Shown piece after piece: positions 1 through 64,000 of a DNA stretch of 64,000 bases. Source of the DNA: Bacteroidaceae bacterium (GTDB taxonomy: Bacteria; Bacteroidota; Bacteroidia; Bacteroidales; Bacteroidaceae); NCBI GenBank assembly GCA_017442855.1, contig JAFSPM010000028.1:47605-111604 (forward strand), given 5' to 3'. Numbering within the stretch: the stretch's first letter is position 1; every line of letters begins with the position of its first letter. The notes beneath the pieces were generated by a model. That model worked only from the letters and a program-made list of their open reading frames with translations. It made no database searches and had not been told where the DNA came from. Both the position numbers and the translations under genes were made by a program.

Positions 1-953
1 GGAACAAAGGCCGTATGTTGCATGAGTATGTGTTGCTGCCAAAGGGCACTGAGGTACCATCTGGTTTTGAAAAGGCCACGATAGTACGTACTCCTGTAAG
101 TAATGCATTGATATACACCGCGGTGCATAGTGCGCTGGCCATAGAGCTTGGAGCAGGAAAACAAATCGGGGGCGTGTGTGACTTCCAGTATATACATTCG
201 CCTTTTATTATCGATGGGGTACATGATGGTAGCATCAAAGACTGTGGCGATGCTATGACTCCCGACTTGGAACGCATTATTGACTTGGAGCCCGATGTGG
301 TGTTGCTATCTCCATTTGAGAACAGTGGTGGCTACGGCAGGGTAGAGGAACTGGGTGTACCTTTGATAGAGTGTGCCGATTATATGGAAACATCACCACT
401 GGGCAGGGCTGAATGGATGAAGTTCTATGGTAGGCTGTTTGGTGTGGGTGATGAGGCTGACCAGCTGTTTAGACAGGTGAATGACGACTATCTCCAGATG
501 AAAGCTAAGGCAGCCGATGCTAATGAAAAGCCTTCGGTGATAGCCGATATGAAAATAGGTTCGGTATGGTATGTACCTGGTGGGCAGAGCACTCAGGGTA
601 AGTTGTGGGCAGACGCCAATGCGGTCTATCCCTATGCTGATGACAACCATAGCGGCTCGTTGGCGTTGGCGTTTGAGGCAGTGTTCGACAAAGCTGGCGA
701 CGCTGATATCTGGGTGATTCGTTACAATCAGCCTGTAGCATTGACTTATCGCCAGTTGGCTGCCGACTATCATGGTAATGCCGAGTTGAAGGCATTCAAG
801 GAACGCAGGGTGTATGGGTGTAATACTGGCCATACTGCTTTCTATGAGGAGACGCCGTTTCATCCTGACAGACTTTTGCGCGACTATATCCAGATTTGTC
901 ATCCGGAAATGGAGCTGGGTGGGCTGAATTACTTTGAGAAAATAGAGGAATAA
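1..953 (+). CDS. ABC transporter substrate-binding protein (BtuF/FepB-like), 5' partial
   Basis: The reading frame is open from the left edge, so the start and signal peptide lie outside the window; the first internal ATG is at 15. The visible 312 residues form a type III periplasmic binding fold of the BtuF/FepB class. A conserved segment reads LERIIDLEPDVVLLSPFE, followed by a long helix region and a C-terminal lobe. Such proteins deliver iron-siderophore or cobalamin complexes to a FecCD/BtuC permease, and a permease gene follows 27 bases downstream. The ligand cannot be told from sequence. No ATPase subunit is in the window; it may lie upstream. Confidence 0.85.
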   Translation, partial: NKGRMLHEYVLLPKGTEVPSGFEKATIVRTPVSNALIYTAVHSALAIELGAGKQIGGVCDFQYIHSPFIIDGVHDGSIKDCGDAMTPDLERIIDLEPDVVLLSPFENSGGYGRVEELGVPLIECADYMETSPLGRAEWMKFYGRLFGVGDEADQLFRQVNDDYLQMKAKAADANEKPSVIADMKIGSVWYVPGGQSTQGKLWADANAVYPYADDNHSGSLALAFEAVFDKAGDADIWVIRYNQPVALTYRQLAADYHGNAELKAFKERRVYGCNTGHTAFYEETPFHPDRLLRDYIQICHPEMELGGLNYFEKIEE

Positions 954-980
954 GAAAAGGAGAAATTATTATAAGGAACC

Positions 981-2015
981 ATGCTGAAGGGTAAAGGACT
1001 GAGATATGGTGTTGGCCTGGCAGTGATAATCATGCTGCTGTTCTTGGCAAACTTGCTAGTGGGGTCGGTATCCATCCCTGCCGAGGATGTGGTGCGTATA
1101 CTCATGGGTGATGAAGCAAGCAAAGCCAGTTGGCGGTTCATTGTTTGGCAGAGCCGTTTGCCACAGGCACTGACTGCCTTGCTGTGTGGAGCCTCATTGG
1201 CGGTTTGCGGTTTGTTGCTGCAGACGGTGCTGAAAAATCCACTGGCAGGGCCCTCAATCTTGGGTATAGACGCTGGTGCCAGTTTAGGTGTTGCTTTGGT
1301 TATGCTGGCTTTTGGCGGTAGCATTACTACAGCTGCTTTTAGTATCTCTGGATTCTTGTCTGTCATGCTGGGTGCTTTTGTAGGAGCTATGGCCATCATG
1401 GCACTGATTCTGTTTTTCTCTACATTGATTCGCAGTAGTGTGATGCTCTTGATAACGGGCATCATGGTGGGCTATATCGCCTCGTCAGCTATTTCGTTGC
1501 TCAACTTCTTCGCGACAGAAGAAGGGGTGCAGTCGTATTTGGTGTGGGGATTGGGCAACTTTGGTGGTGTGTCTATGCAACAGATGCCATCGTTCGCTGC
1601 TGTAGTACTGCTAGGACTGCTCTGCTCTATCTTGCTGGTCAAGCCACTGAATGCTATGTTGCTGGGTGAGCGTTATGCTTCCAACCTAGGCGTGAATACT
1701 TGGCGATTGCGTAATTATCTACTGGTTATTACAGGATTGCTCACCGCCATCACCACAGCCTTCTGTGGTCCGATCGCCTTTATTGGTTTGGCAGTGCCCC
1801 ATGTGGCACGATTGATACTTGGCACAGAGAACCATCACTCTCTCTTGCCTGTCACCATGCTTACAGGCAGTGCCATAGCTTTGCTTTGCAATCTTATTTG
1901 CGTTTTACCTGGTGAGAATGGCATCATCCCCCTTAATGCAGTTACGCCTGTCATAGGTGCCCCTGTCATTATTTATGTTATCATGAGTCAGCGTGGCACC
2001 CAGCAGATGAACTGA
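981..2015 (+). CDS. FecCD/BtuC-family ABC transporter permease
   Basis: A 344-residue inner-membrane protein with about ten hydrophobic segments, of normal length for BtuC/FecD. The motif AFIGLAVPHVARLILG near residues 270-285 is the FecCD signature that docks the ATPase. It follows the binding-protein gene after 27 bases and is certainly co-transcribed with it. It would form the channel for an iron-siderophore or vitamin B12 importer. A purine-rich stretch (AAGGA) lies just before the ATG at 981. A strong hairpin after the stop ends the operon. Confidence 0.9.
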   Translation: MLKGKGLRYGVGLAVIIMLLFLANLLVGSVSIPAEDVVRILMGDEASKASWRFIVWQSRLPQALTALLCGASLAVCGLLLQTVLKNPLAGPSILGIDAGASLGVALVMLAFGGSITTAAFSISGFLSVMLGAFVGAMAIMALILFFSTLIRSSVMLLITGIMVGYIASSAISLLNFFATEEGVQSYLVWGLGNFGGVSMQQMPSFAAVVLLGLLCSILLVKPLNAMLLGERYASNLGVNTWRLRNYLLVITGLLTAITTAFCGPIAFIGLAVPHVARLILGTENHHSLLPVTMLTGSAIALLCNLICVLPGENGIIPLNAVTPVIGAPVIIYVIMSQRGTQQMN

Positions 2016-2033
2016 CAGGATGCTGCAAAATAT

Positions 2034-2070
2034 AACGGCTGGACTTAGGAATAACCCTGGTCCAGCCGTT
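2034..2070. terminator. bidirectional terminator hairpin between importer operon and trpB2
   Basis: An 11-bp perfect stem (AACGGCTGGAC with GTCCAGCCGTT) encloses a 15-base loop. It lies between convergent genes and can serve both strands. Confidence 0.8.
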
Positions 2071-2090
2071 TCTATATAAACAATAATCTT

Positions 2091-3461
2091 TTACTTGTTC
2101 AAGGCATCAGCATCTGCCATTGACTTCTTCAGATCCTCATCGGTTACACGATAGTTCTGCAGGTTACCAGCAATATACTGGTCATAAGCAGCCATATCGA
2201 TAAGACCATGACCTGAGAGGTTGAATAGAATCACTTTCTCCTCACCAGTCTCTTTGCATTTCAAGGCTTCGCGAATGGTAGCCGCGATAGCATGACTTGA
2301 CTCTGGAGCAGGGATGATACCTTCGGCACGAGCAAACAGTGTACCAGCTTCAAATGTCTCTAATTGAGGGATGTCAACAGCTTCCATGAGACCGTCTTTC
2401 AGCAACTGAGAGATAATTACACCAGCTCCATGATAGCGCAAGCCACCAGCATGGATGTTAGCAGGGCGGAAGTTGTGTCCCAGGGTGTACATAGGCAGCA
2501 ATGGAGTATAGCCAGCTTCGTCGCCAAAGTCGTATTCAAACTTGCCGCGTGTCAACTTAGGACATGAGTCGGGCTCAGCTGCCACATAGCGTGTCTTCTT
2601 GCCTTCCAGCAAGGTATGGCGCATGAATGGGAATGCCAGACCACTGAAGTTGGAACCGCCACCGAAGCAAGCAATCACTACATCAGGATATTCGCCAGCC
2701 ATTTCCATCTGCTTTTCTGCCTCTAAGCCGATGATGGTTTGATGCAAACCCACGTGGTTGAGTACAGAACCCAAGGTGTATTTACACTTAGGAGTAGTGG
2801 TAGCCAACTCGATAGCCTCAGAGATGGCCGTACCTAAAGAACCCTGATGGAAGGGGTCACGGGTAAGGATGTCCTTGCCGGCACGGGTAGACATAGAAGG
2901 AGAAGGAGTAACCTGAGCTCCGTAAGTCTGCATGATGCTACGGCGATAAGGCTTCTGCTCGTAACTGATCTTCACCTGATAAACGGCAGCCTCCAGACCA
3001 AACAAGCGGGCTGCATACGACAAAGCAGCACCCCACTGACCAGCACCAGTCTCCGTGGTGACGTTGGTGGTGCCTTCCATCTTAGCATAATAAGCCTGTG
3101 GCAAAGCGGAGTTCAGTTTGTGAGAACCCATTGGGCTCACGCTCTCATTCTTGAAATATATATGTGCAGGGGTGCCCAATGCTTTTTCCAGACCGTAGGC
3201 ACGTACTAACGGTGTACTGCGATAATACTTATACATGTCGCGCACCTCTTCTGGTATCTCAATCCACTGGTCAGTTTGATTCAACTCCTGGCGGCAGCAC
3301 TCTTCTGGGAAGATAGGATAGAGGTCTTCAGCCTTCAAAGGTTGCTTGGTGGCTGGGTGAATGGGTGGCAGAGGCTTGTTTTTCATGTCTGCCTGAATGT
3401 TGTACCAGTAATGTGGTATTTCCTCTTCAGGGAGGATAAATCTTTTAGTTTTGTTACTCAT
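2091..3461 (-). CDS. trpB2: Tryptophan synthase beta-like protein, TrpB2 type
   Basis: A 456-residue PLP enzyme, longer than classical TrpB (about 400) and with the N-terminal extension (EEEIPHYWYNI) typical of the TrpB2 group. The PLP lysine is K115 in GSHKLNSAL; the glycine-rich phosphate loop reads FGGGSN. TrpB2 enzymes make tryptophan from indole and serine. No trpA or other trp gene is adjacent, so a stand-alone indole-salvage role is inferred. The C-terminal segment FNLSGHGLIDMAAYDQY is well kept. It is transcribed alone, divergently from trkH. Confidence 0.93.
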   Translation of the reverse strand: MSNKTKRFILPEEEIPHYWYNIQADMKNKPLPPIHPATKQPLKAEDLYPIFPEECCRQELNQTDQWIEIPEEVRDMYKYYRSTPLVRAYGLEKALGTPAHIYFKNESVSPMGSHKLNSALPQAYYAKMEGTTNVTTETGAGQWGAALSYAARLFGLEAAVYQVKISYEQKPYRRSIMQTYGAQVTPSPSMSTRAGKDILTRDPFHQGSLGTAISEAIELATTTPKCKYTLGSVLNHVGLHQTIIGLEAEKQMEMAGEYPDVVIACFGGGSNFSGLAFPFMRHTLLEGKKTRYVAAEPDSCPKLTRGKFEYDFGDEAGYTPLLPMYTLGHNFRPANIHAGGLRYHGAGVIISQLLKDGLMEAVDIPQLETFEAGTLFARAEGIIPAPESSHAIAATIREALKCKETGEEKVILFNLSGHGLIDMAAYDQYIAGNLQNYRVTDEDLKKSMADADALNK

Positions 3462-3489
3462 ATTTGTTTCTTTTAGTGTTAAACAGCCA

Positions 3490-3497
3490 CAAAAATA
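3490..3497 (-). promoter_or_regulatory. -7 element of the trpB2 promoter
   Basis: On the minus strand the sequence reads TATTTTTG, an exact match to the Bacteroidota -7 consensus TAnnTTTG, 28 bases before the trpB2 ATG. No convincing -33 TTTG is present. Confidence 0.45.
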
Positions 3498-3549
3498 ATG
3501 ATTATTTTTAAGTTTGGCGCTTTTTGTTCTCTTTTTTTGCTTATAATCT

Positions 3550-3557
3550 TACTTTTG
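3550..3557 (+). promoter_or_regulatory. -7 element of the trkH promoter
   Basis: TACTTTTG matches TAnnTTTG exactly and gives a leader of about 30 bases to the ATG at 3593. The nearest upstream TTTG is 23 bases away, longer than usual. Confidence 0.4.
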
Positions 3558-3592
3558 ATTAAGTTTGCTCATTATTTGTTTTTGTGCAATTC

Positions 3593-5422
3593 ATGAAATT
3601 ATCTGACAACAAATATCTGCTGTATCGTCATCGTTGGATTTATCCCTATGTGAAGATACTGTTGGGCACCATCCGCTTTTTGGCTATAGTGGCATCTTTG
3701 CTGCTGATAGTGGCTTTTATCTATGAGCATGGTTTCGTGATTTCATATGCCGATGTAGAGACGTTGTCAAAAGTATATCATGGTGTATGGATCGTCTTCC
3801 TGGTTGATATTATTTCCCATCTGTTGTTGCGCTTTGGTAGTACGAGGCAGCAGATGAACATCATGTCGTGGCTATTGGTGACATTATACCTGCTGACGTT
3901 GGTTCCAGTAATATTTCATCAGCCTGACGATGGCCCGATAAAGCAGTTCTGGTTGCTCATGAATAGTCGCACATACCGTTTGGTGATGAGCATGCTGCTG
4001 GCGTTTGTCACTCTTTCGGGCGGCTTATCACGATTACTGAGTCGGAAGGCAAATCCTTCAGTTATATTAGCCATCAGTTTTCTGTTCATCATTCTTGTGG
4101 GGACAGGATTGTTGTTATTGCCACGATGCACCTATAATGGCATATCGTGGATTGATGCACTGTTCCTTTCCACCAGTGCTGTGTGTGTAACGGGCATGAG
4201 TCCCATCGACATAACGCAAACTTTCACAGAACCAGGACTGGCGGTGCTGATGGCGTTATTCCAGATAGGTGGCTTGGGTGTGATGACATTCACCAGTTTC
4301 TTTACCTTGTTCTTTATGGGCAATACCAGCATCTATAATAGCATGATGGTGCGAGATATGGTAAGCGGCAACTCGCTTAATTCTCTGCTTTCTACCCTGC
4401 TTTATATCCTCAGTTTCACGATAGTCATTGAAGCAACTGGAGCATTCATGATATGGTCAGACATTCATGGCACTTTGGGCTATGAACTAACCGACGAAAT
4501 AAAATTCTCTGTTTTCCATGCCGTGTCAGCTTTCTGTAATGCAGGCTTCAGTACGTTGCCCAATGGCTTGGCCAATCCGCTGGTGTTTAGTAGTCATGCA
4601 CCATTCTACATCTATTTGTCGATACTGATCATGCTGGGAGGCATAGGCTTCCCCATTCTGGTGAACTTCAAGGACACGATTATAAGTTTTCTGCATAGGG
4701 TATGGACGTTGCTGCGCTACCATCATTGGGAGGGTCGCAAGCTCTATCATGCTTATAACCTCAATTCACGTATAGTGCTGATCATGACAACCTTTTTGCT
4801 CATAGTGCCGACCATTTGCTTTGCCGTGTTGGAGTGGAACGGCGCATTGCTGGGCCTTACAACAGAAGATAAGCTCACACATGCATTCTTTATGGCTGTG
4901 TGCCCCCGATCGGCAGGTTTTGCCTCCATTGATCCTGTCACTTGGAGCACCTCGTCGATGATCATGTTTGCCGTACTGATGTGGATTGGTGGTGGTGCTC
5001 AATCTACGGCTGGAGGTGTCAAGGTCAATACCTTTGCTGTGATGCTGCTCAACCTGCGTTCTATGCTACGAGGCTCCGATCGTGTGGAGGTGTTTCATCG
5101 AGAATTGTCGCACAGCTCCATCAGACGAGCCAATACTACGGTATTGCTGTCTATAGCGGCATTAGGACTCTCCATATTCATCATGAACATGCTGGAGCCA
5201 GAAGTGCCGTTGCGATCGGTGTTCTTTGAATGTTTGGGTGCCCTCTCTACTGATGGCGTAAGCTTGGGCGCCACATCTATGCTACACGACGAGGGCAGGC
5301 TATTTATGATTCCCTTGATGTTTATAGGCCGTTTAGGTGTGCTTACCATCATGATGGGATTGGTGAAACAAAAGAAAATAGTGAACTATCGCTATCCGAG
5401 CGGTGAGATTATAATAAATTAA
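3593..5422 (+). CDS. trkH: TrkH/KtrB-family potassium transporter membrane subunit
   Basis: About 609 residues with many membrane spans and the four pore-loop repeats of the Trk/Ktr/HKT superfamily, such as LFLSTSAVCVTGMSP, AVSAFCNAGFST, CPRSAGFASID and ECLGALSTDGVS. It carries potassium inward with sodium or protons. It is longer than KtrB because of extra N-terminal spans, as is usual in Bacteroidota. A GTG at 3584 could add three residues, but ATG 3593 gives the usual MKLS start. The TrkA-type gating partner follows 28 bases downstream, so the two form one uptake system. Confidence 0.93.
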   Translation: MKLSDNKYLLYRHRWIYPYVKILLGTIRFLAIVASLLLIVAFIYEHGFVISYADVETLSKVYHGVWIVFLVDIISHLLLRFGSTRQQMNIMSWLLVTLYLLTLVPVIFHQPDDGPIKQFWLLMNSRTYRLVMSMLLAFVTLSGGLSRLLSRKANPSVILAISFLFIILVGTGLLLLPRCTYNGISWIDALFLSTSAVCVTGMSPIDITQTFTEPGLAVLMALFQIGGLGVMTFTSFFTLFFMGNTSIYNSMMVRDMVSGNSLNSLLSTLLYILSFTIVIEATGAFMIWSDIHGTLGYELTDEIKFSVFHAVSAFCNAGFSTLPNGLANPLVFSSHAPFYIYLSILIMLGGIGFPILVNFKDTIISFLHRVWTLLRYHHWEGRKLYHAYNLNSRIVLIMTTFLLIVPTICFAVLEWNGALLGLTTEDKLTHAFFMAVCPRSAGFASIDPVTWSTSSMIMFAVLMWIGGGAQSTAGGVKVNTFAVMLLNLRSMLRGSDRVEVFHRELSHSSIRRANTTVLLSIAALGLSIFIMNMLEPEVPLRSVFFECLGALSTDGVSLGATSMLHDEGRLFMIPLMFIGRLGVLTIMMGLVKQKKIVNYRYPSGEIIIN

Positions 5423-5450
5423 TTATCAATTATCAATTCTCAATTAAGAT

Positions 5451-6137
5451 ATGAAGTACATTGTAATTGGTTTGGGAGACTATGGTTTTGCGCTGGCTGA
5501 CGAGCTGGCTACTGTAGGGCATGAGGTGATAGGTGTGGATAATAAGGCCTCTCACGTGGAGCCACTGAAGGAAAAGTTGGCCGCTGCTTTTGTGATGGAT
5601 GCCACTGATGAACAGGCATTATCGGCCTTGCCATTGAATAATGTGGATGCCGTGATAGTGGCTATTGGCGAGAATTTTGGCGTTTCTGTGCGAGTGACAG
5701 CGTTACTGAAACTGCATAAGGTGGAGCATATCTTTGCCCGTGCCAACGATGAGGTACACCGTTCCGTTATGCAGGCGTTCAATATAGAAAAGATTTTGTC
5801 GCCTGAGGTCGATGCTGCCCATAAGTTGGTGGAAATTATTGAGTTTGGCTACGACTTTGAAGTCTTCCATGTGGACAAGGACCATGCAGTGGTGAAATTC
5901 AGTGTGCCTAACAAGCTGATTGGTTATTCGGTGCCTCAGTTACGTCTGACAGAGGAGTTCGGACTCAAGCACATTGCGACCATTCGTGGCAAGGTGCAGA
6001 AGAATGCATTAGGCATTAAATATACGGAACACAATGTATTGATGGATGCACCTGATGATATGGCGTTGGAGGAGGGCGACCAACTGACATTCTTTGGTAA
6101 GTATAGCGATTTTCGCCGTTTCTGGAAAGCGTTGTGA
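5451..6137 (+). CDS. trkA: TrkA-family potassium uptake regulatory protein
   Basis: A 228-residue cytoplasmic protein with one RCK unit: an N-terminal Rossmann domain (IGLGDYGFALADELATVG, then VIGVD) that binds NAD(H) or ATP, and a C-terminal TrkA-C domain from about residue 140. Its single-unit size is that of KtrA rather than the double-unit E. coli TrkA. It gates the membrane subunit encoded just upstream. The intergenic bases consist of TCAATTATCAATTCTCAATT-like short repeats. Confidence 0.92.
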   Translation: MKYIVIGLGDYGFALADELATVGHEVIGVDNKASHVEPLKEKLAAAFVMDATDEQALSALPLNNVDAVIVAIGENFGVSVRVTALLKLHKVEHIFARANDEVHRSVMQAFNIEKILSPEVDAAHKLVEIIEFGYDFEVFHVDKDHAVVKFSVPNKLIGYSVPQLRLTEEFGLKHIATIRGKVQKNALGIKYTEHNVLMDAPDDMALEEGDQLTFFGKYSDFRRFWKAL

Positions 6138-6225
6138 CGTTAATTGTGAAAATAAATGCCAAAACATTTGCTAATCCCAAAACTTTAGCCTACCTTTGCC
6201 CCGCATTTGAGCGCAAGTGCGGATT

Positions 6226-6312
6226 GGAAGTTTGGGTGAGTGGCTGAAACCAGCAGTTTGCTAAACTGCCGTACGGGTAACCGTACCGGGGGTTCGAATC
6301 CCCCAGCTTCCG
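6226..6312 (+). tRNA. tRNA-Ser (anticodon GCT)
   Basis: An 87-base cloverleaf with a 7-bp acceptor stem (GGAAGTT with AGCTTCC), anticodon stem GCAGT/ACTGC around the loop TTGCTAA, a long variable arm (CGTACGGGTAACCGTACC) typical of serine tRNAs, and a T arm GGGGGTTCGAATCCCCC. The anticodon GCT is at 6260-6262 and reads AGC/AGT. The CCA end is not encoded. Confidence 0.95.
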
Positions 6313-6320
6313 CAAGTACA

Positions 6321-6350
6321 AAGGCTGGATTACTATCCAGCCTTTTTTTG
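6321..6350 (+). terminator. Rho-independent terminator of tRNA-Ser
   Basis: A 10-bp stem AAGGCTGGAT / ATCCAGCCTT with a TACT loop, followed by a run of T. Confidence 0.9.
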
Positions 6351-6413
6351 TTTTTGTTTCGTGAAAGCTTGCTTTCAAACGAAATAAAAGGAAAAAGGAT
6401 GAAGGCACGAAGT

Positions 6414-6541
6414 GCCGCCTTTGTGCTTTCAGCGGCCCCACGGGAGTGTTGGGGATGCACGAAGTGAATTCCCCAGTAAGCCGCCTTTGTGTTTACAGCG
6501 GCCCCACGGGAGTGTTGGGGATGCGCGAAGCGAATCCCCTT
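6414..6541. repeat. Two tandem copies of a 66-base repeat
   Basis: Copy 1 starts at 6414 and copy 2 at 6480. Both contain GCCGCCTTTGTG, then CAGCGGCCCCACGGGAGTG, then TTGGGGATGC and a gaagYgaa-type tail. The copies differ at a few positions. The second copy runs up to the stop codon of the cytidine deaminase gene. A GAAAGC-TT-GCTTTC hairpin lies upstream at 6363-6376. Confidence 0.8.
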
Positions 6542-7023
6542 TATTCCATATTCTCCGCCGTAAAGCACAGGGGCAATAAATCTTCTACGCGGTCCAGTTC
6601 GTACGTGCATTCGTTACCATACAACAAGATACGCAGAGGCCTGCCGCCACGCCACTGACTTTCGAGCATCACTTGGCGACATGCACCGCAGGGCGATACG
6701 GGTTGCTCCACAAACTCACCACTTTCGTTGCGAGCAGCTATGGCGATGGTGGTTACTGCCACATCGGGATATTGTGAATTGGCGAAAAACAGGGTGGTGC
6801 GCTCGGCACAGAGTCCGGAAGGGTAGGCGGCATTCTCCTGGTTGGAGCCACATATTGTTTCACCATTGGACAACAACACAGCTGCACCCACCGAGAAATG
6901 CGAGTAGGGGGCATAGCTGTGATTGGTCATCTCCTTGGCTTTGTCCACCAGTTGGCGGTCGGCATCGCTCAACTCTTCGTAGGCATATACTTTGAGCGGA
7001 ATTTCAATCTTGCGTTCTTTCAT
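6541..7023 (-). CDS. cdd: Cytidine deaminase
   Basis: A 160-residue zinc enzyme of the tetrameric CDA type that deaminates cytidine and deoxycytidine in pyrimidine salvage. Zinc ligands and the catalytic glutamate are in GLCAERTTLF and PCGACRQV. The substrate motif SVGAAVLLSNGETICGSNQENAAYPSG is complete. It has about 25 more N-terminal residues than the shortest CDAs. Its stop abuts the second copy of the 66-base repeat. It is transcribed alone from a good promoter. Confidence 0.93.
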   Translation of the reverse strand: MKERKIEIPLKVYAYEELSDADRQLVDKAKEMTNHSYAPYSHFSVGAAVLLSNGETICGSNQENAAYPSGLCAERTTLFFANSQYPDVAVTTIAIAARNESGEFVEQPVSPCGACRQVMLESQWRGGRPLRILLYGNECTYELDRVEDLLPLCFTAENME

Positions 7024-7046
7024 GGTTTCTGTTGTTTTTTATGTTA

Positions 7047-7076
7047 CAAATATAAGAAAGGAATTGCATATTTCAA
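7047..7076 (-). promoter_or_regulatory. Promoter of cdd
   Basis: On the minus strand TTG (7076-7074), a 19-base spacer and TATATTTG (7054-7047), an exact TAnnTTTG. The leader to the ATG at 7023 is about 20 bases. Confidence 0.7.
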
Positions 7077-7122
7077 TTATTTTGCTCAATTTTGTTACCT
7101 GAAACTAAAACTACTTATCAGC

Positions 7123-8043
7123 GTGAAGCATTTCATACGTTATATCATTCTGGCATGCTGCTTGATGGTGGTCACTGCTGCCACTGCACAACGTCGCCAG
7201 ACCAGTTACAACAACTACATTAAACAATATGCACCCTTGGCGGTGGAACAGATGAAGCAGCACAATGTGCCTGCCAGCATCACCTTGGCACAAGGTCTGT
7301 TGGAGAGTGGTGCCGGATTGAGTACGCTGGCCCTCAAGAGTAACAATCATTTTGGCATCAAGTGTGGCAATGGGTGGCGAGGCAGGAGCGTGCGAGCGAA
7401 CGATGATGCTCCCAACGAATGCTTCAGGGCCTACCGCAAGGTGGAAGACTCCTACGAGGACCATTCGCTGTTCTTAGTGGGTAACCAACGCTATGCGTCG
7501 CTGTTCAGGTTGAATAAAACCGATTATAAAGGGTGGGCGCGTGGCCTGAAGAGGGCGGGCTATGCCACTGATCCTTCGTATGCCAACAAGCTGATAACCA
7601 TTATCGAGACGTACGACCTGTATAAGTATGATACCGACGGATTGAGCAAGCGGGAGGCTCGCAAGTGGGAGAAATTGATTAAGAAACAGCCTTGGCTGGT
7701 TAATCCTCACCAGGTGCTGATAGGCAACGGACTGGCATACGTGGTAGCACGCGATGGTGATACCTTCCAGCTGTTAGGCGGCGAGTTTGATATCAATTGG
7801 AAGAAGCTTGCCAAGTATAACGACCTGCAACGTGACTATACTTTGGAAGAGGGTGACATCATCTACTTAAAGGAGAAGAACAAGAAGACAGTGGCGGATG
7901 TCATCTATCACGAAGTGCGTGAAGGCGATTCCATGCACACCATCTCACAGATGTACGGTGTTCGCCTGAAGACTTTGTATAAGCTTAACCGCATGGCCAA
8001 CGACCATATTCCTGAGATAGGTGAACGTGTGTGGTTAAAATAA
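7123..8043 (+). CDS. Exported glucosaminidase with two C-terminal LysM domains
   Basis: The likely start is GTG at 7123, which gives a clear signal peptide (KHFIRYIILACCLMVVTAATAQ) and 306 residues; upstream in-frame ATGs would bury it. Residues about 35-180 form a FlgJ/LytG-type glucosaminidase domain with the catalytic glutamate in LAQGLLESGAG and the motif NNHFGIKCG. The C-terminal part has two LysM-like units, around 210-255 and 262-306, that bind peptidoglycan. It probably trims the cell wall in the periplasm. It is divergent from cdd. Confidence 0.88.
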   Translation: MKHFIRYIILACCLMVVTAATAQRRQTSYNNYIKQYAPLAVEQMKQHNVPASITLAQGLLESGAGLSTLALKSNNHFGIKCGNGWRGRSVRANDDAPNECFRAYRKVEDSYEDHSLFLVGNQRYASLFRLNKTDYKGWARGLKRAGYATDPSYANKLITIIETYDLYKYDTDGLSKREARKWEKLIKKQPWLVNPHQVLIGNGLAYVVARDGDTFQLLGGEFDINWKKLAKYNDLQRDYTLEEGDIIYLKEKNKKTVADVIYHEVREGDSMHTISQMYGVRLKTLYKLNRMANDHIPEIGERVWLK

Positions 8044-8055
8044 AGACACAAAAAG

Positions 8056-8087
8056 TTTGGTTTTGCTTACATTTTGCACTATTTTTG
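8056..8087 (+). promoter_or_regulatory. Promoter of the aminotransferase gene
   Basis: TTTG at 8056-8059, a 20-base spacer and TATTTTTG at 8080-8087: a full Bacteroidota promoter. Transcription would begin near 8092, which rules out an upstream start codon near 8074 and supports ATG 8116. Confidence 0.8.
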
Positions 8088-8115
8088 TACCCAATTATTA
8101 ATACGCAATACATTT

Positions 8116-9315
8116 ATGCCGAAAATTTCCATACGAGGCACCGAGATGCCCGCATCTCCTATTAGGAAATTGGCTCCATTGGCTTATGCAGCTAAAGAAA
8201 GGGGAGTCAAAGTTTATCACCTGAATATCGGACAGCCGGACCTGCCTACACCGCAGTGTGCCATCGATGCCATCAAGAACATCGACCGCAAGATACTGGA
8301 GTATAGTCCCAGTCAGGGTTACAAGAGTTACCGACAGAAGCTTACTGGCTATTATGCCAAATTCAATATCAACTTGACGGCGGATGATATTATCATCACC
8401 TCGGGTGGTTCGGAGGCGGTGCTCTTTGCTTTCTTATCATGCCTCAACCCAGGTGACGAGATTATCGTTCCTGAACCTGCCTACGCCAACTATATGGCGT
8501 TTGCCATTTCGGCCGGTGCCAAGATACGCACGGTGACCACTACCATTGAGGAGGGTTTCTCCCTGCCCAAGGTGGAGAAGTTTGAGGAGCTGATTAACGA
8601 ACGCACCCGTGCTATCCTGATTTGCAACCCCAATAATCCTACGGGTTATCTCTATACACGTCGCGAGATGAATCAGATACGTGACCTGGTGAAGAAATAC
8701 GACCTCTTCCTCTTCTCCGACGAGGTGTATCGTGAATTTATCTATACGGGTTCGCCCTATATCTCGGCTTGTCACTTGGAGGGTATCGAGCAGAACGTAG
8801 TGCTGATTGACTCGGTATCGAAGCGTTACTCTGAGTGCGGTATCCGTATCGGTGCGCTGATTACCAAGAATGCTGAGATACGTGCGGCTGTGATGAAGTT
8901 CTGCCAGGCACGATTGAGTCCTCCATTGATTGGTCAGATTGCCGCTGAGGCTTCATTGGATGTACCAGAGGAATACCTGCGTGAGACTTACGATGAATAC
9001 GTGGAACGACGCAAATGTTTGATTGACGGCTTGAACCGTATTCCAGGTGTGTATTCTCCTATCCCTATGGGCGCTTTCTATACAGTAGCCAAACTGCCGG
9101 TGGATGATGCCGAGAAGTTCTGCATGTGGTGCCTGACTGATTTCAACTTTGAGGGTGAGACAGTGATGATGGCACCTGCATCGGGCTTCTATACCACGCC
9201 TGGTATTGGCAGGGATGAGGTGCGTATTGCCTATGTGCTGAAGAAGAATGATCTTTTCAGAGCCTTGTTCGTGCTGCAGAAAGCATTGGAGGCTTATCCG
9301 GGAAGAACCATCTGA
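8116..9315 (+). CDS. PLP-dependent class I aminotransferase
   Basis: A 399-residue fold type I aminotransferase. The PLP lysine is K236 in DSVSKRYSECGIRIG, where the arginine binds the cofactor phosphate. Other family motifs are NIGQPDLPTP, SGGSEA and CNPNNPTGYLY. It resembles aspartate/aromatic aminotransferases of the AspC or AraT group, but the substrate is not decided by these motifs. Start ATG 8116 is fixed by the promoter just upstream. Its stop overlaps the next start by one base (TGATG), so the two are co-transcribed. Confidence 0.9.
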   Translation: MPKISIRGTEMPASPIRKLAPLAYAAKERGVKVYHLNIGQPDLPTPQCAIDAIKNIDRKILEYSPSQGYKSYRQKLTGYYAKFNINLTADDIIITSGGSEAVLFAFLSCLNPGDEIIVPEPAYANYMAFAISAGAKIRTVTTTIEEGFSLPKVEKFEELINERTRAILICNPNNPTGYLYTRREMNQIRDLVKKYDLFLFSDEVYREFIYTGSPYISACHLEGIEQNVVLIDSVSKRYSECGIRIGALITKNAEIRAAVMKFCQARLSPPLIGQIAAEASLDVPEEYLRETYDEYVERRKCLIDGLNRIPGVYSPIPMGAFYTVAKLPVDDAEKFCMWCLTDFNFEGETVMMAPASGFYTTPGIGRDEVRIAYVLKKNDLFRALFVLQKALEAYPGRTI

Positions 9316-10559
9316 TGAACCTGCCTGTTTTCCTTGCCCAACGTATCTATAAAGGTCCTGCTCTTTCCAAGCAGGTCTCTCGTCCGGCTGTCATCATATC
9401 AATGATTGGCATCGCCATTGGTTTGGCGGTGATGATTATAGCTGTGTCGGTGATTACCGGCTTTAAAAGTGAGATACGCGACAAGGTAACGGGCTTCGCT
9501 TCCCATTTGCAAGTTACTGATGCCAATGCGGTATTGGGCAACGAGACCACTCCTATAGTTTATAACGACAGCCTGAAGGCCCTACTGACTGCCCACCCAC
9601 AGGTAACGCATGTGCAACGCTATTCAGAAAAGGCGGGGATGATAAAGACCGCCGACTCCTTTCAAGGGGTGGTGGTGAAAGGTATAGGGCCTGACTACCA
9701 GACCGACTTCCTGCAGCAGCATATCCAGCAAGGTGCGTTTCCTCAGTTTAGTGACACGGTGGCTTCCAATAGTGTGGTCATCTCGCAGACGTTGGCCGAC
9801 AAGTTGCAGCTGCAGGTGGGAGATAAGGTGGATACTTATTTCTTTGACGAGAACATCAGGGCGCGGAAGTTGCTGGTAGCTGGTATCTACGAGACACACT
9901 TTTCCGCTTATGACGGGACTTATGTGTTTACTGACCTAAATCTGGTGAACCGTCTGAACCGTTGGGACAATGATGAGGCTTCGGGGGTGGAGATTACCAT
10001 CAATGATTATGCCAAGTTGGAGAATGCCACCTTTGAGGTGGGGACTTCGCTCAATGGTTTTACCGATAGAAACGGCACTGTTTATTGCGCTTTGAATGTG
10101 GAACAGCAAAACCCTGCCGTGTTCTCTTGGTTGGAGGTGTTGGATGTGAATATCTGGGTAATCTTGGTGCTGATGATAGGCATCGCAGGCTTTACGATGA
10201 TTGCCGGTTTGCTGATCATTATCATCGAACGTACGCAGATGATCGGTGTACTGAAATCGTTGGGCGCCAATAATACCACCGTAAGGCACTTGTTCTTGTG
10301 GCTCTCGGTATTCCTGATTGGTCGGGGCATGTTGTGGGGCAATGTCATAGGTCTTACTTTCTATTTCATACAGAAATACACGGGCGTCTTTACGCTCGAT
10401 CCAAGTACTTATTATATGGACAAGGTGCCAGTATCGCTGAGCTTCCCTGTATGGTTGCTCTTGAACATTGGCACCTTGCTCATCTCCGTCTTGATGCTGG
10501 TAGGTCCTTCTTATATCGTGGCGCGTATCCTTCCTGCCACTTCTATGAGGTATGAATAA
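9315..10559 (+). CDS. FtsX-like ABC transporter permease (LolC/LolE-like)
   Basis: A 414-residue inner-membrane protein with one N-terminal span (about 25-50), a large periplasmic domain (50-270) and three C-terminal spans, the layout of LolC/LolE. The family motif SLGANNTTVRHLFLW is present. In the Lol system it would release lipoproteins from the inner membrane to LolA. No LolD ATPase is adjacent. It is translationally coupled to the aminotransferase gene by a one-base overlap. Confidence 0.88.
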   Translation: MNLPVFLAQRIYKGPALSKQVSRPAVIISMIGIAIGLAVMIIAVSVITGFKSEIRDKVTGFASHLQVTDANAVLGNETTPIVYNDSLKALLTAHPQVTHVQRYSEKAGMIKTADSFQGVVVKGIGPDYQTDFLQQHIQQGAFPQFSDTVASNSVVISQTLADKLQLQVGDKVDTYFFDENIRARKLLVAGIYETHFSAYDGTYVFTDLNLVNRLNRWDNDEASGVEITINDYAKLENATFEVGTSLNGFTDRNGTVYCALNVEQQNPAVFSWLEVLDVNIWVILVLMIGIAGFTMIAGLLIIIIERTQMIGVLKSLGANNTTVRHLFLWLSVFLIGRGMLWGNVIGLTFYFIQKYTGVFTLDPSTYYMDKVPVSLSFPVWLLLNIGTLLISVLMLVGPSYIVARILPATSMRYE

Positions 10560-10593
10560 AAAAAGAAGTGTGTTTTGCAAAAAAACACACTTC
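10553..10593 (-). terminator. Terminator of the TonB-receptor gene
   Basis: Stem GAAGTGTGTTTT (10565-10576) pairs with AAAACACACTTC (10582-10593). On the minus strand it is followed by seven T (the A-run at 10558-10564). It can also slow transcripts from the left. The bases TATGAGGTAYGARTAAAA occur on both sides (about 10547 and 10600), a small duplication. Confidence 0.75.
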
Positions 10594-10629
10594 AAATATT
10601 TATGAGGTACGAGTAAAAGAAGAATAAGC

Positions 10630-12867
10630 TTAGAATTTCAGTGATGCTGTCAGTTCCATTGTGAACGGACGGATGTAAGTACCCGACATCAAGTAGTGTT
10701 GTTGGTAATCTTTCACGTCAGTTGCCAAGTCAGCTGCGGGGATGCTGCCACTGGCCCCTTTCTGGTTCAGGATATTGATGACATTCAGTGAGAGTGACAA
10801 GTGCTTGTTCACCTCATAGTCGATTCCTCCAAAAGTTTCCCAACGGCCCTTGAAATACAATGTGTTAGTGCGGTTGATGTACTGCTTGCTCTGGTAGCGG
10901 AAACTGAGCCACACACGCCATTTGTCCCACTGATAAGAGGGGTCAAGCTCCATGATGAGCTTCGACATGGCAATCACATTCTTGTCGTTGAAATCGTAGA
11001 GCTGGCCAGGACCGTCGCTGAACACAGGCTGGAAAGTGAAGTTCTTATATTTCGGGTTTTGCAGCGTCAGCAGTCCGTGGAAGCTGAAGCCCTTATAGGT
11101 GAATACCGCATCGGTGGTCCATCCCAAGGTCTGCACATCATTCACGATAGGCAGGATAATCGTTTCGCTCTGGTCTTTTGGGTTGGTAAACTGCTCACGG
11201 AACTTATAGTTCGTCTGGTTGATGAAGGTAATCTGTGAGGTCAGCTGCATCCAACTGTTGTTCCAGTAGATACCTCCCTTAGCCATGTGGACATTGATAG
11301 GATCCATCAACGGCATATACGGTCCGGCATAATCTTGTAGGTTAGGACGTTGCTTAGAATACACATATTCACCTACCAAACCAAATCCTTTGGCGATGGT
11401 GTAACGGAAATTGAAGGTGGCAGATGGGTTGAACCAGCTGTAGTTACCAAAGCGGTTTTTCACGCCTTGTTTGAGGTTGAACATATACACGCGCTCGTTT
11501 TTAGGCTCAATAACCTGACCGTCTGCGGTATAGGCCAATGCAGCACGTCCACCTTGTGTCATCCATTCCAAACGCACGCCAGCTGACAACCACAAGTTCT
11601 TGTTTACATCCCAGTCATCGGAAGCAATCAAAGCCAAACGGTTCTCATGACCATTGTAGTACTCGCTTCCATCATTGTAGGAAGAACCTTCCTCGCCATC
11701 TTTCAACAAACGTGATGGAGATGCCTTGGCTTCATGTGCATAGACGCCTGTCTCCGTATAGATGCCAGCACGGTTGTACCATTCGTTCAAAGCCAGTCGC
11801 CAACTGTGATTATTGTTCTTGCCAGTCAGCTGGGCAGTCGTCATCCAGCTTTTCTCAAAGCCTTCAAAGTAAAGCATGTAGCGGTTCTGGATGACACCTG
11901 CATAGGGAACACCTGTGGTATAGGTGTAGCCATCGTCGGCTGTAGCCGTAAAGATGCCGGCCAGTTTCATCATTACCTTGTTCATGTCGGCAAACTTCAC
12001 CTTACTGCTGATATCCAACTTAAGGTTGTCGTTGAAGTTGTAGTCAAGGTTGAAGGTAATCTGGTGATTCTGCACGGTATTGGCGCGCCTCATGGTTCTT
12101 CTAACTCGACTGCCATCGCGCACGTCTATATAATTAATGTATTGGTAGTCGGCCAACAATTGGTCACGACCTAAATTGAAATCATCCAGCTCATCCACGC
12201 TACCATCCTTGCCGTTGTAGTAGAACAGGCCATAATTATCAGGCATAGAAACGTAGTTGGCGTATTTATAGAGCAAGCTTACACCACCTTTTCCATTGGC
12301 AAATCGATTGTTGATGCCTACCTTGTATATCTGCATTTGGTCTTGGGGATCCAAAGCATCGAGGCGGTTGCTTTGTGGGTCAAAACCTAAGTAGGCACCT
12401 GCCATATAGCCCCAACCTTTGGCGATGGGGCCTGACACATTCAAGTCAGCTACCTGCTTGCCAAAAATATTGGTAGTATAGTTCACCAAACCTTGGAATT
12501 TTTCCCCTGCTTGCACAGTAGTAGAGTTGAGCATATAGCCCACTTTGCCGTATTGCAATGTACTCTCACTGAGCGATAGCAGACTCTGGGATGCCGTGCT
12601 CACGCCTCCGCGCCAAGAATAATAGGGATAGTCGGGCCAGAAGAGATAGCTCACGGGTGTGCCGTCCTCCATGATATCCACCGCCTCTCCATCAGGCAAG
12701 CCGATAGAAATCTGTCGGGGTTGGTTATCGCTCGATGCATTTAGCATCACGTTACGGTTACGTTCTTCTTTGGTTTGGGGTACAGAGTCTTTCACAGCTG
12801 TCTCTTGTGCCAATACTGTTGTTGTCAGGCACAGAGCAGAAAGAAGTAAGGTGATTCTTGCTTTCAT
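10630..12867 (-). CDS. TonB-dependent outer-membrane receptor
   Basis: A 745-residue protein with signal peptide (cleavage near residue 20, VLAQE), a plug-like region to about 150 and many alternating beta strands ending in FTMELTASLKF, with a terminal aromatic residue as in outer-membrane barrels. It lacks the CarboxypepD-like N-terminal domain and a clear TonB box, so the assignment rests on the barrel part. No SusD partner is nearby. The ligand is unknown. Its promoter has an FNR-type palindrome directly before the -33 element, shared with the neighbours to the right. Confidence 0.8.
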   Translation of the reverse strand: MKARITLLLSALCLTTTVLAQETAVKDSVPQTKEERNRNVMLNASSDNQPRQISIGLPDGEAVDIMEDGTPVSYLFWPDYPYYSWRGGVSTASQSLLSLSESTLQYGKVGYMLNSTTVQAGEKFQGLVNYTTNIFGKQVADLNVSGPIAKGWGYMAGAYLGFDPQSNRLDALDPQDQMQIYKVGINNRFANGKGGVSLLYKYANYVSMPDNYGLFYYNGKDGSVDELDDFNLGRDQLLADYQYINYIDVRDGSRVRRTMRRANTVQNHQITFNLDYNFNDNLKLDISSKVKFADMNKVMMKLAGIFTATADDGYTYTTGVPYAGVIQNRYMLYFEGFEKSWMTTAQLTGKNNNHSWRLALNEWYNRAGIYTETGVYAHEAKASPSRLLKDGEEGSSYNDGSEYYNGHENRLALIASDDWDVNKNLWLSAGVRLEWMTQGGRAALAYTADGQVIEPKNERVYMFNLKQGVKNRFGNYSWFNPSATFNFRYTIAKGFGLVGEYVYSKQRPNLQDYAGPYMPLMDPINVHMAKGGIYWNNSWMQLTSQITFINQTNYKFREQFTNPKDQSETIILPIVNDVQTLGWTTDAVFTYKGFSFHGLLTLQNPKYKNFTFQPVFSDGPGQLYDFNDKNVIAMSKLIMELDPSYQWDKWRVWLSFRYQSKQYINRTNTLYFKGRWETFGGIDYEVNKHLSLSLNVINILNQKGASGSIPAADLATDVKDYQQHYLMSGTYIRPFTMELTASLKF

Positions 12868-12894
12868 TGTTTATCAGTTTTTTGTTTCTGGATG

Positions 12895-12938
12895 CAAAAT
12901 TATATGATTTGAACGAGTTGACAATTGATATAGGTCAA
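12895..12938 (-). promoter_or_regulatory. FNR-box promoter of the TonB-receptor gene
   Basis: Read on the minus strand: palindrome TTGACCTATATCAA (12938-12925), then TTG (12924-12922), a 19-base spacer and TAATTTTG (12902-12895), an exact -7 consensus. The palindrome centre is about 41 bases before the expected start of transcription, the class II activator position of the Crp/Fnr family. Site, spacing and consensus are seen; binding is inferred. Confidence 0.75.
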
Positions 12939-12965
12939 GAAAAAGGATGTGCATGGCACATCCTT
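12938..12965 (-). terminator. Terminator of the pseudo-MBL gene
   Basis: Stem AAGGATGTGC / GCACATCCTT with a 3-base loop; on the minus strand it is followed by a T-run. It separates this gene from the receptor gene, which therefore needs its own promoter. Confidence 0.8.
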
Positions 12966-12991
12966 AATATTATCAATATGGTGTAATCCAT

Positions 12992-13693
12992 TTAGAAAAG
13001 CTTTGCAGCTACGGATTCCAGATTTTCCGCACCTTTCAGTTTTGGATAAGCCTTGCTCATAGCTGCCACGAATTCTTCGGCTGATGAGCATTTTTCCATA
13101 TTCTTCTTAACATCACGCAAGTAGTTTAACACAAAGCCCTGAGCAGCTTGGTTACTGTAATCGCCATATTGCCCCAAATAATACAGGCATTTCTTGCTAA
13201 ACGCCTTTTGTGCAGCCTCGAATTCAGCATTTACTGCTTCACGGCTATTCAGGCGATCAGCAGAGAGATGCTCTCTGACTGGAGCATAACGACTATAATA
13301 GATCTTGCCCCCGATAATCAGAGCTGCTTGGTAGTCAATGGTTTCTGTACCTTCTGTAAAAATGAACTTCATGCCGCCTTTGCTTACATTTCCACCAGCT
13401 TTCACTTCTGTAGGAACACCTTCACCGCTTGGCTTGAAGTTATTGATCTCCATCAATACAGGCATGTAGAAATTAGTGAGTTGCTCTTCAAAAGCAGGAG
13501 AGGATTGTGGACGGTCAATCACTACCAAGCCTTTATCGCCTTCCACAATCAGAGCCTTTGGCTGTGATGCATCGGTGGGTTCATACACGTGTACCTTATA
13601 ATAACCTGAGGTTAAAGTACTGAAGTTACCTTGCGCTGTTGCACTCATTGTCAGGGCGATTATTGCCACTGCTGATAATAACACCTTTTTCAT
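12992..13693 (-). CDS. Exported protein resembling a metal-less metallo-beta-lactamase fold
   Basis: A 233-residue protein with a signal peptide (about 1-20, MSATAQ). The segment KALIVEGDKGLVVIDRPQSS looks like the first strands of an MBL-fold hydrolase, and the C-terminus (MSKAYPKLKGAENLESVAAKLF) resembles that of exported MBL proteins. The HxHxDH metal motif is absent, so catalysis of the usual kind is unlikely. Family membership is inferred from these parts only. It is divergent from the PHP-like gene, across a region with three FNR-type palindromes. Confidence 0.6.
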   Translation of the reverse strand: MKKVLLSAVAIIALTMSATAQGNFSTLTSGYYKVHVYEPTDASQPKALIVEGDKGLVVIDRPQSSPAFEEQLTNFYMPVLMEINNFKPSGEGVPTEVKAGGNVSKGGMKFIFTEGTETIDYQAALIIGGKIYYSRYAPVREHLSADRLNSREAVNAEFEAAQKAFSKKCLYYLGQYGDYSNQAAQGFVLNYLRDVKKNMEKCSSAEEFVAAMSKAYPKLKGAENLESVAAKLF

Positions 13694-13744
13694 AATTGTA
13701 TCTTTATTAAGTTAAACATTTACGTTTGTCATCAGTTGACAGGA

Positions 13745-13788
13745 CAAAGGTCTATGTTTACAGGAAAACTTCAATTGATTTATATCAA
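13745..13788 (-). promoter_or_regulatory. FNR-box promoter of the pseudo-MBL gene
   Basis: On the minus strand: palindrome TTGATATAAATCAA (13788-13775), TTG (13774-13772), 19-base spacer, GACCTTTG (13752-13745; consensus TAnnTTTG with one change at its first base). Layout is identical to the receptor promoter. Confidence 0.7.
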
Positions 13789-13812
13789 CTTGTGTTTCAA
13801 GCTCTTCATTTC

Positions 13813-13826
13813 TTGATGTATGTCAA
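13813..13826. promoter_or_regulatory. Third, central FNR-type palindrome
   Basis: TTGATGTATGTCAA lies midway between the other two boxes of this intergenic region (centres 38 and 37 bases apart). It does not abut a recognisable promoter. Confidence 0.5.
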
Positions 13827-13849
13827 TTATCCAATCTGTTTTGCGTTTC

Positions 13850-13893
13850 TTGATATAAATCAATTGACAAAATTGGAGGTTTGTCTTACTTTG
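13850..13893 (+). promoter_or_regulatory. FNR-box promoter of the PHP-VOC operon
   Basis: Palindrome TTGATATAAATCAA (13850-13863), TTG (13864-13866), 19-base spacer, TTACTTTG (13886-13893; one mismatch to TAnnTTTG). Same architecture as the two minus-strand promoters. Confidence 0.72.
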
Positions 13894-13923
13894 CAACAGC
13901 AAATAACTTAAAAACTGATAATC

Positions 13924-14772
13924 ATGAAACGTAAAGAATTTCTCAGGAACTCAGGATTGATGATTGCTTCATTGGGATTGGGTGGAGGTTTCCAGCAGGT
14001 AAAAGCTACTCAACAATCTACAACATATCAACCTCAAGATGCAAATTCCTTCCCTTTGTACGACCTGCATGTGCATACTTCTCAATCTCAAACACAGGAG
14101 CAGATTGTAGAGAAAGCCAAGGTCAACGGCATTGAGATGTATGGCTTGATGCAGAATGTGGCACCTTGGGGGATTCGTACAGATGAGGACTTAAAGAAGC
14201 ATTATGAGTCGGTAAAGAACTTTCCTGGCTTCATAGCCCTGCAACCTGTGTATATTGGCTGGAGCAAGAATCTCTCAAAGGAGACCATTGACAAGTTCGA
14301 CTATGTACTGATGGATCCACAGTGGATTCCTAATATGAATAAATACGGTGACCAAGGCGAAGTGTGGGACCATAACTGCTATGTTCCTGATGAAGAAGCT
14401 TTCATGGAGCGTAATATGGAGTTCTATTTAGAGGTTATCAATAACCCTGAGCCACTGGACATCTTTGGCTGGCCGCTCTATTTGCCACCATCAATTGCTC
14501 GCGACTATTATCGTCTGTGGACCAAGGAACGTATGGAGATGATAATCGAGGCAGCAGCCAAGAGAGGTGTAGCTTTCGAAATTAACGACCTGGCTCGTAC
14601 ACCTCATGCTGAGTTTATCCTGATGGCCAAGAAGGCTGGTTGTAAGTTCACTTTTGGTAGTGATACCCGCGACCATCGCACATTCCGATTGGATTATTGC
14701 AAAGAGGTTGCTAACCTGTGTGGCTTGACCCGTGATGATTTCTATATTCCAACCAGAAAAGAAAGAAGATAA
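13924..14772 (+). CDS. Exported PHP-like metal-dependent protein
   Basis: 282 residues. The N-terminus KRKEFLRNSGLMIASLGLGGG looks like a Tat-type signal, with RK instead of RR. DLHVHTSQS near residue 47 and GSDTRDH near residue 240 are metal-binding motifs of the PHP/TIM-barrel hydrolase group, which includes phosphoesterases and histidinol phosphatase-like proteins. Substrate unknown. It is the first gene of a two-gene operon with a VOC protein (one-base overlap) and starts from an FNR-box promoter. Confidence 0.72.
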   Translation: MKRKEFLRNSGLMIASLGLGGGFQQVKATQQSTTYQPQDANSFPLYDLHVHTSQSQTQEQIVEKAKVNGIEMYGLMQNVAPWGIRTDEDLKKHYESVKNFPGFIALQPVYIGWSKNLSKETIDKFDYVLMDPQWIPNMNKYGDQGEVWDHNCYVPDEEAFMERNMEFYLEVINNPEPLDIFGWPLYLPPSIARDYYRLWTKERMEMIIEAAAKRGVAFEINDLARTPHAEFILMAKKAGCKFTFGSDTRDHRTFRLDYCKEVANLCGLTRDDFYIPTRKERR

Positions 14773-15161
14773 TGAAAATAGATCACGTTGCATTGTTCTG
14801 TAGCGACTTAGAAGGCATGAAGGATTTCTTCATGCACTTCTTCGCCGCAAAAACTAACGAGCTGTATCACAATCCTCATACGGGCTTGCAGACTTATATT
14901 CTATCGTTTCCCGATGGAGATACCCGCTTGGAGATTATGCATCGCCCTGATGTAGAAAGTTTGATAGGTGATGAGTATTGCCACATGGGCTATATACACT
15001 TATCTTTATCCGTAGGAAGCAAGGAGCAGGTTGATTTCCTGACCTTATCGCTAAAAGAGGCTGGCTATCAGGTGTTGAGTGGTCCTCGTACTACAGGAGA
15101 TGGCTACTATGAGAGTTGTATTGTGGGTCCAGAGAAAAACCTGATTGAGATAACAATTTAG
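14772..15161 (+). CDS. VOC-superfamily protein (glyoxalase/bleomycin-resistance fold)
   Basis: 129 residues, the size of a single VOC module. It starts KIDHVALFCSDLEGMKDFF and ends SCIVGPEKNLIEITI, both typical: H4 and the terminal glutamate E127 are likely metal ligands. Such proteins act as glyoxalases, epimerases or binding proteins; the substrate is not visible. The start overlaps the stop of the PHP-like gene (TAATG), so the pair is translationally coupled. Confidence 0.85.
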   Translation: MKIDHVALFCSDLEGMKDFFMHFFAAKTNELYHNPHTGLQTYILSFPDGDTRLEIMHRPDVESLIGDEYCHMGYIHLSLSVGSKEQVDFLTLSLKEAGYQVLSGPRTTGDGYYESCIVGPEKNLIEITI

Positions 15162-15243
15162 GTTCCAAAGTTAATGTCAATATAACAACCATACTGATGA
15201 AGATTCTTGTGCAGCATTGCACGTAATCAGTTTTTTGTTCGGG

Positions 15244-15271
15244 GGGATGCATCGTGAGGTGCATCCCTTTT
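15244..15271 (+). terminator. Terminator of the PHP-VOC operon
   Basis: Stem GGGATGCA / TGCATCCC with an 8-base loop, followed by TTTT. It reaches the stop codon of the convergent Crp/Fnr gene. Confidence 0.8.
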
Positions 15272-15863
15272 ATACTGCCCCAGCCCTGATACGGCTTAAG
15301 GTTTCGGGAGTCATGAGGAGATAGGAGGCGATGTGCTGTAGGGGAGCACGTTTGGCGGCTTCTGGATATTCCTTCACGAAGCGCTCATAGCGCTCGCGGG
15401 AACTCTCGAAACGGAAGGCATCGGCCTTGTGCTGGGTAATGATGAGGTCGTCTTCCTGAAAGACACGGTAGTATTTGGCAATGCCCCACGATTTCTCTGT
15501 CAGTTCTATAAACTTGTTGTAGTTATGCAGCCAGAGGATACAGGGCTCTAACGCTTCTGCCAGCAGGTGATTTGTAACACCGGCATATAGGCTCTCGATA
15601 CTCATTACAGTATCACCTTCGGTAGAGAAATGCTCGGTCACATCATGCCCGTTTTTATAATAATACTGGCGTACTAATCCCTTCTCTATATAAATATGGT
15701 CATGACATATTACACCGTCGGGGATGATGATTTCGCCTCGCTTTACTTCCTTGCGCACCAGAATACTGGCCAATAGCTGGAGGTCAGCATCATTTAGATG
15801 CACAAACCGTTCGGTCATCTCACGAGCTATCTCAACCGCTGTCTTTTTACTTGTTGCTCCCAT
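15270..15863 (-). CDS. Crp/Fnr-family transcription regulator
   Basis: 197 residues from ATG 15863; an upstream TTG in frame lies inside the -7 element and is not the start. Residues about 20-120 form a cyclic-nucleotide-binding-type barrel (KRGEIIIPDG, HIYIEKGLVR), followed by the dimer helix and a short C-terminal helix-turn-helix, APLQHIASYLLMTPETLSRI. The recognition helix has E-T-L-S-R, the ExxSR pattern by which FNR reads TTGAT. The cluster cysteines of FNR are absent, so the signal is not an FNR-type iron-sulfur cluster. It is the natural candidate for the TTGAT palindromes found 1.4-3 kb away. Confidence 0.88.
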   Translation of the reverse strand: MGATSKKTAVEIAREMTERFVHLNDADLQLLASILVRKEVKRGEIIIPDGVICHDHIYIEKGLVRQYYYKNGHDVTEHFSTEGDTVMSIESLYAGVTNHLLAEALEPCILWLHNYNKFIELTEKSWGIAKYYRVFQEDDLIITQHKADAFRFESSRERYERFVKEYPEAAKRAPLQHIASYLLMTPETLSRIRAGAV

Positions 15864-15881
15864 GGCGCTTTTTATTCTTTG

Positions 15882-15889
15882 CAAAGATA
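15882..15889 (-). promoter_or_regulatory. -7 element of the Crp/Fnr gene
   Basis: Minus strand TATCTTTG, the strongest form of the -7 consensus, 18 bases before ATG 15863. No FNR-type palindrome lies upstream, so autoregulation is not indicated. Confidence 0.6.
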
Positions 15890-15904
15890 AAAAGTTTAGA
15901 CATA

Positions 15905-15942
15905 ATAAAAAAGAAATCCCCGAAGATTTCGCCTCGGGGATT
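15905..15942 (-). terminator. Terminator of the Gfo/Idh/MocA gene
   Basis: Stem AATCCCCGA / TCGGGGATT with a 10-base loop; on the minus strand it is followed by TCTTTTTTATT. Confidence 0.85.
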
Positions 15943-15969
15943 CCATAGTCATCTTTCTAACGACTGTCA

Positions 15970-17496
15970 TTAGCAACGCTTGTCAAGATATGGCAATACG
16001 TATGGACGACGATAGTCGTAGTAGTACAGACGGTGAGCAGCTGCTTCCTTGTCATTAACAAATGTACGGGTAGCAGGATTCCACTTCACTGAACGACCCA
16101 GCTCGTATGCGATGTTGCACAAGCAGCAGAATACTGCAGAGCTTGTACCAGCCTCAACTGGAGCAATAGGATTCTGACGGCTGCGAACGCAGTCGATGAA
16201 GTTCTGCATGTGAGGTGAGCTGGTTTCAAAGTTCTGAGCAGCCTGACGCTGACCACCACGCTCAGCCTGAGCAGCACGCTTACGATATTCCTCGAACATC
16301 TTAGCACGCTCTTCAGCAGTCATCATACGAGGCTTGTTGCCGCGCAGGTTGTCAGGAACGAGTGAGTTGTCTGAGCACTCCAGATAACCACGAGCTACGT
16401 TGATCCAACCCTTGGTACCGATGAACTTCAGACCCTGTGCATTAGGATTGTCCTCACCGTCCATGTCCTTGGTCAGATAAGCATGCTCCATCAGGATGGT
16501 GCCGTTAGGATACTTAGCTGAGTAAGCCTCACCCTCGCCCCAAGTGTTGCGTGGGAAGTACTCAACTGGCTGCAAGCCATCGTAACCCATAGCTGCATTA
16601 GCGATATCGTGCATGTGAGCACCCCAGTCAGCGGTGTAACCGTTACCGGTCTCACGATACCAACGCCATGCGCCCCAGAATGCCTCACGCTTCTCAGCAA
16701 CTGTAACGACAGTCTTACCGTTCTTAACGATAGACTCTTCCAGAGTGATAGGAGGACAGAGCTGGTCGTTGTACTCGATCTTAGGATCGTTCAATGGGCC
16801 TAACCACAGGTTGAAGTTGAGGTTAGCAGGGATAGGCTGAACGCCACCGTACTCCTCATACATCTTCTCGATTGGACGTGGAGGATCACCTACCTTAGAG
16901 TAGATCTTCTCTACGTGACCGATCTTACCTGCCTGAATCAGTTCGATAGCCTTCTGGAATTCGCCGCTTGAACGCTGCTGGCTACCTACCTGGAACACGC
17001 GCTTGTTCTGACGAACAGCTGCTTCAACAGCATAAGCCTCAGTGATGGTGTAAGTCAAAGGCTTCTGGCAATATACGTCCTTGCCAGCCTGGCAAGCGTG
17101 GATTGCCTGCAGTGCATGCCAGTGGTCTGGAGATGCAACCTCAACTGCATCGATGTCCTTACGCTCCAGCAAGTCCTCGTAGTTCTCGTACTTGTCGCAA
17201 CGCTCGTTCATACCCTTCTGGCTCTGCCACTGTGCGATTCTTCTGCGGAAACGCTCAGTCTTGTTGGTGTCAACATCGCAGCAAGCTGCTACCTGAACAC
17301 CGTCGCAACCTGCGAAGCCACCGAAGTCGTTCAGTGCCTGCTGGCCTAAGCCGATGAAACCTAAAACAACGCGGTCACTTGGAGCAACCTTTACGCCGTT
17401 AGAATTAGCCCAGCTTGGTAAGATGGTCAAGCTGGCAAGACCCAGAGCTGAATAGCTCAGGAAATCTCTTCTTGAAATTCCGTTCTTTTCTTTCAT
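15970..17496 (-). CDS. Gfo/Idh/MocA-family oxidoreductase with Tat signal
   Basis: 508 residues. The N-terminus ISRRDFLSYSALGLASL is a twin-arginine signal, so the folded NAD(P)-dependent enzyme is exported. Residues about 40-170 form the Rossmann domain (GFIGLGQQALNDFGGF, EVASPDHWHALQA, CQKPLT in place of the EKP motif), followed by the C-terminal sheet domain with WGAHMHDIANAAMGYDG. Exported members in Bacteroidota often act on sugars or glycosides; the substrate is unknown. It stands alone, with its own promoter and terminator. Confidence 0.9.
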   Translation of the reverse strand: MKEKNGISRRDFLSYSALGLASLTILPSWANSNGVKVAPSDRVVLGFIGLGQQALNDFGGFAGCDGVQVAACCDVDTNKTERFRRRIAQWQSQKGMNERCDKYENYEDLLERKDIDAVEVASPDHWHALQAIHACQAGKDVYCQKPLTYTITEAYAVEAAVRQNKRVFQVGSQQRSSGEFQKAIELIQAGKIGHVEKIYSKVGDPPRPIEKMYEEYGGVQPIPANLNFNLWLGPLNDPKIEYNDQLCPPITLEESIVKNGKTVVTVAEKREAFWGAWRWYRETGNGYTADWGAHMHDIANAAMGYDGLQPVEYFPRNTWGEGEAYSAKYPNGTILMEHAYLTKDMDGEDNPNAQGLKFIGTKGWINVARGYLECSDNSLVPDNLRGNKPRMMTAEERAKMFEEYRKRAAQAERGGQRQAAQNFETSSPHMQNFIDCVRSRQNPIAPVEAGTSSAVFCCLCNIAYELGRSVKWNPATRTFVNDKEAAAHRLYYYDYRRPYVLPYLDKRC

Positions 17497-17539
17497 GATA
17501 TTGTTAATAAATAATGATAAAAAAATTCGTATTCGGTCT

Positions 17540-17547
17540 CAAAGGTA
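17540..17547 (-). promoter_or_regulatory. -7 element of the Gfo/Idh/MocA gene
   Basis: Minus strand TACCTTTG, exact TAnnTTTG, 43 bases before the ATG. No -33 TTTG at the usual distance. Confidence 0.45.
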
Positions 17548-17605
17548 GGAAAAGTTTTGCAAAACCCACCATATTTTCCCTCTTTTTTTTAATAATATTA
17601 AGAAT

Positions 17606-17983
17606 TTACCCCTCATTTTCTTCAATTGTTTGGGGTATTGCCATTTCTTCTGGTTGGTTTTCAACTTCTGTGTCAACGAATTTTTCTGTTTTCTTTTCCT
17701 CTTTCTTGTTGCCACCTGTGATGAGTCCGATAAGCCATCGTCCAATCTTGCGTTCTATGCCGGCTTCCGTTGTAGGGATGCCAGTCTTGTTGGTAAACCA
17801 CCGTTTCAGGCTGGTAATGCCCAGCAGCTTCTTCCATGAGATGGTGAGGTTCACCCCTGGTATTATCTGGGTGCCAGACGTCTTTTTACGTCTCTTCTTA
17901 GACGATGAAGTGGTGGTGGTCGTAGTGGTCACGGTCACCCCATTTTTCGTAGTTTTCTTGGTAGTGGTCTTTTTTGTTGCCAT
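17606..17983 (-). CDS. Small basic hypothetical protein with Lys/Thr-rich start
   Basis: 125 residues. The first 35 are almost only K, T and S (MATKKTTTKKTTKNG, then a run of T and KKRRKK); the middle (about 38-90) looks folded, with SWKKLLGITSLKRWFTNKTGIP and IERKIGRWLIG; the end is acidic. No known domain is recognised. The basic tail could bind nucleic acid or, less likely, a membrane. A TACCTTTA element lies about 30 bases upstream on the minus strand. A long plus-strand frame over the same bases (17514-17990) looks like its shadow. Confidence 0.6.
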   Translation of the reverse strand: MATKKTTTKKTTKNGVTVTTTTTTTSSSKKRRKKTSGTQIIPGVNLTISWKKLLGITSLKRWFTNKTGIPTTEAGIERKIGRWLIGLITGGNKKEEKKTEKFVDTEVENQPEEMAIPQTIEENEG

Positions 17984-18051
17984 AGAATGATGGTTTTAGT
18001 TAATTTGATGTAAAGGTAGCGATTAATTCCGACATGGCAAAACAAAAGACG

Positions 18052-19485
18052 TCATTTGTCTTTGGTTTGTTGTCTCTTGCTGAAAACCCATAGCCCCAGG
18101 AAGGTAAGCAGACCGTTCAGCATGAGCAGTTCGTAGCCGAAGGTATAGCCAGTAAAATGGGTGGTCAGGATATCCAGCAGGTAGCAGGCTACCGGTGATG
18201 CTATGGCGATAAACGGTACATAGTGGTCAGTAGGTTGGCGATGGGTGAACAGTCCGAAGGCAAACAAGCCCAATAGTGGTCCGTAGGTGTAGGAGCAGAG
18301 GGTGTAGATGGCATCGATGATATTGGTGCTGTTTACTGCGCGGAACAGCAGGATAAACACGGCAAACACCACACAGATGCCAAGATGTGCCTTGCGTCGC
18401 AAGCCCTCATCGTGCGGACGCTCCTTGATATCCACGCAAAAGCTGGTGGTAAGGGCGGTAAGGGCAGAGTCGGCACTGCTGAAGCATGCCGCTACAATGC
18501 CAATGGTAAACAACACGGTGACGGTAGTACCCAACTTGCCTGTGGCAGCATACATGGGCAGTAGGTCGTCGGTATTGGCAGGCAGTTGTAATCCCTGTTG
18601 CTGGGTAAGCATGATAAGCAGCACACCTAAGACGAGGAAGAGCAAGTTGGCAGGTATGAAAAAGAAGCCATAGGTACACATGTCCTTCTGTGCCTCCCGC
18701 AAAGTCTTGCAGGTAAGGTTCTTCTGCATCATGTCTTGGTCAAGGCCCGTCATTACAATCACCACAAACATGCCACTCAGAAACTGTTTCCAGAAGTTCT
18801 GCTTCGAGAGCCAGTCGTCGAAAAGGAATACTTGGCTATAGGTGCTCTCTCTAATAGTGTTAGTGGCCTCACCCAACGTCATACCTAAAGCATCCGTCAC
18901 ATTGATAATGATTAAAATCAACGCTCCAAAGAGGAAGATGGTCTGGAACGTGTCTGTCCACACCAATGTCTTTACTCCGCCTCGGTGGGTGTACATCCAA
19001 ATCAGAGCTACGAGGCCTATTACCGTTACAAAGAAGGGGATGCCTTGCGCCTCAAACACGAATTGATGCAGTAACATGCACACCACATAGAAACTCACGG
19101 CAGCACGAGTCATCTTACTCAGTAGAAAGAACCATGCCCCCGTCTTGTAAGCCTTCATGCCCAACCGTTGTTGCAGGTAGCTGTAGATGGTGGTGAGATT
19201 CAGCTTGTAATAGATGGGTAGCAGGATGAAAGCAATGGCAAAATAGCCCAAGATAAAGCCCAGGCACATCTGCAGGTAGTACATGTTGATGTGTACAGGC
19301 ATGCCAGGCACCGACACGAAGCTTACGCCAGAGATGGAAGCACCTATCATGCCGAAAGCCACCATGTACCAGGGTGACTTGCGTTCGGCACGGAAAAACA
19401 CTTCGTTGCTGCTTTTGCGTGTGACGAATCGGCTCAAGATCCATAGTACAGCGAAATAGGCCAATATGGTGGTGATAATTATCAT
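18052..19485 (-). CDS. Sodium:solute symporter (SSS family)
   Basis: 477 residues with about 13 membrane spans. The N-terminal pattern (FRAERKSPWYMVAFGMIGASISGVSF) and the motif AACFSSADSALTALTTSFCVDI are typical of the SSS family, whose members take up sugars, amino acids or vitamins with sodium. The substrate cannot be read. It ends just before the small basic protein gene on the same strand and is divergent from ettA. Confidence 0.9.
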   Translation of the reverse strand: MIIITTILAYFAVLWILSRFVTRKSSNEVFFRAERKSPWYMVAFGMIGASISGVSFVSVPGMPVHINMYYLQMCLGFILGYFAIAFILLPIYYKLNLTTIYSYLQQRLGMKAYKTGAWFFLLSKMTRAAVSFYVVCMLLHQFVFEAQGIPFFVTVIGLVALIWMYTHRGGVKTLVWTDTFQTIFLFGALILIIINVTDALGMTLGEATNTIRESTYSQVFLFDDWLSKQNFWKQFLSGMFVVIVMTGLDQDMMQKNLTCKTLREAQKDMCTYGFFFIPANLLFLVLGVLLIMLTQQQGLQLPANTDDLLPMYAATGKLGTTVTVLFTIGIVAACFSSADSALTALTTSFCVDIKERPHDEGLRRKAHLGICVVFAVFILLFRAVNSTNIIDAIYTLCSYTYGPLLGLFAFGLFTHRQPTDHYVPFIAIASPVACYLLDILTTHFTGYTFGYELLMLNGLLTFLGLWVFSKRQQTKDK

Positions 19486-19538
19486 GTCAATTGCTCTAAA
19501 ACAGCTGCGAAGATAATAAAAAAGTCAATTATTAATCG

Positions 19539-19546
19539 TATATTTG
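19539..19546 (+). promoter_or_regulatory. -7 element of the ettA promoter
   Basis: TATATTTG, exact TAnnTTTG, 21 bases before ATG 19568. It overlaps a possible TTG start at 19544 and so argues against that start. No -33 TTG at the normal spacing. Confidence 0.5.
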
Positions 19547-19567
19547 CACAAAATAATATTGATAGAT

Positions 19568-21265
19568 ATGGCAACAGTTGACGACAAGAAGATTATCTTC
19601 TCTATGGTTGGCTTGAACAAGACCATCAGGCAGACCAACAAGCAAGTATTGAAAAACATTTATCTCTCATTCTTCTATGGTGCCAAGATAGGCATCATCG
19701 GTCTGAATGGTTCTGGTAAATCTACCTTGATGAAAATCATTGCCGGACTGGATAACCAGTACGAGGGACAAGTGGTATTCTCGCCAGGCTATACCGTGGG
19801 CTATCTGCCACAGGATCCCTACCTAGATCCGCAGAAAACGGTGAAGGAGATTGTGCAGGAAGGCACGGCTGAGGCGGTGAATGCCTTGAAGGAGTATGAG
19901 GAAATCAACCTCAAGTTTGGGGATCCCGAATATTATGAGGATCCCGACAAGATGGACAAGCTCATGGCTCGCCAAGGAGAGTTGCAGGACATCATCGATG
20001 CTACAGATGCGTGGAACCTGGATTCCAAATTGGAGATAGCCATGGATGCCTTGCGTTGTCCGCCTAGCGACCAGCTGTGCGAGCACTTGAGTGGGGGTGA
20101 GCGCCGACGTGTGGCTTTGTGTCGCTTGTTGTTGCAGAAGCCCGATGTGTTGCTGTTGGATGAGCCTACCAACCACCTGGATGCCGAGTCCATCGACTGG
20201 TTGGAACAGCACTTACAGCAATATGAAGGAACGGTGATTGCCGTTACCCACGACCGCTATTTCCTTGACCATGTGGCAGGTTGGATTCTGGAACTGGACC
20301 GTGGCGAGGGCATCCCTTGGAAGGGCAACTATAGCAGTTGGCTGGAGCAGAAGACCCAGCGCATGGCACAGGAAGAAAAGACCGAGAGCAAGCGCAGGAA
20401 AACCTTGCAGCGTGAGTTGGAATGGATTCGCATGGCCCCCAAGGCACGTCAGGCAAAGGGTAAGGCCCGTCTGAACTCCTATGAGCAGTTGCTCAACGCC
20501 GATGTAAAGGAAAAGGAAGAGAAGTTGGAAATCTATATACCGAATGGTCCACGTCTGGGCAACAAGGTCATTGAGGCTCACCATGTGGCGAAAGCCTTTG
20601 GTGACAAGCTGTTGTATGATGACCTGAATTTCACCTTGCCACCTAATGGTATCGTGGGTGTGATAGGTCCCAATGGCGCCGGTAAGACGACATTGTTCCG
20701 CCTGATCATGGGCTTGGACAAGCCCGATAGTGGTACCTTTGAGGTAGGAGAGACGGTGAAGCTGGCGTATGTGGATCAGCAGCACACCACTATTGATCCT
20801 AACAAGACCGTATTCCAGGTGGTGAGTGGCGGCATGGACCTGATGCGGGTGGGTAACCGTGATGTGAATGCACGTGCTTATCTTTCACGGTTTAATTTCT
20901 CGGGAGCTGACCAGGAGAAACTTTGCGGTGTGCTCTCAGGTGGTGAGCGTAACCGTTTGCAGTTGGCCTTGGCACTGAAAGAAGAGGGCAACGTACTATT
21001 GCTGGATGAGCCCACCAACGATATCGATGTGAATACCTTGCGTGCCATCGAAGAGGGTTTGGAGAATTTTGCCGGTTGTGCCGTTATCATTAGTCACGAC
21101 CGCTGGTTCTTAGATAGGATTTGTACCCACATACTGGCCTTTGAGGGCGATTCAAACGTGTTCTTCTTTGAAGGTTCTTATTCCGACTACGAGGAAAACA
21201 AACTGAAACGTTTGGGTAAGACGGAGCCTACAAGGGTGAGATACAGGAAATTAACCAACGACTAA
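19568..21265 (+). CDS. ettA: ABC-F ATPase, energy-dependent translational throttle EttA
   Basis: 565 residues from ATG 19568. Two ABC domains with Walker A GLNGSGKST and GPNGAGKTT, signatures LSGGERRRVAL and LSGGERNRLQLAL, joined by a linker with the EttA-type P-site motif (RMAPKARQAKGKARLNSYEQL). EttA binds the ribosomal E site and slows translation when energy is low. Length and C-terminus (no long coiled coil) fit EttA and differ from the second ABC-F protein at 35264. Confidence 0.93.
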   Translation: MATVDDKKIIFSMVGLNKTIRQTNKQVLKNIYLSFFYGAKIGIIGLNGSGKSTLMKIIAGLDNQYEGQVVFSPGYTVGYLPQDPYLDPQKTVKEIVQEGTAEAVNALKEYEEINLKFGDPEYYEDPDKMDKLMARQGELQDIIDATDAWNLDSKLEIAMDALRCPPSDQLCEHLSGGERRRVALCRLLLQKPDVLLLDEPTNHLDAESIDWLEQHLQQYEGTVIAVTHDRYFLDHVAGWILELDRGEGIPWKGNYSSWLEQKTQRMAQEEKTESKRRKTLQRELEWIRMAPKARQAKGKARLNSYEQLLNADVKEKEEKLEIYIPNGPRLGNKVIEAHHVAKAFGDKLLYDDLNFTLPPNGIVGVIGPNGAGKTTLFRLIMGLDKPDSGTFEVGETVKLAYVDQQHTTIDPNKTVFQVVSGGMDLMRVGNRDVNARAYLSRFNFSGADQEKLCGVLSGGERNRLQLALALKEEGNVLLLDEPTNDIDVNTLRAIEEGLENFAGCAVIISHDRWFLDRICTHILAFEGDSNVFFFEGSYSDYEENKLKRLGKTEPTRVRYRKLTND

Positions 21266-21320
21266 TAAACTGTTGAAAACTTTTTTTAAGCGTTTTTAGC
21301 AATTGTATTGAGATAATAGC

Positions 21321-21328
21321 TATCTTTG
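21321..21328 (+). promoter_or_regulatory. -7 element of the Oar-like receptor gene
   Basis: TATCTTTG, the best form of the -7 consensus, 44 bases before ATG 21373. A small CCTTAAAGG hairpin follows in the leader. Confidence 0.55.
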
Positions 21329-21372
21329 CACCGCCTTAAAGGCTTAATTTATCAAAATTAATACAAAGTATT

Positions 21373-24300
21373 ATGTTAAGAAAAGTAAGATTCATGCTGC
21401 TTACATTGGCTACTATCTTGGTGGCTGTAAGCGCACAGGCACAGATTACTACCTCATCTATGGGTGGAAAAGTAGTTGATGATGCCAACGAGCCCGTCAT
21501 TGGTGCTACCGTTCAGGCTGTTCACGAGCCTTCTGGTACGCTTTACGGTGCGATTACTAATGTTGACGGTCGTTATGCCATCCAGGGTATGCGTACCGGT
21601 GGTCCTTACACAGTGACTATTTCTTACATCGGTTATTCTACCAGGACTTACAAGGACATTACACTGCAACTGGGTGAAATCTTTAACCTAAACGTTGAAA
21701 TTTCTGAATCATCAGAATTGCTGAGTGAAGTGGTCGTTACTGGTACCACTTCAAAGTTCGCACAGGAGAAGACTGGTGCTACTACCAACATCAACAACGC
21801 AACCATCCGTGAGTTGCCAACTGTAAGCCGTAGTATTTCGGATATCGCTCGGCTTTCTCCTTACGCAAATGGTATGGGTTTTGCTGGTGGCGATGGTCGT
21901 TCTACCAACTTCACAGTGGATGGTGCCAACTTCAACAACAACTTCGGTTTGAACTCTAATCTGCCTGGTGGAGGTAATCCTATTTCTATGGATGCCATTG
22001 AGGAAGTTCAGGTGGTGGTGGCTCCTTTCGATGTTCGCCAGACTAACTTCATTGGTGGTGGTATCAATGCTGTGACCAAATCGGGTACCAACACCTTTAA
22101 GGGTACAGCTTACGTTTATTATCGAAATCAGGATATGCGTGGTAATCGCATCAATGGTGAGGATTTGGGAGCACGTGCTGATGAGAGCAAAACCACCTAT
22201 GGATTCACTTTGGGTGGTCCTATCATCAAGAACAAATTGTTTTTCTTTGTAAATTTTGAGAAAGAGAAAACTCCAGGTGAGGTAATTAAGTATCGCGCTC
22301 GTCAAGATGGCGAGGCTGCAGGTGACATGGTATCGCGCACTTTGGCTTCCGATATGAAAAGAGTGTCAGATTTTGTACAGAGTAAATATGGTTATAACGC
22401 AGGTTCTTACACCAGTTTCCCTGCTGATGAGAGTAATCAGAAGATTTTAGCTCGTATAGACTGGAACATCACAGATAATCACAAATTAAGTGTTCGTTAT
22501 AATAACACTAAGAATACATCTTGGTTTGCTCCTAATGGAAACTCTTCAGATACAGGTTATCGCTTGAATGGAACCTACCGTGTAGGCCCTCAGTCAATGG
22601 CTTTTGCAAACAACATGTACTCAATGGATAATAAGGTACAATCATTGTCTGCTGATTTGAACAGCCGCTTCTCTAACAGTATTTCAAATCAGCTGCTTTT
22701 CACTTATACCAACATTGAGGACATTCGTGGTTCCAACTCTTCTCCATTCCCACATATTGATATCATGTATCAGAATGATGAAGGTGTGAACGTATTAGAG
22801 CCTTACATGTCTTTGGGTTATGAGCTCTTTACTTGGAATAATGGTGTTAAGAACAAAGTTACTAACATAACTGACAACTTTACATGGTATCTGGGTTCTC
22901 ACAAAATTACAGCAGGTGCAAGCTATGAGCATCAGTTTGCTAATAATGCTTACATGCGTAATGGTACGATCTATTATCGTTACAAAAATGTTAATGATTT
23001 TCTCTCTCAGGTGGCTCCCGAGTCGGCTGCTATAACCTATGGTTGGGGAGGTGAATTAAATCCCAATGCACAAGTTACCTTCAATCAGTTAGGATTTTAT
23101 GCTCAAGATGAGTGGAATGTTCTTAATAATTTGAAGTTGACATATGGCATTCGTTTTGATGATCTTATTTTTAACAATAAGGACATTCAGCGTAACGATG
23201 CAATCTATGCTAATGATTTTGGCGGTCGTCATATCGATACTGGAAAGTGGCCAGATGCACGTCTACAAATCTCTCCTCGTTTAGGTTTCTCTTGGGATGT
23301 ATTTGGTGACAAGCGTTTGAAGATTCGTGGTGGTACGGGTATCTTTACAGGCCGTCTTCCTTTGGTATTCTTTACCAATATGCCTACTAATTCTAATATG
23401 GTTCAAAACTCTGTGCAGTTCAAGACTACCTATGACAAGGGTGTAGAAAGTGGACATGATGCTCGTTTGGATCAGCTTGCTGGAAACATGATTACAGATG
23501 TTAATCAGTTTGTAAGCGCATTCAATTTGCCAACCTCCATTGAAAAGCATCAGGATACTAACAAGATTTCAGGTGTCGAGCATGATTTCAGAATGCCTCA
23601 GATTTGGAAGTCTTCTATCGCAGTAGATTATCAGATTCCTGTTTCTTTCCCATTGTCTATCACGGGTGAGTTTATGTACACTCGCAACATTAATGCTGTT
23701 ACTATTAATAATATTAACATTAAAGACACTTCTGGTTGGGAGCGCTTCCAGGGTGCAGACAATCGTTTGATTTATCCTTCCGATTATCAGTATGTCAAAG
23801 GAAAGAATGCTGTGGTTTTGGGTAATACATCAAAGGGGCATGGCTATACTGCTAACGTTACTATCAATGCTGAGCCTGTGGAGAATTTGAATATCATGGC
23901 TGCTTATACTCATACAGAGCAGAAAGAAATTTCTGGTATGCCAGGTTCTGACCCCGTATCTACATGGCAGGGATTGATTACAGTAGATGGTCCCAACTTT
24001 GGAACTGTTCAGCGTTCTCAGTATGTAGTTCCTGATAAAGTTATTGCTAGTATTGGCTACTATATCCCATTCACCCACAAGGGTTTGCTTCGTGGAACTC
24101 ATTTGAGCCTCTTCTACACAGGTTATTCAAGTGGCGCTTATAGCTTCTGCTATACAAATGATATGAATGGCGATGGCATTAATAATGATTTGATGTATAT
24201 TCCACGTAATGATAGCGAAATCAACTTCAAGGATGAGGCTGACCGTGTTGCTTTCTGGAAATTTGTAAATCAGGATAGCTATCTGAGCAACCATAAGGGT

Positions 24301-24648
24301 GAATATGCTGAAGCTTATGCAGCTCGTGCTCCTTGGGTGCACAGGTTCGACTTCCGTTTGTTGGAAGATTTCTCTTTCAATATAGGAAAGACAAAGCATA
24401 ATTTCCAGCTAAGTCTTGATATTATGAATATTGGTAATTTGATCAACTCTAAGTGGGGTATTTCAAAGAATGCTGCTGTATCAAACAATGCTCGCTTCTT
24501 AAAATATGAGGGACGTGATGCTAACAACGTTCCAACATTCTCAATGTATAAGGTTAATGGGGAGTATCCAACTCAGACCTATGATACCTATAAGGATTAC
24601 AATGAATGTTGGAAAATGCAGATTGGTATCAAGTACTACTTCAACTAA
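21373..24648 (+). CDS. Oar-like TonB-dependent receptor with CarboxypepD regulatory-like domain
   Basis: 1091 residues. Signal peptide to about residue 23 (VSAQAQ), a CarboxypepD regulatory-like domain (GGKVVDDANEPVIGATV, about 30-110), the junction motif LLSEVVVTG, a plug domain (NFTVDGANFNNNFG, IEEVQVVVAPFDVRQ) and a barrel ending in MQIGIKYYFN with a C-terminal aromatic residue. Members of the Oar group are outer-membrane receptors of mostly unknown ligand, some tied to protease or protein export. No SusD gene follows, which separates it from SusC pairs. It is followed by a strong terminator. Confidence 0.92.
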   Translation: MLRKVRFMLLTLATILVAVSAQAQITTSSMGGKVVDDANEPVIGATVQAVHEPSGTLYGAITNVDGRYAIQGMRTGGPYTVTISYIGYSTRTYKDITLQLGEIFNLNVEISESSELLSEVVVTGTTSKFAQEKTGATTNINNATIRELPTVSRSISDIARLSPYANGMGFAGGDGRSTNFTVDGANFNNNFGLNSNLPGGGNPISMDAIEEVQVVVAPFDVRQTNFIGGGINAVTKSGTNTFKGTAYVYYRNQDMRGNRINGEDLGARADESKTTYGFTLGGPIIKNKLFFFVNFEKEKTPGEVIKYRARQDGEAAGDMVSRTLASDMKRVSDFVQSKYGYNAGSYTSFPADESNQKILARIDWNITDNHKLSVRYNNTKNTSWFAPNGNSSDTGYRLNGTYRVGPQSMAFANNMYSMDNKVQSLSADLNSRFSNSISNQLLFTYTNIEDIRGSNSSPFPHIDIMYQNDEGVNVLEPYMSLGYELFTWNNGVKNKVTNITDNFTWYLGSHKITAGASYEHQFANNAYMRNGTIYYRYKNVNDFLSQVAPESAAITYGWGGELNPNAQVTFNQLGFYAQDEWNVLNNLKLTYGIRFDDLIFNNKDIQRNDAIYANDFGGRHIDTGKWPDARLQISPRLGFSWDVFGDKRLKIRGGTGIFTGRLPLVFFTNMPTNSNMVQNSVQFKTTYDKGVESGHDARLDQLAGNMITDVNQFVSAFNLPTSIEKHQDTNKISGVEHDFRMPQIWKSSIAVDYQIPVSFPLSITGEFMYTRNINAVTINNINIKDTSGWERFQGADNRLIYPSDYQYVKGKNAVVLGNTSKGHGYTANVTINAEPVENLNIMAAYTHTEQKEISGMPGSDPVSTWQGLITVDGPNFGTVQRSQYVVPDKVIASIGYYIPFTHKGLLRGTHLSLFYTGYSSGAYSFCYTNDMNGDGINNDLMYIPRNDSEINFKDEADRVAFWKFVNQDSYLSNHKGEYAEAYAARAPWVHRFDFRLLEDFSFNIGKTKHNFQLSLDIMNIGNLINSKWGISKNAAVSNNARFLKYEGRDANNVPTFSMYKVNGEYPTQTYDTYKDYNECWKMQIGIKYYFN

Positions 24649-24674
24649 TCTGAATATCTTTCCTACATGATACA

Positions 24675-24708
24675 GGGAGGCAGCCTAAGGGTTGCCTCCC
24701 TTCTTTAT
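24675..24708 (+). terminator. Terminator of the Oar-like receptor gene
   Basis: Stem GGGAGGCA / TGCCTCCC with a 10-base loop, followed by TTCTTTATT. Confidence 0.85.
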
Positions 24709-24782
24709 TGTATGAAGAAACAGAGGGAGTATTGAGCTGATGGCTAACTTGCTGGTTTGTCCTTGAGAAAGTGGTGTGACAA

Positions 24783-24814
24783 TTTGGCAGTCTCCATAAT
24801 TCTTTGTATTTTTG
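24783..24814 (+). promoter_or_regulatory. Promoter of rlmN
   Basis: TTTG (24783-24786), 20-base spacer, TATTTTTG (24807-24814): the same full consensus and spacing as at 8056. Confidence 0.8.
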
Positions 24815-24838
24815 CACCCGATTTTGCACTAGTTCAGA

Positions 24839-25876
24839 ATGATGGATAAACAACCACTTTTGGGAATGACGCTCAGCGAGCTGCAAGAGGTGACAAAAGG
24901 CTTGGGAATGCCCGGCTTTGCCGCCAAGCAGTTAGCGCAGTGGCTCTATGTAAAGCGGGTAAGAAGCATCGATGAGATGACCAACCTCTCGCTGAAGCAT
25001 CGCTCGATGCTGGCCGATAGCTATGTGGTGGGGGTAGCAGCTCCTGTCAACGAGATGCGCTCGCAGGACGGTACGGTGAAATACCTCTATCACACTCCCG
25101 ACAATCATTTCGTAGAGACTGTGTTTATCCCGGATGAAGACCGTGGCACAGTGTGCGTGTCTTCACAAGTGGGGTGCAAAATGAACTGTAAGTTCTGTAT
25201 GACGGGCAAGCAAGGTTTCAGTGGCAACCTTACAGCTAACCAGATTATCAATCAGGTACAGTCGTTGCCTGAATATGAACAACTGACCAATGTGGTGATG
25301 ATGGGCATGGGCGAACCACTTGACAACATAGACGAGGTGATGAAGGCACTGGAAATCATGACGGCTCCTTGGGGCTACGCTTGGAGTCCTAAGCGCATCA
25401 CACTTTCTACGGTGGGCTTGAAGAAAGGCTTGCAACGTTTCCTGGAAGAAAGCGAGTGCCACTTGGCTGTTAGTCTGCATGCACCTGTACCAGCCTTGCG
25501 CCGGGAACTGATGCCGGCGGAGAAAGCCTATTCCATTACTGAGGTAGTGGATTTGCTGCGCAATTATGATTTCAGTCACCAGCGCCGACTTTCCTTTGAA
25601 TATATTGTGTTCAAGGGTGTGAACGACAGTGTGCTTTATGCCAAAGAACTGCTGAAACTGTTGCGTGGGTTGGATTGCAGGGTGAACCTGATACGTTTCC
25701 ATGCTATTCCGAATGTGGATTTGCAAGGGGTGGAGATGGAGAAGATGACGGAACTGCGTGATTACCTCACCCAGCATGGGTTGTTTACTACCATCCGTGC
25801 CTCACGCGGTGAAGATATCTTTGCGGCATGTGGAATGCTCTCAACAGCAAAGCAGGAGGAGATTAACAAGAATTAA
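24839..25876 (+). CDS. rlmN: Dual-specificity 23S rRNA/tRNA adenine C2-methyltransferase RlmN
   Basis: 345 residues, normal for RlmN. The radical-SAM cluster motif CxxxCxxC is C113, C117, C120 (GCKMNCKFCMTG); the SAM motif MGMGEPL follows; the C-terminal catalytic cysteine C331 sits in FAACGML. It methylates A2503 of 23S rRNA and A37 of some tRNAs. A second ATG directly follows the first (24842). It has its own consensus promoter. Confidence 0.95.
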   Translation: MMDKQPLLGMTLSELQEVTKGLGMPGFAAKQLAQWLYVKRVRSIDEMTNLSLKHRSMLADSYVVGVAAPVNEMRSQDGTVKYLYHTPDNHFVETVFIPDEDRGTVCVSSQVGCKMNCKFCMTGKQGFSGNLTANQIINQVQSLPEYEQLTNVVMMGMGEPLDNIDEVMKALEIMTAPWGYAWSPKRITLSTVGLKKGLQRFLEESECHLAVSLHAPVPALRRELMPAEKAYSITEVVDLLRNYDFSHQRRLSFEYIVFKGVNDSVLYAKELLKLLRGLDCRVNLIRFHAIPNVDLQGVEMEKMTELRDYLTQHGLFTTIRASRGEDIFAACGMLSTAKQEEINKN

Positions 25877-25896
25877 TATAAATTATTAGGAAAGAG

Positions 25897-25928
25897 TTGG
25901 TTTCTAATCTCACTTATTCGTAGTTTTG
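25897..25928 (+). promoter_or_regulatory. Promoter of the DUF4837-pdxA envelope operon
   Basis: TTG (25897-25899), 21-base spacer, TAGTTTTG (25921-25928), exact TAnnTTTG. Leader of about 24 bases. Confidence 0.6.
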
Positions 25929-25956
25929 TGGTGACAAAACAAAAATAGAAGGAAAT

Positions 25957-27003
25957 ATGAGAAGAACAGTTTATTTGACAATAATCGTGCTGGCTGCCAT
26001 CCTGATGGGTGCCTGCAACCGTGGAGGCAACAAACGCTCTTCACTGAATATCTTTACCCCTACATCCAGTGGCAGGGCATATGAGCTGCTGGTGGTTTGC
26101 GACGATGCCAATTGGGAAGGTGTAGCAGGCCGTGCTTTGTATGATGTGTTGGATACCGACGTACCAGGCTTGCCTCAGTCAGAGCGTTCTTTCCGCATCA
26201 TGAACACCACTCCTTACGGGTATAATGCGACACTGAAGATGTTGCGCAATATTATCAAGGTGGACATTGATCCGAGTACCTATACCCAGCCTAAGTTCCG
26301 TTCAGAGATGAATGTGTATGCCAACCCACAGGCCATCCTGACCATCCAGGGGCCAGATGCCAACTCTGTGGCTGAATACATCACCAAAAACGGACAAGCT
26401 ATCATCGACTTCTTTACCCGTGCAGAGATGAATCGTCAGATCCAGGTGCTGGAATACCAGCATAGTGACATGATCTATAAGAACGTAAAGGAGATGTTCG
26501 ATTGCGAAGTGTGGGTATCGGGTGAACTGAAGTCGTCCAAACGTGGCGAGGATTTCTTCTGGGCGGGTGCCAATGCTGCCTCTGGCGACCAGAACTATGT
26601 GATTTATTCCTATCCCTACAAGGACCGTCGCACATTTACCCAGGATTTCTTTATCCAGAAGCGTGACTCGGTGATGAAGATCAATATCCCGGGTGCTGCT
26701 GAGGGTACCTATATGCAGACTGATGCCCGTTTCGTCACTACCCGTGCTTTCATGCTGAAAGGAGAATATGTGTTCGAGGCCCGTGGCTTGTGGAGAGTCA
26801 AGGGGGACATGATGGGTGGTCCGTTCGTTTCGCAAAGTCGTGTGGATACCATCAACCAACGAGTGATTACAGAGGAGATCTTTATCTATGCGCCAGAGAA
26901 GCTGAAGCGTAATCTGGTACGTGGCATGGAAGCTGCTCTCTATACCATCAAGTTGCCTGGTAAGGTGATGGATGATGCACAGATTCCTTTGCAAGATGAA
27001 TAA
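25957..27003 (+). CDS. DUF4837-family lipoprotein
   Basis: 348 residues with a lipoprotein signal ending at C20 (AILMGAC). The body (GRAYELLVVCDDANWEGVAG, FWAGANAASGDQNYVIYSYPYKD, LKGEYVFEARGLWRVKGDMMGGPFVS) matches what I know of DUF4837, a Bacteroidota-specific exported family of unknown function. It is the first gene of a run of six closely spaced genes up to secG. Its envelope location fits the LptE and SecG genes further down. Confidence 0.82.
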   Translation: MRRTVYLTIIVLAAILMGACNRGGNKRSSLNIFTPTSSGRAYELLVVCDDANWEGVAGRALYDVLDTDVPGLPQSERSFRIMNTTPYGYNATLKMLRNIIKVDIDPSTYTQPKFRSEMNVYANPQAILTIQGPDANSVAEYITKNGQAIIDFFTRAEMNRQIQVLEYQHSDMIYKNVKEMFDCEVWVSGELKSSKRGEDFFWAGANAASGDQNYVIYSYPYKDRRTFTQDFFIQKRDSVMKINIPGAAEGTYMQTDARFVTTRAFMLKGEYVFEARGLWRVKGDMMGGPFVSQSRVDTINQRVITEEIFIYAPEKLKRNLVRGMEAALYTIKLPGKVMDDAQIPLQDE

Positions 27004-27039
27004 TATTAATGATATCAATATAAAAATACATAACTTTCA

Positions 27040-28146
27040 ATGGAAGAAGGAAAGATTAGAATAGCGATAACACAAGGTGATATCAACGGAGTAGGTTGGG
27101 AAGTGATACTGAAGTCATTCGAGGATCCTACCATGTTGGAACTTTGTACGCCTGTCATATATGGCTCCCCCAAGGTGGCTACCTATCATCGTAAGACGAT
27201 GGATATTCAAACACCTTTCACCATCATCAAATCAGCTGCTGAAACAGCTGATAATGCAGTGAACATTGTGAGTTGCAATGATGATGATCCCAAGGTGGAG
27301 TTTGCTAAGACTGATGCCGAGGCTGGGAAGGCAGCATGGGGCGCAATGAAACTGGCCATGGAGGAGTACCGTGACGGACTGACTGATGTACTGGTGATGG
27401 CTCCTGTCAACGAATTGGCATTCAAACAGGCTGAAATCAGTTATCCTGGCTTTGCCAACTTGATGCAAAAAGAATTGGGCGAGCAGGGTGAAGTGGCCTT
27501 GTCTGTACTGGTAAAGGATGATTTACGTGTGGCTTTCGCTACAGAAAACGTACCTATGAAAGAGGTAGCGTCGGTGCTGACCAAAGAATTGATAAAAGAG
27601 AAGATAGCCGTGTTTAACCAGTCGCTGAAAGTGGATTTCGATATCAGCGCTCCCCGCATTGCCGTGCTTTCCTTGAACCCAGGCTCCGTATTGAACGATG
27701 CAGTGGGGCAGGAGGAACAGGAGGTGATTCAGCCAGCCATAGAAGAGCTGATAGCTGAGAAAGTCATCTGTTATGGCCCTTATTCGGTGGACTCGCTGAT
27801 GGAGACAAGCAATTATACTCATTTCGATGGTATCTTTGCTATGTACCACGATCAGGGCTTGGGACTGTTCAAGGCACTGAGTATGAATAGTGGCGTGAAG
27901 TTTGTTACTGGCATGTCGGCCATCTGTGCTACACCAGTACACGGGGTGGAATACGAATTGGCAGGCAAGGGATTAGCGGATGAATCTTCGTTGAGAAATG
28001 CCATCTACTTAGGTATTGACGTGCTGCGCAACAGAAACCGTGAAGAAGAAGCATTGGCGAACCCTCTGCGCAAGCAGTATTACGATAAACGTGATGATAG
28101 CGACAAGCTGAAACAAATGGCTGAACCTGAGGAAGAGACATTATGA
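27040..28146 (+). CDS. pdxA: 4-hydroxythreonine-4-phosphate dehydrogenase PdxA
   Basis: 368 residues. It oxidises 4-phosphohydroxy-threonine in the DXP-dependent pathway to pyridoxal phosphate. Family motifs are TQGDINGVGWEVI (usually GDPAGIG; the GDxNGVG form is common in Bacteroidota), MAPVNELAF, NPGS and MYHDQGLGLFKAL, which carries metal-binding residues. It is 36 bases after the DUF4837 gene and overlaps the next gene by four bases (ATGA). Confidence 0.92.
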   Translation: MEEGKIRIAITQGDINGVGWEVILKSFEDPTMLELCTPVIYGSPKVATYHRKTMDIQTPFTIIKSAAETADNAVNIVSCNDDDPKVEFAKTDAEAGKAAWGAMKLAMEEYRDGLTDVLVMAPVNELAFKQAEISYPGFANLMQKELGEQGEVALSVLVKDDLRVAFATENVPMKEVASVLTKELIKEKIAVFNQSLKVDFDISAPRIAVLSLNPGSVLNDAVGQEEQEVIQPAIEELIAEKVICYGPYSVDSLMETSNYTHFDGIFAMYHDQGLGLFKALSMNSGVKFVTGMSAICATPVHGVEYELAGKGLADESSLRNAIYLGIDVLRNRNREEEALANPLRKQYYDKRDDSDKLKQMAEPEEETL

Positions 28147-29399
28147 CAAGAGCTGAAATACAACAAGTGAAGCTGAGGTTTGGTATCATCGGCAATGATG
28201 AGAACCTGCTACATGCCATTGATACCGCCATGCAAGTGGCGCCGACCGATGTGTCTGTGCTGATCACGGGCGAGAGTGGTGTGGGTAAGGAGAGCTTCCC
28301 TCAGATTATTCACCAGTTCAGTCGGAGAAAGCATGGAAAGTATATTGCCGTGAACTGTGGAGCCATTCCTGAGGGAACCATTGATTCAGAGCTCTTCGGT
28401 CATGAGAAAGGTGCGTTTACAGGTGCCATCAGCGACCGAAAAGGTTATTTCAGCGAGGCAGATGGTGGTACCATCTTCTTGGACGAGGTGGGCGAACTGC
28501 CTTTGCCGACGCAAGCCAGACTGCTGCGTGTGCTGGAGAACGGTGAATACATCAGGGTAGGCTCTTCTAAGGTGGAGAAGACCAATGTGCGTATCGTGGC
28601 TGCTACCAATGTCAACTTAGACAGGGCGATAGCCGACGGTCGTTTCCGTGAGGACCTGTACTATCGTTTGAGTACGGTGCCTATCAAGGTACCGCCATTG
28701 CGTGAACGAGGTGATGATGCCGCTTTACTGTTCCGTAAGTTTGCCAGTGATTTTGCAGAAAAATACCGCATGCCAGCCATCCAGTTGACCGACGAGGCGA
28801 AGCGTATGTTGATCAATTATCGTTGGCCGGGTAATGTGCGCCAGCTGAAGAATGTAACCGAACAGATATCCATCATAGAGACCGACCGTGATGTTACGGC
28901 AGATATGTTGAGGCGTTATCTGCCACAGCAGGAACAAGGTCAGCGGTTACCTGCTTTGTTTGGGGCTAAGGATTTCGGACAAAGCTTTGAAGGAGAACGT
29001 GAGTTCCTGTACAAGATGTTGTATAACCTCAACAACGAGGTGACTGAATTGAAACAGGTAGTCAAGAAACTGATGGCAGGCGAACAGGTGACGGTAGCCG
29101 CAGAAGCTACGCAAACGCCTTATTATGCTCCTGCATCGCCTTCAACGGATACTGTCATTCCTATCATTCAGCATCCAGCCGCCAACGGACGATCAACGGC
29201 TTCGTTGCATAACGACGACAATATCCAAGATACTGAGGCAGTGGAAGATGCCGAGACTATGTCGCTGGATGAAGTGGAGAAGGAGATGATCAAGAAAGCG
29301 TTGGAGAGAAACCGTGGCAGGCGTAGGGCAGCAGCCAAGGAACTGAACATTTCTGAACGTACATTGTATAGAAAGATAAAGTTGTATGACTTGGAATAA
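28143..29399 (+). CDS. Sigma-54-dependent transcription activator without receiver domain
   Basis: 418 residues. An AAA+ domain starts almost at the N-terminus: Walker A GESGVGKE (about 43-50; the usual T/S is E-S), the sigma-54 contact loop GAFTGA (about 97-102) and Walker B GGTIFLDEVGEL. A Fis-type helix-turn-helix ends the protein (RNRGRRRAAAKELNISERTLYRKI). With no receiver, GAF or PAS domain it may be constitutive or controlled by a partner. It lies inside the envelope operon, overlapping pdxA by four bases and lptE by fourteen. A sigma-54-like promoter occurs at 41868. Confidence 0.9.
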   Translation: MTRAEIQQVKLRFGIIGNDENLLHAIDTAMQVAPTDVSVLITGESGVGKESFPQIIHQFSRRKHGKYIAVNCGAIPEGTIDSELFGHEKGAFTGAISDRKGYFSEADGGTIFLDEVGELPLPTQARLLRVLENGEYIRVGSSKVEKTNVRIVAATNVNLDRAIADGRFREDLYYRLSTVPIKVPPLRERGDDAALLFRKFASDFAEKYRMPAIQLTDEAKRMLINYRWPGNVRQLKNVTEQISIIETDRDVTADMLRRYLPQQEQGQRLPALFGAKDFGQSFEGEREFLYKMLYNLNNEVTELKQVVKKLMAGEQVTVAAEATQTPYYAPASPSTDTVIPIIQHPAANGRSTASLHNDDNIQDTEAVEDAETMSLDEVEKEMIKKALERNRGRRRAAAKELNISERTLYRKIKLYDLE

Positions 29400-29913
29400 G
29401 AAGTTGGTACATGGCACATGGGTGATAGGCTTAGCCGTGATAATGGTGGCTTGCAAGGTCTCTATAGGCTTGGCACCCATCTCTTCCATAGACTATAGCA
29501 AGGTGCATACGATGCAGATTGTGGATTTCCAGAACCATGCCGATTATGTGTATGGTCCGTTGGCCACTGCACTGAACGACCAGATGAAGGACTTGTTCAT
29601 GCGACAGACACGATTGTCGTTGGTGAATACGAATGGCGATATAGTGATAGAAGGTGAGATCACCGGCTATAACCAGTATAATGAGGCGATAGATGCCAGT
29701 GGTTATTCTTCTAAGGTGCGCTTGACGCTGACGGTGAAAGTATCGTTCACTAATAACACCAATCATGATGAGGACTTCGAGAATCGTACCTTCAGCGCCT
29801 TTCAGACCTATGATGCTACTCAGTTGCTGACAGCTGTGCAGGATCAGCTGATAGAAGTGATGGTGAAGGATATTTCCGAACAGATATTTAACTCAACAGT
29901 GGCCAATTGGTAA
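29386..29913 (+). CDS. LptE-family LPS assembly lipoprotein
   Basis: 175 residues with a lipoprotein signal ending at C23 (VIMVAC). The body (IVDFQNHADYVYGPLATALNDQMKDLF, IVIEGEITGYNQYNEAI, RTFSAFQTYDA) fits the Bacteroidota LptE family, the outer-membrane plug partner of LptD. It overlaps the sigma-54 activator gene by 14 bases and precedes the TPR gene by one base, an order I know from other Bacteroidota. Confidence 0.85.
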   Translation: MTWNKKLVHGTWVIGLAVIMVACKVSIGLAPISSIDYSKVHTMQIVDFQNHADYVYGPLATALNDQMKDLFMRQTRLSLVNTNGDIVIEGEITGYNQYNEAIDASGYSSKVRLTLTVKVSFTNNTNHDEDFENRTFSAFQTYDATQLLTAVQDQLIEVMVKDISEQIFNSTVANW

Positions 29914-29914
29914 G

Positions 29915-30550
29915 ATGACGACCAGTGATATCATACGATGGATAAAGCAGCCTGAGTTGCTGAATACAAGTACGCTGTACGAACTGCGTACGATGGTGGC
30001 TCGGTATCCCTGTTCCCAGACGCTCCGGTTGCTGTACTTAAAGAACCTTTATCTGCTACATGACGAGACTTTCGGACCAGAGCTCCGCAAGTCTGCCTTG
30101 TTTGTGGCTGATCGTAGCAAGTTGTATTATCTCATCGAGGGAGACAAGCTGGCTGTAAAACCTGCCAAAGGTACAAAGACATTGGCGCCTGAGCAGAAGG
30201 AAGAACCCAATGAAAACCGTACGCTCTCACTTATCAATTCTTTCTTGGCAGAAGTACCCGACGACCAGACGGTCAACGATGAACTGGACCTGTCGCCCTT
30301 GACTGAAGAGTATGTGCTGACGGATGACAATATCGGTAATGAAGAAACGGTGGAGTCGGAAGCAGAAGAGCTTGACGATAGCTATTTTACCGAGACTTTG
30401 GCCAAAATCTATATCAAACAGCGCCGATATGGCAAGGCTTTGGAAATAATTAGAAAATTAAACTTGAAATATCCAAAAAAAAGTATTTACTTTGCAGACC
30501 AAATTCGATTTTTGGAAAAATTAGTTATTAATGAGAAAACAAAATCATAA
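29915..30550 (+). CDS. TPR-like hypothetical protein
   Basis: 211 residues, soluble, no signal peptide. The N-terminal part has a helical segment (LYELRTMVARYPCSQTLRLLYLKNLYL) and the C-terminal part one TPR-like unit (TLAKIYIKQRRYGKALEIIRKLNLKYP), with a charged linker between. Function unknown. It sits between lptE and secG, eight bases before secG. The last 20 codons are markedly A-rich. Confidence 0.75.
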   Translation: MTTSDIIRWIKQPELLNTSTLYELRTMVARYPCSQTLRLLYLKNLYLLHDETFGPELRKSALFVADRSKLYYLIEGDKLAVKPAKGTKTLAPEQKEEPNENRTLSLINSFLAEVPDDQTVNDELDLSPLTEEYVLTDDNIGNEETVESEAEELDDSYFTETLAKIYIKQRRYGKALEIIRKLNLKYPKKSIYFADQIRFLEKLVINEKTKS

Positions 30551-30557
30551 TTAAAAG

Positions 30558-30920
30558 ATGTATTTACTGATTATTATTTTAATGCTGGTAGCATCTATCC
30601 TGATGTGCGGCATTGTGTTGATTCAAAATTCTAAAGGTGGCGGTTTGGCCTCTGGTTTTTCATCATCAAACGCTATCATGGGTGTTCGCAAGACCACCGA
30701 TTTCCTCGAGAAAGCTACGTGGACATTGGCTGCCATCATGGTGATCTGCAGTGTGGCATCTGCTTATTCTTTGCCATCTGCTAACTCAAGCAGTCAGGAT
30801 GCTATCATGGAGCAGGCTCAGAAGAACGCCAATACCAACCCTTACAACATGCCAGTTGGTACCAACGCTCCTGCTACCGAGACTCCTGCTGAGGCTCCTG
30901 CAGAGACCCCTGCTAACTGA
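30558..30920 (+). CDS. secG: Preprotein translocase subunit SecG
   Basis: 120 residues with two membrane spans (about 1-20 and 52-74) and the conserved middle IQNSKGGGLASGFSSSNAIMG. The C-terminal tail is rich in A, P, E and T. SecG assists SecYE in protein export. Last gene of the envelope operon; the first MFS gene starts 25 bases later and may be read through. Confidence 0.93.
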   Translation: MYLLIIILMLVASILMCGIVLIQNSKGGGLASGFSSSNAIMGVRKTTDFLEKATWTLAAIMVICSVASAYSLPSANSSSQDAIMEQAQKNANTNPYNMPVGTNAPATETPAEAPAETPAN

Positions 30921-30944
30921 TATCTCTGAAGAAAAAGTATTGTC

Positions 30945-32567
30945 ATGACAACAGACAAGATTCAACAAACTCTGCGTGATTCTGCAGGTATGCGATGGAC
31001 TGCCCTTTTGCTTTTAGCAATGGGCATGTTCTTTGCCTATATCTTCATGGATATCCTGTCTCCCATCAAAGATTTGATGCAGGAGACACGTGGTTGGGAC
31101 TCAACAGCGTTTGGTACCATGCAGGGCAGTGAGGTATTCCTCAATGTATTTGTATTCTTCTTAATCTTTGCCGGCATCATCCTCGATAAGATGGGCGTAC
31201 GCTTTACCGCGTTGCTCTCTGGTGCGGTGATGCTTTTTGGTGCGATTATCAAGTGGTATGCTGTTACTGAGTCATTCATGGGTAGCGGCTTGGAAACATG
31301 GTTTACCAATAACCTGAATTATATCCCAATCTTTGATGAGTTGGGTGTATCTCCTTTCTATGAGGGTATGCCTGCATCGGCAAAGTTCGCAGCATGTGGC
31401 TTTATGATTTTCGGTTGCGGTTGCGAAATGGCGGGTATTACGGTTAGCCGTGGTATCGTGAAGTGGTTCAAGGGCCGTGAGATGGCCTTGGCGATGGGTA
31501 GTGAGATGGCTTTGGCTCGTTTAGGTGTAGCCACCTGTATGATTTTCTCACCGTTCTTTGCCAAGTTAGGCGGTAACATCAGTGTGAGCCGTTCTGTGGC
31601 TTTTGGTGTGGTACTGCTGGCAATCGGCTTGATCATGTTAGTGGTTTACTTCTTCATGGACAAGAAGCTGGATGCACAGACAGGTGAGGCAGAAGAGAAA
31701 GATGATCCATTCAAGATCAGCGACATAGGACAAATCTTGACAAGTACTGGTTTCTGGCTGGTATCGTTGCTTTGCGTGCTGTACTACAGTGCCATCTTCC
31801 CCTTCCAGAAATATGCGGTGAACATGTTGCAGTGCAACCTTGATTTCACAGAGGTTGACCCTAATTCTTTCTGGGCTGACAGCAGTGTAACGATTGTGCA
31901 GTATGTTATCATGCTGGTGGTGGCTGCTGCATCGTTCAGCAGTAACTTTATGAAGGACAAAGCAAAGAAATACGGTTTGCTGGTACTGGCTATCGTGGCT
32001 TTGGTGGTTTATTGCTACATGGGTTACATGCGTCAGAGTGCAGAGTCTGTATTTGCTGTGTTTCCATTATTGGCTGTGGGTATCACTCCTATCCTGGGTA
32101 GCTATGTTGACCATAAGGGTAAAGCTGCTTCTATGTTGGTGTTGGGCTCATTGCTGTTGATTTTCTGCCACCTGACATTTGCCTTCATCCTGCCAGGCTT
32201 TAAGGGTAATATGGTGGGCGGTATCATCGTAGCATACCTTACCATCTTGGTGCTGGGTGCTTCATTCTCATTGGTACCTGCATCCTTGTGGCCAAGTGTG
32301 CCTAAGTTGGTTGAGCCAAAGATCATTGGTTCGGCATACGCGCTGATCTTCTGGATTCAGAACATCGGTTTGTGGCTCTTCCCATTGCTGATTGGCAAGG
32401 TGCTCGACAATACCAATCCTGGTGTGACCGATCCGACACAATTCGACTATACCTGGCCGCTGGTGATGCTGGCTTGCTTAGGTGTGGCAGCGTTGATATT
32501 GGGTTTGGTGCTCAAGGCTGTGGATAAGAAGAAAGGTCTCGGCTTGGAGGAACCCAACATTAAATGA
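30945..32567 (+). CDS. MFS transporter, copy 1
   Basis: 540 residues with 12 or more membrane spans. The loop motif GIILDKMGVRFTALLSG (usual GxLaDrxGrr) and the second-half repeat GSYVDHKGKAASML place it in the Major Facilitator Superfamily. It is longer than the paralogue that follows because of extra inter-span loops. Substrate unknown. Copy 2 starts 81 bases downstream with the same N-terminal pattern, so the pair arose by tandem duplication. Confidence 0.88.
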   Translation: MTTDKIQQTLRDSAGMRWTALLLLAMGMFFAYIFMDILSPIKDLMQETRGWDSTAFGTMQGSEVFLNVFVFFLIFAGIILDKMGVRFTALLSGAVMLFGAIIKWYAVTESFMGSGLETWFTNNLNYIPIFDELGVSPFYEGMPASAKFAACGFMIFGCGCEMAGITVSRGIVKWFKGREMALAMGSEMALARLGVATCMIFSPFFAKLGGNISVSRSVAFGVVLLAIGLIMLVVYFFMDKKLDAQTGEAEEKDDPFKISDIGQILTSTGFWLVSLLCVLYYSAIFPFQKYAVNMLQCNLDFTEVDPNSFWADSSVTIVQYVIMLVVAAASFSSNFMKDKAKKYGLLVLAIVALVVYCYMGYMRQSAESVFAVFPLLAVGITPILGSYVDHKGKAASMLVLGSLLLIFCHLTFAFILPGFKGNMVGGIIVAYLTILVLGASFSLVPASLWPSVPKLVEPKIIGSAYALIFWIQNIGLWLFPLLIGKVLDNTNPGVTDPTQFDYTWPLVMLACLGVAALILGLVLKAVDKKKGLGLEEPNIK

Positions 32568-32587
32568 TTTTTATTTAGTATATATAG

Positions 32588-32632
32588 TTAGGAGTTAGAG
32601 ATGGATGTCCCATTTTCTAACTCCTAATTTTA
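32588..32632 (+). terminator. Stem-loop between the two MFS genes
   Basis: 12-bp stem TTAGGAGTTAGA / TCTAACTCCTAA with a 16-base loop, followed by TTTTAAT. The long loop makes it a weak terminator candidate. Confidence 0.55.
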
Positions 32633-32648
32633 ATATCTGGCACTTATT

Positions 32649-34016
32649 ATGAACGAACTGAGGAGGAAAATCAACGATACGCCAATCGTGCGCTGGGTAG
32701 TGCTGGTCATTGTGGCTACCGCCATGATGATGGGTTATTTCCTAAATGACATCATGTCGCCATTGGAAACGCTCCTTGAAATGCCAGTGGAGGAGGGTGG
32801 CTTGGGTTGGACAAGCACAGACTATGGTTTCTTCTCCGGTTCGGGAGGCTTTATCAATGTGTTCCTGCTGATGCTGTTCTTCAGTGGACTCATACTGGAC
32901 AAGATGGGAGTGCGCTTTACCGGAGTGCTATCTTGTTCGTTGATGTTGATAGGCGTAGGTGTCAAGTATTATGCTGTGACGGCACCGCTGGCAGGAGAGA
33001 CATTCAACTTCAATGTTTTGTTCTGGGATGTGCATCTTCCTTTGTCGGCTGCCATAGCCAGTCTGGGTTTTGCCATTTTTGGTGTGGGCTATGAGATGAC
33101 TGGCATTACGGTCAGCAAGGCCATGGTACGTTGGTTTACAGGACATGAACTGGCGTTGGCAATGGGCATCCAATTGGCGATGGCCCGTTTGGGTACGGCA
33201 GCAGCTCTGAGTGTCAGTGCGCCACTTGCCCGGTATTTTACCCTTTCCACTCCTTTGCTCGTAGGCTTGATCTGTCTTCTGATTGGTTTGGTATCCTTCT
33301 TTGTGTTCTGTATCCTTGATATCCGTTTGGATAAGGACGAGCAGCGGATTAACGGACACCGTTTAGCGGTCAACGATGATGAGCAATTCCACCTTCGTGA
33401 CATAGGATTGATCTTGAAGAGTCCGGGCTTTTGGCTGATCACCCTTTTTGTGGTGCTGTTCTATTCAGCTGTGAGTCCGTTCCTGAAGTTTGCTACCCGT
33501 TTGATGATTGATAAATATGCCGTAGCGCCAGATATAGCAGGTTTCTTTACTTCGATCGTACCGTTTGGTACCATCCTGATGACACCGCTCTTCGGTTCTA
33601 TTTATGATAAATATGGTCGTGGCGTAACACTCATCATCATCGGTACCGGTTTGTTGACTTTGGTACATTTCGGTTTCTCTTTGCCGATACATGCCAGTGC
33701 TTTTGCTATCTGTATGATGGTACTTTTGAGCATTGGCTTCTCACTGACACCAGCTGCTTTGTGGCCCATTGTACCTAAGATTATGCCGATGAAATGTCTG
33801 GGCACCGCCTACTCACTGATATTCTTTATCCAGAACTTTGGTCGTGCCATCATCCCGATGTTTGTGGGCAAGGCCAATGAAACGGATCCTACCTACACCT
33901 CCGGCATGCAAATCTTTGCTTGTACGGGTTTGGCTGGCGTACTGGTAGCGGTAGCTATGCTGTATCTGGACAAGAAGATGAACTACGGCTTGGAGAAGCC
34001 AAACATAAAGGAATAG
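32649..34016 (+). CDS. MFS transporter, copy 2
   Basis: 455 residues and 12 membrane spans. SGLILDKMGVRFTGVLSC and GSIYDKYGRGVTLIIIG are the two MFS loop motifs. It aligns through most of its length with the upstream MFS protein (for example FINVFLLMLFFSGLILDKMGVRFTG against FLNVFVFFLIFAGIILDKMGVRFTA), and both end with GLxxPNIK. Substrate unknown; divergence suggests different cargo. Confidence 0.88.
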   Translation: MNELRRKINDTPIVRWVVLVIVATAMMMGYFLNDIMSPLETLLEMPVEEGGLGWTSTDYGFFSGSGGFINVFLLMLFFSGLILDKMGVRFTGVLSCSLMLIGVGVKYYAVTAPLAGETFNFNVLFWDVHLPLSAAIASLGFAIFGVGYEMTGITVSKAMVRWFTGHELALAMGIQLAMARLGTAAALSVSAPLARYFTLSTPLLVGLICLLIGLVSFFVFCILDIRLDKDEQRINGHRLAVNDDEQFHLRDIGLILKSPGFWLITLFVVLFYSAVSPFLKFATRLMIDKYAVAPDIAGFFTSIVPFGTILMTPLFGSIYDKYGRGVTLIIIGTGLLTLVHFGFSLPIHASAFAICMMVLLSIGFSLTPAALWPIVPKIMPMKCLGTAYSLIFFIQNFGRAIIPMFVGKANETDPTYTSGMQIFACTGLAGVLVAVAMLYLDKKMNYGLEKPNIKE

Positions 34017-34061
34017 TTCCTAAGTTAAATCGTTAACGAAAGCCGTAATTCTCAATTCTCA

Positions 34062-34397
34062 ATGAATAAAATAAGTTTGTTGGATACGATTCCCGTTCAT
34101 GCCCCTCATGTGTGGACCGAGAAAGCTGATGATGGATGTCTGGTGCTGGTCTATGAACGATTCCCAAAGGCGTGGTTGGCTAAGCTCTTTGCTCGTTGGT
34201 ACTCTCCACAGATACATGTTCCTTTGGAGTCATTCGGTACTGAGGTGTGGCAACTGATAGATGGCAAACGTACTACCGAAGAGGTGATACATGAGGTGGC
34301 GATGCAATATCCCGACGAGGAGCATTTCCCACAACGTCTCGCCATGTATATCTCTAAGTTGCATCAAGATGGCTTTATCTTGTTGCAAAAAGCATAA
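34062..34397 (+). CDS. PqqD-family protein (RRE-like fold)
   Basis: 111 residues. The pattern VPLESFGTEVWQLIDGKRTTEEVIHEVAMQYP followed by a helical end is that of the PqqD/RRE winged-helix fold, which in peptide-modification systems binds leader peptides. No radical-SAM or precursor gene is beside it. It may act with the membrane or lipid system, as stand-alone PqqD-like proteins are common in Bacteroidota; function unknown. Confidence 0.8.
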   Translation: MNKISLLDTIPVHAPHVWTEKADDGCLVLVYERFPKAWLAKLFARWYSPQIHVPLESFGTEVWQLIDGKRTTEEVIHEVAMQYPDEEHFPQRLAMYISKLHQDGFILLQKA

Positions 34398-34403
34398 CTA
34401 TTA

Positions 34404-34435
34404 TTTGGCAGAGTCTTCTACTTGCACTATCTTTA
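34404..34435 (+). promoter_or_regulatory. Promoter of the DUF3805-like gene
   Basis: TTTG (34404-34407), 20-base spacer, TATCTTTA (34428-34435; last base off consensus). It implies a short leader and start ATG 34455. Confidence 0.6.
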
Positions 34436-34454
34436 CTCCCAAAATACATCAACT

Positions 34455-35264
34455 ATGGTTAATGGTAAGAAATTTATAGCTCCTGGTGCATGGTTCGCCA
34501 TGACCTATCCGGCAGATTGGCATGAGTTCGAGGGAGGGGAAGAGTCGTTTCTCTTTTATAATCCCGACGATTGGGATGGTAATTTCCGTATTTCGGCTTT
34601 CCGTGGTGATCATGCTGACTACGGACAAGAGACGGTGAGTGAAGAGTTGAAACGAAGCCGACGTGCCCAGGCTGTCATCGTGGGCAACCTGCCATGTGCC
34701 TATAGCTGTGAAGTGTTTACCGAAGATGGTGAGGCATACGAAAACCATCAATGGGTGACGGGCATAGGGGATGTGGCTTTTGAAGTATCGTTCGCTACGC
34801 CCAAGAATGCATCCATCCGTAAGGCGCAAGAGGTCATCGCATCTTTGGAGTTGCGCTATCCAGGCGTGAAATACCATGCTGAAACCATTCCTGTACGTCT
34901 CATGGAAATCTACCAGATAGATGAGGCTTACGACTGGGTGCAGTCGGAAATTAAGAAACAACTTAAGAGAGATTTCCGTGGCGAGGAAAGCGACATCCAA
35001 AATATGCAACGCATCATTGATAATGGTTCGCTGAACCCACGCAAGCGGGATGCCTGGGTAGCCTTGGGCATCACACTTTGTGTCATTCTCGTCAACGAAG
35101 TAGATGGCATCGAATGGATGACATTGATTGATGGTTCCCGTGAAGTGCCCGTACTGGTGAATTCGAAAGATGGTAAAACCATCGACCCCATGAAGCTGGT
35201 GTGGAGTAAGGTTAAAAATGGGGAAGCAGTCAATTTGGCTGATACCTACGCTCACATGCTCTGA
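34455..35264 (+). CDS. DUF3805/DUF3806-like protein
   Basis: 269 residues from ATG 34455; an in-frame ATG at 34422 lies inside the promoter. The N-terminal half (APGAWFAMTYPADWHEFEGGEESFLFYNPD) and the C-terminal half (from about 160, IYQIDEAYDWVQSEIKKQL to VNLADTYAHML) agree with the DUF3805 and DUF3806 pair as I remember it from Bacteroides. Function unknown; cytoplasmic by lack of a signal. It overlaps the ABC-F gene by one base. Confidence 0.72.
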   Translation: MVNGKKFIAPGAWFAMTYPADWHEFEGGEESFLFYNPDDWDGNFRISAFRGDHADYGQETVSEELKRSRRAQAVIVGNLPCAYSCEVFTEDGEAYENHQWVTGIGDVAFEVSFATPKNASIRKAQEVIASLELRYPGVKYHAETIPVRLMEIYQIDEAYDWVQSEIKKQLKRDFRGEESDIQNMQRIIDNGSLNPRKRDAWVALGITLCVILVNEVDGIEWMTLIDGSREVPVLVNSKDGKTIDPMKLVWSKVKNGEAVNLADTYAHML

Positions 35265-37069
35265 TGGCCGTTACTCCTAATCCCATCCTGCAGGTAGAAG
35301 GCCTTACGAAGTCGTTTGGCGTGCTGGTGTTGTTCCACAACATCAGCTTTGGCTTAGCGGAGGGGCAGCATGTAGGACTTATTGCCAAGAATGGCACAGG
35401 CAAATCCACCTTATTGAATATTTTGGCTGGTGAGGAACCGTACGATGATGGAAAGATTACTTTCCGTCGTGACTTGCGTGTGGGCTATCTGCCACAGACG
35501 CCTCAATATCCCTCTCATCTTACTGTTTTGGAGGCTTGTCTGCAACATGGCAGTTGTCAGCTGGATCCCCATAAGGATTATGAACTGGCTGCCAAGCAGA
35601 TGTTGACTAAACTGAAGGTTACTGACCTGCAACAACGGGTGTCTGAGCTTTCAGGCGGACAGATAAAACGCATCGCCCTGGTCAATGCCCTCATCAATGA
35701 TCCAGAACTGTTGATATTGGATGAGCCCACCAACCACCTCGACTTAGATATGGTGGAGTGGTTGGAGGATTTCCTGCGACGCAGCAACATGACATTGCTC
35801 ATGGTGACACACGACCGCTATTTCCTGGATCGGGTATGTAACCAAATTATGGAATTGGATGCCGAATCACTTTACCAGTATGATGGCAACTATGCCTATT
35901 ACTTGGAGAAGAGGCAGGAACGGATGGATGCCAAGGCGGTGGAGATTGAGCGTGCCAACAACCTGTATCGTACTGAGTTGGACTGGATGCGTCGCATGCC
36001 CCAGGCTCGTGGACACAAGGCACGCTATCGTGAAGAGGCCTTTTATGAACTGGAGAAGGTGGCGAAGCAGCGTATCTATGATAACAAGGTGCAGCTCAAT
36101 GTGAAGTCTGCCTATATCGGCAACAAGATCTTTGAGGCCGACCACCTCTATAAGTCGTTTGGTGATGTAAAGATTTTGGATGATTTTTCCTATATCTTCT
36201 CGCGCTATGAGAAGATGGGCATCGTGGGTAATAATGGTACGGGTAAGTCGTCGTTCCTGAAGATATTGCTGGGTGAACTGCCGCTGGATGGTGGTACGTT
36301 GGAGATTGGCTCTACCGTACGTTTTGGTTATTATTCGCAGGAGGGCATGCAATTCGACGAACAGATGAAGGTGATTGATGCCGTCCGTGATATCGCCGAG
36401 GTAGTGGATTTGGGCAATGGTAAGCGACTGGGTGTATCACAATTCCTGCAATACTTCTTGTTCTCGCCAGAGACACAGCATAACTTCATCTATAAACTAA
36501 GTGGCGGTGAGCGCCGCAGACTTTATCTGTGCACGGTGCTCATGCGCAATCCCAATTTCCTGATACTGGATGAGCCTACCAACGACCTTGACATTATGAC
36601 CCTGCAAGTTTTGGAAGAATACTTGAAAGGCTTTGGCGGTTGTGTCATCGTGGTGAGTCACGACCGTTACTTCATGGATAAGGTGGTGGATCATATACTG
36701 GTGTTCAACGGACAAGGCGATATACGCGACTTCCCTGGCAACTATACCCAATACCGTGCCTGGAAAGAGGAAAAGGAACGACACGACCGTGAATTGGTAA
36801 AGGCCGCACAACCTGTAGTGCAAAAAGCCGAACGCCCTAAGCAGAATGATAAACGACGCATGTTATTCAAGGAGAAACGGGAGTTTGAACAGTTAGGAAA
36901 AGAAATAGAAGCATTGGAAGCTGAGAAGAAGCAATTGGAAACTGATTTATGCAGCGGCACCCTGTCGGTCGATGCCCTTACAGAGAAATCCAAACGCTTG
37001 CCTCTGTTGGAGGCGGAGTTGGACGAGAAATCCTTCCGTTGGCTCGAACTCTCCGAAATTGAAGGTTGA
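35264..37069 (+). CDS. ABC-F ATPase, Uup/YfmR-like
   Basis: 601 residues with two ABC domains: Walker A AKNGTGKST and GNNGTGKSS, signatures LSGGQIKRIAL and LSGGERRRLYL, and Walker B LLILDEPTNHLDL and LILDEPTNDLDI. A C-terminal coiled-coil segment (about 535-600, rich in K and E) is typical of Uup and YfmR, absent from EttA. These proteins act at the ribosome; Uup and YfmR relieve stalled or poly-proline translation. It is coupled to the upstream gene by a one-base overlap. Confidence 0.9.
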   Translation: MAVTPNPILQVEGLTKSFGVLVLFHNISFGLAEGQHVGLIAKNGTGKSTLLNILAGEEPYDDGKITFRRDLRVGYLPQTPQYPSHLTVLEACLQHGSCQLDPHKDYELAAKQMLTKLKVTDLQQRVSELSGGQIKRIALVNALINDPELLILDEPTNHLDLDMVEWLEDFLRRSNMTLLMVTHDRYFLDRVCNQIMELDAESLYQYDGNYAYYLEKRQERMDAKAVEIERANNLYRTELDWMRRMPQARGHKARYREEAFYELEKVAKQRIYDNKVQLNVKSAYIGNKIFEADHLYKSFGDVKILDDFSYIFSRYEKMGIVGNNGTGKSSFLKILLGELPLDGGTLEIGSTVRFGYYSQEGMQFDEQMKVIDAVRDIAEVVDLGNGKRLGVSQFLQYFLFSPETQHNFIYKLSGGERRRLYLCTVLMRNPNFLILDEPTNDLDIMTLQVLEEYLKGFGGCVIVVSHDRYFMDKVVDHILVFNGQGDIRDFPGNYTQYRAWKEEKERHDRELVKAAQPVVQKAERPKQNDKRRMLFKEKREFEQLGKEIEALEAEKKQLETDLCSGTLSVDALTEKSKRLPLLEAELDEKSFRWLELSEIEG

Positions 37070-37140
37070 ATTTCATCGTGGTTGGTAATATGGAAGTGGA
37101 ATTATACATCTGTTTATGCCATTATTTAAGTAAATTATCG

Positions 37141-37148
37141 TAACTTTG
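37141..37148 (+). promoter_or_regulatory. Possible -7 element before the large lipoprotein gene
   Basis: TAACTTTG, exact TAnnTTTG, would give a leader of about 100 bases. Within the leader, TTTGATTTCGTGTAA (from 37151) and CTTGATTCCGTGTAA (from 37184) are near-copies, and a second TAACTTTA lies at 37196. Which element is used is not clear. Confidence 0.4.
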
Positions 37149-37252
37149 TCTTTGATTTCGTGTAAACAATCGGAACTTGCAACCTTGATTCCGTGTAACT
37201 TTAAGGTATAAAACAACAAACAATAAGTTTAATAATAAATACAAACAGAACA

Positions 37253-40252
37253 ATGATAATTGCGATTAAGAGAGTGCGGAACGGTGCTTGTACTGGTTCT
37301 GCCGAGCGTGAGCAATTTGGAGCGAAGCTCAAAACAACATTCAGACTTCTAATGCTCATGGCTCTGCCGATGGTGATAGGCCTGACATCGTGTACGGACA
37401 ACGACTATCCCGTTGACCCGAACCCGCTGGCCGCACAGGTGAGCGGACTCTGGTGGAGCCTCGCCGACCAGGAGGGCACCTATAGCGATGCCGCCGACTC
37501 GTACCCCTACACCAGCATAGGGCAGGCCATCTGTTTCAATGAGGACGGCACGGGCTACGGCGTCACCTTCTTCTTCAACGACGACGAGGGCGACCCCATC
37601 GCCATCATCGGTGGCGAGTCGATGGCCCCGTTCACCTATACAAGCACTGCTGACGGACAGCTCAGCCTGAATTTCGACAAAGCCTATAAGGAATACGCCG
37701 ACTACTTCAAGCAGTGGACGATGAGCTACACCAACGAGACCGTCACTGCCACCAACGGCACACTGCCCCTCACCCTTGAGAAGCCCAGCGAAGCGATGGC
37801 CGTCTTGATACACGATTGGGACTACCAGTTCAACGGCGGACTGACACCCACGTCGTTCAATGCCAACACCGACTTCACGGCCGACACCTGGCGCAGCGAG
37901 GAGTGGATATACATCTACGACGGCGTGGGCTCCGACCACCCCACCAGGAACGGATTCACCATCGTGGCGCTACCCTGGAACACAGAGCACAGCGAAGGCA
38001 CCCTGCAGACCAACCTCCCCGACGGATTCTGCAACGACATCACCCCCGAGAACGGATGGGAACTCGCCCTCAACGTCTGCGGCAAAAGCACTGGCGGCGT
38101 GAAGAACAACAACTTCTTCGCACTCTACAACAAGTATCTCGGCATTCTGCGCTTCTTCTACTTCATGCCCGCAGATTTTGCATCAGGCAACGACCACGTT
38201 TGGCAGGTATCCATGGGCGACAATCTGGCCCAGCACTCCCTCTACGGCTACGGTGTGCCTTCAGACCGTTCTATCTCCAACAAGGCTGCCATCGGACAGA
38301 CGGGAAGCGACACCTATATGGAGTACGTCACACCATGGGTGGACTATCTGAGCAGCGACGGTCTCGTAACACCTAACGGCGGATGGTGGGCCTTCGACGT
38401 GGACCTCTCCATGTACCGCGCCAATGCCAACCATGACACGAAGGCCAGCATCAAACTCCAGATGCGCTCGTGGGATGTGCACAATACCTCGCTCTACAGC
38501 GCCATGACCGCCAACATCGACGGAACTATCAAGGCCAACCTGAAACTCGACGCAGTGGCCAAGAAATCGAGCAGCACGGCTAAGGGCGTATTGATGGGAC
38601 TGCAGGCCGCAGCGCAGGCGGGTAGCGCTATTGCAAATTTTGCTTCCCAAAACTGGGCAGGAGGACTCACCTCATTAGGTCAGATGTTCGGCACCGGCGC
38701 GTCCTTGACTGGTCTCGGCAAGGACGGCGGCACCACCGGATACACCGGATCGCTCGACGGAACTATCAGCCTCGGACTCGATGGCAACATCAACACCTCC
38801 GGGGTTATCGATGGTTCGAAAACCATCACGGGTATCCCATCACCCACGTTCTCACTGAGCGACTTCGATTTGAAGAACTCGCATATAGGGCAGGGCGTGT
38901 GGAACCTGAAGACCGCACCCGTGGTATATTCTACGAACTTTACACTTACATCAGGATGGCCGGTTTGTGTTCCATACTTTTTTAACCCTCATAGCATAGA
39001 GGTGGAACTGAATCCCAACATCTTCCCTGAAAGCGAAATAGAGTGGATGCAGGTAGATGCTTTATGTATAGCAAGAAAGTCCATGCAAGAAATTACTAAA
39101 GGACGGGATGCTAATCTATCTACTGACAATATACGACTTGCCTATGATGTAAATAAATTCCACATTCCCTATAAAGATATTGATAATTATCAGAATGAAA
39201 GTTTTGACAGATCCTTCCGGGGATGTCTTTTTGATTTCCTTTATAATCATGAGGACAAATTTGGATTGAAAGAAGAGTATTATTTAGAGCATGAGACAGA
39301 ATTGAATGGAATAGGAAATGTATATGAATTTATAGTAGGTAGAGGTAATAACGATTATGCCATAGAACCTCAATATTATGCGGACCAGGGTGAACGCACT
39401 TTCCATGTGCCCTTCCCCGAAATCAACGTGAAAGTCCTCGTCAAGATGAAGGGTATGCAGCAGCCCATCGTGTTCAGCCGCAACTACCTGCCCGATATCA
39501 AGAACTACGGTGATGGTACCGACTTCTATAACAGCAAAAAGAAGACAAGGCCCTACGCCAGTAAGATGAATGGGCATACCAACCTCTACGACTATCAGAT
39601 GAAGCGCATCAGCGACATCATCACGAGGTATAAACTGCCCGAAGCAAAAAACATAGACCTCAGCACGCTGAACAGCAATTATGTGGCAAAAAACGCCGAA
39701 ATACTTTCCGGTACGCTCGGCAAGAACGTGAAGATTAGCATCGCCGATGGAGCCACGGTGACGCTCCAAGACGTGACCATCAACGGCACGAACAGCGAAA
39801 GTTACAAGTGGGCAGGCATCACCTGCGAGGGCGATGCCACCATCATCATCAAGGGAGCGAACTCCGTCAGGGGATTCTATGAGTATCCCGGCATCTACGT
39901 TCCCCAGGGCAAGACGCTGACTATCAAGGGAGACGGATCGCTTAACGCTATTGGCAATACTTATACTGCGGGCATTGGCGCCGGTTGGGGTCCTGGATGC
40001 GGTAACATCATCATCACGGGCGGCACCATCAACGCCACGGGCGGCCAACATAGCGCTGGCATCGGCGGTGGTTTTGGTGGTGATTGCGGCAACATCATCA
40101 TCACCAGCGGCGTGACCAGCGTCACCGCCACCAAAGGTGAAAAATCCAATTATAGCATCGGCGCAGGAGTCAAAAGCTATTGCGGCACGGTGACCATCGG
40201 CGGCAAGGTGACGGGCAACATCGAAACCAGCCCCTACACTTACAAGCCCTGA
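37253..40252 (+). CDS. Large surface lipoprotein with C-terminal beta-helix-like repeats
   Basis: 999 residues. A long N-terminal tail leads to a lipoprotein signal (LLMLMALPMVIGLTSC, C47); a downstream ATG at 37352 would shorten it. The middle has no known domain, with an Ala/Gly-rich stretch around 440-500. Residues about 800-999 are strand repeats such as CGNIIITGGTINATGGQHSAG then CGNIIITSG, as in right-handed beta-helix surface proteins. Most of the gene is GC-rich with many C-ending codons, unlike its neighbours, while about 38960-39390 is AT-rich. This mosaic suggests transfer or domain exchange. No neighbour explains its role. Confidence 0.75.
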   Translation: MIIAIKRVRNGACTGSAEREQFGAKLKTTFRLLMLMALPMVIGLTSCTDNDYPVDPNPLAAQVSGLWWSLADQEGTYSDAADSYPYTSIGQAICFNEDGTGYGVTFFFNDDEGDPIAIIGGESMAPFTYTSTADGQLSLNFDKAYKEYADYFKQWTMSYTNETVTATNGTLPLTLEKPSEAMAVLIHDWDYQFNGGLTPTSFNANTDFTADTWRSEEWIYIYDGVGSDHPTRNGFTIVALPWNTEHSEGTLQTNLPDGFCNDITPENGWELALNVCGKSTGGVKNNNFFALYNKYLGILRFFYFMPADFASGNDHVWQVSMGDNLAQHSLYGYGVPSDRSISNKAAIGQTGSDTYMEYVTPWVDYLSSDGLVTPNGGWWAFDVDLSMYRANANHDTKASIKLQMRSWDVHNTSLYSAMTANIDGTIKANLKLDAVAKKSSSTAKGVLMGLQAAAQAGSAIANFASQNWAGGLTSLGQMFGTGASLTGLGKDGGTTGYTGSLDGTISLGLDGNINTSGVIDGSKTITGIPSPTFSLSDFDLKNSHIGQGVWNLKTAPVVYSTNFTLTSGWPVCVPYFFNPHSIEVELNPNIFPESEIEWMQVDALCIARKSMQEITKGRDANLSTDNIRLAYDVNKFHIPYKDIDNYQNESFDRSFRGCLFDFLYNHEDKFGLKEEYYLEHETELNGIGNVYEFIVGRGNNDYAIEPQYYADQGERTFHVPFPEINVKVLVKMKGMQQPIVFSRNYLPDIKNYGDGTDFYNSKKKTRPYASKMNGHTNLYDYQMKRISDIITRYKLPEAKNIDLSTLNSNYVAKNAEILSGTLGKNVKISIADGATVTLQDVTINGTNSESYKWAGITCEGDATIIIKGANSVRGFYEYPGIYVPQGKTLTIKGDGSLNAIGNTYTAGIGAGWGPGCGNIIITGGTINATGGQHSAGIGGGFGGDCGNIIITSGVTSVTATKGEKSNYSIGAGVKSYCGTVTIGGKVTGNIETSPYTYKP

Positions 40253-40265
40253 CCCATAAAGCACC

Positions 40266-40296
40266 GCTCACGGCGGGGACAACCCCCGCCGTGAGC
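40266..40296. terminator. Strong hairpin after the large lipoprotein gene
   Basis: 13-bp stem GCTCACGGCGGGG / CCCCGCCGTGAGC with a 5-base loop. No T-run follows, so it may end transcripts with help or protect RNA ends. Downstream are small palindromes GAGGC-TTC-GCCTC (40311) and CATGC-AA-GCATG (40353). Confidence 0.55.
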
Positions 40297-40496
40297 CATG
40301 CATCGTTCTTTGAGGCTTCGCCTCGAAAAACGGCTTCGGCTCAGGATAGCTCATGCAAGCATGGCTCTCCACTCGCCTCGTGCGTTCTTCGACATACTGA
40401 GACAGACGGATAAAGGAAGAAAAATCGGATAATCGCACGATTATTCGGAATGTTTTCGTAAATTAGCAGCCGTAAACGTATAAACAAGGAGAAAAA

Positions 40497-40718
40497 ATGG
40501 AAGCAATCACTTTTAGTCCGGCACAGGTTCATGTGTTCAATTTGGTATCTCATATCAAATCCTCTTTGGGATTGGAGCAACTGCGCAAACAACTTGCAAC
40601 ATTCTATGCCAAACATGTGGACGAGGAAATGGACCAACTATGGGAGAGCGGTCAGTTTGACGAGAAGAAGTTGCAGGAACTGCGCGGCTCTCACTTCCGC
40701 ACACCTTATAACAAGTAA
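40497..40718 (+). CDS. Small antitoxin-like protein next to a broken PIN toxin
   Basis: 73 residues: a helical N-terminal segment (FSPAQVHVFNLVSHIKSSLGLEQLRKQL) and an acidic, charged C-terminus. I know similar short genes directly before PIN-family toxin genes in Bacteroidota, and a PIN remnant follows at once, so an antitoxin role is inferred. The gene itself looks intact. Upstream TAAATTAG (40460-40467) is a weak -7 candidate. GC content follows the accessory patch. Confidence 0.65.
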   Translation: MEAITFSPAQVHVFNLVSHIKSSLGLEQLRKQLATFYAKHVDEEMDQLWESGQFDEKKLQELRGSHFRTPYNK

Positions 40719-40721
40719 GCA

Positions 40722-40897
40722 ATGAATCCTGTGACCCCGACGACAACAAGTTCGTGGATTGCGCCTTTGCGGCCGGTGCCGACTACTTGGTGTCCGAGGA
40801 TAGTCACTTCAGCATACTCCGTAAGACTCCCTTCCCGCAGTTAAACCTTGTGACGCTTGACGAGTTCATGAAGACAAGACTTGTAAAGGACGAATGA
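40722..40897 (+). pseudogene. Deleted PIN-domain toxin gene (C-terminal remnant)
   Basis: From 40724 one frame reads ESCDPDDNKFVDCAFAAG, then ADYLVSEDSHFSIL and an ending DEFMKTRLVKDE to a TGA at 40895. DPDDNKFVDCA and VSEDSHF are the C-terminal acidic motifs of PIN ribonucleases. An intact toxin is about 130-140 residues; roughly the first 85 are missing. An ATG at 40722, four bases after the antitoxin stop, is in another frame, as if an internal deletion fused the start to the tail. The toxin should be inactive. Confidence 0.75.
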
Positions 40898-41292
40898 TTT
40901 GCAGTTTCCCTATATAAAAAGAATATCCGCCGCCGAGACTCTTGCGGGAGTCTCGGCGGTGTCCGTTATGGTCTCAGCAGAACAGAATAGTAGTATTATA
41001 AATAATGTTATGTTCTGTTATCCTCATCAAGAAGAAGTAATGCGTCGCACCAAAACAACTTGTTTTGGTGCCGTTAAGATGCTTTCCAAGGAGTGTAAAA
41101 TAGTACTTAACCAACCCAAAACAAGTTGTTTTGGTGCAAGCAAAAGCAGTGTAACTTCTGAACAAAGATACACCCGCATAAAGCCAGTAAGTATCAAGTG
41201 ATTAACAAGCATAGTGTAACTATGTAACTATATTAGCAATAATTTAATTGTAAACTGTCAACCTAAATTAGTACACCTCAGTTTACAGGCTC
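40898..41292. other. Non-coding stretch with hairpin and paired palindromes
   Basis: About 400 bases without a convincing gene. It holds a 12-bp hairpin CCGCCGAGACTC / GAGTCTCGGCGG (40930-40959), the two related palindromes listed separately, and AT-rich sequence with GTGTAACTATGTAACTATA repeats near 41213. It looks like a decayed mobile or repeat region. Confidence 0.6.
41047..41134. repeat. Two related palindromes 66 bases apart
   Basis: Palindrome 1 (41047-41071) is GCACCAAAACAA, one C, TTGTTTTGGTGC: 12-base arms. Palindrome 2 (41116-41134) is CCAAAACAA, one G, TTGTTTTGG: 9-base arms. Each could form a hairpin in RNA or bind a dimeric protein. Confidence 0.75.
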
Positions 41293-41327
41293 AATAAAAA
41301 AAAGACGTGGACTTGGCCACGTCTTTT
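41293..41327 (-). terminator. Terminator of hsp20
   Basis: Stem AAAAGACGTGG / CCACGTCTTTT with a 6-base loop; on the minus strand followed by a long T-run (A-run 41293-41303). Confidence 0.9.
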
Positions 41328-41359
41328 CTCGACAATGCTTGTTATTCGCAAGCAAGTGG

Positions 41360-41782
41360 TTATGCAATCTCAATGGTACGTGCATTCTTGACTTCTTCCT
41401 TCTTGAACTTAGGCAGAACCACAGTGAGGACACCGTTCTCCACTTTAGCAGAGATATGCTCCTTATCAACATCCTCTGGCAGGGTGTAATTCTGCTGGTA
41501 GTTGCTGTAAGAGAACTCACGACGCAGGTAGTGCTGCTTCTGTTGCTTGTCCTCTTCCTTGTGCTCCCATTTGTTCTCGATAGCCACGCTCAGGTTGCCA
41601 TCTTCATTAATGTTAACACGACAAAACTCCTTCTTGATGCCAGGAGCGGCCACTTCCATCGTGTATGCCGTTTCGTTTTCCATTACGTTTACTGCCGGTG
41701 CGGTTGTGTTGGCACGAGGTGTGAAATCGAAATCATCGAATACTGTAGGAAACCAAGTGTTTCTAAACATTGCTGGTAACAT
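41360..41782 (-). CDS. Hsp20/alpha-crystallin small heat-shock protein
   Basis: 140 residues from ATG 41782 (MLPAMFRNTWFPTVFDDFDF, the usual start); a GGAGGT lies six bases before it, inside a possible 41797 start. The alpha-crystallin domain covers about residues 30-130, with AYTMEVAAPGIKKEFCRVNI and the closing motif VENGVLTVVLPK. It is an ATP-independent chaperone that holds unfolding proteins. Its promoter region has a sigma-54-type sequence rather than the usual -7 element. Confidence 0.92.
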   Translation of the reverse strand: MLPAMFRNTWFPTVFDDFDFTPRANTTAPAVNVMENETAYTMEVAAPGIKKEFCRVNINEDGNLSVAIENKWEHKEEDKQQKQHYLRREFSYSNYQQNYTLPEDVDKEHISAKVENGVLTVVLPKFKKEEVKNARTIEIA

Positions 41783-41867
41783 AGTAAATACCTCCATTTT
41801 TATTTTAGTTTTTTAATTGTTATACATCCACTTGCCTCTGCTTTCGCTTCGGCTTGCACCTATTAAA

Positions 41868-41885
41868 TTGCAAGTTGCATGCCAA
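41868..41885 (-). promoter_or_regulatory. Sigma-54-like (-24/-12) promoter of hsp20
   Basis: The minus strand reads TTGGCATGCAACTTGCAA. It fits TTGGCAYGNNNNTTGCW at every fixed base, with GG and GC ten bases apart as sigma-54 requires. It would give a leader of about 60 bases. A palindrome TGACAA-T-TTGTCA (41897-41909) lies just upstream. Confidence 0.62.
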
Positions 41886-42005
41886 GTAGATTGCAATGAC
41901 AATTTGTCAATGGATAGGGTCGTTTTCCGTAAAGTTGTCAGCTATCGAAAGAAAATCGGGATGAATTAATGACAAAGAGACAGGATTTGTGCTTTGCCAT
42001 CAAGC

Positions 42006-42036
42006 AAAAAAGAACCCCCTCTTAGTGAGAGGGGGT
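42006..42036 (-). terminator. Terminator of the tcdA-thioredoxin operon
   Basis: Stem ACCCCCTC / GAGGGGGT with a 7-base loop; on the minus strand followed by TCTTTTTT. Confidence 0.88.
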
Positions 42037-42073
42037 GGTGCCATACAACGAGGGCGTAGGTGGTAACTTGCCT

Positions 42074-43078
42074 TTATTCAAAGACGCTGGCTAAATTCTT
42101 GACCAGCTCATCCTCGTTTAGACTGATGTTGAGAATCTTGCCATCGGGGTCAAGCAATATGCCTGTTGGTACCCAGCGGATAGCGTATAACTCTACCACA
42201 TCGCTTTGCCAATATTTCAGGTCAGATACCTGTGTCCATACCAGTCCTTGTTGCTCAACAGTATTGAGCCACGTCTCACGGTTACGGTCGATGGACACAC
42301 CCAGCACGGTGAAGTTCTTATTCTTATACTTGTTGTATGCTTCAACGATAAATGGGTTTTCGCGACGGCAGTCAGGACACCATCCTGCCCAGAAGCTTAC
42401 TAACACATACTTGCCACGGAAATCTTTCAGACTTACAGGTTTGCCATCCGGGTCGGGCAATGTGAAGTCGGGTGCTGTCTTTCCCACCTGTACTGCCTCT
42501 TTTCTGGCTATCAGCTCTTCCATCTGCTTCACGTATTTGTTGCCATCCAGCGATGCGTCCAACTTGCTACGCAAGGTCTGCAGCTGTTCAAGGTCGAGTC
42601 CCCATGCCAGGTTGCGCATAATATAATATGGTGCAAGGGCAGAAGCAGGGTTAGCTGTTACGAACTCATTGATGTCGAAACCTTCCTTACCAACCTTTCC
42701 TACAGTCTCCTGATAGAGTGCGTTGATGGGTGATCCTTCAATGTCGAGCGTCTTCTTTTCCTCGCTCATCTTGATGTTCAGGTTCTCGTTGCCGAGGAAG
42801 AATACCAACGGATTGTTACTTTCCTTATCGGTGGTCAGGCCGTATGCCAATGTCCGCATGGCAAAACCACGAAACTCGAACTGTCCGTTGCTCACTTCGG
42901 CAGAATCCACTAACGTGAAGTTCTTGTCCTGATACTCCTTCAGATATACCATGCCACTCTTGATGTCGGATATCTCACCGTTAATCAGGTAGCCGTTGCC
43001 ATTCTCTTTACCTTTTCCTCCATTGCATGAGGTAAGTGCCAATGCTAAGCAAATGCCTCCAAATAATAATTTCTTCAT
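42074..43078 (-). CDS. Thioredoxin-like lipoprotein (TlpA/ResA type, DUF4369 N-terminus)
   Basis: 334 residues with a lipoprotein signal ending at C18 (LALTSC). Residues about 28-120 are a DUF4369-like beta domain (YLINGEISDIKSGMVYLKEYQ). Residues about 197-334 form an AhpC/TSA-thioredoxin domain with the redox pair C234-P-D-C237 in WAGWCPDC. It probably reduces disulfides or cytochrome c-type partners in the periplasm. It lies three bases after tcdA on the same strand, so they share a transcript. Confidence 0.9.
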   Translation of the reverse strand: MKKLLFGGICLALALTSCNGGKGKENGNGYLINGEISDIKSGMVYLKEYQDKNFTLVDSAEVSNGQFEFRGFAMRTLAYGLTTDKESNNPLVFFLGNENLNIKMSEEKKTLDIEGSPINALYQETVGKVGKEGFDINEFVTANPASALAPYYIMRNLAWGLDLEQLQTLRSKLDASLDGNKYVKQMEELIARKEAVQVGKTAPDFTLPDPDGKPVSLKDFRGKYVLVSFWAGWCPDCRRENPFIVEAYNKYKNKNFTVLGVSIDRNRETWLNTVEQQGLVWTQVSDLKYWQSDVVELYAIRWVPTGILLDPDGKILNISLNEDELVKNLASVFE

Positions 43079-43081
43079 ATA

Positions 43082-43780
43082 TCAATTGTTTGTTAGTTCT
43101 TTAATAATCAAGCTGGCCAACATGAAACCAAATACTGCCGTGACCTGTGCTATCGAGCCCTTTCCCTCGGTCTTGTAGGGCAATCGTTCCTCACTATAAA
43201 CACACTTGAACTTGCTTGTCGGGAACTGTCCGCTTTTCTTGAATCGGTTGCGCAAGGCCTTTGCCAAAGGGTCGCCCTTAACTTTCCAGAACTCGGCTAC
43301 CGCTATTTTCGTTGGGTCGAGCTTCAATGCAGCGCCCATAGAAGAGAACAGTTTGGCTTTCGAGGCGGTGGTCTGTAGTATCAACAATGCTTTGTCTTTC
43401 AGACTGTCGATGGCATCCACCACGTAGTCATAGCTGTCTAAGTCAAACTCACTGGCAGTGTCCTCGTTATATTCCTTTTGTATGGCATCGATGGTAGCCT
43501 TTGGATTAATCAGCAGCAGTCTTTCTTTCAACGCTTCCACCTTGGATTGTCCTATGTTGTTGGTGAGTGCCATCAGTTGGCGGTTGATGTTGGAAGCCTG
43601 CACCACATCAGCATCTACGATGGTAAGATGTCTGATGCCTGTACGTATGAGGCATTCGGCGCACCAGCTACCCACGCCTCCTACGCCCATCACCAATACC
43701 TTGGTAGAGGCAATACGCTTCATGCCATCGCTGCCCAACAGCAATTCTGCTCGGTTGAATATTTCACTTTCCGTTGCCAT
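43082..43780 (-). CDS. tcdA: tRNA threonylcarbamoyladenosine dehydratase TcdA
   Basis: 232 residues from ATG 43780; a longer frame upstream crosses the promoter. It is an E1-like ThiF-fold enzyme: MGVGGVGSWCAECLIRTGI binds ATP, DADVVQASNINRQ is the adenylation motif, and KFKCVYSEE belongs to the TcdA/CsdL group. It cyclises t6A37 in tRNAs that read ANN codons. First gene of an operon with the thioredoxin-like lipoprotein. Confidence 0.92.
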   Translation of the reverse strand: MATESEIFNRAELLLGSDGMKRIASTKVLVMGVGGVGSWCAECLIRTGIRHLTIVDADVVQASNINRQLMALTNNIGQSKVEALKERLLLINPKATIDAIQKEYNEDTASEFDLDSYDYVVDAIDSLKDKALLILQTTASKAKLFSSMGAALKLDPTKIAVAEFWKVKGDPLAKALRNRFKKSGQFPTSKFKCVYSEERLPYKTEGKGSIAQVTAVFGFMLASLIIKELTNN

Positions 43781-43788
43781 AATCGTTG

Positions 43789-43819
43789 CAAAATTAGTGT
43801 AAGTTTTGATATTTCGCAA
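43789..43819 (-). promoter_or_regulatory. Promoter of tcdA, nearly leaderless
   Basis: Minus strand TTG (43819-43817), 20-base spacer, TAATTTTG (43796-43789). Only eight bases lie between the -7 element and the ATG, so the transcript would have a leader of a few bases at most. Confidence 0.65.
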
Positions 43820-43835
43820 GTTTATGCTACCTTTG
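43805..43835 (+). promoter_or_regulatory. Promoter of the DUF4738-like lipoprotein gene
   Basis: TTTG (43805-43808), 19-base spacer, TACCTTTG (43828-43835), exact consensus. It overlaps the -33 area of the divergent tcdA promoter, so the two may compete. Confidence 0.7.
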
Positions 43836-43859
43836 TACCATCATTTAAACATAAAAGCG

Positions 43860-44426
43860 ATGAAAAGATACCTATATATAATGATGTGCCTGTCGTTGCT
43901 GGCGTTGGCATCATGCAATAATCGTAATACGAAGAAAGACCCCGACAACTATGTGGTGGAGTCTATTCAGGAAGATGTAGTCAGCACAGAGATTCATCAG
44001 TTGCAAACTATCAGTGCTTCTTCGCAGGCCGACTTCAAAGGCAGGACTTACGACATGAAGGTGGTACGCAGAGCTGATAGTACTTTGCCTATTGTAACTG
44101 ATGCACAAGGTGTGAAGTATTACGACAACACCATTACATTAGAAATATCTACTGGTGGCAGATTGTTTGCGAATAAGATCTTCAACAAGAATACTTTTGC
44201 TTCCTATCTCGAGGCTGATTTCCTGCAACACTCCATCCTCGAAGGCTTAGTCTTCGATAAGGTGACCGATGATGGCTTGATGTTCGCCGCCAGCGTGAGC
44301 TATCCTGAGAGTGACCTCTATGTACCTTTCCATGTTCTGGTACTTCCCAATGGTTCCCTTTCTATCGATAAGGCTGATCTCATGGACGACTACGAGCCAG
44401 AGCCTGAACCTGAACAAAACAAATAA
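43860..44426 (+). CDS. DUF4738-like lipoprotein
   Basis: 188 residues from ATG 43860, with a lipoprotein signal ending at C19 (LLALASC). An upstream in-frame ATG would lie before the promoter. The body (VVESIQEDVVSTEIHQLQTISAS, YDNTITLEISTGGRLFANKIF, ILEGLVFDKV) agrees with DUF4738 as I recall it, a Prevotella/Bacteroides family of unknown function. It ends in an acidic E/P tail. It is a single gene. Confidence 0.75.
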   Translation: MKRYLYIMMCLSLLALASCNNRNTKKDPDNYVVESIQEDVVSTEIHQLQTISASSQADFKGRTYDMKVVRRADSTLPIVTDAQGVKYYDNTITLEISTGGRLFANKIFNKNTFASYLEADFLQHSILEGLVFDKVTDDGLMFAASVSYPESDLYVPFHVLVLPNGSLSIDKADLMDDYEPEPEPEQNK

Positions 44427-44519
44427 AGTTTTTTTGAACAAAGGCCTTTTTACATTTTGATGGGTAAAACTGGCCTATGTTTCTGTAGCGTTAAGAAAAT
44501 CGGGAAAGTTTTTCGTATA

Positions 44520-44560
44520 AAAACGCAAACAGGGCAGAGCGCTATGTTTTTTTGCGTTTT
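44520..44560. repeat. Long-loop inverted repeat in the gap after the DUF4738 gene
   Basis: AAAACGCAAA (44520-44529) and TTTGCGTTTT (44551-44560) can pair around a 21-base loop. The rest of the 200-base gap shows AAAGGCCTTT (44440) and no gene. Confidence 0.5.
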
Positions 44561-44626
44561 AGAAAAACGTGAGCGATTTTTAGTGGAAGAAACTCAGACA
44601 GTTTTATCCTTCAGAATGGTTAATGC

Positions 44627-47224
44627 TTACTCTAAGTCAACAACAGTAATTCCAGCTCCCCCAAACTGAACATGCTCATCGTGGAAATCTTTCACACCAG
44701 CTACACTCTGCAAGTATTGACGTATCAAAGTACGCAGGATGCCAGTACCCGTACCATGTAAAATCCTCACACGTGATACCCCAATCAGGATAGCATCATC
44801 AATGAAATAGGTCACTGCCTGAATGGCCTCGTCGCCTCTCATGCCACGCACATCGATATCTTGCTTGAAGTTCAGTTTGCGGTCGTGCATCGAGTCCTGC
44901 GTCTGCTCACTCAGGTACGTAGCTTTCTGCGTGATGTCAGGTTGCTTCGATGGTGCTTGTGCGGGCTCCAGCCTGTTCAGCTTCACCGTAGTCTTGATAC
45001 TGCCGAAGGCAACAGTCGCATCCTTTCCGTGTACTTCCATGATGGTACCCACTGTATGCTGACCTTTCAGCTTCACGGTAGCCCCTTCCACCAGCAATGC
45101 CAGTTGCTCGGATTCACGTTTGGCTTGTAAGGCCGCTTGCTCCTCAGGTGACAGGACAGGTGTCTTGCCCTTCTCGGCCTTCTTATCCTTTTTGCGTTGC
45201 TGTCGCTCACGCAGTTTGTCCATCTTTCGGGTTATCTTATCCTCTTTCTCTTGCGCCTCTTTTTCTTGCAGTTGCTTGCGGAAGTCAGCCAACTCCTGAC
45301 GAATCTTTTTCGTTTCCTCCTTTTCAGCTTGTGCTTCCTTGATGCCTTTGATGGTACCCTCAATGCGGGCGTTGGCCTCTTGTACCAGTCGCTCGGCCTC
45401 ACTCTTGGCGGTACGGAGAATGTCTTTACGCTCCTGATGCAACTCCTGTAACTCGCGTTCGTAGCGGGCAATGGTTTCCTCCATCACCTTTTCACGCTGA
45501 TGGATGTTCTGACGCTTGTTCTGCCAGTAACGCTTGTCGCGCACAATATCTTGCAAGTATTTGTCGGAGTTGATATAGTCGCTGCCTACAATGTCTGAAG
45601 CATCGGTTATCACCTCTTCGGGCAACCCAATCTTACGGGCTATCTCCACGGCAAACGAACTGCCTGGCATGCCTATCTGTAATAAGAAGAGCGGTTGCAT
45701 GAGGTGGCGGTCGTAGAGCATCGCGCCATTTACGATACCCTCATGGGCATCGGCAAAATGTTTCAGGTTTTGGTAGTGGGTAGTAATGACACCAAATGTT
45801 TTTTTCTTCCAGAATTGTTTCAGCACTGCCTCGGCGATAGCTCCGCCAATCGTTGGCTCTGTGCCGCCTCCAAACTCATCTATCAGCAATAGCGTCCGTT
45901 CGTTGGCCTGGCGCATCATCTGCTTCATGTTCATCAAGTGTGACGAGTAGGTAGATAGATCGTTCTCAATGCTCTGCTCGTCGCCGATATCAATCATGAT
46001 GTCGTGAAACATGCCGCATGTAGAACGGTCGCCCACTGGGATGCTCATGCCGCATTGCAGCATATATTGAAGCAGTCCCACCGTCTTGAGGCACACTGAC
46101 TTTCCACCTGCATTGGGACCAGAGATAATCAGCAGTCTGCCTCCCTGCTGATTCTTTGCTGCCCACTTGAAATCTTCATCAATTAATACAATATCCAGTG
46201 GCACCACTTTCTTGCCTTGCTTCTCGAGCGAGAGTTGCAACAGCGGATGACGGGCATTGATCCAGTCGATATAAGGTATGGCATGAACCTCCGGTCCTGG
46301 CTCAATGCCTTTGGTGAGTTCTGCAAAAGCAGCCTTTGCCTGTATCAGGTCTATCTGGGCCAGAAAATCGTAAGAACCCAGTATTTCTGGTATGTGTGGT
46401 CGAATCTCATCGGTAAATACCGTCAATATTCTGATTATCTCACGTCGCTCAGCAGCTTCCAGCTCGCGCACCTTGTTGTTAGCTTCCACCACTTCTGCAG
46501 GCTCGATGAAGACCGTCTTGCCTGAGGCAGACTCGTCGTGAACGATGCCGTTTATTTTTCTCTTCAGACCTGGAGCCACAGGTATCATTAATCGGCCGTC
46601 ACGCATCGTGGGAGCCACATCCTTATCCACCAACCCGTCACGTTGGGCAGCATGTAGTATGGTATAAAGCGTACGGGATATGCCGCCTTGGGTTTTCTCA
46701 AGGTCATGGCGGATGCCAGCCAGTGTCATGGAGGCAGAGTCTTTTATTTTTCCCAACTTGTCGAGAATGGAGTCGATACGACGGAGTATGGCTGGGAAGG
46801 TCACCACTTCGTTGGCAAGGCGCTGAAGTGATGGGTATTTATATTCCACCAAGGCCATGTGGGCTATGGGGTCGGTAATGTCCTCTTCGGCATCGTTGAG
46901 ATACTTCACCATATTGGCTATAGTCTCTAATGAGCGCCTCAAGTCCCATACCTCCTCTTCCTCTAAGTGGGTACCCTCAATTCTGATGCGCTTGATGCTC
47001 TCGCGCACGTCAAAAAAATACTGCATGGGGAAGTTGTCGTTCTCACTCCTCAAACGCCGAAAGTCACGCACCTGGTTGAGCCATTCGTTCACCATACTGG
47101 CATCAGTCGAAAAAGCCATCTCATCAACCTTTTCTTTCCCCAGCGTACTAAGACATTTCTCTTTCAGCAACTGGCGTATCAGGTCAAAGCCTATTTTCTG
47201 TTCAAAGTTCTGCGGATAAATCAT
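44627..47224 (-). CDS. mutS2: MutS2-family endonuclease/ribosome-rescue ATPase
   Basis: 865 residues. The core and lever helices are followed by an ATPase domain (Walker A ISGPNAGGKSVCLKTVGLLQ, LLIDEFGGGTEP), a long charged coiled coil (about 520-680), a KOW-like segment and a C-terminal Smr nuclease domain from about 790 (DVRGMRGDEAI, VRILHGTGTGILR). The DxRG and HGxG motifs are intact. MutS2 opposes recombination or splits collided ribosomes. Single gene, divergent from the CyuA-like gene. Confidence 0.94.
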   Translation of the reverse strand: MIYPQNFEQKIGFDLIRQLLKEKCLSTLGKEKVDEMAFSTDASMVNEWLNQVRDFRRLRSENDNFPMQYFFDVRESIKRIRIEGTHLEEEEVWDLRRSLETIANMVKYLNDAEEDITDPIAHMALVEYKYPSLQRLANEVVTFPAILRRIDSILDKLGKIKDSASMTLAGIRHDLEKTQGGISRTLYTILHAAQRDGLVDKDVAPTMRDGRLMIPVAPGLKRKINGIVHDESASGKTVFIEPAEVVEANNKVRELEAAERREIIRILTVFTDEIRPHIPEILGSYDFLAQIDLIQAKAAFAELTKGIEPGPEVHAIPYIDWINARHPLLQLSLEKQGKKVVPLDIVLIDEDFKWAAKNQQGGRLLIISGPNAGGKSVCLKTVGLLQYMLQCGMSIPVGDRSTCGMFHDIMIDIGDEQSIENDLSTYSSHLMNMKQMMRQANERTLLLIDEFGGGTEPTIGGAIAEAVLKQFWKKKTFGVITTHYQNLKHFADAHEGIVNGAMLYDRHLMQPLFLLQIGMPGSSFAVEIARKIGLPEEVITDASDIVGSDYINSDKYLQDIVRDKRYWQNKRQNIHQREKVMEETIARYERELQELHQERKDILRTAKSEAERLVQEANARIEGTIKGIKEAQAEKEETKKIRQELADFRKQLQEKEAQEKEDKITRKMDKLRERQQRKKDKKAEKGKTPVLSPEEQAALQAKRESEQLALLVEGATVKLKGQHTVGTIMEVHGKDATVAFGSIKTTVKLNRLEPAQAPSKQPDITQKATYLSEQTQDSMHDRKLNFKQDIDVRGMRGDEAIQAVTYFIDDAILIGVSRVRILHGTGTGILRTLIRQYLQSVAGVKDFHDEHVQFGGAGITVVDLE

Positions 47225-47232
47225 AGTGGGAA

Positions 47233-47240
47233 CAAAGATA
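47233..47240 (-). promoter_or_regulatory. -7 element of mutS2
   Basis: Minus strand TATCTTTG, eight bases before the ATG, again an almost leaderless layout as at tcdA. Confidence 0.55.
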
Positions 47241-47283
47241 ATGTATTTTTAGTGATTTGTGCACTATTGTCAAAAAAATGTAG

Positions 47284-47291
47284 TATCTTAG
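47284..47291 (+). promoter_or_regulatory. -7-like element of the CyuA-like gene
   Basis: TATCTTAG, the TTAG variant also seen at the AraC-type sites (49854, 62007); no -33 at normal spacing. Confidence 0.35.
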
Positions 47292-47327
47292 CACGAACAT
47301 TAACGATAGCTTATTAATGATATAAGT

Positions 47328-48593
47328 ATGGTGAACAAAGAACTGCGTGAACGTATTATCGCGCTGGTACATCAGGAGGTGGTTCCTGCCATAGGTTGTA
47401 CGGAACCCATGTGTGTGGCATTGTGTACGGCAAGGGCCACTGAGAGATTAGGTTGCCGTCCTGACCGAATAGAGGCATTGCTGAGTGCCAATATTATAAA
47501 GAATGCTATGGGCGTAGGCATACCAGGAACAGGTATGATAGGGCTGCCTATAGCTATTGCCCTCGGAGCCCTTATCGGTAAGAGTGCTTATCAGTTGGAG
47601 GTACTCAAGGACTTGACGCCCGAAGCTCTGGCCGAAGGCAAAAAATATGTGGAAGAACATTCCATCGTCATTAAACAGAAAGAGAATATCAGTGAAAAAC
47701 TATATGCCGAGGTCATCTGTACGGCTGGCGATAAGCAGGCAACGGCCATCATTGCCGGCAGTCACACCCACTTTGTGGATGAAGGTGAGATGCAGACTGT
47801 TGATGTTTCTTCAGTCGATGAACCCGCCCTTAACCTCCGTCTGGTTTACGACTTTGCCACTACGTCTCCTCTTGATGAGATAGACTTCATCTTGGAAGCC
47901 CGTACCTTGAATATGAATGCTGCTCGCGAGTCGTTGAAGGGCAACTACGGCCACAACCTGGGCAAGACCATCGACCGCCCTTTGTCGAAAGGCATCTTTG
48001 GCAACAGCATCTATTCACACATCATCTCGCGTACTGCTTCGGCGTGCGATGCCCGTATGGGCGGAGCCATGATTCCTGTGATGTCGAACAGTGGCAGTGG
48101 TAACCAGGGTATCTGTGCCACCAACCCTGTTTGTGTTTATGCCAAGGAGAACGAGAATACGGAGGAGGAACTTATCCGCGCCCTGATGCTCAGTCATCTG
48201 ACGGCCATCTACATCAAGCAGTCGCTCGGCACCTTGTCGGCACTCTGCGGTTGTGTGGTAGCCAGCATAGGTAGCAGTTGTGGCATCACCTACCTGATGG
48301 GTGGCGACTACGAGCGCATCTGCTACTCGGTAAAGAACATGATTGCCAACCTGACGGGTATGATCTGTGATGGTGCCAAGCCGGCTTGTTCGCTCAAGAT
48401 TACCTCGGGCGTTTCCACCGCTGTACTCTCAGCCCTGCTGGCCATGGAGGGCAAGTGTGTCGGTTCGTCGGAAGGTATTGTTGATGACAGTGTGGATAAG
48501 AGCATCCACAACCTGACCAGCATCGGTGCCGATGCCATGATTAAGACGGACGACATGGTGCTCAATATCATGACCTCGAAACAAATGTGTTAG
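47328..48593 (+). CDS. L-cysteine desulfidase-like protein (CyuA/UPF0597 family)
   Basis: 421 residues. Cysteine motifs AIGCTEPMCVAL, MSNSGSGNQGIC and MICDGAKPACSLK, likely iron-sulfur ligands, define the CyuA/YhaM group, which degrades cysteine to pyruvate, ammonia and sulfide. The alternative name is serine dehydratase alpha family protein. The first AraC-type regulator gene starts 34 bases downstream and may share its transcript. Confidence 0.88.
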   Translation: MVNKELRERIIALVHQEVVPAIGCTEPMCVALCTARATERLGCRPDRIEALLSANIIKNAMGVGIPGTGMIGLPIAIALGALIGKSAYQLEVLKDLTPEALAEGKKYVEEHSIVIKQKENISEKLYAEVICTAGDKQATAIIAGSHTHFVDEGEMQTVDVSSVDEPALNLRLVYDFATTSPLDEIDFILEARTLNMNAARESLKGNYGHNLGKTIDRPLSKGIFGNSIYSHIISRTASACDARMGGAMIPVMSNSGSGNQGICATNPVCVYAKENENTEEELIRALMLSHLTAIYIKQSLGTLSALCGCVVASIGSSCGITYLMGGDYERICYSVKNMIANLTGMICDGAKPACSLKITSGVSTAVLSALLAMEGKCVGSSEGIVDDSVDKSIHNLTSIGADAMIKTDDMVLNIMTSKQMC

Positions 48594-48626
48594 ATTGAAT
48601 GAAGACCCAATATTTATTTTGAATCT

Positions 48627-49754
48627 ATGTTTACCGAACAAATATCTGCTGATTTAATACTGTTTTTTATCCTCTATGGCATAACAGGAGTGGTGCCACT
48701 CATTGCTGCCATTTACCTGCTGTTGCGCAGGGGCAATGCCTTTGCGTCTGATGTCACGCCACCACTGCGTTTGCGACGTTGGGCTGCGTCTTTCTTTTTC
48801 GTAGCATCTTTGGGTCATATATGGTGGTATCTTTTCTATATTTACTCTGGCGACCTGCATTCCGCGGCTTACGTTGCTGTGGTCTTGCTCGACTGCGTAT
48901 TGCTACTCTTCACCATCGCCGGTACGCTGCTCGCTATGCTCCAGGACCGCCGCCGTTCAGTATGGCCCGCCCTGATTGCCATGATACCTTTCGTGGTGCT
49001 CAGTGTAGTGCAAATGATTTATCCCAGTTACCTGCTTGAACTAATATCCGGTATCTACATCCTGTTGCTCTACTTGATCTTTACCATATATATGGTGGTG
49101 GCCGTCAGACGATACGGAAGGTGGCTGAACGACAACTATGCCGACCTGGAGAATAAAAAGGTATGGCTGAGCCAACTGTTGACTCTCTGCTTCATGCTGC
49201 TGTTCATCCTCTATATATTCGTTGTCAACATGTTCTTAATCTTCATCATGCATTTTGTCGAACTGGTATTTTTCGGTCTTTTGCTGTGGCGGGTGGAGAC
49301 GCTGCCGCAGTTGGAAAACATTTTCGTGGGACAAGAAAAAGACTCATTAACACCAGAGACTTCTCAAGACTCCAATACCCCTGCACAAGCACAACTGCCA
49401 TTGATCATTGCCTCCAATATCGAGCAACGGTTGGCTGCGCACTGCGTGGACACGCAGCTATACTTAAAACACGACCTGACCCTTCAGCAGCTGGCTCAAG
49501 CTGTCAGGACCAACCGCACCTATCTTAGCCAGTATTTCTCCAGTCGCGACACGACTTACAATGCTTATATCAATGATCTCCGCATCAATCATTTCATGGA
49601 TCTTTATCGCGAGGCTATCGCTACCAAGCAGTCCGCCACTGCCCAAGAATTGGCCATTGACAGTGGCTACCGAAGTTATAGCACTTTCAGCCTTGCTTTC
49701 AAGCAGCGCATGGGGCTGAGTGTAACAGCTTGGATGCGAGAAATGTCTAAGTAA
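48627..49754 (+). CDS. Membrane-bound AraC-type regulator, copy 1
   Basis: 375 residues. The first 230 are six or seven hydrophobic segments with motifs RRGNAFASDVTPPLRLRRW and RRYGRWLNDNYADLENK; the last 100 are an AraC-type double helix-turn-helix (LTLQQLAQAVRTNRTYLSQYFS ... YRSYSTFSLAFKQRMG). It is a one-component sensor in which the membrane part should feel an envelope signal. It is a clear paralogue of the protein at 58910. A pair of direct repeats starts 15 bases after its stop. Confidence 0.9.
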   Translation: MFTEQISADLILFFILYGITGVVPLIAAIYLLLRRGNAFASDVTPPLRLRRWAASFFFVASLGHIWWYLFYIYSGDLHSAAYVAVVLLDCVLLLFTIAGTLLAMLQDRRRSVWPALIAMIPFVVLSVVQMIYPSYLLELISGIYILLLYLIFTIYMVVAVRRYGRWLNDNYADLENKKVWLSQLLTLCFMLLFILYIFVVNMFLIFIMHFVELVFFGLLLWRVETLPQLENIFVGQEKDSLTPETSQDSNTPAQAQLPLIIASNIEQRLAAHCVDTQLYLKHDLTLQQLAQAVRTNRTYLSQYFSSRDTTYNAYINDLRINHFMDLYREAIATKQSATAQELAIDSGYRSYSTFSLAFKQRMGLSVTAWMREMSK

Positions 49755-49768
49755 TCTGCAGGGCGACT

Positions 49769-49861
49769 TTCAAAATTTGCAATAATTGTTTCAAAATCTT
49801 CAAAACCTGAATGCATCTGGCATTCAGGTCTGTGTTATTTGGGGTAATTTACTTATTTTAG
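49769..49861 (+). promoter_or_regulatory. Direct-repeat promoter A, before the PAP2-barrel gene
   Basis: TTCAAAATTTGCAA (49769-49782) and TTCAAAATCTTCAA (49790-49803) start 21 bases apart. The -7-like TATTTTAG (49854-49861) begins 50 bases after repeat 2. A hairpin CCTGAATGC / GCATTCAGG (49806-49828) lies between. There is no -33 TTG, as expected for an activator-dependent promoter. Confidence 0.75.
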
Positions 49862-49911
49862 CGCTGAAAACCTGAATAACTTTTACAATATTTAATCTTA
49901 ATAATAATGTT

Positions 49912-51771
49912 ATGAAAATCCGACTTTTTCTCACATTAATGACTGTTGCCCTGACCATTCAGGCCAATGCGGTAAACTATCGAGATATGGATTCATTTCT
50001 GCTCGATGAACCTGAATCGAAAACAGAAACAATCAGTTTGGCCAAGCCGTCCTCCCTTAGTTTAGCCAAGGTGGCCCCTACGGCCAGTCCGAAGATGGAC
50101 TTTTCTCTTTTCAAGTTGAAGACAAATCCTGGTGTTAAACCCTATAAGTTCATGAACGACATGACCTTCGTGGGTGTACCCCTCTTCTTGGGCGGCTGGG
50201 CTATTAAAGGCGACAAGGCGATGTTCCGCGTCAATGCGAAAGCAGAGCAAGGAGGTAAGAAAAATACGCAGCTCCTGACTGACTTCAAGACAGGCATCGA
50301 CGACTATACCCAATTCTTCGGCCCCGCAATGGTGATTGGTTTGAAGTTGGGTGGCTATCAAGGTCGCAGTAGCTGGCCTCGCATGTTGGCAAGTGCTGCC
50401 GCTTCGTATGGTGTCATGGCTATTTTCGTCAATGGCATTAAGTACACGGCCAAGGAGATGCGTCCCGACGGCTCTACCGCCAACTCATGGCCTTCAGGAC
50501 ATACAGCAACAGCATTCGTTGGTGCCACATTGCTCCACAAGGAGTATGGACTCACCCGTTCTCCCTGGTGGTCTGTGGCTGGTTATGGCGTAGCTACGGC
50601 AACAGGTGTGATGCGTGTACTCAACAACCGTCACTGGATCAGTGATGTCATGTCGGGTGCCGGCATCGGTATCTTGTCCGGTGAGTTGGGCTATGCCCTC
50701 ATGGATCTGCTGTTCAAAGAGAAGGGATTGCTTCGCAACGATTTGATACTCGAAAGTAAAAAACCAAGTTTCTTCAGCGTTTCCATGGGTGTAGGCCTTG
50801 GCGGTAAGAACCTTGAGTTTGAAAGTCAGGGACAGAAGGTGGGCATCAAATTCCGTGCTGCCACTGTGGTTGATGCCGAAGGAGCTTACTTCTTCAATAA
50901 GTACGTTGGTGTGGGTGGTCGCCTTAGGGTAAGGGCACAGTCTGCCAAGGATTTCGGCGACTTTGCCAATTATGTAGCCGTTGAGGATTATTATGCTTGG
51001 GAAGGTTTGCAGCCCCTCTATCAGTCGGCTTTCCCAGGTGACTATCTGCCTGGTACCACCGAGGCTGAAAGGTTCCAGAATGAGCTTACCTTCCTGAACA
51101 AAGTGGGCTATCAGACAGAGTCGGAGAGTGCGTGGAATGCCAACGCTCCTGTAACCAATAGCTACGGTATCGTGAAGAGCGACCATATCACCGAGTTTAC
51201 GGGCAGTTTAGGTCTTTATTTCAACCTGCCACTTGGTTCCCACTTCTCTTTGGGTACCAAGGCGCTTATCGGTCGCTCCATCACACAAGAGCTGGACATT
51301 GACGGCTACGCCGAAGGTAACATGAAAGATATCAGCTACACAATAGGAATCGACAACCGTCCTGGTCAGCAGCAGCCCAATGGCGACCCCACCTTGTTGC
51401 TTAACGACCTGCAATATCCCAATAATACGGGTAATAAATGGACCGACGAATGGGAATACCTTACCGTGGGTGCCAAGTCGTCCACCTCGTTTGGCACGGG
51501 CCTCTCGCTCACCTATCGTTACAAGTCCAATTTCTCTTGGCGTTTTTTCTGTGACTACGATTACACCCGCAAGACATTTACGGCAAAATATGATCCTTAC
51601 CACTTTGTGCAGAAGGGTATGACCACTGGTGCTGGCTTACTGACGGACACTGCGCTGATAACCTCGACGAGCGATTACGCCGACGGTCTGGGTGTTGATG
51701 CCAGGGAGTACAAGACCCGCAAGAGCATGAACTACCTGACGCTGGGACTTTCGTTCTTAGTGAATTTTTAG
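49912..51771 (+). CDS. PAP2 phosphatase fused to an outer-membrane beta-barrel
   Basis: 619 residues with a signal peptide (about 1-21, TIQANA). Residues about 80-270 are a PAP2 lipid-phosphatase domain with the full acid-phosphatase signature: K177-X6-R184-P, P194-S-G-H197 and R235-X5-H241-X3-D245. From about 285 to the terminal F619 the chain is alternating strands of a barrel (FSVSMGVGLGG ... SMNYLTLGLSFLVNF). Such proteins remove phosphate from lipid A or undecaprenyl pyrophosphate; a fused barrel would hold the activity at the outer membrane. First gene behind direct-repeat promoter A. Confidence 0.85.
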   Translation: MKIRLFLTLMTVALTIQANAVNYRDMDSFLLDEPESKTETISLAKPSSLSLAKVAPTASPKMDFSLFKLKTNPGVKPYKFMNDMTFVGVPLFLGGWAIKGDKAMFRVNAKAEQGGKKNTQLLTDFKTGIDDYTQFFGPAMVIGLKLGGYQGRSSWPRMLASAAASYGVMAIFVNGIKYTAKEMRPDGSTANSWPSGHTATAFVGATLLHKEYGLTRSPWWSVAGYGVATATGVMRVLNNRHWISDVMSGAGIGILSGELGYALMDLLFKEKGLLRNDLILESKKPSFFSVSMGVGLGGKNLEFESQGQKVGIKFRAATVVDAEGAYFFNKYVGVGGRLRVRAQSAKDFGDFANYVAVEDYYAWEGLQPLYQSAFPGDYLPGTTEAERFQNELTFLNKVGYQTESESAWNANAPVTNSYGIVKSDHITEFTGSLGLYFNLPLGSHFSLGTKALIGRSITQELDIDGYAEGNMKDISYTIGIDNRPGQQQPNGDPTLLLNDLQYPNNTGNKWTDEWEYLTVGAKSSTSFGTGLSLTYRYKSNFSWRFFCDYDYTRKTFTAKYDPYHFVQKGMTTGAGLLTDTALITSTSDYADGLGVDAREYKTRKSMNYLTLGLSFLVNF

Positions 51772-51783
51772 AGCTGTTTCCTG

Positions 51784-51810
51784 ACCAAATATGATTGCAA
51801 TTAATAAATT
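51784..51810. repeat. Intergenic repeat, copy 1 (second copy at 58554)
   Basis: ACCAAATATGATTGCAATTA then ATAAATT here, against ACCAGGTATTATTGCAATTA then GCAAGTT at 58555. The leader of the esterase gene (56852) has the looser ATATTGCTATTAATGATAG. Confidence 0.65.
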
Positions 51811-51830
51811 TAAAATAAGGAGAGAATATC

Positions 51831-53486
51831 ATGAAAGCAGATCAGATTATCAAAAATGCAAAAATCTTTACTTCTGACAAGAATAATCCACAAGCAACAG
51901 CTCTGGTGGTGAAGGACGGTAAGTTCATCTATGTGGGCAACGAGGCTGGCCTATCCAATTATGAGGGTGAGGTCACTGACATGGGCGGCAAATTCATTAT
52001 GCCAGGTATCATCGACAGCCATGTGCATGTAACCATTCCTGTTGCATTTGAGTACGCTGACCTGGGCGTCCGTTTTGAACCCAATGGAAAGGAGGGAGCC
52101 ATAGACTTCATGGCGGCTTACATCAAGGAGCATCCCGGCCAGAAGTGCTATAGGTTTTTGTTGGAGCGCAGGTTTTTGAATGGAGAGGAAATCACCAAGG
52201 AGGATTTGGATGCCGTCTGCCCTGACAGCGAGCTCATTCTTCTGGAGGGCGAATGTCACAGCAACTGGGTGAATTCCAAAGTCCTGAAAAGGATGGGAAT
52301 CGCTGATGATACGCCAGACCCCGTTCCGGGATTGGCCTACTACGTTCGAAAGGATGGCCACGTGACCGGCAACTCATTCGAAACCGCCAGCTGGCCCATT
52401 CTCTTCGACGGTGTAAACGACCTTACGGACGAGCAGATTGTCACGTCTATTTCGCGTTGGATAGAATTTTCTAAGAATGCCGGCGTAAGTGCTGTTTTCG
52501 ATGCTGGTTTCCCGGAACACAACCCCATCCATGAACGGATGTATGAAATCCTGTGCAAACTGGATAAGGAAGGCAAACTGCCCATCTACATTGACGGATG
52601 TTATGTACTCACCCGACCCAGCAAGATGCATGAGGCCATAGAGGAGGTGAAGCGTTTCAGTCGCAAGTTCAACTCGGAACACCTGAAGGTACACACGCTG
52701 AAGATTTTCATGGACGGCACTCTGAAGATCGAGACCGCAGCACAGGTTACGCCTTACGTTGACACCGGTGTAACGGGTACCACAGCCTTCAAGCCCGATC
52801 AGGTGGCCGAGATACTCAAGGTCCTCAACGAGGCGGGATTGGATCTCCACGTGCACACCGTGGGTGCTGCCGCTTCCCGCGTGGTGCTGGACGGTGTGGA
52901 GCTGGCCCAAAAGGAACTGGGAGACAAATATCAGATGAAGGTTACCTGTGCCCACCTGGAGGTGCAGGCCGATGAGGACCTTCCTCGTTTTGCCAAACTG
53001 GGTGTATTTGCGAATTATACCCCATGGTGGCATTGTGGAGGCGGTCCGGGTGTATTGACCCCTATGCTTGGAGAGAAGCGTGCTACGACCATGTACCGCT
53101 GCAAGACGGTCTGGGACTCTGGCGCTACGGTGGCTTGGTCCAGCGACAATGTGGCATACGGCGATTTCATGACCTGGAGTCCTTACCTGGGTATGGAGAT
53201 TGGCATGGTGCGCCGCATATCGGAAAAGGCATGCGTTCCCGAATACTTTATTTGCCCTGTTCCCAATCCTCCGGCAGAAGAGAGAATGAACACGGAAGAA
53301 ATGATCATCGGTTATACCATCAACGGCGCCAAGCAGCTGGGCATCGAGGCTACTAAGGGCTCTATCGAGGCCGGCAAGGACGCCGACTTCCTGGTGTTCG
53401 ACAATGATCTGCTTGCAGCAGAACACGATGGCTTCAGCCACAACAAACCGGCAGAGGTGTATTTCGGCGGTAAGAAAATGAATTAA
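51831..53486 (+). CDS. YtcJ-like amidohydrolase, copy 1
   Basis: 551 residues of the amidohydrolase-3 group. GIIDSHVHV holds the first two metal histidines; LDLHVHTVGAAAS and a closing AWSSDN aspartate are further metal-site motifs. YtcJ-type enzymes split N-acyl or N-formyl amides; the substrate is unknown and there is no signal peptide. AAGGAG lies eight bases before the ATG, an SD site that is unusual here. It follows the PAP2-barrel gene by 59 bases and precedes the MATE gene by nine, so one operon is likely. Paralogue of the protein at 60199. Confidence 0.88.
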   Translation: MKADQIIKNAKIFTSDKNNPQATALVVKDGKFIYVGNEAGLSNYEGEVTDMGGKFIMPGIIDSHVHVTIPVAFEYADLGVRFEPNGKEGAIDFMAAYIKEHPGQKCYRFLLERRFLNGEEITKEDLDAVCPDSELILLEGECHSNWVNSKVLKRMGIADDTPDPVPGLAYYVRKDGHVTGNSFETASWPILFDGVNDLTDEQIVTSISRWIEFSKNAGVSAVFDAGFPEHNPIHERMYEILCKLDKEGKLPIYIDGCYVLTRPSKMHEAIEEVKRFSRKFNSEHLKVHTLKIFMDGTLKIETAAQVTPYVDTGVTGTTAFKPDQVAEILKVLNEAGLDLHVHTVGAAASRVVLDGVELAQKELGDKYQMKVTCAHLEVQADEDLPRFAKLGVFANYTPWWHCGGGPGVLTPMLGEKRATTMYRCKTVWDSGATVAWSSDNVAYGDFMTWSPYLGMEIGMVRRISEKACVPEYFICPVPNPPAEERMNTEEMIIGYTINGAKQLGIEATKGSIEAGKDADFLVFDNDLLAAEHDGFSHNKPAEVYFGGKKMN

Positions 53487-53495
53487 TTGTGGTAA

Positions 53496-54830
53496 ATGAA
53501 GTCACGAATCCATTTATCAGAGCATTTTACCTACAGTAAGCTGCTGCGGTTTACGTTACCACCCATTGTGATGAACATATTCGCTTCCCTGTACATCATT
53601 GCGGACGGTTTTTTTGTCGCTAATTTTGTGGGCAAGACGGAATTTGCAGCGGTCAACCTGATTATGCCAGTACTAAATATCCTCGGAACCATAGGCTATA
53701 TGTTCGGTGTCGGAGGTAGCGCACTGATTGCCAAAACGATGGGGGAAAAGAATCAGGATAAAGCGAATCGGCTGTTTTCCTTGATTGTACTGGTATCCTC
53801 TTGTTTGGGTGCTTTGATGATGGTGGCGGGCTTTATCTTTATGCCCCAGGTCACAACCATGCTGGGTGCCGAAGGACAACTCCTTGAAGACAGTGTTTTG
53901 TACGGAAGGATTTTTATTCTGGCCCTACCCGCATGGATATGGGTGTATGAGTTCCAGCTTTTCTTTATCACTGCTGAAAAGCCAAGGTTAGGGTTGGCTG
54001 TCACTGTACTTGCAGGACTTAGCAACATTGCATTCGATGCTATTTTTATCATCGGCTTTCAATGGGGTCTTGCAGGTGCGGCAGCAGCTTCAGCATTGAG
54101 TCAGATTGTGGGTGGCTTGTTTCCTCTCATTTATTTTCTTCGAAAGAATGACAGTCTTTTGGAGTTGGTAAAGCCTGTATGGAATGGCTGGGCGATTGTC
54201 AAATCCATGACAAACGGATCCTCAGAATTTATGGAGGAAGCAGCCTTTTCTTTAGTAGCGATTGTCTATAATATACAGCTGCTTAAATATGCGGGGGAAG
54301 ATGGCGTTGTCATTTATGGCCTGCTAATGTATGTCAGCCTGATTTTTAACGCTATATTTGTAGGATATTCCAATGGAATTGGACCGGTATTCAGCTATCA
54401 TTATGGTGCACAGAATCACAGAGAACTCAAAAGCCTGCGAATAAGGAGTCTGAGGCTCATCGGACTTGCATCCATTGCGATGTTTGTCCTTTCGGAAGTA
54501 CTTGCCCACCCATTTTCCGCCTTGTTTATGCAAGGAGCTGAGAGTCTGTTGCCAGACGCTATACACGCGTTTCGTATTTTCTCTGCCGCATACTTGTTCA
54601 CAGGGATGGCTATTTTCTGCTCAGCCTTCTTTACTGCTCTGAATGACGGGCAGGTATCGGCACTGATATCCAGTTTGCGAACGTTTGTGTTTGATCTTGG
54701 AGCTGTACTCCTGTTGCCATTGCTGCTTGGCGTTGACGGCATTTGGTGTGCTATTGTTTTCGCTGAACTGATGGCAGCTACCGTCGGGAACATATTTATG
54801 GTTGCGCTCCAAAGGAAGTATCATTATTGA
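53496..54830 (+). CDS. MATE-family efflux transporter
   Basis: 444 residues, 12 membrane spans in two similar halves (FTLPPIVMNIFASLYIIADGFFVANFVG at the start; EEAAFSLVAIVYNIQLLKYAGEDGVVIYG in the second half). It belongs to the DinF/NorM-like MATE group that exports drugs or metabolites with sodium or protons. Nine bases separate it from the amidohydrolase gene, so it may export the product of that enzyme or give resistance. Substrate unknown. Confidence 0.9.
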   Translation: MKSRIHLSEHFTYSKLLRFTLPPIVMNIFASLYIIADGFFVANFVGKTEFAAVNLIMPVLNILGTIGYMFGVGGSALIAKTMGEKNQDKANRLFSLIVLVSSCLGALMMVAGFIFMPQVTTMLGAEGQLLEDSVLYGRIFILALPAWIWVYEFQLFFITAEKPRLGLAVTVLAGLSNIAFDAIFIIGFQWGLAGAAAASALSQIVGGLFPLIYFLRKNDSLLELVKPVWNGWAIVKSMTNGSSEFMEEAAFSLVAIVYNIQLLKYAGEDGVVIYGLLMYVSLIFNAIFVGYSNGIGPVFSYHYGAQNHRELKSLRIRSLRLIGLASIAMFVLSEVLAHPFSALFMQGAESLLPDAIHAFRIFSAAYLFTGMAIFCSAFFTALNDGQVSALISSLRTFVFDLGAVLLLPLLLGVDGIWCAIVFAELMAATVGNIFMVALQRKYHY

Positions 54831-54843
54831 GAACAATTAGACT

Positions 54844-54935
54844 ATCAAAATCTGCAATAATTGTTTCAAAATTTGCAAAACTTGAATGTGTTAGGCATTA
54901 TGGCTTTTTTGTTTGATGAAACATGAGTAGATTTG
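54844..54935 (+). promoter_or_regulatory. Direct-repeat promoter B, before the small membrane-protein gene
   Basis: ATCAAAATCTGCAA (54844-54857) and TTCAAAATTTGCAA (54865-54878), 21-base period; TAGATTTG (54928-54935), an exact -7 consensus, begins 49 bases after repeat 2. The segment after repeat 2 (CTTGAATG ... GGCATT) resembles the hairpin at promoter A. Confidence 0.75.
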
Positions 54936-54961
54936 AAAACAAAATGAGTAAAATTAAAACT

Positions 54962-55519
54962 ATGGAAACAAGATTTAAGAAAGGTGCAAAGATTTTCGAC
55001 ATTGCCATTACTGCTGTAGCGGGAATGGTGTCAGTGGGCGTCATGCTTTATGGCATAGCCCATTTCGGATTGAGCGAGTCGTGGCCTGAACTGGTCCTAA
55101 ACTTGTTCTATATAGCATGTCTGGTAATGATCTGGATGTACTTCTTCAATTACCGCATCACTACACAGCAGTTTAACTATTGGTGTTCTGTCTGTGTGGG
55201 TATAACGGTGCTGTTGCGCGACATTCTCTTTGCACCGCCATTGGCCTTCTATGGGCTCCACTTGGCGTGTCTCACCCTGTCAGTGCTGCTGCTCCTGATG
55301 CTCACCTTCTTCTATGCCCGCAAGGACTGGCAGAGCTACACCAAAAGCAATCTATGGGCCATCTGTATCATCGATATGCTCATTGCCGCACTATATAACT
55401 ACGACATATTCATTGAGCCCATCAATGAGTACACCAACTATTTGCTCACGGAGATTTGGATTCGTCCTACCATCACGTATGGCTTGGTGGCCTGTTTTGT
55501 GACGGAAACGGAAAAATAA
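54962..55519 (+). CDS. Small integral membrane protein of unknown function
   Basis: 185 residues from ATG 54962. ATGs at 54923 and 54944 are in frame, but the first lies before, and the second just at, the expected transcription start of promoter B. Four or five hydrophobic segments (AITAVAGMVSVGVMLYGIAHF, LVLNLFYIACLVMIWMYFF, HLACLTLSVLLLLMLTFFY, NLWAICIIDMLIAALYNY). No family recognised. It is the first gene behind promoter B and precedes the PagL-like gene. Confidence 0.7.
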   Translation: METRFKKGAKIFDIAITAVAGMVSVGVMLYGIAHFGLSESWPELVLNLFYIACLVMIWMYFFNYRITTQQFNYWCSVCVGITVLLRDILFAPPLAFYGLHLACLTLSVLLLLMLTFFYARKDWQSYTKSNLWAICIIDMLIAALYNYDIFIEPINEYTNYLLTEIWIRPTITYGLVACFVTETEK

Positions 55520-55616
55520 CAAAAAGGGTAGTATAGTCACATCAGTAGCTTTTGTGAAGAAGCATATTTCGAGCTTAATAAAGTCAAATTAAGCGAAGCA
55601 AGATTTAGAGTAAGTC

Positions 55617-56831
55617 ATGTGCAATCAAGAGAAAAAGAAGGGGTTTAACTTTAACAAGCTGGCAGAGGTGTGTTTAGTGACCATTCTGCTGCTGTTAATA
55701 TTCTCCCCGCTGAAGGCGCAGGAGAAGAAAAATCGGTGGAATGTAACCGCTCTTATGGGCATGGGTTACATGGGGCATACTTCGGAACACTACGATAAGC
55801 TGGCACATTCCTTCTCGTACCCAACGGTCGATTTGCGCATCGGGCACTATGTGTATTCCGATGATCCTACGTCCTATGCCTCCCTGTACAATTTCCCAAA
55901 TATGGGAATAGGAGTGAACTGGAAAGGGTCCAGTCACTTAGACTGGGTGGGGAAATCCCACCTGAGCGACATTATCTCCGTATATGGTTTTTTTGAAAGG
56001 GATGTCATTCGTACGCGCAAGTTCTCCCTTGGCTATGAATTCTCCTTGGGAGTGGGATTCACCAGCGCCGTCTATGACAAGGAGGATAATCCCGATAATG
56101 ATCTTTTCAGTTCTGGTATGACGGCCTATCTTGCCCCCGGCCTGCGCATGGCCTACCGGCCCTCCAACCATCTGGAGCTGGGCTTGATGGCCCGTTTTAC
56201 GCACATGTCCACCGGTCGCCAAGCCTTTCCCAACAAGGGATTCAACGGACTGGAACTGTTGGCATCGGCACGATACACATTGGAAGAGCCCAAGGTTCCG
56301 GAGCACAAAGTTTCCCCCAGTTCATTTTTCAAAAAGCACATGCTATATGAGGTATATGTCGGTTACGGTGTGCACCGTTGTTCCCAGGAGTGGAAGGCTA
56401 CGGGTGAAACAACGCCATGGCCCACCTACACTTTTGGTGCCAGTGCTTGTTATCAGTACATTCCAACCCTTTCCTCGGGTTTGAGTTTGGACTTCTTCTA
56501 TTTCCCGGGTAAATTCCAGCAAAACGTGGCCATGAACGAGCTTATCCTTCATCCCGAACTGCATCCGGAGAACTATGATTACCACCCTTTGAGCATGGGT
56601 ATATCGGCTGTTCAGCAAGTACATTACGGCAACTTTACTTTCTGGGTTCAGTTGGGAGCCTATCTTTACAAACACTTGGGCGTTGCCGAGCAGGAAGGCT
56701 CTTTATACCAGCGTTTCGGCGGGAAAATCGTCTTTCCCAAGTTGGCCAACATGTATTTCGGTGTTGGCTGCAAAAGCCATAGATTTTCCAAGGCCGCCAG
56801 TCTTGACTTTATGCTGGGCGTAAGAATTTAA
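55617..56831 (+). CDS. PagL-like lipid A deacylase / acyloxyacyl hydrolase-like barrel
   Basis: 404 residues with an N-terminal signal (about 14-36, ending LKAQ). The N-terminal half is a beta-barrel with H196 and S198 in ARFTHMSTG, the HxS of PagL, which removes the 3-O acyl chain of lipid A in the outer membrane. The second half (from about 245) is another strand-rich section ending in FMLGVRI, so the chain is twice the length of PagL. No separate promoter is evident, so it may be read from promoter B. Confidence 0.78.
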   Translation: MCNQEKKKGFNFNKLAEVCLVTILLLLIFSPLKAQEKKNRWNVTALMGMGYMGHTSEHYDKLAHSFSYPTVDLRIGHYVYSDDPTSYASLYNFPNMGIGVNWKGSSHLDWVGKSHLSDIISVYGFFERDVIRTRKFSLGYEFSLGVGFTSAVYDKEDNPDNDLFSSGMTAYLAPGLRMAYRPSNHLELGLMARFTHMSTGRQAFPNKGFNGLELLASARYTLEEPKVPEHKVSPSSFFKKHMLYEVYVGYGVHRCSQEWKATGETTPWPTYTFGASACYQYIPTLSSGLSLDFFYFPGKFQQNVAMNELILHPELHPENYDYHPLSMGISAVQQVHYGNFTFWVQLGAYLYKHLGVAEQEGSLYQRFGGKIVFPKLANMYFGVGCKSHRFSKAASLDFMLGVRI

Positions 56832-56902
56832 TAGATAACAAAAGACACAAGAAATATTGCTATTAATGATAGAAAATAAAATAAAGAAAAGGAGACTTTA
56901 CC

Positions 56903-58501
56903 ATGAAAAATGAATTAAGAACCATGCATGGCGAGAACAAAAAGATTATAGACGGCAATTATGACCAGTCGCTGGCTGTCAAGTGCAACAACGGAACCTT
57001 TGTTGGCAAGAAGACTGACGAAATGATTATTTGGAAGGGCATTCCTTATGCAACGCAGCCGGTGGGGAAGTTTCGTTGGCAGAAGGCATTTCCTGCCGCA
57101 GACGATGATGGCGTGTATGACGCGACAAAGCCAGGTTCCGTTCCCATCGGACTCATAAACGACTCTGAGGGAACGGCAGAGTTCGGCGAGGACTGTCTGG
57201 TGCTGAACATCTATTGCAACACCAGCTGCACCGACAGCAAGAAGCCGGTTATGGTGTGGATTCACGGCGGCGGGTTCTGCGCCGAATCCCAGGCGTCTCC
57301 CCTCTACAACCTAACCAACATTGCTAAACAATGCCCCGACATCCTGTTCGTGTCCATCGACTACCGGCTTGGCTTCTTGGGATTCATGAACTTCGAGCGG
57401 GTTCCGGGTGGAGAGAACTTCAAGGAGGCAGGAAATCTTGGTCTGCTCGACCAGCTTGAGGCTCTCAGGTGGGTACAGAAAAACATCGCAGGGTTCGGCG
57501 GCAATCCCGACAACGTGACGATTTTCGGCGAGTCGGCAGGCTCGGCCAGTGTCACGTTCCTCCCGCTCATCGAAGGAAGCGAAGGACTCTTCAAAAGGTG
57601 CATCGCACAGAGCGCCAACATCGCTTACTGCGACACGATGGAACACGGTATCCACGTCACGCAGAACTTCCTGTCCGTAATGGGCTGCCAGACCATGGAC
57701 GAGCTGATGCAACTCACCACCGAGCAGCTTATAGACGCTTATCTGAAAGCAACTGTCATTGATGCGAACTGCCTTCTGGGAGCTGCCAACTTTCCGCTTC
57801 TCGACGGTGTCACGCTACCCGAGGACCGAGCTCTCATGTACGGGATATGGGGAGACGAAAAGAGGTCCAAAATCGATTTATTGATTGGGTCTAACCAGGA
57901 CGAAATCAGATACTTCCTACCACTCGAGGGCGGTGAAGAAGCCTTTACGAATACGCTGAGGTGGATCGCGAAGCGGGATCGCGCGCTGCTCAACAACCAG
58001 GAGAAGACCATGTATGACGAATTCATGGCCACGCTCGCCAACGAAAGCGAGTTGAGCAGGTTGGAGCAATACTGCAACGATATCAACTTCCGCGCCGGTA
58101 ACACCAATATGGCCATCAGGCACGCTGCTGCCGGCGGCAACACCTACATGTACTTCGTCAAGAAGCCGGTGACAACCCCCTATCTTGGCGTGATGCACGC
58201 GGCCGAGCTTCCGTACCTGTTCGATAATCCCATACCGGACCCAATGGGAAGCGGAGAAATCGTTAGCACCGAAGATTGCGAGTTCCGCCATGTCGTAAAG
58301 GAGATGTGGACTAACTTCGCTCGGACGGGCAACCCCTCCACCGATAAATACGAGTGGAAGAAGTTCTCGGGGGATGACCGCCAGACCATGGTTTTCGACG
58401 ATGCTATCGGTATGCAGAAGGATATTTTCGGAAGGCGTGAGGACCTGATGATGTCCTGGGCAGAGCGCCTTGGTAATGGGTCATCCAAGAGGGTCTGCTA
58501 A
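56903..58501 (+). CDS. Carboxylesterase, type B
   Basis: 532 residues of the alpha/beta-hydrolase carboxylesterase group. The nucleophile is S211 in FGESAGSASV; the oxyanion motif is WIHGGGFC; the acid is in GSNQDEIRYF and the histidine in GVMHAAELPY. There is no signal peptide. AAAGGAG stands eight bases before ATG 56903, as at the amidohydrolase gene 51831, and the two leaders are similar. GC content is somewhat higher than in the genes to the left. It could cleave an ester such as an acylated amino-acid compound; inference only. Confidence 0.9.
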   Translation: MKNELRTMHGENKKIIDGNYDQSLAVKCNNGTFVGKKTDEMIIWKGIPYATQPVGKFRWQKAFPAADDDGVYDATKPGSVPIGLINDSEGTAEFGEDCLVLNIYCNTSCTDSKKPVMVWIHGGGFCAESQASPLYNLTNIAKQCPDILFVSIDYRLGFLGFMNFERVPGGENFKEAGNLGLLDQLEALRWVQKNIAGFGGNPDNVTIFGESAGSASVTFLPLIEGSEGLFKRCIAQSANIAYCDTMEHGIHVTQNFLSVMGCQTMDELMQLTTEQLIDAYLKATVIDANCLLGAANFPLLDGVTLPEDRALMYGIWGDEKRSKIDLLIGSNQDEIRYFLPLEGGEEAFTNTLRWIAKRDRALLNNQEKTMYDEFMATLANESELSRLEQYCNDINFRAGNTNMAIRHAAAGGNTYMYFVKKPVTTPYLGVMHAAELPYLFDNPIPDPMGSGEIVSTEDCEFRHVVKEMWTNFARTGNPSTDKYEWKKFSGDDRQTMVFDDAIGMQKDIFGRREDLMMSWAERLGNGSSKRVC

Positions 58502-58765
58502 TGCGGGCGTGAAGCTTGCGCGGCATACTCGACTGGGAGCGCACCTATTTCATAACCAGGTATTATTGCAATTAGCAAGTTCAAACTCAAACCCCTTTTA
58601 ACAGACAATCCCCGCCGGCGGGGATTGTCTGTTTAGATACCTAAGGCTCCAACCTCTTGTTTATGCGATAAACTGTTATTATGCATTTTGATTTATTTAA
58701 TTTGAATTATGTAATTTGCATAATGTAAATCGTCTATATGCCGGAACAATTCCTGCCTCCACACT
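58502..58765. other. Non-coding stretch before promoter C
   Basis: About 400 bases separate the esterase stop and the second regulator gene. They hold the second copy of the intergenic repeat (58554-58585), a 34-base perfect palindrome, AT-rich sequence and promoter C. No gene or peptide with a leader-like sequence is seen. Confidence 0.7.
58600..58633. terminator. Perfect 17-bp palindromic terminator after the esterase gene
   Basis: AACAGACAATCCCCGCC joined directly to its reverse complement, with TTTTA before and TTTAG after. The arm ACAGACAATCCCCG recurs in the terminator at 61852. Confidence 0.75.
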
Positions 58766-58857
58766 TTCAAAATATGCAAAAGCAGTATCAAAATTTACAA
58801 AATTTGCCTTTGGGCGAGTTTTGGGCAATGCTGTTTAGAGATTTATCTCTATCTTTA
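58766..58857 (+). promoter_or_regulatory. Direct-repeat promoter C, before regulator copy 2
   Basis: TTCAAAATATGCAA (58766-58779) and ATCAAAATTTACAA (58787-58800), 21-base period; TATCTTTA (58850-58857) begins 49 bases after repeat 2. It suggests autoregulation of the AraC-type protein or control by its paralogue. Confidence 0.75.
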
Positions 58858-58909
58858 TACACCATATTAGCATCTTAATAAGAGTTTCAGAAATAATTCC
58901 ATTCAATTC

Positions 58910-60067
58910 ATGTACGAGCAAATTCGGGAAGATACTCTCTTTATCATATTATATACTTTTGTGACAGCTATGGCCTTGACGGCCAGTTGTTACCTGTTGT
59001 TCCGTCAGGGTAACGCCTTTGCCCGTGATGTTACGCCGCCTTTGCGCCTGCGTCGCTGGACTGCAGCCTACTTTGCCGCCGCTGCTTTGGGCCACTTGTG
59101 GTATATGCCGATATTCTTTCTCACCTCAAGTGAGGATATTATGATGATCGACCTTGTAGGCGGATTGCTTGACAGCATGACAATTTTTCCTTTGGCCATC
59201 ATCGTCATGCTCAACATGTTGCAAGACCGCCAGCGACCGCTATGGCCTATTGCTTTGATGATAGCACCGTTTGTTGTAGGAGGGATATTCAGCGTCGCCA
59301 CCCTTAGTTATGATTTTATTCCGATGTTATATGTCTATCTGCTGCTGTTGAGCGTAGGCATAGTTATATATATGGTTCGCGCGACGAGACAATACGGACG
59401 TTGGCTGCGTGACAATTATGCCGACTTGGAACACAAGGAGGTGTGGCAGAGTTTTGTAGTGTTGTCCTTCATACTACTTGTGATCTTTTTCTATGCATTT
59501 GTAAACGAAGGCCCGCTTTTCCAATACGCCATACAGGTGATTGGCATCGTACTTATCGGCTATCTCTTGTGGCGAGTGGAAACGTTGAGCGAACTGAGCA
59601 TCCATACTAATGATGAGGAAGTGGAAATTGTCACCACAGAGCATGTGGAAGACAATGACCTACCATTATCTATTCGCAACAATATTGGATTATTGCTACA
59701 GCGGCATTGCATTGACGAACTGCTCTACTTACAAAACGACCTGACCCTGCAACAGCTTGCAACAGCCGTTGGCACCAACCGTTCCTATCTCAGCCAGTAT
59801 TTCTCCTGTCTGGGCATGAACTACAATACCTATATCAATAATCTGCGCATTAACCACTTTATGAATCTCTATCGCAATGCTGTTGCTGCTCATAGCTCTT
59901 TCACCGCCCAGCAGTTGGCTTATGAGAGTGGCTACCACAATTACCGTACCTTTAGCAATGCTTTCAAACACAAGATGGGGCAGACAGTAACTTTCTGGAT
60001 GAAAGCTGCCGAGTATAAGCAGGATCGATCGGAAATCAAGACTCAAGAAGGGCAGGGAAAGACCTAA
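58910..60067 (+). CDS. Membrane-bound AraC-type regulator, copy 2
   Basis: 385 residues with the same plan as copy 1: six or seven membrane segments (RQGNAFARDVTPPLRLRRW, RQYGRWLRDNYADLEHKEVW conserved) and a C-terminal AraC domain (LTLQQLATAVGTNRSYLSQYFS ... YHNYRTFSNAFKHKMG). The DNA-reading helices are almost the same in both proteins, so both may read the same repeats. The gene has direct-repeat promoter C and a strong terminator. Confidence 0.9.
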   Translation: MYEQIREDTLFIILYTFVTAMALTASCYLLFRQGNAFARDVTPPLRLRRWTAAYFAAAALGHLWYMPIFFLTSSEDIMMIDLVGGLLDSMTIFPLAIIVMLNMLQDRQRPLWPIALMIAPFVVGGIFSVATLSYDFIPMLYVYLLLLSVGIVIYMVRATRQYGRWLRDNYADLEHKEVWQSFVVLSFILLVIFFYAFVNEGPLFQYAIQVIGIVLIGYLLWRVETLSELSIHTNDEEVEIVTTEHVEDNDLPLSIRNNIGLLLQRHCIDELLYLQNDLTLQQLATAVGTNRSYLSQYFSCLGMNYNTYINNLRINHFMNLYRNAVAAHSSFTAQQLAYESGYHNYRTFSNAFKHKMGQTVTFWMKAAEYKQDRSEIKTQEGQGKT

Positions 60068-60103
60068 AGTGGAATAATCAGCAAAAAAAATAGTAAAATT
60101 TAC

Positions 60104-60142
60104 AAGAATCACGGCTTAGGATATAGACCGTGATTCTTTTTT
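60104..60142 (+). terminator. Terminator of regulator copy 2
   Basis: 11-bp stem AAGAATCACGG / CCGTGATTCTT, 13-base loop, then TTTT. A lone half-site-like TAAAATTTACAA lies just before it (about 60094). Confidence 0.88.
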
Positions 60143-60154
60143 AGGGGATAATGC

Positions 60155-60162
60155 TAACTTTG
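60155..60162 (+). promoter_or_regulatory. -7 element of amidohydrolase copy 2
   Basis: TAACTTTG, exact TAnnTTTG, 36 bases before the ATG. No direct repeats precede it, so this gene is probably outside the repeat regulon. Confidence 0.5.
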
Positions 60163-60198
60163 AAGGCGTAAAATGTCTAATACTAAAATTATGTAACA

Positions 60199-61836
60199 AT
60201 GAGAGAATCGATTATTCTCGGCAACATCATCACGATGGATGAAAAGCGACCCTTTGCCAAGGCCGCATTAGTGAAGAACGGTGTTTTTGCCTATATCGGT
60301 AGTGCTGAAGAGGCGAAGAAGCTCGCAGGCACGGATGCGCAAGTACTGGATTATGGTGACAACTACATCTATCCTGGATTCCTTGAGTCACATTGCCACG
60401 GCTATTTTGCCGGCGATCGTGCCATCGGACAGGCGAACCTGGGGCAGGTGGGCTTGACCGATTACGCCAAATACCGCGAAATCATCAAAGAGTTCATTGC
60501 GATGAACCCACAAAAAACGCTCTACCTGGCTGCAGGGTGGGTAGAAAGCGATGAATATGTATCAAAGGCATATCTGGACGATATCTGCTCGGAGAAGCCA
60601 CTCATCATGCAGACTGGCGGCGGACACTCTATGCTGCTCAACACCAAGGCACTGGAGTGGGCAGGTATCGATGCGGCATACGCCAAGAGAATGGGTTACG
60701 ACATGGTGCACGTAGATGTCCAGGGAGATCCCGATGGATACATCTGTGAGAATCCAGTGATGGAACTCATCACCAAGCTTCCTACCACCTTCGAGGATGC
60801 CAAGAACTACCTGCTCGCATGGCAGGATCTCGCTCTTCAGAGCGGCTTTACCGGTGTAGCTGATGCCGGTGTCGAGATCTTCTACAAGGATTGTGTCAGG
60901 GCTTACCATGAATTGGAAAAGGAAGGCAAACTCAAGCTTCGCACCTACGCCTATCTGTTGTCGCCCGACAATGTGGCTGACCCGAAGGCTGAGGTGGCCC
61001 GTGTGGCTGCTGACCGTGCCAAGTACAGCGGCGAATACTTCAACGTGGTCGGCATCAAGGCCTTCCTCGATGGCGTAACCGAGGCACACACTGGCTGGCA
61101 GAATCAGGATTATGCCGACCAGCCCGGCTATCACGGTGTGGAGCGTTTCAACGACCACGACAAGATGGTGCAGCTGATTGTTGAGGCCGACAAGGAGGGT
61201 ATGGCTGTTCATGTTCACTCAGAGGGTGGTGGTGCCACGCATTTCATGCTGGGCTGTATTGAGGATGCCGAGAAGATTACGGGCGACCTGGATCAGCGTA
61301 ACGTGCTGGCGCATCTGCACTTCGTCACCGATGAAGATGTGCGCCGTATGGGAGCAACCGGTTCCGTGCCGGCTGTGGCTCCGCTATGGACTGCGAAGAT
61401 TCCTGGAGGTCCTTACGAGCAGGAAGTTTCCTACGTTGGTAAGGAACTGACAGATCAGGCCTATCCTATCAAGTCGTTCTATGATGCAGGTGCCAACGTG
61501 GTCTTCCATTCCGACTATCCCGTTTCCCCGATGATGAATGTCCAGTTCAGCATTTACATGGCAGAAAAGCGCACGACTCCAGAGTACATGTTGGGTGGTA
61601 TATGCCAACCGCGTAATATCAAGGAGGCCATCACCCGTGAGCAGTCGCTGCGCGCGATGACCATCAACGTGGCCCGTCAGTGGCACCAAGAGCATCGCAT
61701 GGGTTCTATCGAGTTTGGCAAAATAGCCAACATGACGGTATTCGACTGCGATTTCCTGCACGACGACATCGAGAAGGTCGCACAGGCCAATATCGTTGCA
61801 ACCATCGTGGATGGCGAGGAAGTTTTTAAGGCGTAA
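60199..61836 (+). CDS. YtcJ-like amidohydrolase, copy 2
   Basis: 545 residues, same family as the protein at 51831: metal motif GFLESHCHG, mid-chain MAVHVHSEGGGA and FHSDYPV near the C-terminus, with the closing GSIEFGKIANMTVFD. It has no signal peptide. Sequence identity to copy 1 is low outside motifs, so the duplication is old or the two came separately. It has its own promoter and terminator. Confidence 0.88.
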   Translation: MRESIILGNIITMDEKRPFAKAALVKNGVFAYIGSAEEAKKLAGTDAQVLDYGDNYIYPGFLESHCHGYFAGDRAIGQANLGQVGLTDYAKYREIIKEFIAMNPQKTLYLAAGWVESDEYVSKAYLDDICSEKPLIMQTGGGHSMLLNTKALEWAGIDAAYAKRMGYDMVHVDVQGDPDGYICENPVMELITKLPTTFEDAKNYLLAWQDLALQSGFTGVADAGVEIFYKDCVRAYHELEKEGKLKLRTYAYLLSPDNVADPKAEVARVAADRAKYSGEYFNVVGIKAFLDGVTEAHTGWQNQDYADQPGYHGVERFNDHDKMVQLIVEADKEGMAVHVHSEGGGATHFMLGCIEDAEKITGDLDQRNVLAHLHFVTDEDVRRMGATGSVPAVAPLWTAKIPGGPYEQEVSYVGKELTDQAYPIKSFYDAGANVVFHSDYPVSPMMNVQFSIYMAEKRTTPEYMLGGICQPRNIKEAITREQSLRAMTINVARQWHQEHRMGSIEFGKIANMTVFDCDFLHDDIEKVAQANIVATIVDGEEVFKA

Positions 61837-61851
61837 GATGTATCCCGATTA

Positions 61852-61888
61852 ACAGACAATCCCCGTCAGTGGCGGGGATTGTCTTTTT
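61852..61888 (+). terminator. Terminator of amidohydrolase copy 2
   Basis: 12-bp stem AGACAATCCCCG / CGGGGATTGTCT with a 7-base loop, then TTTT. Arms nearly equal those of the palindrome at 58600. Confidence 0.88.
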
Positions 61889-61922
61889 ACCTTGGTTAGA
61901 TTTTTGAAATGAGTAGGGGACT

Positions 61923-62014
61923 CTCAAAATCTTCAATAAAAGTCTCAAAATTTACAAAATATGAATTAGTCAGGTTTCATAGCTTTGTTGATAGGAGTTA
62001 TTTGCTTATCTTAG
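61923..62014 (+). promoter_or_regulatory. Direct-repeat promoter D, before the NHLM export genes
   Basis: CTCAAAATCTTCAA (61923-61936) and CTCAAAATTTACAA (61944-61957), 21-base period; TATCTTAG (62007-62014) begins 49 bases after repeat 2. Leader of about 24 bases to ATG 62039. Confidence 0.75.
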
Positions 62015-62038
62015 CAACTTATATTAACAAACTATAAA

Positions 62039-62881
62039 ATGACTATGGATACATTACAGTCTCCTGATCAGATTGGCGATCATCTGCGCGTGACATACGT
62101 CCCCACCTATCTGTTGGCTACGGCAGCAGCAGTACTATTGGTGGCATTCATTGTATGGGGCGTGTTCGGTACCGTGAGTGACAAAGTCTATTATTCGGGA
62201 GTAGTGTTCCCCGTACAAGGTACTACCGATATCTACTTGCCCCATAAGGGTATTGTGCGCTCCATCATGGTGCGCGATGGCGACATCGTGAAAAAGGGAC
62301 AGGCGGTGGCACTGGTATCAGTTGACGACAGCCATAGTTTCTTAACAAGTACGGTTAACGGTATGGTTGTCAGCTCAAAGATAGACAATGAGCCGTTTGA
62401 GGCCTACGACCCCATTATCAGTATCATGGAAGAAAACCCTACAGGCGAACAGACACAGCGTACCCTGCTTGTGGCCTACGCCGACAATGACGCGCAACGT
62501 GACTTGCGCATCGGCATGGAGGCACAGGTGTGGCCAGCCAACGAGAAGCGTGACGAGATAGGCTATGTGCGTGGGCGCATCATTCAGGTGGTGCGCTATC
62601 CTGCTGATGTCGATAAAGTGCGCCAGACCCTGAAATCCGATGTCTTGGCCAAGCGGTTGACGGAACAGAGCGATGCGGTGTATGAGGTGCTTATCGACCT
62701 GCAGCGGGATCCTGCCGACCCTGAGAGCTATGACTGGTCGTTCGGCGTGCCAGAGAATGTGAGCATGGACTTTGGCACCTACTGCTCGGTACTGACTGAG
62801 ACTCGCCGACTCAGCATGTTTCAGTATCTGTTTGAGACAACTCGCACACAAGTACGTAACCTAAAGCTGAAGTTTGAATGA
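62039..62881 (+). CDS. HlyD-family adaptor of an NHLM-type export system
   Basis: 280 residues: one membrane span (about 21-44), then a biotinyl-lipoyl-like domain (DIYLPHKGIVRSIMVRDGDIVKKGQAVALVS). It has no long coiled coil, which fits the short periplasmic adaptors of NHLM bacteriocin secretion rather than classical HlyD. It would join the ABC exporter encoded next, overlapping it by four bases (ATGA). Controlled by direct-repeat promoter D. Confidence 0.82.
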   Translation: MTMDTLQSPDQIGDHLRVTYVPTYLLATAAAVLLVAFIVWGVFGTVSDKVYYSGVVFPVQGTTDIYLPHKGIVRSIMVRDGDIVKKGQAVALVSVDDSHSFLTSTVNGMVVSSKIDNEPFEAYDPIISIMEENPTGEQTQRTLLVAYADNDAQRDLRIGMEAQVWPANEKRDEIGYVRGRIIQVVRYPADVDKVRQTLKSDVLAKRLTEQSDAVYEVLIDLQRDPADPESYDWSFGVPENVSMDFGTYCSVLTETRRLSMFQYLFETTRTQVRNLKLKFE

Positions 62882-64000
62882 CCACAGGGCAGACACAGGG
62901 AAAAGAATCTAAGCTATCGTTGATAGGGGCATTCAGGTATTTCCTGAAGGGCAATGAATTATTCGCCCTTAACGGCATTGTGCTATATATCATCAATTCC
63001 ATAGGTAAATTATTCCCACCACTGCTTCAGCAGGTTTATACCGACAATATCATCACACACAAGAACCCGGAATGGTTTACCCCGCTAATTACATTTTATT
63101 CCATACTGTTCGTGGGTAAACTGGTAGTTTGGATAACTTTCTCCTTATTAAGCCGTGCGAGCCAGGCAAAGATCAGCGTCACCACTTCGTCGAACTATTT
63201 GTGGACGGTATTGCGCTTGCCGATGACCCTGCTCAGCCAGTTCAGTCCTGGCGAGCTGGTGGCCCGCTATACTACTATCCCCAAAACAATCAAGATGATA
63301 GACCACTCTATGCCCATCGTAGCCTTTGCTTTTTTCCCTTTCATCTGCTGCTACCTGGTCATGCTTTTCAGCTGGAAACTGGGACTGCTGGAGATCTTCT
63401 CCATCTTGTTGCTCGTTTACGTAATGCGCAGCACTGCCAGCAGGCAGAAGAAGTTAGCCATGAACTTGGAGGTGACCGAGGCGCGGCTGCAGAACGTTAC
63501 GATGACGGGAATGGGTAATCTGGATACCATCAAGTCATTGGGTGGCGAGCAATACTTCTATGCCCAGTGGGAAACTGCCTACGCACAGTCTATGAATGCC
63601 CGTTCTAAGACCACCACCATCTCGGTTTACTTAGGTGCCCTGCCCGTGCTGGTGCTTGAGTTTACCAACGGTGCGATATTGTGCTTAGGCACGTGGCTTA
63701 TCCTGCAAGGCGAGATGACACCCGGTATGATACTGGCCTCTCAGGGATTGATCAACACCTCTATTTTCCCCATCAACAAAGCCATAGAGTGCGTACAGAC
63801 CCTCTTGGGCCTGAATTCGTCTATCCAGCGCATCAAAGATGTGTCAGACTGTGGCAAAGAATGCGCAGACCTGAAATTGGCTGAAGACGATGACCTGCCC
63901 GATGTGGCCAAACTTTCGGGCGAGATAGAATTGCGCGACGTTACCTTCGGTTACGACCGCAACCTGCCGCCCATCATCAGCCACTTCTCCCTGAAGATCA
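62878..64000 (+). CDS. NHLM-type ABC exporter, 3' partial
   Basis: Open from ATG 62878 to the right edge, 374 codons. The chain has an ABC exporter membrane domain (about 25-300, with FSPGELVARYTTIPKTIKMID and MTGMGNLDTIKSLGGEQYF) and the start of the ATPase (about 340 on, GEIELRDVTFGYDRNLPPII); Walker A is beyond the window. The family usually carries a C39 leader peptidase at the N-terminus, but the chain starts directly with the membrane part, so leader cleavage would need another protein. It overlaps the adaptor gene by four bases. Confidence 0.85.
   Translation, partial: MTTGQTQGKESKLSLIGAFRYFLKGNELFALNGIVLYIINSIGKLFPPLLQQVYTDNIITHKNPEWFTPLITFYSILFVGKLVVWITFSLLSRASQAKISVTTSSNYLWTVLRLPMTLLSQFSPGELVARYTTIPKTIKMIDHSMPIVAFAFFPFICCYLVMLFSWKLGLLEIFSILLLVYVMRSTASRQKKLAMNLEVTEARLQNVTMTGMGNLDTIKSLGGEQYFYAQWETAYAQSMNARSKTTTISVYLGALPVLVLEFTNGAILCLGTWLILQGEMTPGMILASQGLINTSIFPINKAIECVQTLLGLNSSIQRIKDVSDCGKECADLKLAEDDDLPDVAKLSGEIELRDVTFGYDRNLPPIISHFSLKI

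Follow-up and report, generated by a model that had tools for sequence, protein, structure and literature searches.

A pair of short direct repeats upstream of four promoters in the genome of a Prevotella-related Bacteroidaceae bacterium is very likely the operator of membrane-bound AraC-type proteins, which probably activate the operons nearby. The pattern CAAAATNTNCAA-N9-CAAAATNTNCAA matches the window (the whole stretch of 64,000 nucleotides that was analysed) four times, always on the + strand and without mismatches (starts at 49771, 54846, 58768, and 61925), and 100 dinucleotide shuffles contained no match even with up to three mismatches. A sequence-only reading of the window had described the four pairs, their 21-bp period, and the core CAAAAT-N-T-N-CAA shared by all eight half-sites; exact pattern matching bore this out. 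It had also considered that such pairs might occur at random elsewhere in the genome, but the genome (2,759,631 bases in 49 contigs, 80% complete) yielded no fifth exact pair. With up to three mismatches, the only extras were a two-mismatch match on contig C37 and a three-mismatch match on contig C39, and neither has TA..TTT within 70 bp. The sequence itself establishes the architecture of the proteins, the phasing of the pairs to promoters, their linkage to regulator genes, and the covariation of protein and DNA.

The window encodes two regulators that are 47% identical, each resembling a seven-helix receptor joined to an AraC domain. The seven hydrophobic segments, one of them weak, were recognized in our alignment (A2) by hydropathy alone. 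The loop charges alternate as the positive-inside rule predicts, except for a negative linker (-2.8) behind the last segment. HTH_18, a domain with two helix-turn-helix motifs, scores above the Pfam cut-off of 33.6 bits in both regulators (42.7 and 44.1 bits), and HTH_AraC scores 36.5 bits in regulator 1. Pfam found no kinase or receiver match in either protein and no family above its cut-off for the membrane domain. A sequence search of solved structures covered the AraC-type domains only and left the membrane domain uncovered. Judged by hydropathy, membrane segments and a DNA-binding domain share one polypeptide, as in the one-component transmembrane transcription regulators (PMC10269533), of which about 72% of the Bacteroides members are described as hybrids. 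The word AraC does not appear in the main text of that paper, and the sections that we cite give no operator or regulon for a membrane AraC family.

Table 1. Regulators, operators, promoter elements, and neighboring genes in the window
Feature	Position	Strand	Basis or remark
Regulator 1, 375 aa, seven hydrophobic segments and C-terminal AraC DNA-binding domain	48627..49754	+	Pfam, hydropathy
Operator 1 (TTTCAAAATTTGCAA / TTTCAAAATCTTCAAAA)	49768..49805	+	Pattern match; 17 bp behind regulator 1
Promoter 1, -7-like TATTTTAG	49854..49861	+	
PAP2-barrel protein, first gene behind operator 1	49912..51771	+	Pfam PAP2, 55.5 bits
Amidohydrolase (Amidohydro_3), putative operon of operator 1	51831..53486	+	Pfam
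MATE efflux protein, putative operon of operator 1	53496..54830	+	Pfam
Operator 2	54843..54880	+	Pattern match
Promoter 2, -7-like TAGATTTG	54928..54935	+	
c1, polytopic membrane protein	54962..55519	+	Alignment A3
Weak PagL-like outer-membrane protein	55617..56831	+	Pfam PagL, 24.7 bits (cut-off 23)
Type-B carboxylesterase	56903..58501	+	Pfam
Operator 3	58765..58802	+	Pattern match; in front of regulator 2
Promoter 3, -7-like TATCTTTA	58850..58857	+	
Regulator 2, 385 aa, architecture as regulator 1	58910..60067	+	Pfam, alignment
Second amidohydrolase, putative operon of operator 3	60199..61836	+	
Operator 4	61922..61959	+	Pattern match
Promoter 4, -7-like TATCTTAG	62007..62014	+	TTTG at -23, absent there from promoters 1 to 3
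NHLM-type HlyD-like adaptor	62039..62881	+	TIGR03794, 126.1 bits, under cut-off 156.2
NHLM-type ABC exporter, cut by contig end	62878..63999	+	TIGR03796, 206 bits (cut-off 853), truncated protein

The pairs are phased to promoters. From the last base of repeat 2 to the -7-like elements we measured 50, 49, 49, and 49 bases for promoters 1 to 4, the same gaps as in the sequence-only reading, and the element has the form TAnnTT. The reading had also stated that a -33 TTG at normal spacing is missing throughout; this holds for promoters 1 to 3 but not for promoter 4, where a TTTG starts 23 bp before the TA. We extended the comparison to 129 exact pairs with at least 90 bp of downstream sequence, from the window, L026, and L039-L154; the site count of this wide scan is a lower bound (at least). 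Among the matches listed, 70 of the 129 pairs are followed by TA..TTT at 48-50 bp after repeat 2, and any other offset occurs at most four times. The phased -7 is missing in 59 pairs of the same set, many of which are in other phyla or are upstream members of arrays, and some of which are from Prevotella (L097, L130, and L137). In the loci from other phyla, several pairs sit inside open frames, and these pairs are probably due to chance. An extended form of the pattern, run at a 22-bp period, matched in just 1 of 7 genomes and, in a second set, in 3 of 66; a few of the pairs at this spacing seem genuine, for instance in G254, G365, and G484.

Could a promoter cassette have been duplicated and spread by recombination, with no regulator involved? 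The sites are clustered (four within 12.2 kb in the window, six within 40 kb in G481), and some flanks are nearly identical to one another. However, 64 sites are left among the matches listed once those at least 80% alike are removed, and these keep the 48-50 bp spacing to the -7; also, differing repeats keep one geometry beside differing regulators. We rejected the cassette because dissimilar sites keep their spacing, and we consider it extremely improbable.

The spacing also bears on the sign of control. Among the 64 non-redundant sites (the window's four included, and among the matches listed), 7 have a TTTG starting at -23 and 29 have one starting at -16. Since a phased -7 is mostly present without a -33 at the usual spacing, the bound regulator most likely recruits the polymerase. 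The opposite, that the regulator represses and holds the promoters off until a signal releases them, is unlikely: the sequence does not give the sign of control and promoter 4 has the -33-like TTTG, but the pair ends 48-50 bp before the -7 and does not overlap the polymerase site, and the scarcity of TTTG at -23 is as expected for activator-dependent promoters.

That the membrane-bound proteins in particular read the pairs is supported by the distribution of the pairs. Across 349 genomes of the family, 10 contain the exact pair and 41 encode a membrane-bound AraC protein, and all 10 are among the 41 (p 2e-10); in G329 and G342, the exact site is on a different contig from the regulators. A relaxed 21-bp pattern was present in 12 of 40 regulator-positive genomes (8 of the 12 were already known from the earlier genome scan) versus 0 of 33 regulator-free genomes, and the reversed pattern was present in 0 of 80. 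In these two sets of genomes, a scan at 21-base spacing of the kind that the earlier reading had proposed gave matches only where a regulator is encoded. The regulon that it proposed is supported as far as the operator of membrane-bound AraC proteins is concerned, but it is not confined to one genome.

Regulator genes that were found by protein similarity often have a phased repeat beside them. We considered 46 genes that are full-length matches (at least 330 residues) of the protein search, among those fetched; the set excludes the two from the window's genome, one from G375, and genes that are truncated or encode the receptor part only, and five of the loci were fetched via motif matches, although their genes are still protein-search matches. 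In a test that is blind to sequence (at least 13 of 17 matching positions), 24 of the 46 regulator genes have in their flanks a direct repeat of 20-22 bp with a phased -7, versus 2 of 131 control genes, which exclude genes within 800 bp of a regulator. We computed thresholds from 11 to 15: at least 12 gives 28 versus 4, and at least 15 gives 13 versus 2. The 24 include three sets of near-duplicates (L200/L249, L232/L235, and L259/L261) and one locus, L257, whose repeat is unlike any operator. The other 22 genes have no clear phased repeat in their 380-bp flanks. The repeat sequences vary from regulator to regulator, and the geometry is constant. In the motif-selected loci, a site with up to two mismatches and a phased -7 lies within 300 bp of 35 of the 37 full-length regulator genes. 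A PWM scan separated the groups poorly (a score of 20 was reached in 21 of 46 regulator flanks and 13 of 120 controls), probably because the control flanks contain further operators of the same loci. In 37 of 49 pairs of regulator and operator, the operator follows the regulator gene on that gene's strand and precedes the next operon; in just 2 of 49 it is upstream on the same strand. The apparently auto-regulated regulator 2 is therefore an exception.

Another AraC-type protein, such as an HTCS, might instead read the repeats, with the membrane AraC genes being mere neighbors. The HTCS of Bacteroidales likewise have an AraC-type (HTH_18) domain in a membrane protein and operators built of direct repeats, with a period near 21 bp (PMC3878776, PMC11253607); the motifs predicted for them in Bacteroides are direct repeats at an average distance of 21 bp (PMC3878776). 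What is shared is the geometry, not membership. HTCS combine a periplasmic sensor, a histidine kinase, and a receiver with the AraC domain in one protein and are described as controlling polysaccharide loci (PMC3878776, PMC11253607), whereas the window regulators have a predicted seven-helix domain with no kinase or receiver match in Pfam, a different half-site, and largely envelope, surface, or export targets. Also, all 10 motif genomes of the 349 encode a membrane AraC protein, and the operator sequence varies with the DNA-binding domain of the neighboring membrane AraC protein, at residues in contact-equivalent positions. On domain content, covariation, and co-occurrence, we rejected HTCS as the regulator; we see very little chance that a protein of this kind is responsible.

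The covariation was analyzed for the membrane AraC proteins themselves. Of 83 regulators (46 protein-found and 37 motif-found), the repeat filter kept 59, and removal of near-identical DNA-binding domains reduced these to 50. L257 is among the 50, and it was dropped before the counts for residue 292 because its repeat is not operator-like. Operator distance tracks the distance between DNA-binding domains (partial r 0.385, p 0.001) and not between membrane domains (-0.025). For half-site 2, 26 of 27 regulators with F, Y, L, V, or A at residue 292 have G at base 11, and 19 of 22 regulators with T, S, or N have another base (p 1.5e-9 for the whole association; the residue and its two groups were picked after scanning all columns). 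The association is present in both membrane-domain clades; independent pairs gave 12 concordant, 0 opposite, and 3 tied. In the protein-found subset, the two groups gave 6/6 and 13/14 for half 1 and 5/6 and 13/14 for half 2. The window fits this code in part: both of its regulators are polar at residue 292, yet base 11 is G in four of the eight half-sites.

Columns 292, 296, and 350 rank 2, 4, and 5 for covariation among 77 variable columns, and they align with Trp36, Arg40, and Arg90 of Rob (E 0.0011, with a probability of only 20%), which are key A-box and B-box residues (PMC8279559). For residue 350, the test was limited to the protein-found subset because CAAAAT is fixed by construction in motif-fetched rows; it gave p 0.0044 for half 2 and p 0.36 for half 1. 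Covariation is strong in the first helix-turn-helix and less so in the second, and base-reading residues of both recognition helices seem to govern the operator, as in the AraC/XylS family. Together, co-occurrence, adjacency in protein-selected loci, and covariation point to the regulator assignment that had previously been drawn from proximity.

The four sites may be divided between the two regulators. The second half of the pair has TTTACAA at sites 3 and 4, and CTTCAA and TTTGCAA at sites 1 and 2; TTTGCAA is also present at the operator of a close relative of regulator 1, in L033. Regulator 2 would probably control promoters 3 and 4, and regulator 1 would control promoters 1 and 2. That all four operators are common to both regulators, as one regulon, is only somewhat less plausible: CAAAAT-N-T-N-CAA is kept in all eight half-sites, and the regulators are 47% identical and share the polar residue 292, but the second halves differ and the L033 relative shares TTTGCAA.

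Known soluble regulators offer partial parallels. Read on the opposite strand, the half-site shows GCA at the place that the first helix-turn-helix would contact, a likeness to the marbox. MarA and Rob are soluble proteins that recognize single sites, in contrast to the two direct half-sites and the membrane domain here. E. coli AraC, a soluble arabinose sensor, binds two direct half-sites on one helix face at araI1-I2, and its sites reach the -35, whereas the pair here ends about 49 bp before the -7. The positions aligned with the three Rob residues (PMC8279559) carry much of the covariation. A flexible link between dimerization and DNA-binding domains lets AraC-type dimers bind direct repeats (PMC9723621).

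The genes behind the operators recur across loci. A PAP2-barrel homolog is also the first gene behind an operator in L044, amidohydrolase-like genes are first in five other loci, close homologs of the second amidohydrolase directly follow operators in L060 and L073, and genes with a carboxylesterase-like N-terminus (judged by eye) are first in L050 and L108. We moved the start of c1 from 54923 to 54962, the codon that begins METRF, because its homologs start there and the -7 is at 54928; c1 is 76-86% identical across eight relatives (alignment A3). It is the first gene behind 8 of the 64 operators, operator 2 included, among the matches listed. It is also present in 13 of 28 genomes without a detected regulator: we compared 10 such loci, drawn from 9 of the 13 genomes, and within 190 bp upstream L214 carries a variant operator while the other 9 loci carry none. 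Of three regulator-positive c1 loci, the operator is directly upstream in L220 alone, and not in L223 or L229, and this comparison is weak evidence. The exporter operon is incomplete because the window ends at the contig end. As judged from sequence, the targets appear to include many envelope, surface, and export genes.

We infer binding, dimerization, activation, an external or membrane signal, and the assignment of paralogs. Two DNA-binding domains, presumably of a dimer, would read two direct half-sites (consensus TTTCAAAATNTGCAAAA) on the same helix face; the first helix-turn-helix would read the promoter-proximal TGC/TAC part and the second CAAAAT. The pair would act from about 49 bp ahead of a Bacteroidota -7 that mostly lacks a -33 at the usual spacing. 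The regulators would mainly control operons near their own genes, many of which encode envelope, surface, and export proteins. It is conceivable, if rather improbable, that the seven-helix receptor-like protein acts on DNA directly, without a kinase, second messenger, or proteolysis, that co-regulated receptor-only paralogs, which lack the DNA-binding arm, tune it, and that the product of the exporter is a ligand. If true, the product of the peptide exporter behind promoter 4, acting as ligand, would make a self-sensing (pheromone-like) loop in Prevotella-like bacteria.

Among the matches listed in one library of open-access titles and abstracts, we found no description of the membrane AraC family or its operator. 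PMC10269533 still poses the question of how a membrane-fixed protein locates promoters and activates them; both partners here, regulator and candidate operator, are directly testable. The approach (protein-found regulators, sequence-blind phased repeats, and contact residues ranked by covariation) can be applied to other AraC-type regulators that lack a known site. Overall, a family of membrane-embedded one-component regulators gains a likely operator, together with the geometry of its promoters and a first rule that links residue and base. Candidate target genes lie in dozens of Bacteroidales genomes, among them those of Prevotella communis E15-14 and P. ruminicola KHT3. This would also offer a way to study how Prevotella controls its very large surface proteins, lipoproteins, and exporters.

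The sequence-only reading described four pairs of direct repeats with a 21-base period, and all four are present in the window with 0 mismatches to CAAAATNTNCAA-N9-CAAAATNTNCAA; no such pair appeared in 100 shuffles. It also gave the right spacing from the promoter-proximal repeat (repeat 2) to the -7-like element: 50, 49, 49, and 49 bases. However, it stated that no promoter has a -33 TTG at normal spacing, which is incorrect: in promoter 4, TTTG begins 23 bases ahead of the TA. There is no fifth exact pair in the same genome (GCA_017442855.1; 49 contigs, 80% complete). Allowing up to 3 mismatches added one match with 2 mismatches and one with 3, and neither is followed by TA..TTT within 70 bp.

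The operator pair is not confined to the window: a pattern scan of genome contigs matched at least 116 stretches. Among the matches listed, about 80 of 116 are titled Prevotella or other Bacteroidales, many of them ruminant derived, and the remainder are from other groups. The proposed spacing recurs in relatives: TA..TTT starts 48, 49, or 50 bases past repeat 2 ("phased") in 70 of 129 exact pairs among the matches listed (8, 45, and 17 pairs, respectively), and any other offset accounts for at most 4 of these 129 pairs. (The 129 pairs come from the window and from loci L026 and L039 to L154 of other genomes, each with at least 90 bp downstream.) Of the 59 unphased pairs, some come from other phyla, some are the upstream pairs in arrays, and some are Prevotella sites; two belong to the window, and their -7 elements (TA..TTA and TA..TTTTA) are not counted or are off by one. 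At four loci (L041, L070, L077, and L103), a second 21-bp pair lies 50 to 52 bp upstream of the promoter-proximal pair, or about five helical turns away. Genome G375, which is assigned to the same family as the window's genome, and P. communis E15-14 (G479) have sites that agree in sequence and position.

The consensus of 64 nonredundant promoter sites, which include the window's sites and two from outside Bacteroidota, is GACTTTCAAAAT.TGCAAAAAttGTTTCAAAAT.TGCAAAAtcT; these sites were chosen for a phased -7 element, and the search pattern dictates the columns that it covers, leaving the flanks free. An excerpt of PMC7366714 gives the Bacteroides promoter consensus as a -7 element of TAnnTTTG with TTTG at about -33. 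TTTG begins 23 bases ahead of the -7 TA in just 7 of the 64 promoters. In 29 of the 64, TTTG begins 16 bases ahead of the TA, often within TTTGGAG; this is a conserved element that is off the usual -33 spacing.

The phased sites are linked to homologs of the window's membrane AraC proteins. Among loci fetched by DNA pattern only (at most 8 kb, except for the window), 42 of 68 with a phased -7 element encode such a homolog, counting receptor-only and cut homologs, as do 8 of 54 without one; 5 of those 8 are also in the phased group, and the 54 loci are not a matched control because many come from other phyla. Within 300 bp of 35 of the 37 full-length homologs in the motif-fetched loci and the window is a promoter-type site with at most 2 mismatches, and the median distance from regulator to site is 50.5 bp over 36 pairs.

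Of 349 evenly sampled genomes from the family, 41 had a match to the membrane domain (alignment A1) and 10 had the exact pair; each of these 10 also had the membrane domain (hypergeometric P = 2e-10). With the window's genome excluded, 9 of 9 exact-pair genomes are among the 40 regulator genomes in a sample of 348 (P = 1e-9). In G329 and G342, the exact site and the regulator sit on separate contigs. An extended pattern with up to 3 mismatches matched 12 of 40 genomes with the regulator (exact pairs were already known in 8 of these) and 0 of 33 regulator-free genomes from the same genera, and its reversal matched 0 of 80 genomes. It also matched all 7 genomes that underlie named loci chosen for carrying it. 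Order-wide, the membrane domain was found in 3 of 198 genomes, including the window's.

We also considered 46 full-length regulator genes from a protein search and assumed no sequence for the repeat: we searched the 380-bp flanks of each gene for any direct repeat with a period of 20 to 22 bp that ends 47 to 51 bp ahead of TA..TTT. Such a repeat (at least 13 of 17 matches) accompanies 24 of the 46 regulator genes versus 2 of 131 control genes from these loci (P = 7e-15), although the 24 include a few near-duplicates and a repeat in L257 that is unlike any operator. Several repeats are clearly unlike CAAAAT-type half-sites (TCTCAGCTAATGCAAAA, TATAAAATCAGCAAAAA, TTTGTAAAATATACAAA, and TTTTAGAATTGTAAAAA), but the geometry is kept. 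No phased repeat was found within 380 bp of the other 22 genes; some of these could be next to a contig end, or their sites could be elsewhere.

The operators vary together with the DNA-binding domain. In 50 nonredundant pairs of regulator and operator, the correlation of operator distance is stronger with DNA-binding-domain distance (r = 0.41, matched in 0 of 2,000 permutations) than with membrane-domain distance (r = 0.17); the partial correlations are 0.385 (P = 0.001) and -0.025 (P = 0.66), respectively. For residue-base counts we used 49 pairs, with one spurious row removed. Residue 292, in the first HTH, and its residue groups were picked after a column scan. Half-site base 11 is G in 26 of 27 pairs whose regulator has F, Y, L, V, or A at this residue (26 of 27 in each half), and it is not G in 19 of 22 (half 2) and 18 of 22 (half 1) pairs with T, S, or N. 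Base 11 is free in the search pattern, so this rule was not created by motif selection. The rule is kept in both membrane-domain clades (P = 7e-5 and 2e-5), in 15 phylogenetically independent pairs (12 concordant, 0 discordant, and 3 ties), and in the protein-found subset (6/6 and 13/14 in half 1; 5/6 and 13/14 in half 2). The window obeys it only in part: base 11 is G,T; G,G; G,A; and T,A in the half-sites of operators 1 to 4, and both regulators are polar at residue 292. Neither regulator 1 nor its relative in L033 follows the rule.

Residue 350, in the second HTH, is associated with CAAAAT in half 2 (P = 0.0044) but not in half 1 (P = 0.36), as testable in the protein-found subset only. Columns 292, 296, and 350 fall on Trp36, Arg40, and Arg90 of Rob in a profile alignment (E = 0.0011, but a probability of only 20%) and rank 2, 4, and 5 among 77 variable DNA-binding-domain columns; the probability that all three reach the top five by chance is 1.4e-4. 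We know of no DNA contact for columns 284 and 258, which rank 1 and 3, and column 346, which we take to match a MarA contact, ranks only 20.

Pfam detects the AraC domain alone in the regulators: their first 230 residues match no Pfam family above the cutoff, and a sequence search found no solved structure that covers them. Their alignment has seven hydrophobic segments, one of them weak, with loop charges of -1.5, +3.8, -1.2, +1.9, -0.3, +0.8, and -1.0 and a negative linker (-2.8) past the last segment. The loop charges fit a predicted topology with the N terminus outside and the DNA-binding domain inside. Paralogs of about 235 residues have the membrane part without the DNA-binding arm; in L070, L076, and L103, and apparently in L077 and L081 too, such a receptor-only gene is the first one after the operator. 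In 37 of 49 pairs, the operator follows the regulator gene and shares its strand; 10 pairs are divergent, and in 2, one of them with regulator 2 of the window, the operator precedes the gene in the same orientation. In L198, a regulator gene lies between two identical copies of a variant operator (first half CAAAATCGTAAAA), which are on opposite strands.

We used BLAST to group the genes that come first after each of the 64 sites, the window's among them; most groups take their names from a single scanned member or from similarity. By this grouping, relatives of the window's PAP2, c1, amidohydrolase, and carboxylesterase genes also follow this operator at other loci. The polytopic membrane protein c1, of about 185 residues, matches no family above the cutoff and is 76 to 86% identical across aligned relatives (alignment A3), versus 38 to 65% for the regulators. 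It is present in 28 of the 349 genomes: 15 of these are among the 41 regulator genomes (P = 1e-8), and 13 have no detected regulator. Comparing the DNA upstream of c1 in genomes with and without the regulator contributes little further. The copy in the single-contig genome G235 is apparently split, with a frame change near residue 153.

Closely similar lipoprotein signals (W-M-x-A-A-I-L-V-C-G type) occur on unrelated regulon proteins (amidohydrolase, phosphoglycerate-mutase-like, and carboxylesterase-like), as if a leader cassette had been swapped among different enzymes; the window's amidohydrolase homologs do not have one. Operons behind the operators also encode secreted proteins that reach about 3,900 residues, and Pfam detects almost nothing in the only one scanned (L204). 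Other such operons encode several related lipoproteins each. The one that was scanned has a MACPF domain, which brings to mind the antimicrobial MACPF proteins of Bacteroidales.

Putative target genes and related features (L-numbers are loci from other genomes)
Feature	Location	Remark
c1, 185-residue membrane protein	window 54962-55519	first gene at 8 sites
Secreted proteins		first gene at 7 sites; several very large or cut
Membrane-AraC or receptor-only genes		first gene at 6 sites
CPA2 antiporters		first gene at 5 sites
Amidohydrolases		first gene at 5 sites
PAP2-barrel, carboxylesterase-like, MACPF-type lipoprotein genes		a pair of each as first genes
Split c1 copy	L212 7026-7576	G235
Shared lipoprotein signals	L191 1273-9906, 19138-19998; L192 929-1408; L199 2-2404	
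Very large secreted proteins	L190 7129-18789; L204 5642-17425; L206 9070-19998; L208 10674-20000; L209 3-3683	L206, L208, and L209 cut by locus or contig end
Related lipoproteins in one operon	L193 7029-16522; L198 478-9906	
Lipoprotein with MACPF domain	L193 7029-8513	
Identical variant operators	L198 10042 and 12115	

In one open-access library, no title or abstract among the matches listed describes this protein family, operator, or regulon. The nearest known protein class is the transmembrane transcription regulators, as presented in part of PMC10269533, and by operator geometry the nearest known system is the hybrid two-component systems. For the latter, an excerpt of PMC3878776 proposes side-by-side AraC domains on direct half-sites. 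An excerpt of PMC9723621 explains how AraC-type dimers occupy such half-sites. Alongside the geometry, linkage, and covariation that we observed, we predict that the membrane AraC regulators bind these operators: two AraC domains would sit side by side on the same face of the helix, on half-sites separated by two helical turns. The predicted sign of control is likelier to be activation than repression, because the whole site lies upstream at a constant distance and most of the promoters have no -33 element at the usual spacing.
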